A DNA stretch of 64,000 nt, taken from positions 157,035,043 to 157,099,042 of the forward strand of contig CP136069.1 of assembly GCA_032622095.1 (NCBI GenBank). The letters are read 5' to 3'. The notes under the pieces are model-generated. The model was given only the letters and a program-made list of their open reading frames with translations, did not search any database and was not told the origin of the DNA. The DNA comes from Siphonodentalium dalli (taxonomy: Eukaryota > Mollusca > Scaphopoda > Gadilida > Siphonodentaliidae). Shown here piece by piece: positions 1-64,000 of the stretch. The position numbers were made by a program, and so were the translations under genes. The stretch's first letter is position 1. Every line of letters begins with the position of its first letter.

Positions 1-880
1 CATCACCTCTGGTCGGCGCTTTGGCAACAGTGATAAGCCTCTGAAACAAGAGTTGTGGGTCGATGTGTACAACGTCGAGAGACGGAGCACTCATTATTAT
101 TGCTTATATATTTATTGTATGCCTCCTATGTGGAGAAGAGTATATACAGAAAGGTGACAATATAAATTAATATATATACATGTACATGGTTATAACAACG
201 TCGTTGACAACACACCAACACAGAGTTGCGGTATATGGTTTTAAAGTAGCCATATGCGTGTGAGCGAGAGTGCATGTCTATAATGTAGCAGTTATGATAT
301 GCGAGTGCTATTCGATAATATGGCGAGTATTTATGACAATATATTATACTATCTACACTAATATGAAATTGAGTTCCCACGAATAAAACGACACATGGTG
401 AGCAGGTAAGTTGATGAGTCGAGAATAATAACCTCCATTTGATGCAATACTTCGTCGGGAGGGTTAACGACCTCTGACCCAAGAAGAAAAGCACATAGTG
501 TAGAGTCGCTGATTGTGTCAAGATATAAGTACGTTGCTATTCCAAAGTGGTTAAGTATGTGGTCGAAATAACCATTCCTCGTGCAAGTGATGTGATCGGA
601 AGTGCAGTAGCGCATCACATGCAGAAGTTCGTTGTCATAGCACCTCTGACAAGCGTAACACACAAGGTTGTTTTTGTATGTCGTTTTGTTCAAAAGGAGT
701 CCGAGATTTTTCAACTTTTAATCATAATGAGGGAATTTTCTAAGTAATACCCATATATTCCAGCTTGCTGATGGATTTGAGTGTATCGTCTGGAATGTTT
801 TCAGTTTTGTGTCTCCGGAAACTGAAGCTAGCCAATCTCTCTCGTAACTTTCCCTCCCATGTTCATAACGATCTTCTTGC
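1..880. other. No recognisable gene
   Basis: AT-rich DNA with short open frames on both strands. None shows a domain, a plausible exon pattern or similarity to other sequence in this window. The sequence changes character at 881, where the large fold-back begins. I see nothing further here. Confidence 0.5.
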
Positions 881-3174
881 TATTAGTCCATTGCATTGAT
901 GAGTCTCAAACCTCAAACTAATTGCAATACAATGTTTCTTAGCAGGAATAAGTCTATTAACCAATTATAAACAACATACTAAAAATAAAAAAGGATCAAG
1001 AAAGGCGAAATTGATAAATTTTGTGAAATAAATTTAGTAAAATTTAGTAAAATACCCATTTTTATAAAAAACTTCATTTCACATGTCCTTCCATTTAAAT
1101 ATCCATTTTGTTGAGTACACAATCCTGATTACAGAACATAAAACATTTTCCAGATACGTTGAGAATTTTTCGAGTTATGTGCCTCCAAAATTGGGAGTTT
1201 GTCTAATTTCGGAGCCTCAATTTCTGAAGAATTAGCTAAAATCCATATCTTAGGGTCTAGTATTTTAAAAACTAGAGAACAATATCTTACTGTTGTATTA
1301 GTTACCTCACTATATTGTGCACAAAAAATGATCTATTTATGCATCTATTATCGAGAAGACAAAAATATTCTTAAACAAAATGTGTGTTCCATTGTATGGA
1401 CTTAGCCAAATTTGCCTTGTGACACAGAACTGGTGTGATGAAATACCATATTTGAGGTCATACAACTCAATAAATTGATATCCATATGCCCTGTATTTCT
1501 CAAAACCTCTTACGTATACTAGGTTAAATGCACTGTGCTGGAATTGCTAAACACATAAGTGCCATAATCAATGTATGGCCCTATGAATCCTTTGTATTGA
1601 CTCTTTTCCAAAAATGCCATTTTGGACTGTTTTGTGGTGTTTTGTCCATTTTAAAGTTTTTTTTGTGCACAAATAGTAAACAACAATGAATACAATTAGT
1701 GTTTAATGTGTAAAATCATTTGAACGTTCCTCCTAAAACACGTAGTGATGGAAAAAATATGATTACATTGGTTATGCCAATCAACAGTCACTGGATTTCA
1801 CATATTTTTCAAGAAACTGACTCCAAATTGAATGTTGATAATGGGGTAGGTGAAATCACAAAGGCTATGATCTTGTCACCATATTCTAGTCATTGGAGAC
1901 AAAGGGTTGTTTTATTTCAGTTTGTGCAGATTATTCTTGCATGGTAAGCAGTTTAGTACTTTAATAATTATTAGATGTTCATTTAGAACTTTATCAGCAT
2001 GTTATATAGAACCAGCCCGAAATAATGATTCGCCATTTCGCCATTGAGTCACAACAAAAAGGATCGTAGCTCTAAATATGAACATCAAAACAGGAAGCAG
2101 TTTACTCTGTATGAAAGAATAAGGTTTGTAGGAGCTGGTGGTGTTAAAGTTTTATGCATCAAGGTCCATATTTTCTAGATTTTGTCAATATGGTTTCCCC
2201 TACCCCATTTTTCAGATATTCAAATTTGGCATCAGTTTCCAGAACAATTAGTGAAATTCAGTGACATTCATTGACATATCCAACACAAGGCATTTATTTC
2301 AAAACTAAAGTGTTTCAGGAGGAAAGTTCAAATTATTTTGCACATTAAACATACATTGTTTTTACAATTTATACACAAAAACCTTTAAAAATGAACAAAA
2401 AACGCCGCAAAATGGAATTTTTAGATGAGTAAATTCTAAAGATTCATAGGGCCATAATTTGATTTTCTACACCATGATTTGGGAAATTCCTTTACAATGT
2501 GTTTAACGATGTATACTTAAGTGATTATGAGAAAGACAGGGAATATAGATATTTAATTATTGATTTGTATGACATCAAATATGCGATTTCATCACGCATG
2601 TGCTGGACCACAGGCAAATTTGGCTGTCCATACAATGGTGGAACACACATTTTGTTTAAGAATATTTTTGTCCTCTCAATCATAGATGCATAAAGAAATC
2701 ATATTTTGTGCACAACCAAGAGAGGAAATGACCAAAACAACAAGGAATCCCTTCATTTTTTCTTTATTTTTTAAAATACAAGACCATAAAAAATGGATTT
2801 TAACTAATTTTGAGAAATTGAGACTCCGAAATTAGACAAACTCCAAATTTTGGAGGCACATAACTTGAAAAATACTGAACGTATCTAGGAAAGGTTTTAT
2901 ATTCTGTAATCAGGGTTGTGCACTCTACAAAATGGATATATAAATGGAAGGACATGTGAAAGGAAGTTTTTTATAAACATCCTTAAAAAGCTATAAAATG
3001 AGTATTTTACCAAATTTAGACAAATTTATTTCACAAAATTCATCAATTTCGCATTTCTTGATTCTTGTTGATTTTTAGTATATTATTTGTGATGGGTTAA
3101 GGTACTTATTCCCACTGAGAAACTTTGTGTTGCAATTATTTTGAGGTGAAACCATAAATGCACTGGACTAAATA
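881..3174. repeat. 2.3-kb fold-back palindrome (unclassified DNA element)
   Basis: Two arms of roughly 1 kb are inverted copies of each other around a centre near 2,028. The outermost match is TATTAGTCCATTGCATT at 881 against the reverse complement of TGCACTGGACTAAATA ending at 3174. Good inner matches include 1009-1160 against 2878-3050 and 1180-1230 against 2810-2860. The arms are imperfect, with substitutions and small indels, so the element is not recent. The short open frames inside (near 1199-1405 and 2499-2693) lie in opposite arms and mirror one another, so I treat them as noncoding. No transposase is visible and no clear target duplication was found. It could be a fold-back transposon or a MITE that duplicated in inverted orientation. 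Confidence 0.8.
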
Positions 3175-4430
3175 CAGTAGATCAGAATCGAGCCACAAAA
3201 GGGAGAATGTACATGTAGACAGCAGTGGAACGATACGTTTTATCTTTGGGGCGATAGGCCTTTTCCAGCAGATTTAGTGCATTTTGTGATAGCCAACTTC
3301 GCAAGAAATCCTCGATCAATTCGAAGGCGTTATAGGCATTGCTGTTGACGTACCAGTATAAGATCGAACGGAAGCAGAACATGACAATAATATAATCTAA
3401 TCAAAGTGATGGATGTTGCTGCAAAAACGGCTTGCATAGTATTCAACTGATTGAAATGCCAAATCAAACAAAAAGAGCATTCAATCCTTCGGGGTGACTT
3501 ACACTGACGAGTGTTCTCGTCCATACAGCACAAAGATTGATTTTCTTCAAAAGATGCCACACCCACACAAACAAGAAAGATGTACAAGAATTTATATCTT
3601 TCATCATTCATCGACAACCTCGCCCACAAATCAGTACCACTTTGGGATTTCCTAGAGAAAGACGTACCAGTCATGTGGAAGGAACCAAAGGTGTTTTGAC
3701 AAAACAACTCTTCAATATTTATCATATATAACTATAAGTTAAACGATATAGGCCACCTGACTGGAGACACTGAAACGCATTTACCAAGTCTACAATTATT
3801 CTAACCCCGATTGTATATACTGCTCCGACTGAAACTTTTCAGTTTAAATCTAATAACATATTCGGGGTTATCGAAAATATATACTCATAAAATGACAATC
3901 GCAAACTTTCAAAATTGATTGTGCGAATTTGTCATAGCTTCCGACAAAATCGCCTTTGATATCACTCACATGCAAGCCTTGTATGTTTCTCCAACATCTA
4001 CAGATAGTTGCAATGTCGTTTTCTGTTAAAACAAGGACGTCGATAATGTATCCTTGAACTACATCAGTTACTTGTATGGAAATAATGAAAACTAACATCG
4101 ACAATTGGTTGTATAAGAACAACATCTGGTCTATACAGCCACGGACACATTTCCATTGGTGTGTCTTTACAAAATTAAATTGCCGGTTGATCTACCCTGA
4201 GATTTTATATGCATGTAATGCCCTTTGATCAGTATTCTGCCATAATTATTTGCAAAATTGCACATTGTTAGCTCAACTTCACTTTGTAAAGTTTGAGCCA
4301 CGTGGAATATTCCAAAGTTTGAGCTACAAAAAGAAAATGTGTTTTCTCTCAACAGACACGAAGGAATGAAACTTTAAATGCGCATATTCAATCTTTAAAT
4401 GCGATAAATACAATCGGAAGCGGGAAAAGT
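3175..4430. other. No recognisable gene; possible 5' region of the LINE
   Basis: Open frames up to about 130 codons occur here on both strands but carry no motif I recognise. The 3' end lies directly upstream of LINE ORF1 and may include its 5' untranslated region; the LINE 5' boundary cannot be placed from one copy. The phrase 'aaagtttgagccacgtg' near 4290 recurs near 11285, so a dispersed repeat fragment is present. Confidence 0.4.
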
Positions 4431-4523
4431 GGCAAACAGTTCCTAAAACAGTTGTCTTTTCGAACGAATGTACGATTCAAGAACCAGCGTGTTGCACGAA
4501 ATTAGGAAAGTGAAACAGCAAAC

Positions 4524-5956
4524 ATGTTGGTCGAAACGAGGTCAAATAAACAAGAAAAACTTGACGATTTCGACGATATCAGCAAATGTTTCATCAATCT
4601 ACATGCTAGAATAGCAAATAGACTAGATAACGTGGAGCAAAACGTCCAGAATCTCTCATTAAAAGTGGAGAAAATCGAAATCTGTGAAAATGAAAGATTT
4701 AGAAGAAACTACAATCCCGGAAATGGAAGAAAAAGTGAACACTCAGTCAGGTAAAGTTGATGAAGTTTCTAGAAGTGTTGACTTCACATTTGATCAGTTG
4801 TCAGACAAAATTGATGAATGTTTATTGGCACAGCAACATTTTGAACAAACGATAACAGAGTTGACAAATCGCCAAGTTGAGACGAAATCCTCTCTTATAA
4901 AACTGGACATGTGGGGCCGTAAATGGAATCTAACAATCCGAGGTATTCCAGACTCAAGGAATGAAACACATTCACAACAGGTATAAAAGTTATACAATTC
5001 TTCACAACAAACCTGAACATTCTGAAGAAAGAACAGGCGAGATATATTTCTCAGCATGTCATAGGTTGCCGACTGGAGACGATTCATCCCCAAATGTAAT
5101 AGTTCGTTTTGCGTCACTTCTTGACCGAGATCTTGTGCTAACAAAGGCAACAAAACTTAAACCAGGTTCAAAACTCAGTGTTTCAGTGGACCTTCCTCCT
5201 ACTATTTCAAAACTTCGAGGACAACTTCTCAAGCAAAGGGCGGAACTACCTCCGGAGGAGAAGAAAAAAACCCAGGATTTAGTATCTTAGAAAGAACCCT
5301 TGTAAAACTTTCACCAAAATATTCGGCATCAACTTGAGAAACACTAAGCATGTATTGCTGCCAGAAACTTTAAAGGCACGTGAGGCCTTAGTTGTCGAAA
5401 ATATTCATATTTGTTCTAATCACCGTAAACAGAAAAACATTAAAACGCATACAGTTTCGTTCATATATACCATGACCATCACGTAAACAGCATGTTATCA
5501 TAAAGACCTACTATATTTTACCTAAGCAAGAGCCTGAGTGTGTTACAGAAGACAGCACAATGCTACTGGCTAATCACACACAAATGGCATGAACGCTCTT
5601 TATTAGCTCCATATCAGGAATTCACCAACAAAGAACGCTCTTTATGTTTACCATCATAATATAAACAAACACCAGAAAAGTAACTTTTTATGCTTTTGTT
5701 TACATAACAATGGTCAAACATTTGACAATAACATACTGTTTATGCGATATTTCTTATTTGTATACGGACAAAGTCTGTCTACATTTTGATGTTCTTTCTG
5801 TTTGTGGCGGTTTTTGACGGGTGGAAATATTTTCACAGGATACCCACCGCCAAGGCCAACCGTACCTTTAAACAGAGAGAACTGTTAGTACGTGGGACTG
5901 AAGAGATACCAGATCTAGGAACCCCATTGGACTTCAGCTATATAGTTCTTCTCTGA
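4524..5956 (+). pseudogene. LINE ORF1 (L1-type RNA-binding protein), frameshifted and interrupted
   Basis: The reading frame starts at an ATG (MLVETRSNKQEK) and shifts frame near 4700 and again near 4975. The N-terminal third is a predicted coiled coil with heptad-like hydrophobic spacing (DNVEQNVQNLSLKVEKIE). It is followed by an RRM-like segment whose first strand is WNLTIRGIPDS and whose later part reads FSACHRL...NVIVRFAS. This order (coiled coil, RRM, basic C-terminal domain) is that of L1 ORF1p, a trimeric nucleic-acid chaperone that packages the element RNA. A TTAA element occupies 5374-5867; when one copy of TTAA plus the insert is ignored, the frame runs on from LLPETL into a C-terminal tail ending LDFSYIVLL at the TGA at 5954-5956. 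Not functional as it stands. Confidence 0.75.
5374..5867. mobile_element. 494-bp TTAA-flanked MITE, family AGGCACGTGAGGCC
   Basis: Flanked by TTAA at 5370-5373 and 5868-5871. The left end begins AGGCACGTGAGGCCTT; the right end, reverse complemented, begins AGGTACGGTTGGCCTTG, giving an imperfect terminal inverted repeat. It lies inside LINE ORF1, and the coding frame on the two sides joins without shift, which confirms the boundaries. There is no coding capacity. Two inverted-sense copies of a GAACGCTCTTTAT motif lie at about 5591 and 5632; the same motif recurs at 53.9-54.3 kb. A TTAA target points to piggyBac-like or Kolobok-like transposition. Confidence 0.8.
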
Positions 5957-6099
5957 AGTGAAAATATGTGCAATTATTAAAATATTTGATGACCAAATTG
6001 ATTTATTTTCAGGAAGAATTTAAATATATGTTTATAAAATGAATCTATTTAATTTCAATACTGCTCTATAAAAGGCTCAGAATTCAAAATTTGATATTG

Positions 6100-6205
6100 A
6101 CCCTTCTACGACTGGAGGCTCTGGAGCTTCTTGAAATTTTACGCAAACCCTGTGCCAAAACATTCTTTTATATACGTGAGTCCCCCAATGGGGACGAGAG
6201 AAAAC
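6100..6205. repeat. Decayed copy of the shared hairpin repeat and its TTAA-family end
   Basis: The stretch 'ctggagcttcttgaaattttacgcaaaccctg' (split here: CTGGAGCTTCTTG then AAATTTTACGCAAACCCTG) followed by GCCAAAACATTCTTTTATA resembles the 61.78-kb and 49.9-kb copies, in which CCTGTGCC leads into the hairpin. The second hairpin arm is lost. It sits in the ORF1-ORF2 spacer of the LINE. Confidence 0.55.
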
Positions 6206-6603
6206 TTATAGCAATCTTTGCAACCAATTACAAATACTCCTCAACTCTCAGATGCATTTATTAATCAATTGTGAGAGAATTAATACACAATTATAACATT
6301 AAAGTGTAAACCAATTGGAGCTCAGCTTCCTTAAATGGACATCCAAGGCTTTAAGGGAAAGGAAAATATTTTCATACAAGTAAATATGCTGACAATCATA
6401 AGCATGATTATCCTCTCTCTCTCTCCTTGTTTGTCAACGAATAAATGAAGAGTGCACAAGCTTAAGTGGGTACGGTGGGATGTCATTTGTTATGGTTTAT
6501 AAAAAAATTGATCTCAACTATTTTAATTATGTGCATGACTTATGTTTTATTATAAAGAGTGTTGTATCTCATCTAGATAATATCATAGAAAGAATCATCA
6601 AAA

Positions 6604-9600
6604 ATGCCTGATATTCATATTGGAGCTTTAAATTATCGTGGGTTAGCATCAAATCAGCTGAAAAGAAGGGATATATTTAACCGATGTAGAGAAAAATTTG
6701 ATATAACTCTACTTGTAGACACACATTCTTGCAAAGAAATTGAAAACAAGTGGAAATATGAGTGGGATTTATCAAGCCTTCTTCTCCTCTTTCTCTAGTT
6801 CTAAGAGAGGTGTAGCCATACTAATCCGGAATACTCTACAATACAAGATTCATAATCTAATTACAGACCAGCATGGTAATTTCATTATTTTAGAAGACCA
6901 GAGATTGAGTATATGTGCTCTCTATGGTCCAAACGATGATAAACCATCATTCTTTGAGAGCATTTTTTCAAAATTAGAAGAAATAGAAAATACTTCAATA
7001 CTAATAGCCGGAGACTGGAATGTACCACAAAATTATGAAATAGATACAGTCAATTACAAACAGAGGAATAACACAAAATCAAATGAAATAAATTTTGGCA
7101 AAATAGATTGGACTTGCATGACGTGTGGAGGCTTGAAAACCCCAAATGCTCAACGTTACACTTGGAGGGGCCCAGGAAGAAAGATGGCACGTCTTGACTA
7201 CTTCCTGGTCTCCTCAGATTTGCAACCTTTTGTTGTTAAATCTGAAATATTAATAAGCTACAAATCAGATCATAGTCCAGTAAGCCTGAATCTCCAATTT
7301 CATTGTCATCCAAGAGGAAGAGGCACATGGAAATTCAATAATAGTCTTTTAAGAGATCAGCAGTATATAGACATAGTAAAACAAACAATATCAAGTGTAG
7401 TAGATCAGTACAGCAGTCACGCGGAAACTGGTAGCAAGGATTCTGACTCTTTCACTAAAAATGACCAACTTTTTGGGGAAACCCTGAAAATAATGATAAG
7501 AGGGGAAACTATAGCATATTCTTCCAAAAAAAATCAAAACCAAATAGAAAAATGCTTAGAAAACAGATTAAAGGTACTCAACCCGATAAAACTCCTCTCA
7601 ATTACTATTTCAATGGCTTCGGGGGTCAAAAATATTTGATTCGAGTCGAGGAAGTCACCCATCAAAGCTCACATTTGTTAGATATCGATTTTAGAAATCT
7701 ATTATTTTTCATTATCGGGAATACTATCTGGCCCAGAACTCAGTCAAAATTGCGTTAAAATTACCACTTGATTTTAGAGTTATTCACCCTTGTCTGTTTG
7801 AATAGATTTGGAGTACACATCCAGAGCAGATTACGGCAGTTATTAGTACTGATCTCGAGAACATAACAAATTTGAAAAATCAATATCTAATAACTCTGAG
7901 CTTTGTTTGATGGGTTCCTCGACTCGAATCAAATATTTTTTACCCCCAAAGCCAAAGAAATAGTAATATAGGACCCTCTGATCGGATTGTTGTTGTTGGA
8001 ATCTGTTGAGATGGGGACCCTCTTTACGGGTTGAGTATCTTTAACTAACCTTTATGAAACCTTAGATAAAGGAGACTACTCAGTAGCAGAAGAGATAGAA
8101 AAAGTTAAAACAGATCTAAACAATCACAGAAATAAAAAAATTCAAGGTATTATCACTCGCACAAAAGCTAGGTGGAAAGTTGAAGGTGAAAAGTCAACAA
8201 ATTATTTTTGTAATTTGGATAAGAGAAGTTACACTGAAAAATCAATTCCAAAATTGATAAAAAGCGATGGAACGGAAACAGATAACTTCGCAGAAATACT
8301 AGAGGAACAACATCACTTTTACAATGATTTATATAGCTCAAAATTAAAACCAGATAAAAATCTAAATGAAGACATTTTTTGGGATGAAAATAATCCATTC
8401 ATAAGATTACTAGAAGAAGAAGAGTCAGAATCTATGGAGGGCTGCCTGACTGATCAGGAATGTTATACATCATTGAAAAACATGAAAAATAATAAATCCC
8501 CTGGGTCAGATGGATACACAGTTGAATTCTATAAATTCTTCTGGAAAAACTTAAGAAAATATGTGATCAATTCATTAAACTGTGGTTTTAGATCACAAAT
8601 GCTCTCAGTGACATAGCGATGTGGGATAATAACATGTATCCCAAAACAAAATAAACCTAGAATTTATATTAAAAATTGGAGACCAATCTCATTATTAAAT
8701 GTGGATGCCAAAATAGGATCCTCAGTAATCGCAAATCGAATAAAAAAAGCTCTACCTAATTTAATAACCGATACACAACTTGGTTTCCTTTCTGGGCGAT
8801 ACATAGGAGAATCTACTAGACTCATTTTTGATTTGCTAAATAGGTGTGACCGTGATAATATTCCAGGAACCCTCACAATACTGGACTTTGAAAAAGCATT
8901 TGATTGCCTAGAATGGAATTTTATAGCCAAATGCCTTAAATTCTTTAAATTCGGGCCAGATATAGTGAAATGGATTGAAACATTCTACAAAGACATATTC
9001 AGTTATGTTATAAATAATGGAAATCTATCAGACAGAATAAATATTTCTAGAGGAGTGAGGCAGGGTGGCCCATTAACTCCATATTTATTCATATTAGCAG
9101 TTGAAATTCTCAGCGCTGCACTCAAGTATAACCCAGATATTAAAGGGATAAAACTGAACGATTCGGAATTTATCTTAACCCAGTATGCTGATGACCTAAC
9201 CCTCTTCCTCCAGGATGACATTCACTCTCTTAATACTGCCTTTAAACTCATAAGTGATTTCACCAAAATTTCAGGTTTGAAATAAACTTCGAAAAAACTC
9301 AGGTTATTTGGATTGGATCGAAACGGGGCTGTGGTGAGGAACTGAATACTGATGTGCAAGCGGAATGGAACCATAATAGCTCAGTAACGATATTGGGTAT
9401 AAAGTTTGATCTTTTTGGGGAAAGCTATGTCGAAAAAAAACTATGTGGACAAAGTTCATAGTACAGAAAAATTACTAAATGATTGGTCTTTTAGACAACT
9501 CAGTCTTATAGGTAAAACTACGGTTATAAAAACATTGGCACTCCCTATTCTCACACACTGCTTAACAGTACTTACATCACCATCGCAGAACATCAAGAAT

Positions 9601-10916
9601 AGAATACAAAAAATCTTTTTTGAATTTATTTGGTCTGGAAAACCTGACAAAATTAAGCGCAGTGTTCTGATCAACAATAAGGAAGAAGGTGGGTTAAATT
9701 TCCCCCATCTAGACTCGTATGAAAAAGCACGAAAAATGTCATGGATTAAAAAAGTCATTGTTCCTTCATTAACAATTGGGTGGAAGACCATATTTTTAGA
9801 TGAGATTGAACAAGTTGGAGGGAACAATATTTGGTTCTTGCGACAGGAGGGGTTAGACTTAGTTAGCAGGAAACTTAACCCATTCTGGAGATGCCTCTTA
9901 CAATTCTGGTCTGCATTAGACCAAAATCACACCACAGCCCCTGCAGAGATACAATCCCAGCCATTACATATGAACAAAAATATACAGATCAATAAAAAAC
10001 CTTTTATTGATAAAAAGTGGATAAAACATGGAGTTTACTTTATAAATGTTAAAGACAGAATTTCCAATTAAACAATCCAACGATCTCCTGGACTATGGGT
10101 GATTCAGGCTTTCTGGAATATAACACATTCTGTCATTTATATGATCTACAAACTCCATTTACCATCTATCATGGAGTACTGAACGCACTCCCCTTGTCCT
10201 GGAAAGCATATGTGAGAGATACTAAGAGAATGAACTCTATAACAACTGAAAAAATTGAGACTGTGCAAAAATCAAATAAAACTTGTAAAACATTTTATCC
10301 ACTCTTCCGATGTATGAATTCAATGAGATCAGAAACTAATGAGAAATATTGGAAGGATCGCTTAGAAAAATATTTCAGTGAAGAAGATTGGAAAACTATT
10401 TACTTAAAGCCTTATCAATTAACTGATGATACAAGTCTTCAAACTTTTCAATATAAAATTATTCAAAATATAATGTATACCAACTCAAAACTATTTAAGT
10501 GTAAACTTTCAGAAACTGAATTGTGTACATTTTGTGGGAATACGAAAGAGACTATTTTACACCTTTTCTTTGAATGCGCAGTCTCAAAGTCAATACTGCT
10601 TGAATTTTAAGACCGTTTAAAAGAGTCTTGTAATATCTCTTCACAATTTACACCAGAATTTGTAATCTTATGTTTTCTGAAAGACAGCTACTGCAATACA
10701 GCAATACTTGATATATATCTTCTTTTATATAAGAGATATATATATTCATGTAAAATGAAGCCTATTAATCCCTCACTCCAAGGATTCTTGGATCGAATCC
10801 GGAATTACAAAGCCATAGAAACTTATTTTCCTGCGAATCCAGATTCGAAGAAAGAAATTTGTTTTCGTGAAAGGTGGAGTATGATAGAAAACTTTCTTAA
10901 ACAACCAGCACTCTAA
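6604..10916 (+). pseudogene. LINE ORF2: endonuclease-reverse transcriptase, L1/Tx1 type, broken
   Basis: ORF2 nicks target DNA and reverse-transcribes element RNA at the nick. The EEP endonuclease opens at MPDIHIGALNYRGLAS and includes GDWNV (about 7010) and the catalytic SDHSPVSL (about 7268). The RT shows WRPISLLN (8670s), LDFEKAFDCLEW (motif A, about 8883), GVRQGGPLTPYLF (about 9053), QYADDLTLFL (motif C, about 9182) and the L1/Tx1-characteristic GGLNFPHLDSYEKA (about 9690). A zinc-knuckle-like C-x2-C-x8-H-x4-C (LCTFCGNTKETILHLFFEC) is near 10525-10580. Lesions: frameshift near 6780, a TTAA element at 7572-8040 (removal of the insert restores the frame exactly), nonsense TAG at 8614, a frameshift near 9280, another near 10065 and an in-frame TAA at 10608, after which the frame reads on to the stop at 10914-10916. 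The length (about 1,270 codons without the insert) matches full-length Tx1/L1 ORF2. Confidence 0.85.
7572..8040. mobile_element. 469-bp TTAA-flanked MITE, family AGRTACTCAACCCG
   Basis: TTAA lies at 7568-7571 and 8041-8044. The ends are AGGTACTCAACCCG and, reverse complemented, AGATACTCAACCCG. Internal palindromic blocks carry 'cgagtcgaggaa' and 'ttcctcgactcg' plus a 'ggcttcgggggt' phrase also present at 11.8, 21.1 and 31.8 kb. It interrupts ORF2 between ENRL and TNLYE; excision at TTAA restores the frame. No coding capacity. Confidence 0.85.
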
Positions 10917-10960
10917 TATGTATAGATTATAAAAAAAGGCGCTTATGCCTCAAAAGTTAA

Positions 10961-11282
10961 ATCCTAAATGGTAATTAATATAGCAAATATATTAAATGAA
11001 TTCTGCATCATACATTTGTATATCACAGTGTAATACACTGTGATATGTTTCTGACCAAATTTACTGAATCCCAAATATGTCCCCTCCAAATGAGACATAC
11101 CCAGACATAAATTAGCATTTTAAAGATTCTACCCCACCATTTAACAAAGAGAGATATAACTCACCCTGGATTATATAAACAAATTAACACATCACTGATT
11201 ATATAATTTATTTGTTTCATGTACTTGAGATGTTATACATGTATATTGAGATCTGAATAACAATTATTAAAAACAAAACAAA
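10961..11282. other. No recognisable feature
   Basis: AT-rich sequence after the LINE 3' end. It contains a short palindrome, TATCACAGTGTAATACACTG followed by TGATA, near 11022-11046 and nothing else I can name. Confidence 0.4.
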
Positions 11283-11600
11283 AGTTTGAGCCACGTGCGT
11301 GTGTGCGTCCTTCAACATTTTCCCTTGGCTCGCCCTACTGGCCGCATTCCTCATCCGATCATCACCAAACTGAATATGGCTCTTCTGGGTGACCTCTAGA
11401 TGGGAGCCATCGACCCCCCCCAAATTCGTTAAAAAACATGGCCGCCAGCAGCCATTTTGGATTTCAAATTTAAATCCATCGGCACACACTGCAGCCCGCA
11501 TTTATTTGAGAAATGTTTTGAAAATTTACAGGCATGTTTTGTAACACATCTAGATGGGAGCTATCGAATTTTAGCGATTTTCGATGAAAAAATATGGCCG
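11283..11600. repeat. Dispersed repeat with 'acatggccgccagcagccat' core
   Basis: The sequence contains phrases such as 'gatgggagccatcga', 'aaacatggccgcc' and 'catcaccaaactgaatatgg'. Related text occurs at about 18035-18190 and 55190-55790, in both orientations. It is noncoding; I read it as a medium-copy dispersed repeat of unknown class. Internally, 'aaaaaacatggccgccagcag' (one base trimmed in other copies) recurs in modified form near 11585. Confidence 0.6.
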
Positions 11601-11639
11601 CCGGCATCCATCTTGAATTTTATTCTTTGCATCCTAAAT

Positions 11640-11716
11640 CCTGGTGGTGGCTGTGGTGGTGTTGGGTGGGGGAGTGGTGGTGGTGGTGGATGTGGTTGTG
11701 GTGGTGTTGTTGTTGC
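11640..11716 (+). repeat. GGT/GTG low-complexity tract
   Basis: A purine-rich run of GGT, GGTGGT and TGTGGT units with a GGGTGGGGG core. Its translation gives a Gly-rich frame on one strand and a Pro-rich frame on the other, both of which I regard as artefacts. Confidence 0.85.
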
Positions 11717-11782
11717 AACTAGATGTCGGGAACGTGAATTCATATTTAACGTTTTAATTCACTGGTTCAGTAATTTAGTTAA

Positions 11783-11993
11783 AGATACATAATCCAATTT
11801 AACGCCCCTAAAATTACTATTTCTTCGGCTTCGGGGGTAAAACAATATTTGAATTGAGTCGAGGAACTCACCCCGATAAGCTCAGATTTATCAGATTTCG
11901 AATTTTTAAATCTGTTATTTTTCACCGCCTGGAATATTTGGCGGCGTGGTAAAAAGTCCGCTCACTTCTTCCAGAAATAGTACAGTCTGATCG
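11783..11993. mobile_element. Decayed TTAA MITE, AGRTACTCAACCCG family
   Basis: TTAA at 11779-11782 precedes AGATACATAATCC, an altered terminal repeat. The diagnostic internal text 'ttactatttcttcggcttcg' follows. The right part retains 'agaaatagta' and 'tctgatcg' in the order seen in the intact 7572-8040 copy and stops at TTAA 11994-11997. Much of the middle is deleted. Confidence 0.6.
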
Positions 11994-12378
11994 TTAAGAC
12001 TCGATTTTGAGGTGAACCTAGAACAAATTGTTGACAAGCTGTTTTTGGTGTCATTTTGTCGGACAGAATCTGGGGAACAATATATCCAAAATCCACTGAA
12101 ATCCGCTATGGGGAAAATTTCTAAAGATATTTGAAATTGGGTTGTATTTATGGCTTTTTTGTGTCAATTTTGCAGTTCCTTATCAGCCCAATCAAACTGA
12201 TGGAAAGAAACGCCCAACCGTGAACAAATTTTGCTGTCAATCAATCATAGGAATCATCATACTCGCTAAACTGCCATGAAACCCCGTTATTATAGGACTT
12301 TTTCGGAAAATATGATATGGTGATTGGTATTGTTGTGAGTATTTATTGGTAACTAGCTGATGTGCCCGACTCTAGTCT

Positions 12379-13181
12379 ACTCTAGTGTATTATGACTAAT
12401 GTGTAGGTTTTCTACACAAAATGTGTAGCCCTGCTACACAATCATTATTCAATTTTGATCTTAAACATATTTGTGTAGTATATGTGTAGTTTCATATTCG
12501 TACACAAATTGTGTAACAATTTTTACACATAAATGGGTAAATTTTTACACATTTATACACAACTGTGTGTATAAAATCAACACATATCCCTTACACATTT
12601 TGTGTAGGTTCTTACACACACAGTTCGTAGACAAGAAATGCTAGTTCAGTAGTCAGACCTGTGGGTATAGTATTAAAGATATATGCATATTTATATGTTA
12701 AAACTTTCATGGCGCATAGTGATATGTAGTATTTTGTTCTGTACTGTGAGTTTTTGCTTTGAATGAACAAACCAGGGTCGAGGCGTGATAAATAATATTA
12801 GTATTATTACAACAATCATAACAAGAGTCTAAGGGCAGTAATCGCCATGAAAGTTTTAACAAATAAATCATCATGTACTATTAATACTAAACCCACAAAT
12901 TGGAATTCTGAACTTACATCCTTCTCTACGATCGCTGTAGATTGTATTCCAAAAAATGTACTCAAACAATATGGCCGTCACGTATAGCAGACTATGAAAC
13001 TGAAGGCACCGCAATGCGCATGCTCTACGTTCTCACACAATTGTGTGTAACAAAATATACACATTATGTGTAGAACTGCACTTGGTCATTGTATGTGTAT
13101 GTAAAACTACACATTGCTATGTGTGTTAACCGGGTTTACACATTTGATGTGTAATCGTTTCTACACATTAGTTATAAGAGT
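12379..13181. repeat. TGTGTA-rich fold-back element
   Basis: The ends ACTAATGTGTAG (12394 onward) and its inverted copy CTACACATTAGT (13160 onward) bracket about 800 bp. The terminal 200 bp on the left (12394-12625) and 150 bp on the right (13033-13170) are dense in short palindromes of the form CTACACA...TGTGTAG. A related element with a longer inverted repeat lies at 23187-23637. No coding capacity; the class is unknown. Confidence 0.65.
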
Positions 13182-13262
13182 GTCGACTTCGTCCGGGCTA
13201 TTTAGGGATTTCTTTGTGATCGCCTCCGTCTGGGCAGAATATACAGCGTCTGGACAAACTAC

Positions 13263-13715
13263 TGTTCAATCGGTCTCCAGAAACAGCCTATAGGAGCGTA
13301 TACGAACGAGGTAAAGGTCAAGGACACGGTCGCGCGTGAATTTGGATGCGCCCATATTGTTCCCGGGACCAAAGTAGGCCTATATAGCAAATTTGAGTCG
13401 GATCGGTCGAGGTCCAGAAACATGCCTATATAAGCGTATAATATGGGCAATGTCAAGGACACGATCGCACGTGAAATTGGACCCGCCCATATTGTTCCCC
13501 GGGATCAAAGTAGCGATACATACCAAATTTGAGTCGGATCGGTCGAGGTCCAGAAACATTCCTATATATGAGCGTATATGAGCGAGGCTAAGGTCAAGGA
13601 CACATTCGCACGTGAAATTGGACAGCCCATATTGCTCTCGGGGTCAAAGTAGGCCTACATACCAAATTTGAGTTGGATCGGTCTAGGTTGAGAAACATGC
13701 CTATATGAGCGTTTT
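13263..13715 (+). repeat. 136-bp tandem repeat, about 3.3 copies
   Basis: Units share 'gtcggatcggtcgaggtcca' (13396 and 13532; a diverged copy near 13670), 'aaggtcaaggacac' and 'gcccatattg'. The spacing is about 136 bp. The array ends in a T8/G16 homopolymer run at about 13711-13735, which may be difficult to assemble. Short open frames inside the array are noncoding artefacts. Confidence 0.75.
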
Positions 13716-13897
13716 TTTTGGGGGGGGGGGGGGGTAAATTCCGTTGTTGTAACACGATGATACGTGGATATCAAATCGGATTAGGTATCTTTAAACCTTT
13801 GGTTACGAAATGAAGTACGGGTTCACGTGTAAGTGTTTTCCTCGGCGTTCACGTTATTGCTCAGTAATCTTGCGATTTGTATGCAGACCACTGAATG

Positions 13898-13905
13898 TAT
13901 AAATA
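13898..13905 (+). promoter_or_regulatory. Candidate TATA box
   Basis: TATAAATA lies about 80 bp upstream of an ATG with a good context (CCACCATGG) that opens a signal-peptide exon. The spacing would allow transcription start near 13930 and a short 5' untranslated region. Assigned from sequence only. Confidence 0.4.
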
Positions 13906-13978
13906 TGTCGCTGGTTAAAATGCATCGCATATTAATCTAACTGCTGTTTCGAAGTACATTGCACTTCCAGACTCCACC

Positions 13979-14071
13979 ATGGCATTCACCATCGTCTTCA
14001 TCCTTGTAGCAGCAAGTCTTGGCGCTGCTAACTGCATTGTGCTGCCAACACACAAGTATGAATTGCCCAAG
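13979..14071 (+). CDS. Candidate first exon of a secreted protein
   Basis: The ATG at 13979 is in a strong Kozak context (CCACCATGG). It opens 31 codons: MAFTIVFILVAASLGAANC followed by IVLPTHKYELPK. The first 19 residues form a typical signal peptide (short polar start, hydrophobic core FTIVFILVAASL, small residues before cleavage near ANC). The frame meets a splice-donor-like AAG|GTATGG at 14071/14072, phase 0. A TATA box is upstream. I do not recognise the protein family. The next exon is not certain; 23712 offers a phase-0 acceptor. The intron would then contain the 61-bp satellite and several transposons. It could also be a stray exon or pseudogene. Confidence 0.45.
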
Positions 14072-14184
14072 GTATGGTATTATTCAAATATCTGCTTCTT
14101 TTTCCCTGTCGGATTTGACATAATATAAACACCATCTGTGCATTCGTGTTCTATATCAGAAAATAACTAAGATTCTGCCCACAA

Positions 14185-14631
14185 GCACGAGAGGGGGGAT
14201 TCATCGGCCCTAAATTATGGTCTGTAGAGTGCCCAAAAAAAAAACAAATTTAAGATTTTTTGTTTTTTCGAATTTTTTTGTTTTGGGGTTGAATGTTTTG
14301 TTGGGTATGCTTAAGCATGCTATATCGAATTTAAAAAACAAACTGGATAAAACCTTAGGCGCATGTTATAACTCAAAACTATCACCAAGTATTCATAGTA
14401 ATAATTTTGATGCCCATGAAAAACGTAAGATTCCCTGGCACTAAACCTACAAAATAAGTCTGTTAAAGAATATAAGAAAAAATTATTAAAATTACAAATG
14501 ATGAAAAATTGTTAGGCCAATGCATTCTCTTATATATGCGAGGCGACCTATGGTCGACTCGCATATATAAGAGAATGCATTGGCACAGGGTATATGGGTT
14601 GATACAAAAATCGGACCTGGCACTCAAAGGG
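14185..14631 (-). mobile_element. TTAA MITE of the CCCTTTGAGTGCCAGG family, long variant
   Basis: The right end reads CCTGGCACTCAAAGGG followed by TTAA at 14632-14635, so the copy is inverted relative to those at 52 and 61-63 kb. It carries the shared hairpin at 14516-14584 (two 30-bp arms, perfect over GCCAATGCATTCTCTTATAT). The left end is decayed, but 'catcggccctaaatta' near 14200 matches the opposite end of the 61.1-kb copy. About 200 bp more internal sequence is present than in the short copies. Confidence 0.7.
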
Positions 14632-14909
14632 TTAAATGGAGACCGTGTCTAAAATTTCCAGTATTTGAGCGATTTGTTCAATCTGAAGTAACATCAAAAA
14701 TATTAACAATACGCCATGGGTGATTGTCGGTGGAACGAACATCGCATTCCAAAAAATGTGTTTGTAGATCAAAATATATCAACTTTCACTTTTATTGTAG
14801 TAATTAAGATATTCGAATCACTGAATTATACCAACTTGTAGATGAAACAAAAAACCGGAATAGGATCGACAAAGAGATCTTCTGATTCTTCTTATGTTAT
14901 TTCAAGACG

Positions 14910-17837
14910 AATGTGTTAAATACAATGTTCGATTTATGTAACCACATCCATAGAGATCTGTCTTGACCAGGATGTGTTAAATACAATGTTCGATATATGT
15001 AACCGCATCCATAGAGGTCTGTCTTGACCAGAATGTCTTAAATACAATGTTAGATTTATGTCACCGCATCCATAGAGGTCTGTCTTGACCAGAATGTCTT
15101 AACTACAATGTTAGATTTATGTCACCACATTCATTGAGGTCTGTCTTGATCAGAATGTCGTAATTACAATGTTAGATTAATGTCACTACATCCATAGAGG
15201 TCTGTCTTGACCAGAATGTCTTAAATACAATGTTAGATTTATGTCACCACATTCATTGAGGTCTGTCTTGATCAGAATGTCGTAATTACAATGTTAGATT
15301 AATGTCACCACATCCATAGAGGTCTGTCTTGACCAGAATGTCTTAAATACAATGTTAGATTTATGTCACCACATCCATAGAGGTCTGTCTTTACCATAAT
15401 GTCTTAAATACAATGTTAGATGTATGTCACCACATTCATAGAGGTATGTCTTGACCAGAATGTCTTAAATACAATGTTAGATTTATGTCACCACATTCAT
15501 AGAGGTCTGTCTTGACCAGAATGTCTTAAATACAATGTTAGATTTATGTCACCACATCCATAGAGGTCTGTCTTGACCAGAATGTCTTAAATACAATGTT
15601 AGATTAATGTCACCACATCCATAGAGGTCTGTCTTGACCAGAATGTCTTAAATACAATGTTAGATTTATGTCACCGCATCCATAGAGGTCTGTCTTGACC
15701 AGAATGTCTTAACTACAATGTTAGATTTATGTCACCACATTCATTGAGGTCTGTCTTGATCAGAATGTCGTAATTACAATGTTAGATTAATGTCACCACT
15801 TCCATAGAGGTCTGTCTTGACCAGAATGTCTTAAATACAATGTTAGATTTATGTCACCACATCCATAGAGGTCTGTCTTGACCAGAATGTCTTAAATACA
15901 ATGTTAGATTTATGTCACCACATCCATAGAGATCTGTCTTGACCAGAATGTCTTAACTACAATGTTAGATTTATGTCACCACATCCATAGAGGTCTGTCT
16001 TGACCAGGATGTGTTAAATACAATGTTCGATATATGTAACCGCATCCATAGAGGTCTGTCTTGACCAGAATGTCTTAAATACAATGTTAGATTTATGTCA
16101 CCGCATCCATAGAGGTCTGTCTTGACCAGAATGTCTTAACTACAATGTTAGATTTATGTCACCACATTCATTGAGGTCTGTCTTGATCAGAATGTCGTAA
16201 TTACAATGTTAGATTAATGTCACCACATCCATAGAGGTCTGTCTTGACCAGAATGTCTTAAATACAATGTTAGATTTATGTCACCACATCCATAGAGGTC
16301 TGTCTTTACCATAATGTATAAAATACAATGTTAGATGTATGTCACCACATTCATAGAGGTATGTCTTGACCAGAATGTCTTAAATACAATGTTAGATTTA
16401 TGTCACCACATTCATAGAGGTCTGTCTTGACCAGAATGTCTTAAATACAATGTTAGATTTATGTCACCACATCCATAGAGGTCTGTCTTGACCAGAATGT
16501 CTTAAATACAATGTTAGATTTATGTCACCACATCCATAGAGGTCTGTCTTGACCAGAATGTCTTAAATACAATGTTAGATTAATGTCATCACATCCATAG
16601 AGGTCTGTCTTGACCAGAATGTCTTAAATACAATGTTAGATTAATGTCATCACATCCATAGAGGTCTGTCTTGACCAGAATGTCTTAAATACAATGTTAG
16701 ATTTATGTCACGACATCCATAGAGGTCTGTCTTGACCAGAATGTCTTAAATACAATGTTAGATTAATGTCACCACATCCATAGAGGTCTGTCTTGACCAG
16801 AATGTCTTAAATACAATGTTAGATTTATGTCACCGCATCCATAGAGGTCTGTCTTGACCAGAATGTCTTAACTACAATGTTAGATTTATGTCACCACATT
16901 CATTGAGGTCTGTCTTGATCAGAATGTCGTAATTACAATGTTAGATTAATGTCACCACTTCCATAGAGGTCTGTCTTGACCAGAATGTCTTAAATACAAT
17001 GTTAGATTTATGTCACCACATCCATAGAGGTCTGTCTTGACCAGAATGTCTTAAATACAATGTTAGATTTATGTCACCACATCCATAGAGATCTGTCTTG
17101 ACCAGAATGTCTTAACTACAATGTTAGATTTATGTCACCACATCCATAGAGGTCTGTCTTGACCAGGATGTGTTAAATACAATGTTCGATATATGTAACC
17201 GCATCCATAGAGGTCTGTCTTGACCAGAATGTCTTAAATACAATGTTAGATTTATGTCACCGCATCCATAGAGGTCTGTCTTGACCAGAATGTCTTAACT
17301 ACAATGTTAGATTTATGTCACCACATTCATTGAGGTCTGTCTTGATCAGAATGTCGTAATTACAATGTTAGATTAATGTCACCACATCCATAGAGGTCTG
17401 TCTTGACCAGAATGTCTTAAATACAATGTTAGATTTATGTCACCACATCCATAGAGGTCTGTCTTGACCAGAATGTCTTAAATACAATGTTAGATTTATG
17501 TCACCACATCCATAGAGGTCTGTCTTGACCAGAATGTCTTAAATACAATGTTAGATTTATGTCACCATATTCATAGAGGTCTGTCTTGATCAGAATGTCT
17601 TAAATACAATGTTAGATTAATGTCATCACATCCATAGAGGTCTGTCTTGACCAGAATGTCTTAAATACAATGTTAGATTTATGTCACCACATCCATAGAG
17701 GTCTGTCTTGACCAGAATGTCTTAAATACAATGTTAGATTAATGTCACCACATCCATAGAGGTCTGTCTTGACCAGAATGTCTTAAATACAATGTTAGAT
17801 TTATGTCACCACATCCATAGAGGTCTGTCTTGACCAG
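14910..17837 (+). repeat. 61-bp satellite array, 48 units
   Basis: The unit begins AATGTCTTAAATACAATG and contains 'tccatagaggtctgtcttga'. 2,928 bp divide into exactly 48 units of 61 bp with no phase slips where I checked. Variants mark a higher-order arrangement: the unit with GATGTGTTAA plus GTTCGATATATG recurs at 14971, 16008 and 17167, i.e. at 17 and 19 units. A rarer variant 'tctttaccataatgt' occurs at 15.39 and 16.31 kb, exactly 15 units apart. There is no open frame of interest. This looks like a local satellite that grew by segmental unequal exchange. Confidence 0.95.
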
Positions 17838-17929
17838 AATTTGTTAACTTTAAAAAACAAGTTGAAACACGGAAAAGTTATATTTCATATGAATGTAGAA
17901 GATATCAGCTTAATGATCAGCCCTCTGTA

Positions 17930-18290
17930 AAATATATATCAGGTTATGTATCCTGATATATCAGGTTGTCTCGACCAATCCAGCTTCGAAGTACATTGCA
18001 ATGATTGTGCCAATGGATCCAAATTAGAAACCCAAGAAGGCTGATGGCGGCCATGCTTTCTAACGAATTTCGGAGGAAATAGATGGCTCCCATCTAGAGG
18101 TCACCCTGAAGATCCATATGAAGTTTGGTGACGGGTGTGTGATTAATCGCCTACTTGCCTCGTCCTCATCGTCACCAAACTTCACATGGAACCAACCACA
18201 AGCCTCCGCCAATGAGACGACATTCTGGATTGGTCGAGACAACCTGATATATCAGGATACATAACCTGATATATCAGGATACATAACCTG
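17930..18290. repeat. Inverted repeat enclosing a dispersed-repeat fragment
   Basis: The left arm 17930-17982 (ending in 'ggttgtctcgaccaatcca') is the reverse complement of 18224-18285 ('ggattggtcgagacaacc' onward). The interior carries 'gatggcggccatg' and 'agatggctcccatctagagg', which belong to the dispersed repeat seen at 11.3 and 55.3 kb. The 3' arm runs straight into the 22-bp array. Confidence 0.7.
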
Positions 18291-18750
18291 ATATATCAGG
18301 ATAATAACTTGATATATCAGGATACACAACCTGATATATCAGGATACATAACCTGGTATATCAGGATACATAACCTGATATATCAGGATAATAACTTGAT
18401 ATATCAGGATACGCAACCGGATATAACAGGATACATAATCTGATATATCAGGATAATAACCTGATATATCAGGATACGTAACCTGATATATCAGGATACG
18501 TAACCTGATATATCAGGATAATAACCTGATATATCAGGATAATAACCCGATATATCAGGATACGTAACTGATATATCAGGATAATAACCTGATATATCAG
18601 GATACGTAACCTGATATATCAGGATAATAACCTGATATGTCAGGATACGTAACCTGATATATCAGGATATTAACCTGATATATCTGGATACGTAACCTGA
18701 TATATCAGGATAAAAACCTGATATATCAGGATAATAACCTGATATATAGA
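18236..18750 (+). repeat. Palindromic 22-bp tandem array (CCTGATATATCAGG)
   Basis: About 24 copies of a 14-bp perfect palindrome, CCTGATATATCAGG, are separated by short linkers (ATACATAA, ATACGTAA or ATAATAA), giving periods of 21-22 bp. Linker variants alternate in blocks. Each unit could extrude as a small hairpin. It follows an inverted repeat containing the same palindrome. Confidence 0.9.
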
Positions 18751-19070
18751 GGATATCCACACTTTTTCAGTGGATATGGGTTATATCTCATGAGTGATGA
18801 CAAAACATTGAATTTCCACTAGTGGCTTTAGCCACGAGTGGAAATTCAAATGTTTTGTCATCACGAATGAGATTTAACCCATATCCACTGAAAAGTGTGG
18901 ATATTCTGTTTATTATATACTTTAGTTTACTTGCCTATGGCCCCCAATAAATGTCAATACATCAGAAATTTCACCAGTGGGATATCACTTATATCTCACT
19001 AGTGGGATATCACTTATATCTCACTGCTAAAACCTTATAATTCATGGGCAAGTATATAATAAATCAGGAT
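18751..19070. repeat. 154-bp hairpin plus flanking inverted arms
   Basis: 18751-18904 folds on itself about 18828: GGATATCCACACTTTTTCAG pairs with CTGAAAAGTGTGGATAT, continuing through 'tgatgacaaaac' and 'gttttgtcatca' to a central TCCACTAGTGG...CCACGAGTGGA. A second pair, 'ttattatatacttt...cttgcc' against 'gggcaagtatataataaa', encloses 18905-19065 and includes a 25-bp direct duplication of 'agtgggatatcacttatatc'. No coding capacity. Confidence 0.8.
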
Positions 19071-19405
19071 ACTAACTGAAGAGGAGGTGGCGGTTCCAGG
19101 CCGCCGTAGTTAAGCCAACGGCACACGACGCTGAATTAAAATACTGCGATACTCTTAAAGATACTCCATCCGATCAGACGGTCCCCATATCATCATGTTG
19201 CAACAACAATACATTTCTTCAAAATACGCTTTAGTTATCAGAATCGATTAATTAGAACAACAAAATGCTAACCACTGTCAACGATGGTATAACATTTCCC
19301 AAAACGTGTTATTTATCAACATGTTATTCAACGAAATATGGCTGTATTATCACTTGAGTATCACGAAATTTGGCCACATTACCACTTGATTTTAGAGTTA
19401 TATAA

Positions 19406-20980
19406 TAGTTTATTTCAGGCAATGTTGCCCATATGTATGTATACAATATAATATATAACAACAATCAATCACAAATTTTAGCAATAACGTATTTTGATTT
19501 GCATTATGTGTATAATATAGAATTCCATTTTAAAAATAGTTTTGATCTATACTTAATATCTGAAGAATGTATACTAGAAATTATTGTATTCGAACATTGA
19601 CATACTCTCTCTCTCTCTCTGAAGTTATACACAAACTTGCGCAGTAACATAGGAAATGATAACATACAATCAGTAACATATATCATACATAGCGCTAGCA
19701 CTACAATATTTAAAATATCGCATCAACATCCTATATGAGTTATTATAACAGATAGACAATTTGCTGTACGTTTTCTTTGAGTAATTAGCCCACAAATGGG
19801 CACAATATAATGGTGAAATATAACGAAGAAATAAGAATTTCTTGACATCAAAAGAACAAAAAGAGAATTTCCGGATTATAACATTCGCTCGAATACATAT
19901 GTCACGATATTGACGTTGAATGTCATCGTCGTCAGAGAGATTGTCGCGAATCATGTGACCCAGATATTTATAGGAGGAACTGAAGTTAACCTCGCAGCCG
20001 TTAAGAAATAGTTTTGGAAAATATTTAATATTCAAAGATTTGGGAATAAAAGCCATGGCAACGGTTTTGGACGTGTTAAAACGTAGGTGAAGTTTAACGG
20101 CTTCTGTTTCACAAATAGACAATAGACGACGAAGTCCCATCACAGATGGAGACAAAAGACACATATCATCTGCATAGCAAAGATGATTAATTAACTAAAG
20201 TCTTACCAATCATGCATCCACTCCACATTCATTCAGCTTCTCGCTCATGCAATTTATGTATAAATTAAACAAAAAAGGACTTAACACGTACCCTTGGCGG
20301 ACGCCACTGGATGGACAGAACACAGTTGAGTAAGTAGAACCCCAACGTACACGGAAGTTCTGAGTCTGAAACCACACTCTTAGCAGGCGAATAATGTGTG
20401 GAGATATTCCTCGTCTATCAAGTTGGCGGAATAGAGTGTCGTGGTCGACACGATCGATTGCTTTGCTAGCGTCTAAAAAGCACACAAATGTCGGAGTGTC
20501 GTGAAACATATACAGTCGGATACACTCCTTCAATGCGAACACACAATAATCGGCAGACAGTTTCTTCTTAAAGCCAAATTGGTTATCAGTCGTGTGTAAT
20601 TGATCCTTACATTGAGATAGCAGAACCAGTTCCAGGACCTTGGATAATACACATGATAAAGCGATTGGTCTATAGTTATCTTTGTCAGCTATGTTTCCAG
20701 ATTTGTTCTTTTACAATTGGTACTAAAATTACATCAAGCATGTCCAAAGGTAGATGTCCATGGATAATAATCGAATTAAACAAACATTGTAACAATGTAT
20801 TTATATAACAGTCGGCAAATTTTAAGTGTTCCGGTGTTAATCCATCGGCGCCACATGCTTTCCCACAATCGAGCTTTTGGATTGCATCTATCACGTTAGT
20901 TTGTGAAACGCGTAGAGACTCGGTGTATTTACATTCGCTGGCATCTGATACTATGCTGCCCGTATAGTTCTATTATTGTC
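19406..20980 (-). pseudogene. 5'-truncated CR1-group LINE: reverse transcriptase fragment
   Basis: Reading leftwards from about 20894, one finds GKACGADGLTPEHLKFA (RT motif 0-1 region), DNYRPIALS (about 20680-20655, other frame), FLDASKAIDRVDH (motif A, about 20480), SSGVRQGYVLSPFLFNLY (motif B, about 20295), NHLCYADDMCLLSPS (motif C, about 20180) and then the thumb region ending near 19680. The order is diagnostic of a non-LTR RT; the style of motif C (NHLCYADD..LLSPS) suggests a CR1/Rex1-like clade, which is an inference. The 5' half, including the endonuclease, is missing. Frameshifts near 20690 and 20200 and a Phe-to-Ile change in motif A show decay. It is inserted in a TTAA element. Confidence 0.8.
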
Positions 20981-21162
20981 ACAATCATCCGCAGTTTTGT
21001 CCGAGACCGTCGGTTTGACGACTTTTTTCTTGGCCAATAATAAGTACACATTTCGAGAAGTAACAAATTTCAAAAATCGATATATGTTCACTCTGAGCTT
21101 CGATGGGTGGGTTCCTCAACTCGAATCAAATATTTGTTATCCCCGAAGCCACATGCAGAAAT

Positions 21163-22974
21163 CACCCCATGCATCCGGATATGCTCGTAGCGGAAGACAT
21201 GCTCGTAGCGGAATAACCGGGAACATGTCTCTATTCCGAAGGTTCGCTATTCCGAAGGTTCACTAATCCGAAGGTTCACTAATCCGAAGGTTCACTATTC
21301 CGAAGGTTCACTATTCCGAAGGTTCGCTATTCCGAAGGTTTTTGTTATTTTAAAAGTTAATTCTATATTCTAAAGTATATTGAGAGGGTTCTTTAGTACG
21401 AAGACTCTTTTTATGAAGGAAATAACTTAAAACATTAAAAAAAAAATGTGATTTTTGTTTTCGTGGGTTTCCTTGAGATTTAACCCTTTGGCGAGTAGAA
21501 CGACATATATGTCGTCTATCGGCTGAGGACTAAAACGACATATTTTAGGAAGTGTTATTTTACGTCTATATAACTTCAATAAATCATCTGATTTATAAAT
21601 GATTTACATAGGAGTTATTTTGATTAATATAATGTCCCAAATGCTAAAGGCGGACTATAACAGTGGGGCTCTTACGGTCAATCAATACTGGGGCGCTATA
21701 ACTTACTGTATAGCAGAATACCGCTGAATGGACCTAACTGCAATTCTGACTTTGTATTGATTTTAATGTTGATGTTTCTTTCAAGTACAGATTGCCAGTT
21801 CGGGTAGAATGCATCTCTAACTCGTAGTTTATTTCAGTCATTGTGTTTTCAACTTTCTATAATATTAAAATGATAAACTGATACTGTCTTCTTGCTATTA
21901 ATAACCGACATCTGGGACAAATTAGATATTAGATTGGGGTGTATAAATGTACGGGGGCGCAAATTTTGATTCATTTCTGGCTAAAAACTCCCATAATAGA
22001 AAACCTTCGGAATAGCGAACCTTCGGAATAGTGAACCTTCGGATTAGTGAACCTTCGGATTAGTGAACCTTCGGATTAGTGAACCTTCGGAATAGCGAAC
22101 CTTCGGAATAGAGAACCCTACCCGAATAACCACATGGCCCGCGATTTGCACATCGTCTTTAGTTGTCGTAAGTTATTTCATAAAAAGACGGTTTATTTTA
22201 CCTTGATTTTTGTTAAACGTTAACAGCGATAATCGGTCTACAGAAATGAGCGGTTGTGGTTTCCGCAATTAAACCAATTTGCATATTACTGTTCGATAAT
22301 CGGGTTTTATACGAAAATTATGACCTGAAATACTTACTCGATATAAGTTTTATCAAATTTTAATGAATCTTTGCATTGACACATTATATAACATACAGTC
22401 TCTCAAAGTATGATATCTTAGCTTCAAAATGAACTGGATATGTTTGCGATGTCAATCATATTAGTGCCCGAAAAATGAGTTTCCATGGAGGCACTCACTT
22501 GATTTTGGGGCATGTCTATAGCAAACGTAAAACCACTGCTATGGACATACCATATTTTCTTGCTATGACCTGCATATATGGTAATTTTTTACTATGGAAA
22601 ATGTAGAAACATGACTAAAAATGTTGTCTATTATATTAAGGGAATATCCGCAGAAATAGCAATGTATGCCAAGACTATATTGTCTGGGCTATTACCACAG
22701 AAATCGTAATTTTATGTAAGAAATGCAAATTTTGTCACAATTTTTGGCCTAACTTCCCGGTAAAATAGGATTAAACTGCGTCCATGTTTAAAGAAGTTTG
22801 ATGTACAGTTGGGTAAATTATAGCCACAAATAGTACCGCCACCGTCAACCACTGGTATGTGTTGGTTTCGGTGCAACATGTGTCTAACCGTGAACGGTGT
22901 GCAAATCGCGGGCCATGTGGTTATTCCGCTACGAGCATGTCTTCCGCTACGAGCATATCCGGATGCATGGGGTG
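21163..22974. mobile_element. Terminal-inverted-repeat element with 5-bp target duplication
   Basis: A 54-bp perfect inverted repeat joins 21163-21216 to 22921-22974 (CACCCCATGCATCCGG at each end). A 28-bp continuation pairs 22124-22151 with 22899-22926, because a younger element (21219-22123) split the left arm. The flanks are GAAAT at 21158-21162 and 22975-22979, a possible 5-bp target duplication. Without the younger insertion it is about 900 bp with ~75-bp inverted repeats and no coding capacity. The superfamily is not determined. Confidence 0.75.
21219..22123. mobile_element. 905-bp element with inverted 16-bp repeat arrays and 8-bp target duplication
   Basis: The target duplication GAATAACC is at 21211-21218 and 22124-22131. 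The ends begin GGGAACATGTCTCTATTCCG and, reverse complemented, GGGTAGGGTTCTCTATTCCG. Next to each end lies an array of a 16-bp unit (CACTAATCCGAAGGTT and variants), about seven copies on the left and the same in inverted order on the right. The interior (about 21345-21995) is AT-rich without a gene. An 8-bp duplication fits hAT, P or Merlin-type elements; which one is undecided. Confidence 0.8.
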
Positions 22975-23018
22975 GAAATAGTAAATTTGGAGCGTTAATT
23001 CGGATTATGCATCTTTAA

Positions 23019-23186
23019 TTGCGGCGGCCGATGCTTTGATCGCGGAAGCGAAGCACACACCGCTTGCGTCACGCCCCAAGTAAAATACCCAATGCAGTTT
23101 GTTCTATACTCCATCACTTGACGTAGTTACAACGCCTTGTCACGCACAACCCAGCTTTCTGAACAGACACGACGTCGTGTGTCACT
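23019..23186. other. Short interval, no feature
   Basis: Relatively GC-rich DNA between the TTAA nest and a fold-back element ('gatcgcggaagcgaagc', 'gacgacgtcgtgtgtc'). No exon or motif was recognised. Confidence 0.4.
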
Positions 23187-23637
23187 CTTAGAACAAATGT
23201 GTATAAATTCTACACAATATGTGTTACATTGTATCTTACCAAAATTGTGCAGAAATGACAAATGACATTATATGTTATATGTCGGTGGAATTTCCTCAAC
23301 GTTGACTATGATTGAATATGTGTGTATCATAGTTATTAGATGAGATGTGTGCTATTGAAGACACAAAACTCACAAGAAAACCAATGTCATAAATGGTAAC
23401 GCGCTCAAGATAATATATTATATACCCATGATTGTAATTATAGAATATAAAATATGTTGGTTTCGCGAATGACCAACTCAGAATTCCGTTAAAATAACAA
23501 TAACAACCATGCAGCACCTATGGGTTAGGGAGTCGATTAATTAATTAGGGCATTACTGTACATGTCATTTCTACACAATTTTGTTTGAGATAAAATGTAA
23601 CACATAGTGTGTAGCATTTATACACATTTGTTCTAAG
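23187..23637. repeat. Fold-back element, TGTGTA family
   Basis: The left end CTTAGAACAAATGTGTATAA (23187 onward) and the right end (reverse complement of the sequence ending 23637) match over roughly 55 bp, with a few substitutions. Both contain CTACACA and TGTGTTACAT blocks. It is related in style to 12379-13181. The interior is AT-rich without coding features. Confidence 0.75.
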
Positions 23638-23711
23638 ATATAATGACCAATGCACTGACTGGGTTTTGGAGTATATTGCTCGCCCTTATACAATCTCTGG
23701 TTATATTTCAG

Positions 23712-23845
23712 AACGCAAGACTATTCAACGGAAACGTGACAACTGATGGCAAAGCATTGGTCTCTGTTGAATATTTATTTGATGCTCGTATAAGAAGTGG
23801 GTTATCCGTGGACAGCAGCTGCCTGGGACCAGATGAAAACCAGTT
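23712..23845 (+). CDS. Possible internal exon, unrecognised protein
   Basis: A splice-acceptor-like 'tatttcag' precedes 23712, phase 0. The open frame reads NARLFNGNVTTDGKALVSVE then YLFDARIRSGLSVDSSCL before becoming low-complexity, Phe-rich and intron-like. The composition of this first part is protein-like. The phase fits the donor at 14071, so it could be exon 2 of the signal-peptide gene across a 9.6-kb intron, but no strong donor follows. The homology is unknown and this call is weak. Confidence 0.25.
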
Positions 23846-24129
23846 TGGGTTCTGCTTTGTGTGCATCAGTTTGTTTTGTTTCTTTAATCGTATCAGTTAC
23901 TATGGATTTATTATCGTCATAGCTACGGTCCGTGATATTGTTTGCCCGATTTTGCCAACGACGTCCATGCAGGTTGGTTGCGGAATCTTCTGGCAAGACT
24001 TTATGGACCTTATCCTGTTCATGTACAATGATTTTGACTGGGTTCCCAATACTTGTATAATGTTAGGGTTTTGCTATATGTGAACTAACACAATGATAAA
24101 TACACGGAACGACACGCCCCCAACTTAAT

Positions 24130-27100
24130 ACATATATGTGTGACATCCCCCATTTGGCATATCCGAAAGGAAAACAACTCCACAGACCTTATATCCCCCA
24201 CCTCACCCCACTCACCCCACTCACCCTGTCCATTACTATGCCCTTGAAATACCCATGCTCCACTTGCAAAAAATCAGTGCGAAATAACCAAGATTCCTTG
24301 TGCTGTGACCTGTGTAATCAATGGATCCATCTAAGTTGTTCTAAACTTTCAAAAGCAGACTTCATAAAGCTTGTTGATGATGAAAAAACATGGTTTTGTC
24401 ACCATTGTATTGCATCTATACTACCATTTAATCATATAGAAGAAGAGGCACTGTTTCGGTTGGCTTTATTTGATATGAAACACGATTATGTTCATTCAAA
24501 TGTCACCTCAAAAGATCCCTTACTAATGAACCCATTCACCCTGAATGATGACTTTCGTAAGGAATCCCAACTGGATGACGATGACTATAACTTAGACCCA
24601 ATAAATGCTGAAAACTCCTCCAATTATATTCTTCTTGAAGAATTCAATGATAAACTGAAACAGTTGAATAAAAATATAACATCTTCAATAATTCATTTCA
24701 ACATACGCTCTTTAATGAAAAATATAGATAAATTATCTACTTTCCTTCATGCCTGTAGACATAGATTTGATATAATAGGTGTTACTGAAACATGGCTGAC
24801 AGATGAGTCTCCAATTGATCTGACAAAAATGGGGAGTTACAGTTTATATGAAAACCATAGGAATGACAGAAAGGAGGTGGGGTTGGAATATATGTTAATG
24901 ATAACCTTAAAGCTCAAGTTCGAACAGACTTATCTATATTCACAGAAAGCTAGTAGGTTGTATATATCGATGCCCCAATTCTGATGTCGACACATTTCTT
25001 GAAAAACTTGAAACAGTACTAACTCAAATACATAAAGAAAAAAAAGAATGCTTCCTGATGGGTGATTTCAAGATAAACATAAATAATGATAATACCAGTG
25101 GAAAGAACTTCATAAACCTATTGAAGTCATTTATGTTTCTGCCAACAATAACTAAACCCACCAGAATTACAGAATTCAGTGCAACCCTCATTGACAACAT
25201 ATTCTCCAACTGTCATCTCTCTTCATCATTTTACGCAGGTATTTTTGTGGAAGACATAACTGATCACTTGCCCATTTACCTTCTTGTGGATAATGGAGCC
25301 AAAAAAGTAACCAACAAAGATATTTTTATTTACCAAAGAGACTATTCAAAGAAAAACATAAAAAATTTCATCAACGATATCTCAGTGGCTGACTGGAGTA
25401 CAGTACTTTATAACCAGGACTGCAATGAAGCCTATAACATATTTCATGGTAAAATAATGAGCACTTATAATCTTAACTTCCCAAAAAAGAGAAAGAAAGT
25501 CCAAATATCTAATAATAAAAATCCATGGATAACAACAGGTATACTGAACTCCATCAGAAGAAGGAATAAACTTTATAAAATATTCATAAAAGACAGAACA
25601 AAATATAATAATGAGCAATACAAGAAGTATAGAAATAAAATAAACTCAATTATTCGAACTTCTAAGCAGCATTTTTATCATAGTAAGTTCCAACAGTATG
25701 AAAGTAACATTAATGCTACATGGAAACTAATCAAAAACATTCTCAACAAAAAATCAAGTAACAGCACCACAACAGAGTTCTTATATGAAAATAAATACAT
25801 CAATGATAAGAAGGAAATTGCTGCCAAATTTAATGAGTTTTTCACGAATATTGGACCAAACCTTGCTGCCAAGATAACATCTTGTGAAAATCCTTCAGAC
25901 TACCTTAATCAGCCCAAGAGTTCTTCATTTTTTACACACCCAACTGATGAATTTGAGATCCTTGATTTATTAAAAAATATCAATTCTAAAAAGGCGGCAG
26001 GTATTGATGAACTGAAATGTTCTATTCTGAAGACATGTTCCGAATTTAATATTAAACCCATTACACATATCTGTAATCTCTCCCTATCTAATGGCATATT
26101 CCCAGACCTCATGAAGGTAGCTAAAGTTATTCCAATCTACAAATCTAAAGACCCAACAATTCTAAGTAACTACAGGCCAGTATCTGTGCTACCCATTTTC
26201 TCAAAAATTCTTGAAAAACTGATGTACAACAGAATGGATAAATACCTTACAAAATACAATATTCTATATAGTAGCCAATATGGCTTCAGAAAAAATCACT
26301 CAACTATTCTTGCTTTAACTGATTTATTAGAAAAAATAACTCAAGCTTTAGATAAAAAAGAACACACCATTGGAGTATTTTTAGATTTATCCAAGGCATT
26401 TGACACAATAAACCACAATATAATGATTAATAAACTTGAACACTATGGCTGTCGGGGGGTTGCACTGAACTGGTTCCGCAGCTACCTGTCAAATAGAAAG
26501 CAATCTGTACTGTACGAAGGCAAATTTTCATGCCAAACAAATATAACCTGTGGCGTGCCACAGGGATAAATACTTGGCCCTCTTCTCTTTCTTATATACA
26601 TGAATGATCTTCCAAATGTGTGCAAAAAATTAAAGGTAATACTATTTGCTGATGATACAAATGCATTTTACTCAGATAAAGACATTATTAATGCTTATGA
26701 TGTTGTTAACAAAGAAATGGAGGGCAATGAACAAATGGTTTCTAGCTAACAAATTATCTTTAAATCTTGATAAAACAAACTATATGCTTTTCACAAATAC
26801 AGATCTTTGTAAGTCGTTAAATTTTCTACCGGAGCTAAAAATTAATGATAAACTGGTCCAAAGGGTTAAAAACACTAAATTCCTAGGAATTAATATTGAA
26901 GAAACTTTGTCATGGGATTTACATGTGGATACAATTATCAATAAATTATCTAGAAACCTAGGAGTCATGCGTAAGGTTAGTGAGTTTGTACCAAAGGATA
27001 CGATGAAATCACTTTATTCGATACTTATTATCCCATATCTCACCTATTGTAATGCTATTTGGAGTGCAACAACAGTGAAAAATCTTCAAAAACTTGAAAA

Positions 27101-28234
27101 AATACAAAACAAAGCAATTGCAACACTGTCATATGGAAATAATAAAAATACCCAGGAAATATGCAAGAAACACAATTTATTGCTGCTTGAAGACATTGGA
27201 AATATGCAACTGCTTAAAATTTTACATGATTTCCAATACAAGAAACTCCCTAAATCACTGACTTCCCTATTTACAAGCCTACATGATATCCATAATTACA
27301 ATACACGGTCCAAAGCTAATTCAAACCTATTCTGTGTATTTAAAAGAACGAACAAAGCAAAAAATGCCATATCAACCAGAGCCAGATGCCTGTGGAATGA
27401 ACTACCAACTGACTGCAAACTCAGAATAGAAATTGATAGCAATTACTCAAAATATCTGAAAGAATATTTCATTAACAAGCGACATAAACCAACCTCCCCC
27501 ACTGAATAGTACTCCTCCCTGGTTACTGACATGTACTCCAATAGTAGTACAAAACAGAGTACTGTCACCACAGGGCTATTCAGATTAGGACAAGCTCCTT
27601 ATTGTTTCATACTCTTAATGTATAATTCCTCCTACTCTGATTAGCCCTACATGGTGAGGGGAAAGAACAGTCTGAATGTTTCATCTGCATGTATTATATA
27701 TCTAACGTGTCATCCCATACTGAAATCCGCACATTAACCAATGGATAACTCAGAATGAAACAAATCTAATCTATCGAAACATGTCTCAACCTCTGCATCT
27801 ATATATAGTAATTACATGTATAAGTAAATAAATTCTAATATAATACTTAGATGTCCTGGATCGTCTCATGTGGGTTGTGATATGATGCATCTACATCAGG
27901 TCGCAGCATGAGAAGGAACTTGGTATTTACATGACCAATTATATCATTGCAACATGAAAATATACTGTGAACTGTGACATGCCCACACCCCCTCCCCTCC
28001 CCCTGCCCACACCCCTTCCATACCCATCCCCAAAATCTTTATATTTGTCGCACACCATTGCACCACCTGTAAATATACACAGCAACTTTAATATCAATAT
28101 AATATTAATCTCATATATTTGTATAAGGGTCCTGCCCTCATAAGCCCAGCTTTTGTGGGGTCCTGTTGTATATAACATGCTATTATTCTATAATATAAAA
28201 TAAAAACTTATTGAATTGAATTGAATTGAATTGA
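24130..28234 (+). mobile_element. PHD-finger LINE (CR1/L2-like) with (TTGAA)n tail
   Basis: A single main ORF carries a PHD-type zinc finger, an EEP endonuclease and an RT. It is followed by a 3' untranslated region of about 720 bp and a microsatellite tail of TTGAA units ending at 28234. Simple pentameric 3' tails are common in CR1/L2/Crack-type elements. A 3' segment of the same or a close family is inserted at 43166-43714 and shares the 3' text 'cataagcc' and 'ggggtcctg/gagccccatt' before its own TTGAGT tail. The 5' boundary is not defined. Only a handful of lesions make it one of the youngest LINEs in the window. Confidence 0.85.
24238..27509 (+). pseudogene. LINE ORF: PHD finger, endonuclease, reverse transcriptase; four lesions
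   Basis: From MPLKYPCSTCKKS the protein begins with a Cys4-His-Cys3 PHD-like finger (C..C, CCDLCNQWIHLSC, WFCHHC; about 24247-24405). The endonuclease opens with IIHFNIRSLMKN (about 24690) and includes VTETWL, FLMGDFKININ (about 25050) and TDHLPIYL (about 25258). The RT shows NYRPVSVLPIFSKILEK (about 26170), GVFLDLSKAFDTINH (motif A, about 26371), GVPQG (about 26552) and LFADDTNAF (motif C, about 26645). The thumb and C-terminus end at 27509 with LWNELPTDCKLRIE. Lesions: a small internal deletion and frame change near 24945, nonsense TAA at 26567 directly after GVPQG, and a frameshift near 26720. Otherwise the frames are long and clean. Confidence 0.85.
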
Positions 28235-30835
28235 TGTGTAAATGGGTTTGTCGATACGACACGAGTGCTGTCGCGGAAGGATAGAACGAGAGGCGCTTGT
28301 GTTTATTACACGCTTCGTGTCCTATAGAATCCGTGCATTAAAAATACAGGATCAGAAGGTTTATTTGGGATCATATAGGGCGTGTTTGTCATGTGTGATG
28401 ATTCTTTTATTTAAATAGTTCCAGTTTCATGGTTGAGGCGAACGTCATGTACGTCATTTTAATTCAACGAGATGTGTATGGAACGTACGTTCCATACGGA
28501 TTTGTAAATATGGAACAGCAATAACACTGTACTTCTAGGAACAAGCGTGTAATAAAAAGGTGAATGAACATGCCCGAATAATAATATAGATGGCCGTTTG
28601 CAAACATCATGATGCGCATTTTTGAATATTTCATACATGCAGACACTAGCTCTAGCTATTTCAAAAATAAAGTCGGCATGTTTTCACTATAAACTTTATT
28701 GAATTTTTATTTAATTCTGACCAAGATTAGTGACAGTTTTGGGTTAATTTTTTTGTTAATTGTGGAAGACCACCCGATCCGCATAGAATTATCAGATATA
28801 AATACGTAATGACGGAAGGAAGACACACCGAATGCGGAATTCACTTGAAAGATCATGGTGGACATTAGAACTTCAATTTATGACTCTTTTTTTAAATTGG
28901 GAATTAGAATGGAGATAACAATGTTTTTTTTCCGTGACTTTCATGCAGTAGTAGACCGATGAAAATTACGAACCACAACAGTTATCTACTGATTAAGATT
29001 AATTGAAGCAAATATCTCCGACAAAAGAATCTCAGACAAAATTTGAAAAACACGTACTGACGAATTTCGTACCACCGCTCGTTCCTCTGTGGCGTCATGT
29101 CCAGGGATGACAATGTGCTAGGCACACCGTCGGTTTATTCACAAAATAGCTATTTGTAGTCATGAAATCTGGTTTTATAAAAATGATGTTGTTGTAATTA
29201 AAGCCTGGATGTGATATACCATATTTAATGTGTTCTCAATTGTATTAATAATATGTAATGGTCGAATGGCATCTAAAGCTGTATATCAAAATATGTGACA
29301 ACTAAATTGTGTATAATAACCCTCATTGTATTGGTGCCATAACAATTCTAAGATTTGTTTCGCCCAAATGAAGATGTTAGTGTACAGATATTTCGCAGTC
29401 AGTGTTCCAACCGAAGTTGGGCATGTACTTTCATTGCATGGGAAACTATCCGGTCTGTTTGAACATTTCATGTGTATGTTCTCAGAGTTTGTCACATGGT
29501 CGTGGCCAGAGGGTTGAAGTGTACGGACAGTGCATGGTACGATTGTCAATGTCATGCCTTACGCAACATCAATTGGAAAGTCCACACCAATGCGTTGTTG
29601 AAATTTGTTGAAAAGTTCTGATAGTTTGAAATCCCAACATGATTTAATGTGCACTCAGAACAAAACCAACAATTGCCATGCTTTCGGTGTAAAGTTTGGT
29701 GGAGTGAAATTCACATCAATAGTGATGATCAAGGTCCCAATTTCTCGCAGACAAATTGCTCCTCGTTCTAATGACATGAATTTTGAGATGGAAGCTGGAT
29801 CATGGAGCGGTTTAATGGAAGTTTTAGAACGCGCACCCCACAAAAACAAGATTTTATTTATACCAAAAGTAGAATTTAGACATTTGTGGAAATTTCTCCG
29901 AATGCCTTTACATTGATTTTAAACATACAATCATGCTACATAACCCATATAAAATTCTTTCAACTCTTTCAACTCTTTCAAATTGAGATAAATATAAGCT
30001 CTTTCGACTAAAGGAGTGGTCAAACATTGAGAATCTATATATATCATCTGAATCTGCTAGAAGTGTAAAAATATGCATGAAGCTACCGAATAGTGTTCAT
30101 ATTCAAAGAACTCGTGGTCTTATGTTCGGGAAGTGAACAGATCTTATCTGTGGTGAACTGGAGCTTTTTCGTCACAATTTCAAATCTAAATATCTTATGA
30201 TTCCAAGATCATATATCTACGGTCCGACAGGGAGACAACACACGATGGTCAATTAAAACCTTGCATCACCGTGTCAGTGTCGAATGATTCTTTTTTTTTT
30301 TTTTACAGAAAATGTGTTCAAGTCTATTCAAATTTACTGGGGGAGGGGCGGCAATGGAAATTTGATACTCAATATGTCTTAACGCTTATGTTGGCAAATT
30401 GGCGCACTATATATTGAAACTATCAAATCTCATTGACAGCTGGGGTTGTGTGGGAGTTATATTTAACACAAAAACGGTATATTCTCTTACCCTCAAGTCG
30501 GTGAATCCATTCACGAAATCCAGCGCGGTCAAACTTAAAAAGATCACGAGTGAACTGGAGTGCGTCGGAAGTGAACTGGGGTGCGTCGGAAGTAAACTGG
30601 GCAGAATATCGGAAGCGGAGTCGGCTACGCGGAGCAGTTCCTACCCCGTGAAATCCTTTTTACGTTACAGTCTGCATCGTTCCGTCTATATGTTTCATGT
30701 CATAATTTGAATCTATCAGAAAATCATATAACCCCCCATTTACTATGGTGAGCAGTTAATATTCAAGTTGTACATGCATGTTGAGGTTTCATATCTAGGG
30801 GTATAATTTAGCCATAATGTAGGCTCTACGTATCA
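28235..30835. other. No confident gene
   Basis: Short open frames occur on both strands (for example near 29286-29916) without recognisable domains or repeated support. A 22-bp perfect palindrome lies at 28476-28497. A small direct repeat, 'gtgaactggagtgcgtcgga' then 'gtgaactggggtgcgtcgga', lies at 30550-30592, and 'ttcaactctttcaactcttt' at about 29958. A host gene without obvious motifs could hide here. Confidence 0.4.
28476..28497. repeat. 22-bp perfect palindrome
   Basis: GTATGGAACGT followed by its exact reverse complement ACGTTCCATAC. It is isolated, without a neighbouring gene, and may be a chance dyad or a binding site. Confidence 0.6.
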
Positions 30836-30990
30836 TGTGATTGGTCGCGAGTATAAACCAGCCACCGCGGCCTGATATAAATCACGTTCAGTTGACGTTT
30901 TCGTCGTTTCTCAAGCGATCGGATGAAGTGTCATATCTGTAGACTCTATTATATCAGATTATATGGATATTTTTTTCCACGTAAGTATCA
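30835..30990 (+). promoter_or_regulatory. Promoter-like segment with possible short first exon
   Basis: An inverted CCAAT box (GATTGG at about 30839) precedes GTATAAA and GATATAAATCACG, then a GC-richer stretch. An ATG at about 30924 opens MKCHICRLYYIRLYGYFF before a consensus-like donor CAC|GTAAGTAT near 30977. No downstream exon was recognised and the peptide is unfamiliar, so this is a suggestion only. Confidence 0.25.
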
Positions 30991-31149
30991 TGGGCTGGGT
31001 GGAAATTACACAGAACGTTGCATTATATATGGCGTAATGTTTCAGTCACGGGTGACGAATTTGTCCGTTTCTCGGCATAACGGAATGAAACTTGGTCATA
31101 ATGTAATATGTCAGATATTTAGATTACCTCAAGTATATATATCTATATA

Positions 31150-31735
31150 AATGAGTATTTCTGAAGTATTAATATTAAATTTATAATATTTCCCGTGACT
31201 AGTTCTTTGCAAAATAATTCATGGGCGATCTGATGCATGCATCTTTGTTTTCTTGTCACAATATATCATGCCGATGTTTATAATAATATCCTATAAATAT
31301 TGAGAAATTTAAGATAATTCGGTCAAAGGAAATTCACGTAAACGATATCTCACAACAGATCCCATTTCCCAAAGTTATACAACCACAAAGGGATCATTAT
31401 CGTAAGGCACTGATCACATTTGTAGCACATTCGTTGCTTGCTTTTCAAATTCCATCATTTAATGTGCAATACATGATAAGAATATTGAAAAAAGAAGAAT
31501 TACATAACAAAATTACGCCGATATATATATACATACGTATATTGACTTTTATGAAAGGGAATTTTACTGAAAGCCTGACACCCTATGGTATATATAACAC
31601 CCAGCGAAACTTTGTCCTCAGAGTCACAAGGGTCTGGGAATTTTTTTTTTTTTTCATTATTATTTCGTATTAGATATATTAGAAGGGTCCCATGTCGATT
31701 TTCGAGAAAATCACACTAAGTCTGAGAAAATGGCA
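31150..31735. other. No recognisable gene
   Basis: AT-rich sequence with a T14 run near 31640. Nothing supported. Confidence 0.4.
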
Positions 31736-31739
31736 TTAA

Positions 31740-32110
31740 TGGTACTCAATCGGATCAGACGCGCCTAAATTACTATTTCTGTGGCTTCAAGGGTAACCAT
31801 AGTCGAGTTTTTCAAAAAAATCGACTAAAAACTATTTGATTCGAGTCGAGGAACCCACCCATCAAAACTCAGAGTGATCAGATATTGATTTTTGAAGTTT
31901 GTTATTTCTCGAAATCTGTTTTTCAAAAAATCGACTAAAAACTATTTGATTCGAGTCGAGGAATCCACCCATCAAAGCTCAGAGTGATCAGATAATGATT
32001 TTTGAAGTTTGTTATTTCTCGAAATCTGCTATAATAAGTGTTTCAGAAACACGTGGTCAAACGGGCGGTCTTGCAGATGAAGATGGATAACTCTAAAATC
32101 AAATGGTAAT
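31740..32110. mobile_element. TTAA MITE, AGRTACTC family, with internal duplication
   Basis: TTAA at 31736-31739 precedes TGGTACTCAATCGGATCAGA, the family end with one change. The internal text 'ttactatttctgtggcttc' and 'gattcgagtcgaggaa' matches the 7.6-kb copy. A ~120-bp block ('ttttcaaaaaatcgactaaa' onward) is present twice in tandem, at about 31810 and 31921. The right boundary is not clear; 'ataactctaaaatcaaatgg' near 32090 is the last family text. Confidence 0.65.
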
Positions 32111-32379
32111 AAAAACTACATTATTCTCTGCTCTTCTGTAAAGGGAGCACACAAGGCCTTTCAGAAAGTCAAACAAGGAGATTAGTGAACAAGACAGCCA
32201 ATGACTGTGGGTTCGCCCACCAGACTGTAAATACGGAGAAGACTGGGACTCGGAAGACTACAATAGTCAGTACGTTGTTATAACGTAATTGTTTTTTCAA
32301 AATTTAAATTTAAAATTAAAATTTGTATAAAAAAAAAAAATTGAGCAAGAAGTAAAACCTAAATGAGTTTTTTTTTCAT

Positions 32380-33310
32380 TTAAATTTTTTTTTTTTCTGA
32401 ACCCCAGTAAACCAAGGACCCTCTATGCCAAATATAAGCTTAAATGGGTACTGTACACAGAGATAGGCAATTTTTTTTTATTTACTCCCATTGACATAAC
32501 TTTCATGTTAGATTATGTTCGTGTTATATGAGTTTCGTATAAACCTAATTTAGCGACGAAAATATTGATCTTGGAAATAAAAATATTACGATTTCAAACT
32601 ACGCGTCATGTTTTTGACCTTCACCGGAGAAGACGCAGGTTTCAGGATGAACCGGAAGTTCAATTTATGCCTGCAATCTCTTCCATCGAACAATCTCACC
32701 CCCTATAAAAATACTTGACGCTTTATGAATCTTCTCTTTTTTTTCCAAATTGGTTATAGCGGGACTTCCTTTTGTATGTAACATGTTTTGTTCGCAACTC
32801 AATAATGTTCGTCGTAAACGGCCGTCGATAAAAGACACCCAACATGTGAGATTTCAAGAACGGTAACTCGTAATGGCATAATTCGCCATTTTATGACTCC
32901 AGCCATAAATTCATTTATATTAAATAATTCAATTTGACTTTTATGATAGCCTGTTAACCGGATTGTTTTCAGTAGACATCGTCGACTCAAATACGTTATT
33001 TTAAAATATAATATTGATATTAGATCACAATTGTTACCGGGAATTTATTGAAATTGGCGTACAGTACCCCTTTAATGGTTCTTGAGAAGAAGTTGTTTGA
33101 AGACTTACTCTGGAGGCAGAGTTATGGCCCTGGCTTTGCAACTATTTGACTTGGTGACCCCATTTTAGTCATCCAGGGAACATCCACACCAAATATGAAC
33201 CCACTCGGTCTTATGAGTGTGGAGAAGAAGATGTATAAAAAAAATTTGATGGAAGGACAGACTGTGGATGAGGAGCTCCACAGGAGATTTTGCCTCAGGT
33301 GAGCTTAAAA
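32380..33310 (+). repeat. Molluscan-type dispersed repeat, copy 1
   Basis: The text 'ctgaaccccagtaaaccaag' continues, after an inserted TTAA element, into 'cttgagaagaagttgtttga', 'gaacatccacaccaaatatg', 'gatggaaggacagact' and ends 'gcctcaggtgagctta'. Copy 2 at 33965-34312 has the same order. I have seen similar text in molluscan genomes; that lineage statement is from memory. Noncoding. Confidence 0.7.
32444..33071. mobile_element. 628-bp TTAA MITE, family ARGGGTACTGTAC
   Basis: TTAA occurs at 32440-32443 and 33072-33075. The ends are ATGGGTACTGTACACAG and, reverse complemented, AGGGGTACTGTACGCC. It splits a dispersed repeat whose text continues on both sides, which supports the boundaries. 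The interior lacks coding capacity. Related ends are at 48.3, 48.94 and 49.26 kb. Confidence 0.8.
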
Positions 33311-33964
33311 CTATAATCACAGGAACCGATATATTAGTACCAAACTTGAACTCACCAACTCAAATAGTTTGTCCTATGGAGGGGGTTAAAGTTTTTGGAG
33401 TAAGTGGCTATTTCTTAAACTCATAAAGCTGTCTCTATTAGAAACAGTCTCAATCAACAAAAGGTGGTCCACACAAACTACATAACCATTCATAGGGTAG
33501 AAATTAATTCACTGAAAGGAAGTGTTAAAACTGTATAAACAACGTATTTTCACTGACCCACCACTGAGTAGAGACTGAAGGCTCCTGGGAATACATTTGA
33601 CATTCAATTTCAAAACTAATTACCAAAACAAAACCCTCTGGCTGGAGAGATCTGTGTGTGCTTGTTGATACTACTGTCAGACTTGACATGTGGATAATTA
33701 TCATCAACAGAGCAGACTGGTATTATTTTAACTGTAAGAGATAATATTCTAGCATATGCACAGTGTGTATTACCTTGTGACTGTGAAATATATTTAAAAC
33801 AGGTGTTTGATAACAGGGATGCTAGAAGCACCAATGGACAAGGGTGAGGGGGTTCTTTAATATTTGTGTCTATAATAATTAACTTAAAAAAAAAATATAT
33901 TATTGAAATAAATAAAAACAAAATTATTTAAAAGTTCAATCTAAAACAATATTTTTTCTTTTAT
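33311..33964. other. No recognisable gene
   Basis: AT-rich spacer between two copies of the dispersed repeat. An A-rich run lies near 33885-33910. Nothing else supported. Confidence 0.4.
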
Positions 33965-34312
33965 GTCCCTGGCTCCGCCCTCATTTGAACAAATCTGAAC
34001 CCCAGTCACCCAAGGACCTTCACACCAAATATGAACCCATTTGACACGATGGTACAAGAGAAGAAGCTGTTTTAAGAAATACTATGGAGGGAAAGAGTCA
34101 TGGCCCTGTCTTCGCAACTATTTGACCCAGTGACCTCATTTGAACAAATCTGAATGCTAGTCACCTAGGGAACATCCACACCAAATATGAACCCATCCGG
34201 TCCTATGGATTGGGAGGAGATGTTTAAAGAATTGTTGATGGACGGACAGACGGACGGACGAGGAGTGATGACTATAGCTCCACCGGAGACTTCGTCTCAG
34301 GTGAGCTAAAAA
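33965..34312 (+). repeat. Molluscan-type dispersed repeat, copy 2
   Basis: Contains 'gaaccccagtcacccaagga', 'cacaccaaatatgaaccca' twice, 'gatggacggacagacggac' and the terminal 'gtctcaggtgagctaaaa'. It parallels copy 1, about 1.1 kb upstream. Confidence 0.7.
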
Positions 34313-34499
34313 CTGCTTAATAACATCAAATTATGGGCCATTGGAATCAAGAATGATTGACTAACGTCCGGAAAACCGTTTCCCCCAGTGTGCATATAAA
34401 AGGCCACCAAGATGGAGAACACTCGGACATTACCTCCCAATCCATTAACATATACTTGAGTTATTTTGGAAAGTGATAGCCACCAAAGGTCCAACTGTA

Positions 34500-35640
34500 C
34501 AACTCACCCATGGCCATAAAAATCATGTTATATATACACAAACACCACCCAAATGACCATGTAGTCACTCACTTTATACATATACACCTCACCGATGACC
34601 ATACAATCACACATAGGTTTACCCGTAAACCACACATGACTCTATACAGCCATGAGTCACCATTCAGGTACACCAGGTATACTCCTACACTTCACCAAGG
34701 ACCATAGTCACTTCCTGTATACATATTCACCACATTCGTGATCATACAGTCACTTATTGTATGCCTATTTGCCTCACCATTGGCCATACAATCACTCCCT
34801 GTATATCTATTTGCCATGGCCATATATCCACTCAAGATATACATAAACACTTCAACCATAACCAAATAGTCACTCTGGGTATGCATATACACATCACCAA
34901 TGACCATACAACCCTTTTATATATACCAATGACCCGCCCACATGGCCATTCACACACTCCAGGCTTGAATATACTCCACGTTCAAGACAATTCATCCACT
35001 CTTTGTATACCCATACACAACATTCATGGTCATAGTCACTCCTTGTTTACCAATTCACCTCACTATTGGCCATACAATCACTATTGGCCATACAATCACC
35101 ACTCCCTGTATACATGTTGGCCACAATCCATGGCCATATAGCCAATAGATACATGTATATACCGTGTACATACCAGTTACACACCCCACCAATGCCTATT
35201 ATAGAATCACTCCAGGTACATCGACACCTCATAATTGACCACACAGACCTTCTAGATATAGCAATACAATGTGCAGCCCCTCACCATTGGCCATAGTCAC
35301 TCTGTATACATTTTCTTCACACCATGACCATATACACACTCACGAAATACATATACCCCACTCATGACCATAGAGTCAACCCAGGTATACATATACACCT
35401 CACCAATGGATATACCAATACCCCGCATGATCATTCGTACACTTCAGATTTGCATATACACCTCACCCATAAAAAGGCAGCCACTCTATGTATACTCACA
35501 TACCCCATCCATGATCATACAGCTACTCTCTGCATTTTTTTACATCCACCAATGACAATACAGCCACTGCAGAGATACATATACATCATATATACAACCA
35601 TGACCACAAGGGCACTTCATATATACCCAATGTTCTGCCC
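34500..35640 (+). repeat. Degenerate minisatellite of about 50-60 bp units
   Basis: Repeated phrases 'gaccatacaatcact', 'gtatacatatacacctcacc' and 'caatggccata' recur some 20 times with variable spacing over 1.1 kb. The repeats create long but spurious frames rich in His, Thr and Tyr. There is no sign of a conserved protein. Divergence among units shows an old array. Confidence 0.75.
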
Positions 35641-36089
35641 ATTTCCATTCAAAAATGCAGCCAGAATCCCAAATGACATTTTGGGCAAAATTCCATACTA
35701 CAGTGCATCATTTAAAATGAATTTGTCATGCCTCCGAATGTACCGGGACAACAACAATGAAACATGTAGCAGTCAGTGGATGTTCGGAATACATGTGAAA
35801 AAAAATCAGCTTCCCCCCCCCCAACTTTGGTTGCCATTTTGGGAGCCATATTGGGTAAATTTGTCTAAAAGCACATCAGTGTGACGCATTTAAGACAGAT
35901 CAAAACAATTACATCTTTGATAGCAAAGATAGTTCCATTTACTTGAATAAATGGTCCAAACCTGAAAAGTTAATTTTTGCCGATTTTGATGTCAAGTTTG
36001 TGATAGAAAAATCCAATATTTCTGATAATGTCAGTGGTAACATTAGTAACACTAAACAAAGTGCATCAGAAATGTTAGAATTTAATGTA
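35641..36089. other. Unclassified DNA, target of the hAT insertion
   Basis: The phrase 'agccagaatcccaaatgaca' and 'gttgccattttgggagcca' suggests dispersed repeat origin. A short open frame runs from about 35943 into the hAT element and continues after it; it has no recognisable domain. Confidence 0.35.
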
Positions 36090-36097
36090 TATAAGAC

Positions 36098-37050
36098 CAG
36101 TGTTCGCGCTGGACCGAAAAAAACTTTAGCCAAAAGTTTAGCCAAATGAAAATTTTATTAGCCAAATGAAAAAAACTTTAGCCAAATGTTTTTTAGCCAA
36201 ATTAAAAAAAACTATGGCCAAATTAAATAATCGTTTTCTGGTCGGTTCACAATTAATGACTAAAACGTCAAATCTAACAGACACAGGTAAAATACACAAT
36301 AATTTAACAAATTTTTATGAACTAGAAATAATTTTATATATATCATTTATTAAAAAAATATTAATCTTTATGGGGGGTGGGGGGGGGGGGGGGGGGGGGT
36401 AACCAGGGATTGTCCTTCTTAATGTCATTAAATTTTTGTTTTATATCAATATCTTTTTTTAAATCATTAAATATTAATTATTCTTGCGAAAATATTTAAG
36501 TGACATCTGGAAACTAATAACTTAATATTGTTACGACATTATCAAATTGCAATCTGTCATAAAAGCATGCATATTATTTTGAATGTATCGGTATTGACGA
36601 CAAATATCTGTCGTGATTCACATTTGGCTGATTAAGCTATTGTCTTACACTTGGTGCTCATAAACCTTGGCCGTCATAAATACAATGTCATCATACACAT
36701 GCATTGTGCAGGAGTCCCGTGAGTGACCAGACAGACAATGCGGGATTAGCGGATTAAATGTAAAATAATGATTTTTTGCTGTTTCGTGCAGAGTGACGGG
36801 TTTCCCTTTGTACTGTCCGCGATCGGGTTTCCCTTTATACAGTCGGCGATATATTCCCACTTACGATGTTTTCGGACTAGATCGTTCACATCACAGAATT
36901 GAAAACACACTTGCCAAAAATTCATGCTTTCAGTCTCCATTTGGGGTCAAAAAAAGTTTAGCCAAAAGTTTAGCCAAATGAAATTTTTATTAGCCAAATT
37001 CGAAAAAGATTAGCCATTGGCTAATTTGGCTACCGACAGCGCGAACACTG
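36098..37050. mobile_element. Non-autonomous hAT element, 953 bp
   Basis: A perfect 8-bp target duplication TATAAGAC lies at 36090-36097 and 37051-37058. The ends are CAGTGTTCGCGCTGGACCG and, reverse complemented, CAGTGTTCGCGCTGTCGGT. CAGTG ends with 8-bp duplications are typical of the hAT superfamily. Subterminal regions carry many copies of 'tttagccaaa' and 'attagccaaatgaa', as expected of transposase-binding repeats. The interior contains a long G run (about 36371-36400) and no transposase. The perfect duplication implies a relatively recent insertion. Confidence 0.9.
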
Positions 37051-37058
37051 TATAAGAC

Positions 37059-37560
37059 AGAATAGCCAATATTTTATTAATCAACCACAACTTGTAAGCG
37101 ATCACATGGCATGGTGGGCCAATATTGACCATTTCCCAGGTTTTAGTCGCCATTTTCAGCTTAAGTGACAATTTTGGTTCCATTCAGTTGAAATATTCAT
37201 AAGTAATGGTATGCCTCACTTAGTTTGCACAGTTCAGTCCAGTTTTTGTTGAAATATGACAATGGTGATTTTTGGTGAAATTTCATACCAAGTTATGTAA
37301 AATCTAATTTTTAAGGGATCAGAATGGGCTGGGACCTCCTGAATGGCATATTTCATTGCTCCAATGATCAGTTAATAAGGAAAATACAAAAATAAAGTCA
37401 CAATTCTGAACCAGTTCCATACATCAGAAACTGATGTAGAAGATATCAGTGAAAAAATGTCAAATTTTCCAATTCCGGGTGCCATTTTGACAGCCATCAC
37501 TTGGACGGGAATTCTGGATCTGGATAAATACGTCCAAGTAACCAATTTGGTATGATAGGA
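37059..37560. other. Unclassified dispersed DNA
   Basis: Contains 'gccattttgacagccatcac' style text similar to 35.8 kb, and 'tttggtgaaatttcatacca'. No gene was recognised. The LINE 3' untranslated region may extend into its right side. Confidence 0.35.
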
Positions 37561-37859
37561 CGGGCGGTGGGCGATGTTAATGCGCGGCGCCAACAGCTGC
37601 TGCAGATGTTTCTGATAGCGCAGCTGCGAATTCTTCTGGTGTGTTTAGTGCAACAACGTCTTGGTGTAATTTGTTCCAGTACACTGCTGTGTCCACAAAG
37701 AATGAATGTTTGTACTGGTCACAGGACGTTGACGGTATTTCAAAGCACTTATTATTGTTCGTCTCTCTTATCAAGGATATTTGTTGTTTGATGGTCCTTG
37801 AATTGTTTTGGTTTGATTCTCCTCCTTGCCTTAGCCTTAGTTACCCATATAAAAATGTA

Positions 37860-38340
37860 CCATGGTAAACCTAGATATTACCAAGGTTTTACCAAGGTAA
37901 ATCAATATATACCTCGGTAAACCAAGTATTACCTCGGTAAACCAATATATACCTAGGTGATACCATGGTAATATGTGATTTACCTTGGTAAGTTTACCAA
38001 GATATACCGAGGTAAACCAATATATACCTAGGTAAGTCAAGATATACCTTGGTAAGTCAAAATATACCTTGGTAAGTCAAAATATACCTCGGTAAGTCAA
38101 AATATACCTTGGTATATCTCGGTATATCTGGACTTACCTCGGTATATATACTAACTTACATTGGTATACATCGGTAAGTCCAAATATACCTTGGTATATC
38201 TCGGTATATCTGGACTTACCTCGGTATATATATTAACTTACATAGGTATACCTCGGTAAGTCAAAATATACCTTGGTATATCTCAATATTTCTGGACTTA
38301 CCTCGGTATATATATTAACTTACATAGCTATATTTTACAT
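37860..38340 (+). repeat. Subterminal tandem repeat of the 2.9-kb element, left
   Basis: About 20 GGTA-centred motifs spaced 14-25 bp apart (ACCTTGGTAAGTCAAAATAT and variants). A 115-bp higher unit beginning 'accttggtatatctcggtat' recurs near 38105, 38190 and 38270. Confidence 0.85.
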
Positions 38341-39143
38341 TTGACTATATATGCTTCCACAGTATAATACCATATAACAAGGTACCGTAGGCCTACTCTA
38401 TTATGAGTATTTAACACAGCATACTACCATAGTAAACTTTCCAGGTACTCCAGTTATCACGGTCAGCCTGCTGCCACAGTATTTTCCCCATATATAGTGT
38501 AGAATACCATTGTGAAATTACCACCTATACTATGTTCTACCATGATAAAAGTAACGTCAATGTGGTCTCATGAAGTCATCTTAGTTACTGAGTTTTCACC
38601 AGAATTATACCATGGTAATTTTCCACTTATTGTGGTCTACCATGGTAAAAGTTACTTTAACGTTTAATAATGTGTTTACTTTAATAATGTGTTTGTAAAC
38701 AGGTAAATGTCCATGTATTGTGTGGTAAAGGTAAAATGTCTCCCTTTGTTTGTTTACCGTGGTAGGCCTAGCTATTACAGTTTCCCAATTAATAATTGTT
38801 AATATTACTCTAATTTAATCCAGAAAAAAGAGTACACGAGTTCAAAACATAAACGAAACGAACCGCGCATAAATTACTGTCCGAAATCGCCATTACGCAA
38901 TCACGAAAATAAAAAAAACTGATATTTCATGAATTATATAACTAGTTGGTTGGTTGATTATTTAATGTGTGTCATGTATACATTATATGATACTAATATG
39001 AAATGCTTTAAACGTGTTCGTTTTTAATTGTCCGTTTCGCTAATTCTACCTCCTGCACTCTTCACTTCCGTCAGTTCCAATGTTTTTGGCGGTATAGATT
39101 TTCATTTTGTTTTCGAAGCTAGTAACGAATCATTCTCCTCGTT

Positions 39144-39434
39144 ATGTCGAAGGACAAACTTAAACATTATAAACGATACTTGGAGGACCCACTGAGTGAG
39201 AATATGGCAATCTCACACGACTTCCCCGTCGAGTAAATTTTGGGCTGAAGTTTGTTTCAATGTGAGCTTCAAGTTGAAGAATATATCGACTCAGAGGAAG
39301 TAAGTTTGGAGATTGGTGATAATGTGATATTTCAAGACTACGGATTTGCTAACGATGGAAATGAATCAGTCCAAATCGAACTTGAACAACTTCAAGCCAG
39401 TGACGATGAGCGGGGAATAATCGACATGAACTAG
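39144..39434 (+). CDS. Two short acidic open frames inside the 2.9-kb element
   Basis: 39144-39236 encodes MSKDKLKHYKRYLEDPLSE and ends at TAA 39234. A different frame, 39252-39434, encodes an acidic peptide with SEEVSLEIGDNV and QLQASDDERGII. A donor-like GAA|GTAAGT lies near 39301. The protein-like composition, higher GC and clustered frames contrast with the surrounding AT-rich DNA. These may be remnants of a captured host gene or of the lost element protein. I do not recognise a family. Confidence 0.3.
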
Positions 39435-40369
39435 AATTAGAATATTAAACAAAAATTTCTCAATTATACTAATTTATATCATTGTGGTGAATGTCGGTTT
39501 TGGAGAACTTGGCTTATGTTAACTTTCATGTCTGTACGAACAGAGACCAACTGCGTCAATGTAAACAGAACAGCTACAGTGTGTCAGTATGCCGTAATTC
39601 GTGACCCAGTGTTGTGACTAGAGTGGACAAAGCGGACTGCTCACGGAGTTCTACTCAGCACGCAATGTGTGTGAACTGTGACGCGGTCGGCTGACCAGGA
39701 GAACAATAACATTAGAACTCGGCTATCGATCACGGTCGGATGTGGAGTTGTGGACGTATTTCTAACATCACAGTTCCATCATGGAGACACCAAAAGACAG
39801 TGATATTGTTACCATCTTATATACCAGACCTTCATACAATTAAACATCTCATTATTTTAAACACATCGCTGTCACTTCGATACGTTTACCCCAAATGAAT
39901 ACCATTAGAACTTTGGTCCATCGCAACTAGAAATCATTATAGGCAAAGTTCTAACATCATTGATCAATTCCCCCAAAACTGGCGAGCAATATTACATCAC
40001 AGATGCTTAGTACCAGTACTAGATATTATAGATGTGTGTATATGGGTTCAATTAAATTAAATGATCGATGTACGTATCTACCAGGGTAGATTCCAATATT
40101 TATTTACCATTTTACCTATTAATTATCATGGTACTTTCAACTGTCATACCGGTACCCTAGTACTTATTCATTGGTAAATCGATACTGCGTCAAATTTCCT
40201 TGGTGGATTTTTACCATTCTAGATTCACATATACATGTAAACTCTGGTAATACATGTATACCTTGATATATTCAACTTTTTTACTAGGTACTCCAGAAAA
40301 TACCACGGTTAAAGAACCTGGGTAAACTGTTGAAATACCTCAGTATTTTGCCACAGTGAATATAGCGTG

Positions 40370-40740
40370 GTAAATTTTACTAAGGTGTTCTACCAAGGTC
40401 AAATACCTTGGTAGAACATCTTGGTAAAATTTATCATGCTAAATTCACCGTGGTAAAAATACAGTAGTATTCCAACAATTTACCGAGGTTCTTTTACCAT
40501 GGTATTTTCACCATGGTAAAGTTTTACTGTGATTTTTTCACCTTGGTAAAATTTACCGACGTGATCAATTGACCAGGGTAAAAAACCATGGTAAAATTTA
40601 CCTCGGTAAATACCTTGGTAAATTTTTACCTTGGTAAAGCACTAAAATTTACCTTGGTAAAATTTACCGACGTGATCAATTGACCGTGGTACAAATACCA
40701 TGGTAAAATTTACCTTGGTAAATACCTTGGTACATTTTTA
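40370..40740 (+). repeat. Subterminal tandem repeat of the 2.9-kb element, right
   Basis: Motifs 'taccttggtaaa' and 'accatggtaaaatttacc' alternate in both orientations. A 60-bp block with 'aaaatttaccgacgtgatca' is present twice (about 40548 and 40660). Many motifs are self-complementary, so the stretch can form many small hairpins. Confidence 0.85.
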
Positions 40741-43165
40741 TATGGGTAGGAAGTTGTTTGTTTGTATAGCCGTACCAGACCCTCTGCCACCTTATAAAAG
40801 TAGGTCAGGCGCTGTGTTTTTCGACGAGCATGAAGTGTTGGTAATTGTTGTTCTTTCAACATTCTCGTCATGCTGCCCTCTTCTCTTGACCTGTAGTCTC
40901 CAGTGATGAATCTTGCTGCATTTCGTTGAATCTATTCAAGGAGATCTATATTTTTCTGCTGGTAGGGGTCCCATATTATAGCTCCATAGTCCATTATTGA
41001 TCTTACTAATGATATGTAGGCAGTTCTCTTGGATTTTTATGGCATAAACTTCAGATTTCTTCTGAGAAAGCCGAGTGTGGCACTAGCTTTCTTGGCCGTG
41101 TTGTTCACTTGTGATGTCCATTTCAAGTCTTTAGAAATCTGGATACCAAGATATGGGTTGGTGTTGACTTGGCTGAGTATTTCGCCATCCAGCGTGTAGT
41201 ATTTGCTGTGTTTTCCTTTTAGACTCATCACGTAGCATTTTTTGGCGTTGAATGTCATGCCCCAGTTTTTTGCCCATGTCTCAAGGCTCTTTAAGTCGTG
41301 TTGGACTGTGACCTGGTCTTTGATGGAGTTTATTTGTCTGTATAGCAGACAGTCATCTGCGAAGAGTCGTACTGTTGATGACACTGTGTCCGGTAAATCA
41401 TTAACATGGCAAAGGAACAGGAGAGGACCCAATACTGTTCCCTGCGGTACTCCGGAGTCCACGTCTACCTCGGTGGAACTGTGGCCTTCCAGCACTACTT
41501 TCATTTTTCTTTTGGTGAGGAAGGATGTTAGCCATGTGTGTAGTTGCCCTCTTATACCGTATTCTTCCAGTTTGTATAGCAGCTTGTTGTGTGGAACTGT
41601 ATCAAATGCCTTTGAAAAGTCCAGTATTATCAGATCTGTTTGTTTACTGGCATTGAAGTTTTTTAGAAGATCGTTGGTTGTTGTCACATGAATGTCCTGA
41701 TCGAAATTCATGGTTGAGGTGGGTGAGGACTTTATTTTCTTCTAGATGTTTCATGATGTGCTTGCATATTATGTGTTCGAGGATTTTGCATGATACTGAT
41801 GTTAATGACACTGGCCTGTAGTTCTCTGGTTGATGTTTGTCCCCTTTTTTGAAGACAGAAGATATGTTGGCGTTTCTCCAGTCATTCGGCAGCATTCCAG
41901 TGTCGATGGAGAGCTGGAAGATGGCTGTTAGTCAAGGACTCAGTTCCTCTGCACATTCTTTCAAGACGTGGTTGGGTAGATTGTCAGGGCCGTATGCCTT
42001 TCCGGGGTTTATCTCTTTCAGAAGCTTTGTCACCCCATCCCGATTGATTTTCAGTGATTTGATGGTATTTGGGATGTGCTTGTTCGTTGTCGTCACTGGG
42101 CACAGATTGAAATTGGTTCACCAAAATTTCTGCGTTCTCCTGACTGCCGTTTACCAGTTTTCCCTTAGAGAGGAGGGGCGCTTCTCCAATTGAGTCTTTC
42201 TTCTTGGATTTGATGTAACGCCAGAATGGTTTGGTGTCTCTTTTATCTAACGAGTCCTGTATCATTGTGTTGGTGTAATCCCATTCAGCTTTCCTCAGTT
42301 GTTTCTTGCACTCTTTTTGGTATGATCTGTACTGGTCCCATCTGTTTGTTTTCCTTGCCTTTTTGTACAGTCGTGCTCTTTTCCGAAGCATTCGTTTTTC
42401 TTTGGTTGTCAGCCAAGGAGGTTTGTTTCTGAACTGGATTGTTTTAGATGGAATATGTTTCTCAATGGAGGCCTTGATGTTGTCTTTAAATATATTCCAT
42501 AGCTCGTTTACGTTCCTACCTTGGCTCTTCTCGTGGTAGATGTTTGCAGATGCTAAGGAGGCTTCATACCGTAGATCTCCCCATGATGCCTTGCTGAAGA
42601 TATAGCACTTCCTAGGTGGTGTGTGTAGGTAGTGTGGTTTTACTTCTATATCTGTGACAATCATTGCATGGTCTGATATGGCTGGTACGCTTGTAGATGA
42701 CTTGACAAGTGTTGGGTTTGATGTGAATACCAGATCAAGCATATTCTTCTCTCTCGTAGCATCTCTGTGTATTTGGGTGAGCTGGCATTTAGTCATAGTC
42801 TGGATTAAGTGATTCTGTAAGTTGTAGTCAGGACAATCGGTTGGCGCATTTGGAATATCCCAGTTTATGTCAGGACAGTTGAAGTCTCCGGCTAGCAGAA
42901 CTTCCTTGTAGTGGTTATCCGTGATTTTCTTGATGGATTTTGATAACTCATCTACTGTCTTGTCGGATCGATGTGGCATGTAACAGCAACCAACCATGAG
43001 CTCTTTGTTGTTCTGGAGTGTTATTTTGGTCCACACTATTTCGCTCTCTGTTGTTAGTTGTGGTTGCTCGATGGAAATGATGTTGTTGTTCACCATGATG
43101 AATACTCCACCTCCTGTTGCTGACCTGTCATTTCGGTACACTGAGTAGTTCGCTGGAAACATCTC

Positions 43166-43714
43166 AAACAAAGCCCGAGCATTATGGAATAGCCTCCCTG
43201 AAGATTGCAAATTACGCATTGAAACATGTATTGACTACCCCAAATATCTAAAAGATCACTTTATCAATAGCTATAATGTATCATAAATGACCCATATGTG
43301 TTAATCACCTTCTATATTATTCAAATTCATCAAAGGACAAAAAACAAACAAAGCACCATATTCTTAGCCCAAATCAACTGAGATCCACTGGTAACTCAGT
43401 CACATCCTTACACATTCATTAAATTGGAATAATAATGTTTCAGGAAATCAAGTAACATATAGTTCTATTGCTTATGAGCGTATCTTCAACATATTATGCA
43501 CACCATTTACCACCCCACCCCTCCCCCTCCCCAACCTACATCTCTTTCTCAACTGTTCTTCTCCTCTTGCACTTGCACCCACATTATGTCTATATTATAA
43601 TTATTGTATTATTATAGGGCTCTGACACATAAGCCATGGCTTCCACAGAGCCCCATTACCATATTGTAATTTATGTATACTGAGCATCAAATAAAATCAC
43701 TTGAGTTTGAGTTT
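43166..43714 (+). mobile_element. 5'-truncated LINE 3' end, same type as 24.1-28.2 kb
   Basis: The last 39 codons are present (NKARALWNSLPEDCKLRIET onward, stop at 43284-43286) and align with LWNELPTDCKLRIE of the 24-kb LINE. The 3' untranslated region shows a hairpin GGGCTCTG...CAGAGCCC (about 43617-43652) and a TTGAGT-type tail. It is inserted in a minus-strand LINE whose text GAAATGTT/GAGATGTT appears on both sides as an imperfect ~9-bp target duplication, so the host coding sequence SEMF is duplicated. A classical dead-on-arrival insertion. Confidence 0.85.
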
Positions 43715-44305
43715 GAACATTTCGCTGTTCTTAATTGCGTCCAGTTCTGGTGGTTTACCTGGTTTTACGCCACTCAGCCATGACTCTGTGCCGCATACAA
43801 TATCCGGTTTGATGTATTCAATTGCTGCAGCCAATTCTTGTGTCTTGTCTTTGAGGCTGCGACAATTCATTGTCAGTAATCTCAGATTCGTCTTCTTTGG
43901 TATCTCAAATACATGACAGGATGGTATTTCAGATGTTGAGGTCATAGATGTTGTGTTTTTTTGAGATTTCCCATGCTCACTGTTCCGCCGTGGACTACTT
44001 GCTCTCATAGGGCTGAAGTTGGAAGATATTGATTCCAAAGTGCTATTCAGTCTTGAAAGTGGTTTGTAGTAGTTGGTGCTGGCGTCGGTGTCATATAAAT
44101 GGTAGGAAAATGAGGACACATTGATATTATCGCATTTGTAGCAGTGCCAGGAGACATTGCTCTTGCTAAGTATACTCATTTCCTGGGTGTTGTAGCCTAG
44201 GCACTCTTTGTGATACCAGATGTCACATGTATCGCAGCAGGCTCCACCATTTTCCCATGTTACTGGGGTTTCACAATAGCCGCAGGGGTAGATATCTGCT
44301 CTTTT

Positions 44306-44332
44306 AGGCCCCGGGTTTGTCTCCAAGTCTCC
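44306..44332 (-). other. 2A-like peptide motif GDLETNPGP
   Basis: On the minus strand the codons read Gly-Asp-Leu-Glu-Thr-Asn-Pro-Gly-Pro, fitting the 2A consensus D-x-E-x-N-P-G-P. In such motifs the ribosome skips the final Gly-Pro bond, releasing the upstream peptide. 2A-like motifs are known near the N-terminus of some CR1-clade elements. Whether this copy was ever functional cannot be told; a stop codon precedes LAGD. Confidence 0.7.
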
Positions 44333-44345
44333 TGCGAGTTAAAGT

Positions 44346-44735
44346 TTTACCCTAAAAATGTGGCATTTTATCTAGCAGAATCATACTTAATGTATATGCT
44401 GAATTTTAAATCACATATTTCATGGTAAGATTAATTTTTACATTTAATAAATTATATAATCACGAAATTTATGCTCTTTAAATTTGGAAAACCCCTTAAA
44501 AGAGGGGTTAAAGTGAAATTTCAGCATGGCTCCAAATCTAGTATCAATTAGTGTGTGAATATGTACGTATGTGCAAAGTTTCATGATTTAGTCACATATT
44601 GAACAATTGCCTTGAAAATTGGACTTAATCTACTCCACTAATACCATTATCATAATTATATTGGGCACTGAAATTATGTCAACAGGTAAAATATTATCGT
44701 GAAAAAGACTGATTTCCAGATTGGTCAATAGCGTC
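44346..44735. other. No recognisable feature
   Basis: AT-rich DNA next to the LINE 5' end. A possible TTAA boundary, TTAAAGTTTTACCC, lies at about 44337-44350, but its partner was not found. Confidence 0.35.
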
Positions 44736-44789
44736 ACTGGAAACTACTTACCTGCAGCTATTCGCCTGTGCGAGCTTATATTCAAAGTC

Positions 44790-45110
44790 AAATAAGTTGA
44801 ATAACTCGGCCAATATGAGTCTGACCGAACTCTAAATAGCAGGTGCGCAGGGTCACATGATGATTGACCCCTGTAGGAAATTAGATTCAATTCAACTTGA
44901 ACAAGAAATTTCTGAGGAAACGTCCTGACAAAAAAAAAATCCCAAATCGGGAGAATTCTAAGTCGATAAATGGTCATAACTCAGTCAAAAATGTTTGGAC
45001 CAAACTCCAAATTACAGGTGCACAGGTTCCCATGATGATTGACCCCTGCAGTGAATTGGATTCAATTTGAACAAGAAAATTCTGAGAAAAAGTCCCGACA
45101 AAATTTATAG
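44790..45110. repeat. Tandem pair of ~180-bp repeats
   Basis: 'catgatgattgacccctg' occurs at about 44855 and 45032, each within parallel text (an 'aactctaaatagcaggtgcg' / 'aactccaaattacaggtgca' pair, 'gaacaagaa.ttctgag', 'gtcc.gacaaa'). Moderately diverged; noncoding. Confidence 0.7.
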
Positions 45111-45428
45111 AAGTGTATATCAGTTCCAAACAGCCAACACCACCGGATAGAAGAAATTGATGCCAAAAATAAAAGAGTAAAAAATGCTATTTTTTTTCCT
45201 TGTTTGATTAATAAAGCTTAAAAATGAGGGGTTAAGAAAAGGGCCTCTTGGCCCTTTCGACAATCCCGGGGTTAGCCCTCCAAATCACTCTCCCATGGGT
45301 GGATTTAGTGTACAGTCGAGAGATTTAAGACTAATTGTGGGCATAAATTGTCTCTCTCGCTGTGTGAAAATAAAAACAAACTGGTGATATAACCTGAATA
45401 CAATCACTAACTGGGGCATATTATATGT

Positions 45429-45988
45429 GTGTGAACAGTGTTTTATTATAAGATCATGCCATGAATCTCTACTGTGGCTAACGCCCGTAGAGATCATATT
45501 CCACCAGTACATAACCTGGGAACTTTTTGATGTTTTGACAGGGAACCCTACAAAGTCGAAAAATAACACGGGGAATATATTTCTTAGTGGTTATCTGTTC
45601 CTTAATAATGTACTTCACTGTAGATGAATATCTCAACTCAAAATTGCATGTTTTTCTCTGACTTGTGTGAGCCGATATCGCTATAAACACCGAATTACAC
45701 AGGATAAATTCCATAATTGTAAGCGACCCAAAGCACAATCGCTCACAAATTCACTTACTAGTAAATCATGAAATTTCGAGTTGGAACCTTCACCTACAGT
45801 GAATTACATTATTAAGGAACAGTTAGCAACTAAGAAATATATTCCTCGTGTTATTCTTTCGACTTTATAAGGTTCCCTGTCAAAACTTCAAAAAGTTCAC
45901 AGATTTTGAACTGGTGGAATATGATCTCTATGGGCATTAGCGAGAGTAGATATTCATGGCATGACATATTTTATTATATGAACATTTG
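45429..45988. repeat. Fold-back element, ~190-bp arms
   Basis: The left arm 45429-45625 ('gatcatgccatgaatctcta' to 'taatgtacttcactgtag') is inverted at 45787-45988 with about 85-90% match by eye. The loop is about 160 bp. The open frames here are arms read in opposite senses, not genes. Confidence 0.8.
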
Positions 45989-46440
45989 TCAATTGAAATA
46001 CTCGTCATTGAGAGTTTAGTCATAAATGGGTTAAGCAGGTGCATGGCTTAAATTGACTACAAACAGAAGATAAAGGCATTAAATTTAATTTAAACTCTTC
46101 ATGAATTTCAATACATCATTCGTCTCACCGTTCACCAATTCGCTCTCTATTCATTCTATATACACATAAAACTGAGCCAATAACTCAATAATTACATATT
46201 TAACACACCATAAACACATGGCGGGTTTGGCGCTACATATAAAACATATGGGAATTGCAAACACAAAAATAAAATCATACATACAATAAAGATTTTCAAT
46301 TACCAATATTGTTATCTTGCTAAAAAATAAGTATATTTCATCACATACATGTATATGGTATTTACTTGACATTTTCATTCCAAAGTGAACTCATGAATTA
46401 TTAGATTCAAATAGATGTTCATTTATAGTATCCTCAAATT

Positions 46441-46974
46441 GTTCAATAGATATCCACCCCTGATCAAGTGGTCCTGCTAATTTGTTATGATGATGGGTGT
46501 CCTGCTGAATTTCTAAGATGCTGGTAGGGCAAACTGATGCCATTACGTTATGGTACCATTATTTTTTTCTTAAGTTGCAATATATTTTCGGGTGTTTGGC
46601 TAATCCGAGTGATTTGAGAAAAAGCCCGCATCTGTATGAAACATTCATATATATTATTTGAAATTTTTTATAATGGCTGCGCTGGTGTTTGCAAAATGAC
46701 ATGAACAGCCATCTTGATTATAGTTGATTTTCAACAACTAATACAACCAGTATTAAAATATTTTGCAAAATATGTTTTTCAATGTTTGATACACAAAATG
46801 GCTTTTTCTGGATATGTTCAGATTATCCTATCACTGCGAAAATGACAACTTTAGAAAAAATAACGATACTTTTTCTTAACATCATCAGTTTGCCCTAATA
46901 GCATCATAGCAATTTAGCAGGAGCCACCAGCATCACAGCAGGACCACTTGACCAGGGTTGATATCTGTTGGATA
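46441..46974. repeat. Fold-back element, ~130-bp arms
   Basis: 'gatatccacccctgatcaag' + 'tggtcctgct' near 46448 is inverted near 46938-46970 ('agcaggaccacttgaccagg'). The arms continue through 'gggcaaactgatg' and 'catcagtttgcccta'. A fragment of the same family lies near 55070-55125. Noncoding. Confidence 0.75.
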
Positions 46975-48144
46975 CCTTAACCTCAACACAGAAATTTTCA
47001 GTTAGTCTGAATCACCAACAAAGTGAGCTTATTGTAATTTTCTGTCGAACAAATAGTTAACAATATAGCTAACTCACTAATTCTATTGTTTATGGTAAAT
47101 TTCGAATGTAGACAATTGTCAATTAAAGCTGCACATAGTGTTTTTATCTGGAAAACAAGAATGCTATATATCAACAACTTCAGTTGTTTTTAATAAGGAT
47201 AACTTCAAATTTCTTCCGAAAACAAATATTATTTGATTTTTTTTTATCACCAATTGTGTTACCTAAAACAATGTGTGTCCCAGTTGTGCTCATTATGGTT
47301 ACATCGCCTCCTTGTTAAGTTGACTGGTGATATTAAAAATGTCTGAACACCGTGTGTGCTTTATATACACTTTGCATATACATGTCAAAGGAAAGAAAAC
47401 AGGCCATGGCATGGTAGGGTGTCACTCTTGGGTCATGTATGGTGAGCATGGATGTGATTTTGTAGATATTGTTTTTTTTTGTAATTCTTTCTCAATAATA
47501 AAATTTAAAAATAATGCAAAATGTTCACAATTTGTTATATGTTAGATGAAAATAAATGTTATTTGTAGGCAAAAAAGCTCTTTTTACCTCGGACATTAAA
47601 TAAAAATTATATCTTATCTTGTTATCAATGATCTTTGATTTAGATTATAATTACCTTTATATATTCTTCTGAGTGAAATTATAAGTGACATAAAAGAAGA
47701 CCTTTCTTTAAAAAGTAGCGTACAGAAATGGCATGTCTTTGGTAAAGTATTCATTTTCGGCTTTATTTTAATTTTTTATATCATATATTAAAGAGCAATT
47801 CTGAAGGATTATAAATTCAATATTAACATAAAGATTCAACCATCAATAATATGGTAAAGAGTCACCCATTCAACAATTACATGTGGATCCAGACCAGCAT
47901 TGAGACTTTCAATTTATGTACAGAATATAATCTTATTTTACATATAAATAGTAAAGGAATCTGACCACCCAACATTCAACCAATAACGAACACACAAACT
48001 CACATAAATACATTTCAACATTTAATATGCACTATAGTATGGCTGATCTAGTCAGCTCTGGTACTGAAAGAGCTATCCCCGAATAAAATTAGTGATACAT
48101 TAGTTCCTTCCAGATGAAAGTGAAACTCGCTCAAAGAATTTGAA
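46975..48144. other. No recognisable gene
   Basis: AT-rich DNA with short frames only and T runs near 47240 and 47470. Nothing supported. Confidence 0.4.
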
Positions 48145-48755
48145 CCCTTTCTATACTAAATGGATTCTCCCATCCAGATATAGAAGTATACATTGGAATG
48201 GTCTATTAATCAACTGGAGACGTGTTCAGGAAAATAAGCACATATTCTGTTGAGTATAAAAGGAGATGGTCCCATAAATGGCCGGATTTAGTGTACAGTA
48301 CCCCTTTAATGCCTGCATCACCTATGTATCTCCCACTAAATAAAACCAACAGGCAATGACAAACAAAGATGATTTTATTTACCAGCTATTAACGCTTCAC
48401 AGACTAATGCACCATAATTTATGATTGGAAACACTACCAAACCGGTATGGGGACATGCTTCAATGTCATACATGGTATGCTTGAGGCTCACGTTGCATTC
48501 AAAATAGCACATGTGTTAATGGATAGAATGTTAACCATTTCTACTAAAACTTGATGAGTATTTCGCTTATGAATTGTTCAAGTTCAACAAACGGCCATAT
48601 TATCTGAACATTTCCCTTCCAATGGATAGGAATCCTTCTGCACTGTATAATCTGCCATCTGATTGTTTTTCCTGAAATCCCTCCAGATTAATGAAAGACT
48701 GTTTCAATGTATACTTTTATAAAGGAATGGGAGAATCCATTTAGTAAAGAAAGGG
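48145..48755. mobile_element. MITE, family CCCTTTCTTTACTAAATGG
   Basis: The left end CCCTTTCTATACTAAATGG at 48145 and the right end CCATTTAGTAAAGAAAGGG at 48755 form a terminal inverted repeat that continues through GATTCTCCCAT and ATGGGAGAATC to 'gtatacattg' and 'caatgtatac'. The expected TTAA flanks are mutated (TTGA and ATAA). An ARGGGTAC-family end abutting TTAA at 48306-48309 lies inside, a fragment of another element. The same termini occur at 58.86, 61.5, 63.7 and 63.9 kb. Confidence 0.65.
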
Positions 48756-48940
48756 ATAAAGAATTTTCTGGGAAGTGCAAACTGCGAAGTAGAGTTCTTT
48801 CCCCTTAACCACTGCCTCAATATGCTGGTGTCTATTTTGGGAAATAGGAAAAAACATAATAATTGCTGTTGTCACACGTGTTGTTACTAATATTTTCTTG
48901 TCTAACATCTGACAAATCTAGTTGATTCAAGTTTACTTAA

Positions 48941-49264
48941 AGGGGTACTATACATCTGGTCATTTAAGACTGAGTCATAAATTCATTTTCATTATAATTA
49001 CCATGTTGTTTGCATCGTTCATATAACACATGAGTGTATTTTGCACTAATCCATGGCTCAAATTCCCTCATTTGTTGCATATATTCTGTTGAGTCATAAA
49101 TTCATTTTCATTATAATAACCATTTTGTTTGCATCATTCATAGAGCACACATGTGTATTTTGCACAAATCCATGGCTCAAATTCACTCATTTGTTGCATA
49201 TATTCTGTTGAGTATAAAAGGAGATGGTCCCATAAATGACCAGATTTAGTGTACAGTACCCCTT
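48941..49264. mobile_element. 324-bp TTAA MITE, ARGGGTAC family, with internal duplication
   Basis: TTAA occurs at 48937-48940 and 49265-49268. The ends are AGGGGTACTATACATCTGG and, reverse complemented, AAGGGGTACTGTACACTAA. The interior is two tandem copies of a ~118-bp block ('gagtcataaattcattttca' ... 'gcatatattctgttgag'), at about 48970 and 49091. No coding capacity. Confidence 0.8.
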
Positions 49265-49268
49265 TTAA

Positions 49269-49840
49269 CAAAAGTACAGCAAAGAGAGAACATTTCCTAT
49301 AAGTTGAAGTGGTAGATAGGATCAAGTGGAAGGGATACCAAGCTCATTTCAGAAACATGTTTTATTCGCTTCTGGTTAATCAGCGAAGGAGTTCAAAGTG
49401 TTGGACGGACTATTTTGCGTTGATATATCTGACATTTTCTAGCTAGTTTCTTTAGATGATTTAGATCTGGTAAATTCTCATTTGGAATATGGATATTTTA
49501 GTTTCTCAGAATAGTGCAGAATGAGTTATAACCAACAAAAGTCTTGAATCAAAAATATAACAACTCCTCACATTCTGCATGTAATGACAGTGGTCAGACC
49601 AGCATAGCAAGGGGAATGAACTCTGCCTAGCAGCATGGCGGTCTGCATGCCTGCGCATGGTCATATATGGGAGTCTAATAAGCTGAGGCTTGGAATAAAT
49701 ATCAAGCTATATATATTTTAAAGAATATTTACAATACAATATATATGATCATGAAGCTCCAGAATTCTTGTCAAAACAACAAAAGTTTTCTGCATAAATT
49801 TATATTCATAATTTATTAAATTATTGAATATAGTTCATAG
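49269..49840. other. No recognisable gene
   Basis: AT-rich spacer between two TTAA-type elements; nothing supported. Confidence 0.4.
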
Positions 49841-49955
49841 GCCAATGTATTCTCTTATACATGAGATGCTCCCTATGGGAGACTCACATATATAAGAGAA
49901 TGTATTGGCACAGGGTTTTTTCGCAAAATTTCAGGAAGCTCCAGTCATGGAAGGG
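49841..49955. mobile_element. Half of a TTAA MITE carrying the shared hairpin (CCCTTTCATGATGGGAGC family)
   Basis: The hairpin occupies 49841-49909 with its own loop variant (CTCCCTATGGGAG). It is followed by 'cacagggttttttcgcaaaa' + 'tttcaggaagctccagtcatgg' + AAGGG and TTAA at 49956-49959. A second family end, 'cccctatgaaaggg' plus TTAA (49992-49995), follows 36 bp later. The left terminal repeat is missing. Confidence 0.65.
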
Positions 49956-49999
49956 TTAATGTTGCACCAGCACAGCTCCCCTATGAAAGGGTTAAAATC

Positions 50000-50780
50000 G
50001 TAGAAATCAGTAGACGAATATGATTGGTCCAAATTTGGGCCAAAATGGACAATTGGGTGAAATGTTATCAATTTCGCAAAATTGACAGACATAATCGATG
50101 AGAAGACACCGTTTAATGACATAGCATCTTAGCCCTATTCACGGGTAATGGACTATTGGCTAATGTTCACAATTTTATCCACAGGAGCATAAAATTTTTC
50201 ACAAAAATCATGTTGTTGTTGTGACTACTAAATCTGGAATGATAGTGGTATAACTTTGAGCAGGGCAGGGATGAAGCACTATATGTATATATTAAATGTT
50301 CTCCTATGATTTCAACTATATAAGAATCATTTGCATTAAAGCCATTAAAAACAAGTCCGATCTGAGACATGGCCTCCACCTGTGAAATTCTGCCATGAGA
50401 AAATATTCCTGGGTATTATGAACACACAATTTTCGATTAATGTTCATGAGATCACATGTGAACTTTCTGTAAAGTAGTGCTGTGCTCAGACAGCCGTGTG
50501 AGCCTGTGTTGCATCCTAATAAAGGCACAAAATATTTTTGTTTCGAGCGCCTGTCATTTTTAAAATGGTACCTGTCCAATATTCAAACTCATCCTGTGGA
50601 CAAAAGAATTGCTATTAAAGGAGTTATTCTCAGCTGCAAAAACGAATAAAAACTGCTAAATAAAAAGGGAAAAATAAATAAAAAATTTAATTCAAAACCC
50701 GAATTTATTCTGACAAGAAACTCCAAATATAATTTGTGAGAGTTCACATGACATTTGAGAGTAACACAGTTTATCAGACA
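50000..50780. other. No recognisable gene
   Basis: AT-rich DNA with short frames on the minus strand and no recognisable domain. Confidence 0.4.
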
Positions 50781-50846
50781 GCAATATTCTCTTTTATATG
50801 CGAGGCTCCCTATGTGAGACTCGCATATATAAGAGAATGCATTGGC
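50781..50846. repeat. Shared hairpin module, copy with loop CTCCCTATGTGAG
   Basis: GCAATATTCTCTTTTATATG pairs with CATATATAAGAGAATGCATT. It is followed by CACAGGG and 'ttttcgcaaaatttcaggaa', as in the 49.84-kb copy. No terminal repeat or TTAA remains, so the element is a fragment. Confidence 0.7.
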
Positions 50847-51313
50847 ACAGGGTTTTCGCAAAATTTCAGGAAGCTCCAGTCAAAGAACGATCAATGGACT
50901 TTTTTAAATGGATTATTCATGTGAAATTCAAATAATTCCAACAACAGCAATAAATATTCATAGATAAATATCTGAGATGAGAATGAACAGAAAGACATTT
51001 CTCAATAAAGAGGAAAATTGCACAACTGCTCTCCTTCCAAATTAGAAATGCATAAACATGCTATATCACTCTTCTTATTGTCCGCATGCAACTTTTCTCA
51101 CCATATTCTAACAAACAACTGTTATCACAACATCACATTTTACATTCGGTACTCATATTCAATGACTAATAAATTCATACAGCGTATTTAGTATAATATC
51201 CAATTCATAAATGAGCCTTTGTGTGGTGACTATTTTATACATGTAACTAGCGACACCTGAAAACACAACGTACACCTGGATACATGTAGCAGACATGATA
51301 TTTCTAACACTGT

Positions 51314-51757
51314 CAAACCAGGATATAGTGTGTCTGACATTTGCAGAATGATGTCCGCAGAGGATGAATTTAGTGACGCTATCCCGTAAAGCAGGCTAGC
51401 ATCACCAAGTTCACCCTGTGGTAACCTCTTTCTGCTTAGGTGTCAACTGCTATGGGAGACATAGGATCAGATTAAAGTTCCCCAGTTGAAGTTGGTGATT
51501 CTCACCCATTAGTCACCTCGATTACTCAATTTATCTTCTGTAAATTAGGGGATATTGAAATTGAATAGAAGGGAAAACTAAAAACAATATTAGTTTGAGA
51601 CTATAGATCTATACTTCCCAAAAGTTGAGGCCTTAGCAGAATGAGGTCCTCAAAGGGTGGATTTGGTGATGCTAGCCCACAATGTAGGATATCACCACTA
51701 AATTAACCCTCTGGGGACCTCATTCTGCAAATGTCAGACACAATATATCCAGGCTTG
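51314..51757. mobile_element. Palindromic element, CAAGCC family, near-complete 8-bp target duplication
   Basis: The ends are CAAACCAGGATATAGTGTGT and, reverse complemented, CAAGCCTGGATATATTGTGT. The flanks AACACTGT (51306-51313) and TACACTGT (51758-51765) match at 7 of 8 bases. Each half contains a smaller hairpin with 'gcagaatgaggtcc' and 'ggacctcattctgc'. An 8-bp duplication and CA ends fit a hAT-like origin. No coding capacity. Confidence 0.75.
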
Positions 51758-51992
51758 TACACTGTATACAGACACAGACCACGTCTTCTGAAGATCATCT
51801 TCAATATACCGGTTACTGGCGCTTGAGGGGTCAGGTTACTACGTTTTCAGATTTGAGCAGCTTTCGACCAGGAACCAGTCTAACAGGAGACATTGATAGC
51901 GCGCAAATAAACAGACACAAGAGTCACAAAAACAATGACAGACAACAGTTAGATAGCAATTTTCATCCACTAAGCAGTTATATCAACTTTAA

Positions 51993-52220
51993 CCCTTTGA
52001 GTGCCAGGTCGATTTTTGTATCAACCCATATACCCTGTGCCAATGCATTCTCTTATATATGCGAGTCGACCATAGGTCGCCTCGCATATATAAGAGAATG
52101 CATTGGCCTAACAATTTTTTTTACAATTTTTTACAATTTTAATAATTTATTCTTATATTCTTTAACAGACTTATTTTGTAGGTTTAGGGCCGATGAGATC
52201 GGCCCCTGGCACTCAAAGGG
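51993..52220 (+). mobile_element. 228-bp TTAA MITE, CCCTTTGAGTGCCAGG family, intact
   Basis: TTAA occurs at 51989-51992 and 52221-52224. The ends CCCTTTGAGTGCCAGG match exactly in inverted orientation. The hairpin module lies at 52039-52107, preceded by 'atcaacccatataccctgt'; a 'ggccgatgagatcggcc' dyad lies by the right end. Nearly identical copies are at 61.9 and 62.8 kb, so the family moved recently. Confidence 0.9.
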
Positions 52221-52229
52221 TTAAGATGA

Positions 52230-53080
52230 AAGTCATTCATTAAAATGTACTTTTAGAGTTGTTGTATTTCGCGCGATAGACTGGTACTATTATTTGTTCA
52301 CCGAAAAGTTGAAAATGTAGTAACCTGGCCCTTTCTGAGTTACTGGCTGAGTGTTTGTACAAGGCAATTATCACAGTTAAACTCTTAGTAACTCTTCTTG
52401 ATGGATCATTTTGGGTATACCCGTTTTTGACTGAGCCTTCCGAGTCCACCTGTTGTACCTTTCAGGGGTTGCTGTTGCTGAAGCTGTGTCGGGTCAAACA
52501 TCGATGGCATTGATGGTATCCCGTCTTGCATTGGAGCGGCAGGTTCAGACTTCTGGTCTGCAGTCTGTGAATAGAGAGATAAAGCTTATGATATTTAAGA
52601 AATGATCGTAGTGGGTGTGTGTGTTATTGGGGGATACAGCGTTGTGGTCGTTGGGGCACATTCTGTAAATGACGAGAAGATGTATTATGACAATAGTTAT
52701 GGACAAACAATTGGGTATGACTGGTGTATCGATACTTAAGAAATGAATGTATAGTGGGTGTGTGTTATTGGGGGGATACGGCACTGTGATCATTGGGGCA
52801 CATTGTGTAAACCATGAAGCACTACATTCATTTCTTATATTTATATAGCTTTATTGATGATATATTCCCATAAAAAAGCTGAGCAAAATTTTCACATTTG
52901 TAGCTGCAAATATATTGAACCCCCTCCGTTTAAAGGATTGCTATCCTGATGAAACAACAAAACACTATCGGAAAGCCACCCCTATTGTGATCACAATGAA
53001 CCAAGTCCCATAACAATCGCGTAATAAATAAATAAATAATACCCCCACCGGTTGTCGGCTATCTCCGTCGCAAATCCTCA
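52230..53080. other. No gene; one tandem duplication
   Basis: A ~145-bp direct repeat around 52600-52680 and 52745-52810 carries 'agtgggtgtgtgt' and 'cattggggcacatt'. The rest is unremarkable. Confidence 0.5.
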
Positions 53081-53082
53081 TA

Positions 53083-53185
53083 TGACGTCAAATGAGTAAA
53101 CTAATTAAAAACACGGAATCGGAGTCGGAGTTAATTGTGTCTACCTATATGACGTCATATGAGTGGCGATGGAAAATGCGGAATC
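53083..53185. promoter_or_regulatory. Two CRE-like sites in a ~65-bp duplication
   Basis: TATGACGTCAAATGAGT at about 53081 and TATGACGTCATATGAGT at about 53148 each contain TGACGTCA, the CREB/ATF palindrome. The flanking text (AAACACGGAATCGGAG versus AAATGCGGAATCGAGC) is partly duplicated. They lie about 300 bp upstream of a TATA-like box and the THAP frame. Function not shown. Confidence 0.35.
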
Positions 53186-53384
53186 GAGCGCGTGAGTGTA
53201 ATGGAATTACTGCGGGGCATGGCATGTCAATAACATTGTGTACACGTGGTGAATTTTCAATGCCCGGTGAGTTATCTTCACTTGTGATTTGTCATAAGTG
53301 CTGCTTGGAAAGTTATTGTTTTGACAAGAAATATAGAAGGCCGATTGAGCGGGGTAGATAACACTTTCGTGTCAAAAATAAAGC

Positions 53385-53393
53385 TTATAAAAA
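53385..53393 (+). promoter_or_regulatory. Candidate TATA box upstream of THAP frame
   Basis: CTTATAAAAA lies about 110 bp upstream of the THAP ATG at 53498. Confidence 0.3.
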
Positions 53394-53497
53394 CACGAGC
53401 CGACATGTGAACTCTATTCGGGTGCGTGTTCACGATGTTGTTTTAATTTTCCATATATATGCCCCGATTGTCCCGTATTTACAATTCATTCCTGACA

Positions 53498-53977
53498 ATG
53501 CCAAATAAATGCAGTGTTTTCGGCTGTGGCCGGTATAGTGACTCTCAATTAGGTATAATTCTGGATTCATTTCCAAAGGACGTTCGTTTATGTGACATTT
53601 GGTGGGATTTCTGTGGGAAACCCGTTACTCAAAATCAGAAACTATTGAAGTAGTTGCCAACGAAATAGTCCTGAATTTGTTCCGTCCACTTCGAAAAAAT
53701 GTGTTTTGAGCACAACGCGAGTACACTTGGCCCGAACAGTGGCTACCGACGACAACTCAGAGGAAATGCAACCCCCACGTTAAACAAATGAACCACCGAC
53801 GAGAATGCCATCCCAAGAAAAACGTCAACTCCCGTAAAGAATATAAATTTGCCGGAGCTTCCAGGACGTGAGAATATCCAATCGAACCTATCGCTAAAAA
53901 GCCAATACATATACCAAATAAAGAGCGTTTCATTTGACGAGTCAGTCATGGTTACGAATACATACCATTGCAGTTAA
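53498..53977 (+). pseudogene. THAP-domain protein, in-frame nonsense codons
   Basis: The ATG at 53498 opens MPNKCSVFGCGRYSDS, then LDSFPKDVRLCDIWWDFCGK, the first half of a THAP C2CH zinc-binding DNA-recognition module (Cys5, Cys10, FP, W). The same frame continues, after stop codons at 53651, 53666 and 53672, into CSVHFEKMCFEHN and RRQLRGNATPTLN, the canonical second half (C-x2-H, F, then R-R and P-T). Another TGA lies at 53789, after which the frame runs to 53975-53977. No indel is needed anywhere, so the frame is conserved over 480 bp with four premature stops. The two TGA codons could be CGA lost by CpG deamination. THAP domains occur in host transcription factors and in P-type transposases; which source applies here is unknown. 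Confidence 0.7.
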
Positions 53978-53999
53978 AGTGGGGTGTATATTGATGAAT

Positions 54000-54300
54000 A
54001 ATTTAGTAAAGTATTCACGATGACAACTCGAGTCCCCATTTTCCTTCACTATGACTCAATAAAGAGCGTTCCATGTTAAGAGTATTCCTTATATGGTGCG
54101 AATAAAAAGAGTTTAATAAACCGGAAATTGCTACGACTTTGACGGATATATAAAGCATGTATATCGCAAGTTCGTGTGCATGTATTTACGTGTATTGGTG
54201 TAAACAGTAAATAATCACGATGACAACTGTTCTAAGTCGAGTCCCAATTTTCCTTTACCATGACTAAATAAAGAGCGTTCACTGTAAAATAAATCACAGA
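54000..54300 (+). repeat. Direct repeat with AATAAAGAGCGTT motif
   Basis: 'cacgatgacaact', then 'gagtcccc/aattttcctt', 'catgact.aataaagagcg' occurs near 54018-54070 and near 54217-54282. A third AAAGAGCGTT lies in the THAP region at about 53928. The same motif, inverted, is in the TTAA element at 5.6 kb. Confidence 0.6.
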
Positions 54301-54484
54301 TGAAGACTTTGATATATTAATAAGTATATTCTACCACGATGTATAAATAAATTATCGTATATTATTTCGGTTTTACGGTCAGTTATCTATATAAACATGT
54401 GCTCGTGTTTCTCTTTTTTTCGTTATCGGAATAGTCAAATTATATTATATATTCATTGCATATATGCGAAGACTTGCACAGTTA

Positions 54485-54900
54485 ATACTAATAGAAATTA
54501 TCAAATTCAAAATTCAAATTGTTTATTCACATAAACCACAATCGTGGTACAAATGGTGAAAAAGAATTACAAAAATAAATTAAAATCATATCGTAAACAT
54601 TCCAGTGTCCAGATCGTACGTAAAATGCGGCATGGCTTTATAATAACAACACATCGCGATACATATAATATTAACACGCTAAAGACGTTTAATTGTGAGA
54701 ACACGATGTATTTGCATTCGCAGTGTTCTCCCATTATGCGACAAACGTCAAAAGCCGCGATGGAATTCATGATCGCTTTGCGCGTGCAAACTTATGGTAT
54801 CGTTGAATATCTATGCGTTGTCAATGAGTTACCACGTGGTCGATCATGTGACTATGCTTCTGTTTACACGTGACAATCATGTGATGTGGCCGATGATCAC
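54485..54900 (-). other. Possible LINE 3' end or unrelated frame
   Basis: On the minus strand the sequence ends with AATAAACAATTTGAATTTTG and AATTTGA, resembling pentameric/hexameric LINE tails. Upstream in that orientation no RT or C-terminal motif was recognised. A 109-codon plus-strand frame (54544-54873) has no known domain. Unresolved. Confidence 0.3.
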
Positions 54901-55189
54901 GTGACTCGTCTACAACACAAAATCTTCGGCTAACTTCGGAATTGTTTTTAATCGTTATAAAAATAACGATTAGCGGCCGAATATTAGATTACATGCGCAT
55001 AATGGACATTTTATGTATATATTATCGGTATATTGAAAGAAAATACTAAAAAAAATTCAGGATCATATTCCTTTAAGTGGTCCAGCTAATTTGATATGAT
55101 GCTGGTATGTTAAAAAGATATATTTAAGAGTGAAAGTGTCAATGACACTGTAGCTCTACTTGAGAGAGGGGATAATGTCATACATTACA

Positions 55190-55790
55190 ATCAATGGAGT
55201 GATAAGGAATGCGGAAAGTCGAGATGTTTAATACTTGAACCATATGAAGCTTGGGATGAATCATATAATAAATGTTGGTTGCAGGGCATACCAAAGAATT
55301 TAGTCATGCAACGAGTAAAATCCAAGATGGCTGCTGGAGGCCATGTTTTTATCGAATTTGAGTGATTTTCGATAAAAAAAACATGGCCTCCGGCAGCCAT
55401 CTTGGATTAGCACTGATCTAAGGTCACCTGGATGATCCATATGGAGTTTATGATCAATCAGATGGAAAATTTTGGTTTTAGTCACACAAACATTTGGAAA
55501 ACAAATTTATACGTCTATCAAAAAGTGATCATGAACATGCCTGTAAATGTTCTCCAATAAATGTGGTTGCATGGTGTGCCGATTGATTCAGATATGAAAT
55601 TCTAAATGGCTGCTGATGCAATGTTTTTAAACGATATTCTGAAAAATTTGATAGCTCCCATCTTCATTGTAGGTCACCTCAAAGATTCTTATGAAGTTTT
55701 GTGAGGATTGGATGTCAAATTTGATTTTCATCATTCTTTCAGTCGAACATAGCCAATAATGATGAAAAATATGTCTTTGTAAGTCTGGAA
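55190..55790. repeat. Dispersed repeat with hairpin around 55,362
   Basis: 'aaaatccaagatggctgctg' and 'cagccatcttggatt' pair as an inverted repeat at 55318-55407, and 'tagctcccatcttcattgta' + 'ggtcacctcaaagattctta' continues the family seen at 11.3 and 18.1 kb. Noncoding. Confidence 0.65.
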
Positions 55791-56053
55791 CCCTAAGTCA
55801 ATCTTTAATGTATACAGTGAGGGTGAAGTTAAAATCACCCTAAAACTTCTAACCAAAAATACTCGACATGATGTTCTAATATTTGATAACTGGTATCTGA
55901 AAACATACAGATTACGATGTCAAATTACAGAAGCCTGGTCCATCAAATCACCATTTTACATTCTAGTGCAAACTGCAATACATAATGACATGTATAACTT
56001 TTGATCATTCTTTTTATTGTTCTACTGCTGAAACTCTCACGCACAAAATCAAT

Positions 56054-56188
56054 CAAGCCTTGAAATAGTGTGTCTGTCATTTGCAGAATGAGGTCCCCAG
56101 AGGGTTAATTTAGTGATGGCTAGCATCACCAAATTCACCCTTTAGGAACCTCATTCTGCAAATAACAGACACACTATTTGCAGTCTTG
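56054..56188. mobile_element. 135-bp palindromic MITE, CAAGCCTTGAAATAG family
   Basis: CAAGCCTTGAAATAGTGTGT at the left, with the inverted copy ending 'ctatttgcagtcttg' at the right. The arms include 'gcagaatgaggtcc' and meet at TAGTGATGGCTAGCATCAC. No convincing target duplication in this copy. Related to 51.3, 60.5, 62.7 and 63.97 kb. Confidence 0.8.
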
Positions 56189-56189
56189 G

Positions 56190-57290
56190 GCATATTTAGT
56201 TGCAGGTTTACCAGGGTTTACAGGTATAAATTATAAATTGGTAGTTTCTCCTTGTTTCTCTGTACTTTTACTTCTGAAAAACAAGAAGTTGCTTCACCCT
56301 GACATTTACCATAGATTGGTCCCTTTGTTATGGTTAGTGAGTATAGTGTTTAATAGATATAAGATACATGCACTCATGCGTTTCTAATCTAGTCATGGCA
56401 AAGCCATTTCCTTTATTACTATAATCAAGCATTCAATAATTGTTATAGAGTAAACAAAGACAAGTTAAGACAACAAAACATGTTTACTTTTTATTTATTG
56501 TACAAATAAAATAATGTTTACATATGTCATATTTTAGTGAGAAATCAGAAATATGAAAAAATCTGAGGTAAATTTCTCTTGTCAATGGATGGTGGATGAG
56601 AGCATACCACTTTCACCAGCTGCCATGTGGCATGTAACAGATTTTCAATAGACTCTTTAACATGCTTTATATAGTTAAAGAAGGCTATTTGGAAAAGGGT
56701 CACTGTGTATTTGGAGGGTGTCTATCCATGTGGCATTGTGTTCATATTATTATATGTCAATGCTACAAATCCTTACAAATTTTGGTTTACATATATATGA
56801 CCCCAGAAGTGGCTTGTTTTACAATCATTCACTTTCTGCACATGTACTATTTGATATGTAGCCTACAGTAATGAACTAACATGCAGAAGAATCATATTAG
56901 ACAAGTGTACATGTTTCTACAGTGCCGCCAAAGAAAATTATGTGTCTACTAGACAAATAATTTTCCTCAGAGTTGCTGTAGAAACATCAATTTTTAGCCA
57001 CATAATTTATAGCCATGTAAGTAGCCTGTAAGACACATTTTAGGGGTGGCAATGCGCGGGTCAGTATGCAAGTTTGGAGGAAGTGCATTGTGCTGTTCTG
57101 AGGATCAGTTCTGTTATAATCTATATCCAGACTGATAAGGGGATCAACACTCAGTGAAAGGGTTTATTTATTTTGGGGTTCCTAATTACTGATATGTAAA
57201 ATGATGTTATTTCCCATTCAACATTTTTGAGGCATTCAAAGAAATATTAAATTACTCCTTATTAAATAGTAGAAGAGGCACATATGAAGC
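56190..57290. other. No recognisable gene
   Basis: Short frames only. A dyad 'aaaattatgtgtctactaga' with 'aataattttcctc' lies near 56935-56970. Nothing supported. Confidence 0.4.
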
Positions 57291-57298
57291 TCCATTAA

Positions 57299-57445
57299 CC
57301 GTTTCATGATGAGAGCTTTGTGAAATTTTGTGAAATACCCTGTGCCAATGCATTATCATATATAAGAGAATACATTGGCCTAACAATATTTACCTTGACC
57401 TGGTAAGCCAATGAATTCTCTTATATATGCAAGGCTCCCTATGCA
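57299..57445. mobile_element. Decayed TTAA MITE with one collapsed and one half hairpin
   Basis: TTAA at 57295-57298 precedes CCGTTTCATGATGAGAGC, a variant family end. The hairpin at 57344-57379 has lost its loop and inner stem. A half copy, GCCAATGAATTCTCTTATAT, begins at 57407. The right end is not seen. Confidence 0.6.
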
Positions 57446-58850
57446 AAATGCTAAGTGTTTCATTAGAAAACGAAGACGGACAACAAACAAAAGAAACGTC
57501 TTTGTAATGCACAGAAAACAAGACAAAATTGAGGATCAAGCAGACAGTAACTGTGCAACTATTCAAAAGATTCAACATAAAAACACACAAGTCAACAAAT
57601 AATATAGAAACAACTTTCACTTGATGAAAGAAAATAAATAAAACAATATTTTCAAGTTAATTGATAGCTTCTAAAGACATGTATTGTTTTTAGTACAATA
57701 TATGTTGAAAATAATAATCAAGCTCTCTCCCCAACACCCTCTCCACACATAATATCATAATATCCATCAGATAGTGCTTACGCTGATAGTCACATAAAAT
57801 ATATTTTAAAATAAATTATTAGAATTTTGAGTATATCTCCCAACTAATGGGTTTATTATAAAATTAATAAATTGGTAAAGAATTGGAAAAACATTTCAAG
57901 GGAATTTTTTTTAGAGTATTTTCGCTCTTTGGGCATTGTCATATCTCAATCTGCAGACCATATCAACACCATGTGTTGTTCTAGAGGAGTGTTTAGACGA
58001 CTGTGTTGCGTCCATTGTGTTGTCCATTGAAATTTGGAATATTGGCAACAGCACTAAGTTGCAATGCATCTGTTATATTGTGACTGTTAGTGCATCCAAT
58101 GGAGAGATTCTGTTTTTAATGCAATGCAAGCACCAACGATACCTTATATGGCATGGAAGTGCATATGCTATGAAGTATGTGAAGCAGAGGGAATTTTATT
58201 ATTATTATTAAAATCTACCAATAAATGCCATTCCTGGAATATTTTTGTTGAAATACGTTTTTAAAAGGCAGAAAGGAACTCGGTTATTTGTGTATTTCCT
58301 ACATTCGCTTTGATGTCGATTTGCAGCAAAAAAAAGCACCACAAAGCCCAAGTACAATAGAAATGGACGTAAGTCAACTGCTGCTGCCCTATGTCTATAA
58401 CCTGGACAATTGTAAACTCTGTGTTTTAATGCAATGCACCCATCTAAATGGCAATGTGAAGACAACGGATCATGGCATCGCAACATCAGGACACAACAGA
58501 TTTGTCTAAACACCACTCTAATATAAAATTTGTAAACAAAAGACCAAGAATAAAAAACCTTGCTTGATTAGAAATGACCTATACCATGGCTTAATATCCA
58601 AGATTCTAACTATAATACAAAATGTATCTAATAATTTGATATATATGTACAGGGTGCCACACAAACATTAGTAGTTAGTTTGACAGTTGCAGTTAGCAGA
58701 AATGATGTCGGAGGCGCTGGGTTACCTTAGTTGTGAATTGCTGAACTTCTCGTCCGAGCGAGCTCATTGAACTTGAACGAGAGAGCTACAATGGAATAAT
58801 GATGATGATACAGGTGATGGTGATTCATGGACCTCAACTCATCTCCAGAA
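57446..58850. other. No recognisable gene
   Basis: AT-rich sequence with frames below 105 codons on both strands and no domain. A partly repeated pair 'gacgactgtgttgcg' and 'ttaatgcaatgca' occurs at 58.0-58.4 kb. A real small gene cannot be excluded. Confidence 0.4.
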
Positions 58851-58889
58851 TGCTTAACCCTTTTCTTTACTAAATACTCACTGACAAGT

Positions 58890-59119
58890 ACAGTAATGCT
58901 CTAAATAATCGACTCCTTAACCACAGCGGAATTATGGGTAATTTTTCAGGATTTAGTTGGAAATATGGCTTGTTGCCATTGATCAGAAAGCTCTCAATGA
59001 GAGCTTTCCGATGAATGTCAACAAGTCATATTTCCACTAAATCCTGAAAAATTACCCATAATTCCAGTGATAATTCCGCTGTGGTTAAGGATTTGATTAT
59101 TTAGAGCATTTAATACTGT
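58890..59119. repeat. 230-bp hairpin
   Basis: Arms of about 100 bp: 'atgctctaaataatcgactc' + 'cttaaccacagcggaattat' pairs with the text ending 'gattatttagagcatttaat'. The centre is GCTCTCAATGAGAGC near 59003. A CCCTTTTCTTTACTAAATAC end next to TTAA (58855-58858) lies just to the left, so it may be the core of a TTAA element. Confidence 0.8.
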
Positions 59120-59327
59120 CATTTTCTTAGGAGATGGTCAAATAACAGGGCTTAAAATCCATTGGAAGAGAGGAGAATCAAAATCAAATTGGATCTTTTG
59201 GTAGTTATTAATCAAAATATCAGTATGATGTGCCAAAATCAGATTACAAGGGCTGCAGCCCCGAGCGGGGTGGGTACAGAAGGTGGTTATGCATGGATTT
59301 CCATATTGTACTTTTTTTCGAAATTAA

Positions 59328-59733
59328 CCCTTTACCCAACAGAACGGCTCTGTGCCAATGCATTCTCTTATATATGCGAGTCGACCATAGGTCGCCTCGC
59401 ATATATAAGAGAATGCATTGGCTTAACACATATTAAAAATGATCAAATTGTCAAAGAATGTAGAAAATATTATAAGAAAAAATGGTAAAAAGTGTTAATT
59501 TTTTTTTTTTTTTAGGCCAATGCATTCTCTTATATATGCGAGGCTACCTATGGTCGACTCGCATATATAAGAGAATGCATTGGCACAGGGCATAACTGTA
59601 ACCATCACAATGTGGTCAATGAACCGGTTCCAATGACATCAATATTTGTATGGTGTTATTGAGACAGACCGAAGATATTTTAGGCTGTTGAAGCTTTATA
59701 TGGGCGTTTTTGGCCGTTTTGTTGGGTAAAGGG
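59328..59733. mobile_element. 406-bp TTAA MITE, family CCCTTTACCCAACARAACGG, with two hairpin modules
   Basis: TTAA occurs at 59324-59327 and 59734-59737. The ends CCCTTTACCCAACAGAACGG and, reverse complemented, CCCTTTACCCAACAAAACGG differ at one position. It carries two copies of the shared hairpin in opposite orientation, 59354-59422 and 59516-59584. No coding capacity. Confidence 0.85.
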
Positions 59734-59737
59734 TTAA

Positions 59738-60524
59738 CAGGCCATCCTTCAACTGACATCTATCATCTTTCAGCCAAATTGCTGCTAATATTTTTTCACA
59801 AAAAAGAGTTTTCTAAGGCAATCAGATGCTGCCAATTGCGCAAATCAATTTTTTATTCTAGCCAGTGTTTGTCACGCAAATCTTTACGTGAGTCGATTCA
59901 GTGATTCGTGTGGAATATTAAGCCCTGAGATAATTGAGAGGTTAAGATTGAAAAGATATAATTTCGCCCTTCAAGAAATATCAGACAATACTATTCGTCA
60001 TGGTGTTGTGGCAGATTGTGACCAATTGTAGAAATATTATATTCTGTTGATAAACTCTGCACAACACTGAGCGTGAATGTTGCACACAAGTTGTGACCTC
60101 ATTTAATGCTGTCTTTAATGTGGCACGTTACCAATCTCATTGATAACTAATGAAATCGTTGGGTTGAGTTGCATGGACTTGATTTGGAAACATAACATAG
60201 CTGATTACTGGATAATACTTTCCTGTCTCAGAAAGGTCTTATGCTTGACGGGCAAAGCTTGGAATTTTATCATTTTAACTCTCTATTAGTTTGAATGGTA
60301 AAGAGAGCGGCACATCTATGAACAGCTGGTTGAAAGTCAGATATTCAACAGTTATGAGATTGGAGATCTTGTTTTCTGCACTTGAATCAATAAAAAGTCA
60401 CTCAAAATGAATAACAGCATTTTCCTACTATTCAGCTTGATTTGCAAAAATAATGGTGGGGAGAAAAATACAATGTTGATTGATAATATAAGCGCAACAA
60501 GCTGGTATTCAAAGTTACCTCAAC
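59738..60524. other. No recognisable gene
   Basis: AT-rich spacer; nothing supported. Confidence 0.4.
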
Positions 60525-60532
60525 TTCACATC

Positions 60533-60786
60533 CAAGCCTTGAAATAGTGTGTCTGTCATTTGCAGAATGAGGTCCCCAGAGGGTGAATTTAGTGATGCTA
60601 CCCCGCATAGTGGGCTAGCATCACCAAATTCACCCTCTGGGAACCTCATTCTGCCGAGTTGTAAGCAGAATGAGGTCCCCAGAGGGTGAATTTGGTGATG
60701 CTAGCCCGCTATGCGGGATAGCATCACTAAATTCACCCTCTGGGGACCTCATTCTGCAAATGACAGACACCCTATTTCAAGGCTTG
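60533..60786. mobile_element. 254-bp double-hairpin palindromic MITE with perfect 8-bp target duplication
   Basis: The target duplication TTCACATC is at 60525-60532 and 60787-60794. The ends are CAAGCCTTGAAATAGTGTG and, reverse complemented, CAAGCCTTGAAATAGGGTG. Inside, two head-to-head hairpins each carry GCAGAATGAGGTCCCCAGAG and its complement, so the strand can fold either as one long stem or as a three-armed cruciform. CA ends and an 8-bp duplication fit hAT. No coding capacity. Confidence 0.9.
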
Positions 60787-60898
60787 TTCACATCTGACAA
60801 CAATGCTTCTGTAAGGTCCGACAATGAGACAACATTCAGTCAAAAACAAATCAAAGATATCTGTTTGTCAACAATAAAGCCACAAAACTGATAGTTAA

Positions 60899-60985
60899 CC
60901 CTTTCATGATGGGAGCTGCGTTGGTGCAACATTAAATATCCTGTGCCAGTGCATTGTCTTATATATGCGAGTCTTCCACAGACGA
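60899..60985. mobile_element. Truncated TTAA MITE, CCCTTTCATGATGGGAGC family
   Basis: TTAA at 60895-60898, then CCCTTTCATGATGGGAGCTG and 'gttggtgcaacattaa', followed by half of the hairpin from 60945. The right half is missing. Confidence 0.65.
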
Positions 60986-61074
60986 AAAAAACTAATTGTT
61001 AATTTCGCTGAACTCTTGATTACAGTTGCCCCGATTTGATTCGATGAAATAATTGTGATTCACAAGAGCCTTAA

Positions 61075-61340
61075 CCCTTTAAGTGCCAGGTCCGATTTTT
61101 GTATCAACCCATATACCCTGTGCCAATGCATTCTCTTATATATGCGAGTCGACCATAGGTCACCTCGCATATATAAGAGAATGCATTGGCCTAACAATTT
61201 TTCATCATTTGTTATTATTATTTACAATTTTAATAATTTTTTTAAAATCTAAAAAACAAAAAAAGGTTTTTTATTTTTTTAGGGTCGATTTTACAGACCG
61301 TAAATTAGGGCCGATGAGATCGCCCCTGGCACTGAAAGGG
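61075..61340 (+). mobile_element. 266-bp TTAA MITE, CCCTTTGAGTGCCAGG family
   Basis: TTAA occurs at 61071-61074 and 61341-61344. The ends are CCCTTTAAGTGCCAGG and, reverse complemented, CCCTTTCAGTGCCAGG. The hairpin module is at 61122-61190. A/T runs lengthen the interior compared with the 52-kb copy. Confidence 0.85.
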
Positions 61341-61780
61341 TTAATGATAAGCAGTTTTCTCAGGAAATATCCAGATAATACTTCAACAAACATCCTGGTT
61401 ATTTGTTGAACTTATTAGCTGCACATTTAAAAAAAAAAACGAATGAATGAGAGTATTATGTCTTCTGCACTTGTTTTATCCAAAACACCCCTACAAATGA
61501 ATAATAGATTATTCCAGTAGACACTTTTATAGCTGAATGGGAGAATCAATTAAGCACTGAACAGTCTAAGTTGTTGTAGTACACAGGACAGGCACAATAC
61601 AAATGATGATTAATTTAAACAGCTCCTAATGTCATATTGATATACGGATTACAAATAGGCGACATTTAGTTACGGATACATATAAAAGATCTGAAATACG
61701 TTATAGACATATTGTGAGACTATTTTAGTAACCAAACTGATAAGCTAGTACCCAGACGCAATGAAAGAACATAGCATTAA

Positions 61781-62174
61781 CCCTTCCATGATTGGAGCTT
61801 CCTGAAATTTTGCGAAAACCCTGTGCCAATGCACACTAATGCATATATTACTGTATATCTCCTATGGGAGACTTGCATAAAAAGAGAATGCACTGGCACA
61901 GGATCTTTAACCCTTTGAGTACCAGGTCGATTTTTGTATTAACCCATATACCCTGTGCCAATGCATTCTCTTATATATGCGAGTCGAACATAGGTCGCCT
62001 CGCATATATAAGAGAATGCATTGGTCTAACAATTTTTTTACAATTTTTTACAATTTTAATAATTTATTCTTATATTCTTTAACAGACTTATTTTGTAGGT
62101 TTAGGGCCGATGAGATCGGCCCCTGGCACTCAAAGGGTTAATACCGCATAAGCACAACTCCCGTCATGAAAGGG
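61781..62174. mobile_element. Outer TTAA MITE hosting a younger TTAA MITE
   Basis: TTAA occurs at 61777-61780 and 62175-62178. The ends are CCCTTCCATGATTGGAGC and, reverse complemented, CCCTTTCATGACGGGAG. It carries its own hairpin (61825-61897) and is split by the 61911-62137 element. Confidence 0.8.
61911..62137 (+). mobile_element. Inner 227-bp TTAA MITE, CCCTTTGAGTGCCAGG family
   Basis: TTAA occurs at 61907-61910 and 62138-62141. The ends are CCCTTTGAGTACCAGG and, reverse complemented, CCCTTTGAGTGCCAGG. The hairpin is at 61957-62025. It is nearly identical to the 51993-52220 copy and sits inside a different TTAA family, which gives the insertion order. Confidence 0.9.
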
Positions 62175-62179
62175 TTAAA

Positions 62180-62660
62180 TATGGAACAGTAATAACACTG
62201 AAAATTGCAGTTACATTGATCGTACCATTTCAGGAACACTATTTACTCACAAAGGAAAATATTTATTCCTCAATTCAGGATGCTCACCCAAGTGAAGTGT
62301 TGCCCATAGTCCAAATACTGCCACTCAGATAGTGGCTCATGAAAATAATACCCTGCATCTCACGGCTCATATGCTACTTGAGAAGAATGGTTAACTGTTG
62401 TCTAGACTATATTATCACTACAGTGAAGTGATATGAGATGCTCTGAAGTGTGAAATTCACATTCTTCAATCTGAGGCTTGTGATTATCACTATAAACACT
62501 ACGGTGAAGTGATATGAATCTCAAATTTGAGTCAAGATGAGGTGAGCTGTAAAAACAGACAAGCCACTGCAGGCAGGTCAAATGAGAGAAACATCAACCA
62601 AAATACTAGTTCATGTTTCCTGCGACTTAAACCAGATTGTGATATGCCAGAAGATGAGGT
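62180..62660. other. No gene; local dyads
   Basis: Repeated 'cactacggtgaagtgatatga' and 'cactacagtgaagtgatatg' phrases (62417 and 62497, split from longer text) form a short direct repeat. Nothing coding. Confidence 0.45.
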
Positions 62661-62664
62661 CTAC

Positions 62665-62775
62665 GCAGAACGATGTCCCCAGAGGATAAATTTGGTAATG
62701 CTAGCCTGGCACATCACTAAATCCACAATCTGGGGACATCATTCTGCAAATGACAGACACTCTATTCCAAGGCTA
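62665..62775. mobile_element. Remnant of the CAAGCC palindromic MITE
   Basis: 'gatgtccccagagg', 'atgctagc', 'ctggggacatcattctgc', 'gacagacactctattccaag' in the family order. The left terminal 35 bp are missing. Confidence 0.65.
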
Positions 62776-62815
62776 GCATCTAAAAAGCAGAAATATCATA
62801 AGCTGGTTTATTTAA

Positions 62816-63041
62816 CCCTTTGAGTGCCAGGTCCATTTTTGTATCAACCCATATACCCTGTGCCAATGCATTCTCTTATATATGAGAGTCGACCATAGGT
62901 CGCCTCGCATATATAAGAGAATTCATTGGCTTAACAATTTTTTTTTTTTTTTTTTACAATTTTAATAATTTATTCTTATATTCTTTAAGACTTATTTTGT
63001 AGGTTTAGGGCCGATGAGATCAGCCCCTGGCACTCAAAGGG
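62816..63041 (+). mobile_element. 226-bp TTAA MITE, CCCTTTGAGTGCCAGG family, intact
   Basis: TTAA occurs at 62812-62815 and 63042-63045. The ends CCCTTTGAGTGCCAGG match perfectly. The hairpin is at 62862-62930 with one arm change (GAATTCATTGGC). Confidence 0.9.
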
Positions 63042-63045
63042 TTAA

Positions 63046-63500
63046 AAGAAAACTTGGACTACGAGAACACTGGCATTGTTATATTACATTCATTGTTAGG
63101 CCATGCATCAATCACAGCGCAATCCATCAAATGATCTCAACCCACCGTAGTTATCCTCATGCAAATACAGAGGCTCAATCGGTCATGTTACCATGGTTAT
63201 TATAGAGCCCAGGATCTCGAACGCTGATTTGGATACTCAAGATCTCCAATGCTCATCAGAATACTCTCAAATAAACGAGCATGCATATTTATTTATTAAC
63301 GAGCATGTAATTTATTAATTTTGTAAACAATTCTCAACTTTTACGATGCTTAGTTAGGTGTGCATGTTTATTTTATTTTCCCGGCTAACTCTATTATAGA
63401 ACAGTTAATTTGAATGGGAATAACTATGAAATATGAAATTTCAGGGTATTCATGTACCATTACTCCACTCACTAAATATATAATTTATTAAAAAGAAAAC
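63046..63500. other. No recognisable gene
   Basis: AT-rich sequence; a small duplication of 'cgagcatg' text lies at 63277-63310. Nothing supported. Confidence 0.4.
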
Positions 63501-63539
63501 ATATTTATCTTTTGAAATCTCCCCGGTAGGATATTGCAC

Positions 63540-63931
63540 CAAACTTCCTGGCATGTTTATTCGAGTCTACACTTTTATCTGAACATTTCAAACCAATGAA
63601 TAGAAACCTGTCCACGCTTGTATTATATCTTTGTCTGCTTACATTTCTTGAACAGCCCTCCAGAGGAATCATATACCATTTCAATGTATACTTTTATAAC
63701 TGAGTAACTGAATTGGAGAATCTTTTAGTAAAGAAAGGGTGACCCTTTGTTAAGGGTGACCCTTTGTTGAACATATTACCTGAGCATTTCCCTCGAATGA
63801 ATAGGAATCATTCTGCACTTCTATTATCTAATTGTCTACTTATTTTTCCCGGAAAAACTCCAGATGATAATAGACCATTCCAATTTATATTATTATAACT
63901 GAATGGGAGAATCCATTGAATAAAGAAAGGG
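63540..63931. mobile_element. Partial TTAA MITE(s), CCCTTTCTTTACTAAATGG family
   Basis: The text 'gaatgggagaatccattgaa' plus TAAAGAAAGGG abuts TTAA at 63932-63935. A parallel end, 'ttttagtaaagaaagggtga', lies near 63725, and 'cattactt...cctc/ccagat.aata' text is repeated in the two halves. The left boundary is unclear. Confidence 0.5.
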
Positions 63932-63969
63932 TTAAAAACTTTCAGGACGGAATAAGAATTTTACAAAAC

Positions 63970-64000
63970 CAAGCCTTGAAATAGCGTGTCTGTCATTTGC
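63970..64000. mobile_element. CAAGCCTTGAAATAG palindromic MITE, cut by window end
   Basis: CAAGCCTTGAAATAGCGTGT then 'ctgtcatttgc' is the first 31 bp of the family seen in full at 60533-60786. Confidence 0.75.

Follow-up and report, generated by a model that had tools for sequence, protein, structure and literature searches.

When one and the same hairpin recurs in small transposons whose ends differ, a question of origin has to be asked: has the hairpin been kept by selection, has it been exchanged between families, or do all its carriers simply descend from one element? The question is raised by a 64,000-nucleotide stretch of the genome of the scaphopod Siphonodentalium dalli (hereafter, the window), where a sequence-only reading had listed a hairpin module of about 69 bp at a series of sites, inside carriers with three differing termini. 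All the listed sites were confirmed: the hairpin, here called H, is of full length and largely or wholly free of mismatches at 14516, 49841, 52039, 59354, 59516, 61122, 61957 and 62862, degenerate at 50781 and 61825, collapsed at 57344, and halved at 6154, 57407 and 60945; the three termini, too, are as claimed (Table 1). MITEs are usually classified by their ends, but in the present elements it is the core that is stable and the termini that vary.

Table 1. Hairpins and their carrier elements in the window
Feature	Positions	Strand	Details
A-family TTAA MITE, complete, single hairpin	51989..52224	+	TTAACCCTTTGAGTGCCAGG at both ends
Hairpin H, exact reference copy	52039..52107	+	sequence match, DNA fold
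A-family MITE	61071..61344	+	hairpin 61122-61190
C-family element	61777..62178	+	CATGATTGGAGCT left end, CATGACGGGAGTTG right end; degenerate hairpin 61825-61897; A element sits in its TTAA
A-family MITE nested in C element	61907..62141	+	hairpin 61957-62025
A-family MITE	62812..63045	+	hairpin 62862-62930
A-family MITE, one end truncated	14456..14635	-	hairpin 14516-14584; far end approximate
B-family TTAA MITE	59324..59737	+	ACCCAACARAACGG ends; two inverted hairpins, AT-rich spacer
Hairpin H of B element, exact	59354..59422	+	
Second hairpin of B element, inverted	59516..59584	-	
C-family right part	49841..49995	-	hairpin 49841-49909 (CTCCC/GGGAG variant); tandem C-type termini up to 49995
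C-family hairpin, distal arm degenerate	50781..50846	-	
C-family remnant	57294..57443	+	left end, collapsed hairpin 57344-57379, C-type spacer, half hairpin 57407-57443
C-family left end	60895..60980	+	half hairpin from 60945
C-family remnant	6104..6193	+	half hairpin from 6154

H is a nearly perfect 69-bp DNA hairpin with perfect arms of 27 bp, and its exact reference copy at 52039 folds as DNA with -35.4 kcal/mol (z -15.57). Within the window, a 20-mer of H has 22 matches at up to 3 mismatches, against 0.04 expected, a number reached in 0 of 100 shuffles. Exact pattern counts over the 2.23-Gb genome give 43,883 + 43,749 = 87,632 copies of the 69-mer and 135,127 + 135,097 matches to the 27-mer arm, with 0 matches for either pattern written backwards as a control. 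The loop variants CGACCATAGGTCG and CGACCTATGGTCG, distinguished in the earlier reading, proved to be the same loop seen from either strand; the genuine variant, CTCCC-TAT-GGGAG, belongs to the C family. The exact 20-mer occurs neither in the viral collection nor in the bacterial and archaeal ones, and a tRNA search found none. The partial likeness of a 1.36-kb tandem repeat (locus L013) to the start of CCCTGT-H was judged by eye to be due to chance. Degenerate hairpins inside a tandem repeat at locus L003 may represent a further carrier.

In the window, H is carried by piggyBac/TTAA-type MITEs with three different ends, denoted A, B and C, all with CCC...GGG termini and an outermost TTAA on either side; a complete C element is seen only at 61777-62178, and the A element nested in it (61907-62141) has TTAA on both sides. 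Elements of the A and B types that contain H measure 204-427 bp and have a high copy number, and no coding capacity was seen in the TTAACCC...GGGTTAA carriers. The genome-wide count by carrier that had been proposed as a check yielded 12,922 exact junctions for A, 36,730 for the long side of B, 11,236 for C1 and 6,728 for D, a fourth carrier found elsewhere in the genome; the CCCTGT-H junction of all carriers has 152,002 exact copies. The three D copies read (two at locus L008, one at L003) are without TTAACCCTTT ends: in the stretches read, which may not reach their outer ends, they have GTCGGGATTTTTTTTACCCTGT or other flanks and no TTAACCC. Among 62 TTAACCCTT[TC] ends in 264 kb, a survey in which both ends of one element are counted and nested neighbours can contribute, the hairpin core lies at most 450 bp away from 16 of 16 A ends, 10 of 10 B ends and 8 of 10 C ends, and from 1 of 26 ends of other types, the sole positive being C2-like. 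One A-ended element (L034) is without H.

The sites at 59354 and 59516, which had been taken as separate, are both hairpins, but they belong to a single B element (59324-59737), in which they lie inverted to each other. Similarly, the length of 69 bp applies to H, but the shared unit is longer: CCCTGT-H-CYTAACA-(spacer)-TGTTAG-H'-ACAGGG, in which the hairpins are inverted relative to each other. This unit has a sharp outer edge: across six left-flank representatives, identity is 6/6 in CCCTGT (5/6 with C2, where the first base is T, so that the edge is imperfect in C2), and further 6-nt blocks agree in 0-4 of 6, which is the chance level. The consensus of H is identical in 13 A elements and 11 B elements, and that of 30 non-C copies of the 264-kb sample, with carriers pooled, is exactly the reference H. 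The spacer 3' of H aligns between A and D with a score of 84 (maximum of 54 in 500 shuffles) and between B and D with a score of 75 (maximum of 59 in 500 shuffles); the C1 spacer does not clearly exceed shuffles in comparison with A, B or D (19-91 of 500 shuffles score as high), so that a shared AT-rich spacer is established for A, B and D only.

We consider it probable, at about 60%, that H belongs to a non-coding cassette, a discrete unit that was joined to different transposon ends and then amplified by piggyBac-type transposases. The ancestral cassette would probably have had the form given above, with an AT-rich spacer between inverted hairpins; it could have been joined to different ends via recombination, template switching or insertion, the outcome being MITE families with a common core and differing termini, of which the TTAACCCTTT-ended ones would then have been spread by piggyBac-type transposases. 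Among the loci read, neither a free-standing cassette flanked by a target duplication of its own nor an unoccupied site was encountered, so that exchange is a proposed route. What is observed is a core with a sharp CCCTGT edge and a huge copy number, set between different ends (with TTAA termini in A, B and C), in a genome with long-frame piggyBac-type transposase genes. The view of a conserved module in differing carriers is supported, and of the two options offered for it, selection on the hairpin or exchange between families, exchange is the better fit, considering the sharp CCCTGT junction, the spacer common to A, B and D, and the A-ended element without the module. As far as can be judged from sequence, the combinations of core and ends appear to have been made by exchange rather than by descent, and the A, B and C MITEs appear to be moved by piggyBac enzymes; the hairpin would have been kept since it is helpful, or at least harmless, to transposition.

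If, alternatively, all carriers went back to one ancestral element whose ends diverged while its middle did not, TTAACCCTT, CCCTGT and H would be expected to be common to A, B and C, as they are, and the similar distance of H from the end in A and simple C elements (48-51 bp) would fit as well. However, the sharp edge speaks against a slow drift of the ends of a single element and favours a discrete cassette that came to be joined to different ends and was then amplified: identity is 6/6 up to one boundary and at chance level past it, with no gradient. Moreover, the consensus of H does not differ between A and B, the A-D spacer can still be aligned, and in B a distance of 30 bp separates H from one of the ends. 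Such plain descent, the possibility that the earlier reading had set against its own proposal, is accordingly quite unlikely. It also seems highly improbable that the hairpin is kept as a precursor of small RNAs (siRNA, miRNA or piRNA). MITE-derived small RNAs are known, and the size and stability of H (RNA fold, -54.3 kcal/mol) suit a precursor, but an Rfam search of the window gave, at the gathering threshold, no described RNA family to which H would belong, the pair changes in resident copies are mostly one-sided, and a DNA hairpin accounts for the symmetry equally well. The covariation of the arms, which had been proposed together with a test for compensation, is genuine but narrow: 17 compensated cells, against 65 one-sided ones, exceed column shuffles (mean 3.66, maximum 10 in 2000 shuffles), but they fall in four pairs and mostly in related copies. 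The symmetry of the arms may be maintained by hairpin repair at the DNA level, as it may be by selection.

The possibility that selection acts at transposition itself, the palindrome being a subterminal transposase-binding or synapsis element such that only copies with an intact hairpin multiply, is to be regarded as tentative and rather doubtful; the cysteine-rich domains of the enzyme would, by analogy with piggyBac and piggyBat, grip the palindrome. Indirect support comes from low variation within families: counting all variants, H differs at 6/1218 sites and the flanks at 70/1979 in B elements (p 2e-9), and at 9/772 and 45/1360 sites, respectively, in A elements (p 0.002); for singletons alone, p is 0.056 (B) and 0.007 (A). 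Furthermore, two deleted hairpin forms have 7 and 108 exact copies as compared to 87,632 of intact H, the patterns being of differing length, but these scarce forms may be mere late deletions in unmoved copies. (A deletion common to loci L021 and L025 was considered as a spread of a hairpin-less form and rejected, since the loci, with the same A and B elements at nearly equal spacing, look like one duplicated segment and the form has 7 copies.) Transposase domains do bind palindromes in piggyBat and piggyBac, as described in PMC11707139, but the palindromes described there are far shorter, 19 bp in piggyBac; in addition, the distance between the element end and the start of H is 30 to about 150 bp in A and B, and complete A elements have H at one end only. 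The genome contains at least 128 matches to the piggyBac transposase domain, many in open frames of >600 aa. In one of these genes, a TTAACCCTTT end lies upstream, about 550 bp from the domain, with next bases different from those of the A, B and C ends; this end, the one transposase-linked end reached, has a short palindrome of another kind, and H is absent. H was absent from all the transposase flanks read, which covered 900 bp on the 3' side of eight loci and 950 bp on the 5' side of two and reached one clear element end; nor did they reveal an autonomous element with A, B or C termini.

Taken together, these data suggest that small transposons can keep a common core cassette while their ends change. 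One could even envisage the double-hairpin cassette as a hyperparasite of transposons, with an edge of its own (CCCTGT...ACAGGG), which would pass between families of more than one type and raise the success of the ends it joins; this idea is speculative and, on balance, unlikely, but, if true, it would account for the >87,000 perfect copies. Since this abundance is found in one genome together with many long-frame piggyBac-type genes and with carriers both having and lacking the cassette, the role of an internal hairpin as a driver of MITE success is directly testable here.

Among known systems, the piggyBac/TTAA MITEs are similar in their TTAACCC...GGGTTAA termini, the lack of visible coding capacity and the presence of superfamily transposases in the genome; unlike in the usual MITEs of this type, here the core is common to families with unrelated subterminal sequence, and D is without the TTAACCCTTT end in the three copies read. 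Palindromic DNA near the ends is also described for piggyBac and piggyBat (PMC11707139), at up to 19 bp as compared to 69 bp here. A likeness in organisation, a conserved module in otherwise different elements, is also seen in the highly conserved domains of SINEs, one of which, the V domain, occurs in the MER6 MITE (PMC6887750); SINEs, unlike the present carriers, spread through RNA. None of six sequence strings of H or of the ends was found in the open-access papers searched, and the titles listed held no direct precedent other than a study of Acropora corals. There, CMITE families with a conserved core, divergent ends and TTAA were reported, without an explanation of this arrangement (Wang et al. 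2010, PMC2872659). In both systems, one conserved internal region is common to a number of TTAA-type MITE families that differ in their terminal repeats, and the coral elements are also similar in having CCCTTT-like termini, piggyBac-like partners and an element formed by CMITE insertion in TTAA (PMC2872659). However, the cores are unrelated: the 60-bp coral core aligns with the present cassette with a score of 13 on either strand, as reached by 254 and 354 of 500 shuffles. The coral CMITEs are about 100 bp long, with one 75-bp core and an estimated 1,600 or so copies (PMC2872659), whereas the present A and B elements that contain H are of 204-427 bp; the core here, a hairpin of 69 bp that is often present twice in inverted orientation, has 87,632 perfect copies. 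Thus, at the level of sequence comparison, the arrangement of a common core with differing ends is of a kind already known from corals, and the cassette sequence and the doubled hairpin are different.

The sequence-only reading had described a hairpin module repeated in the window, and this repetition was borne out: a 20-mer of the hairpin, hereafter H, gave 22 near matches there against 0.04 expected. The reference copy (52039-52107) folds as DNA at -35.4 kcal/mol (shuffle mean -6.59, z -15.57) into 27 base pairs, a T/C mismatch, 5 further pairs and a 3-base loop. The window, at C9:157035043-157099042 of a genome of 2.23 Gb in 9 contigs, also contains reading frames that, read by eye, look reverse transcriptase-like and PHD-finger-like and so point to an animal genome. 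Its copies of H are carried by three TTAA-type MITE families with different ends, A, B and C, as listed in the table.

Carriers of the hairpin H in the window (window positions)
Family	Feature	Position	Ends	Remarks
A	family		TTAACCCTTTGAGTGCCAGG	single hairpin, 50-51 bp from one end
A	element	51989-52224		
A	element	61071-61344		
A	element	61907-62141		
A	element	62812-63045		
A	element, truncated	14456-14635		
B	family	59324-59737	TTAACCCTTTACCCAACARAACGG	two hairpins, inverted
C	family		TTAACCCTTYCATGAYNGGAGCT	most copies broken
C	element	61777-62178		A element sits in its TTAA
C	remnants	6104, 49841, 50781, 57294, 60895		

Other repeats lie in the same DNA. The truncated A element has a 61-bp tandem array (14909-17847; 48 copies, 93% matches) at a distance of ~270 bp, and the unit of a 22-bp tandem repeat at 18241-18755 includes the palindrome CTGATATATCAG. 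A ~217-bp near-perfect palindrome (AATGCTCTAAATAATCGACTCCTTAACCACAG...) at 58892-59110, present in at least 9 of 20 ten-kb pieces, is about as widespread as H.

In the whole genome, the 27-base arm has 270,224 exact matches on both strands; because a hairpin with two exact arms counts twice, the number of hairpins in which an arm is exact is at least ~135,000. The full 69-mer occurs in 87,632 mismatch-free copies, and the backwards patterns of arm and 69-mer, serving as controls, gave 0 matches. Local duplication explains part of this abundance, some of the first matches on contig C1 repeating at periods of ~14.5 and ~11 kb. Eighteen 10-kb pieces (L003-L020), taken at round coordinates regardless of hairpin content, contained 25 exact arms, that is, 139 per Mb, in agreement with the whole-genome value of 121 per Mb; the distribution is patchy, with an arm match (up to 5 substitutions) in 8 of the 18 pieces and none in 10. 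Counting copies per carrier family, as had been proposed from the sequence, yielded 12,922 exact junctions for A, 36,730 for the long side of B, 11,236 for the C subtype C1 and 6,728 for D, a fourth carrier from outside the window. Their sum of 67,616, which omits the short B side and subtype C2, is only a rough share of the 152,002 exact CCCTGTGCCAATGCATTCTC junctions of all carriers, since the pattern lengths are unequal and further carriers may exist.

In two fetched pieces (L008, L003), D has the structure GTCGGGATTTTTTTTACCCTGT-H ... H'-ACAGGG, where H' is an inverted second copy. Among the matches listed, 9 plus/minus pairs lie ~360-470 bp apart, a spacing as for an element bearing the D junction sequence at both ends; no TTAACCCTTT was seen in three D copies as far as these were read. 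On the minus strand of L003 (~1600-4100), degenerate H-type hairpins lie within the tandem repeat AACTCCAAATGGGGAATGATGTGGACAAGTGAGACTAACGTG, perhaps as a fifth carrier or a satellite capture. The piece L013 holds a ~1,357-bp tandem repeat, seven units per 10 kb, with the TTAACCCTTTGTAGTGAAG motif in every unit.

CCCTGT stands directly upstream of H in every family (TCCTGT in C2); outside it, six representatives, compared ungapped, agree only at chance level. Downstream, CYTAACA (CTTACA in C2) precedes an AT-rich spacer, and the downstream alignments score 84 for A-D (shuffle maximum 54), 75 for B-D (59) and 64 for A-B (equalled in 1 of 500 shuffles). Those of C1 and C2 are weak: among 500 shuffles, 91, 76 and 19 scored as high for C1 against A, D and B, respectively, and 10, 11 and 5 for C2. 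The common upstream CCCTGT and downstream CYTAACA and spacer therefore indicate that the unit is a cassette, more than a hairpin; for A, B and D, sequence similarity points clearly to a shared unit extending beyond H. In 264 kb (the window and L001-L020), the hairpin core was found within 450 bp of 16/16 A, 10/10 B and 8/10 C ends, and of 1 of the 26 other ends, a C2-like one, among 62 TTAACCCTT[TC] ends, a tally in which both ends of each element count and nested neighbours (e.g. 61777 and 62178) may add. An A-ended element of 188 bp without a hairpin (L034) shows an A-like terminal repeat, then a different continuation. The best reading, with a probability of roughly 0.6, is that MITE families have exchanged a core cassette.

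That the hairpin acts in transposition is a good second reading, and one compatible with cassette exchange. For the comparison of conservation, 13 A elements (the H-less one excluded) and 11 B elements were used, with the 27 locus-finding bases masked and flanks counted outside the AT-rich spacer. In these small samples, part of whose loci were still picked via nearby hairpins, variants affect 9/772 sites in H versus 45/1360 in the flanks of A (p 0.002) and 6/1218 versus 70/1979 in B (p 2e-9); with private variants only, p is 0.007 and 0.056, respectively. Variants common to several B elements number 0 in H and 47 in the flanks, and most of the B difference therefore lies in such shared variants, at the level of sublineages that multiplied. 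H bases also decay in copies resident in the genome.

The proposed co-variation of the arms held in part. Of 47 hairpin copies, 10 had more than 4 gaps and were excluded; in the other 37, 1,086 arm-pair cells are unchanged, 65 are changed on a single side, 17 carry a compensated double change and 3 an uncompensated one. The 17 compensated cells exceed the maximum of 10 in 2000 column shuffles (mean 3.66), which leave kinship uncontrolled, but all fall in four pairs (5-65, 27-43, 30-40, 31-39). A single feature inherited within the C lineage seems to account for the swap at 30/31 and 39/40, and hairpin-templated repair of palindromes would yield the same compensated pattern. Collapsed hairpins are present in A, B and C; of eight listed, two are clean, with microhomology of 3 and 1 nt, and six also have substitutions. 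Deletions of such kind are a possible outcome of a DNA hairpin during replication. There are 108 exact copies, over nine contigs, of a form with a 17-bp deletion, found in one A element and in B elements, and 7 of a second form; these two among many possible deletions, with pattern lengths different from that of the intact 69-mer, have not multiplied, as compared to its 87,632 copies.

The piggyBac transposase domain (Pfam PF13843) has at least 128 matches in the genome, many in frames of more than 600 aa and several with identical scores; this is a lower bound because 116 of 649 candidates were scored. No H was found in the 900 bp 3' of eight transposase loci or the 950 bp 5' of two, the best match to the 27-mer being no better than 9 edits. 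One transposase 5' end, TTAACCCTTTATCTGCTATACGCGACATAAGTCGCG, comprises the TTAACCCTTT common to carriers, then divergent sequence and a short palindrome. Of the eight loci, L053 and L056 seem to belong to one lineage, and L057 and L058 to another; L053, whose 562-aa frame has no stop, and L056, with a 584-aa frame, have almost the same sequence on the 3' side. Among the matches listed, at least 14 piggyBac-like ones have a 562-aa frame holding TGA (2 of the 14 also TAG), and at least 12 loci have the domain split in two (10 of the 12 in a 584-aa frame). A palindromic repeat (GCAGAATGAGGTCCCCAGAGGGTGAATTTGGTGATGCTAGCC...) at 51314-51757, 56054-56188, 60533-60786 and 62665-62784 was also read by eye in L055, on the 3' side of a gene for a piggyBac transposase.

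According to PMC11707139, piggyBac-type enzymes bind short palindromes close to transposon ends, so that H may plausibly have a role in transposition; since inhibitory subterminal sequences are described there as well, its effect could be positive or negative. PMC9921582 reports that mPing mobility is promoted or inhibited by internal sequences. The H module is real and very abundant. The CMITEs of Acropora corals (PMC2872659) are the same kind of phenomenon as the H cassette, whereas the sequence of their core is unrelated to it.
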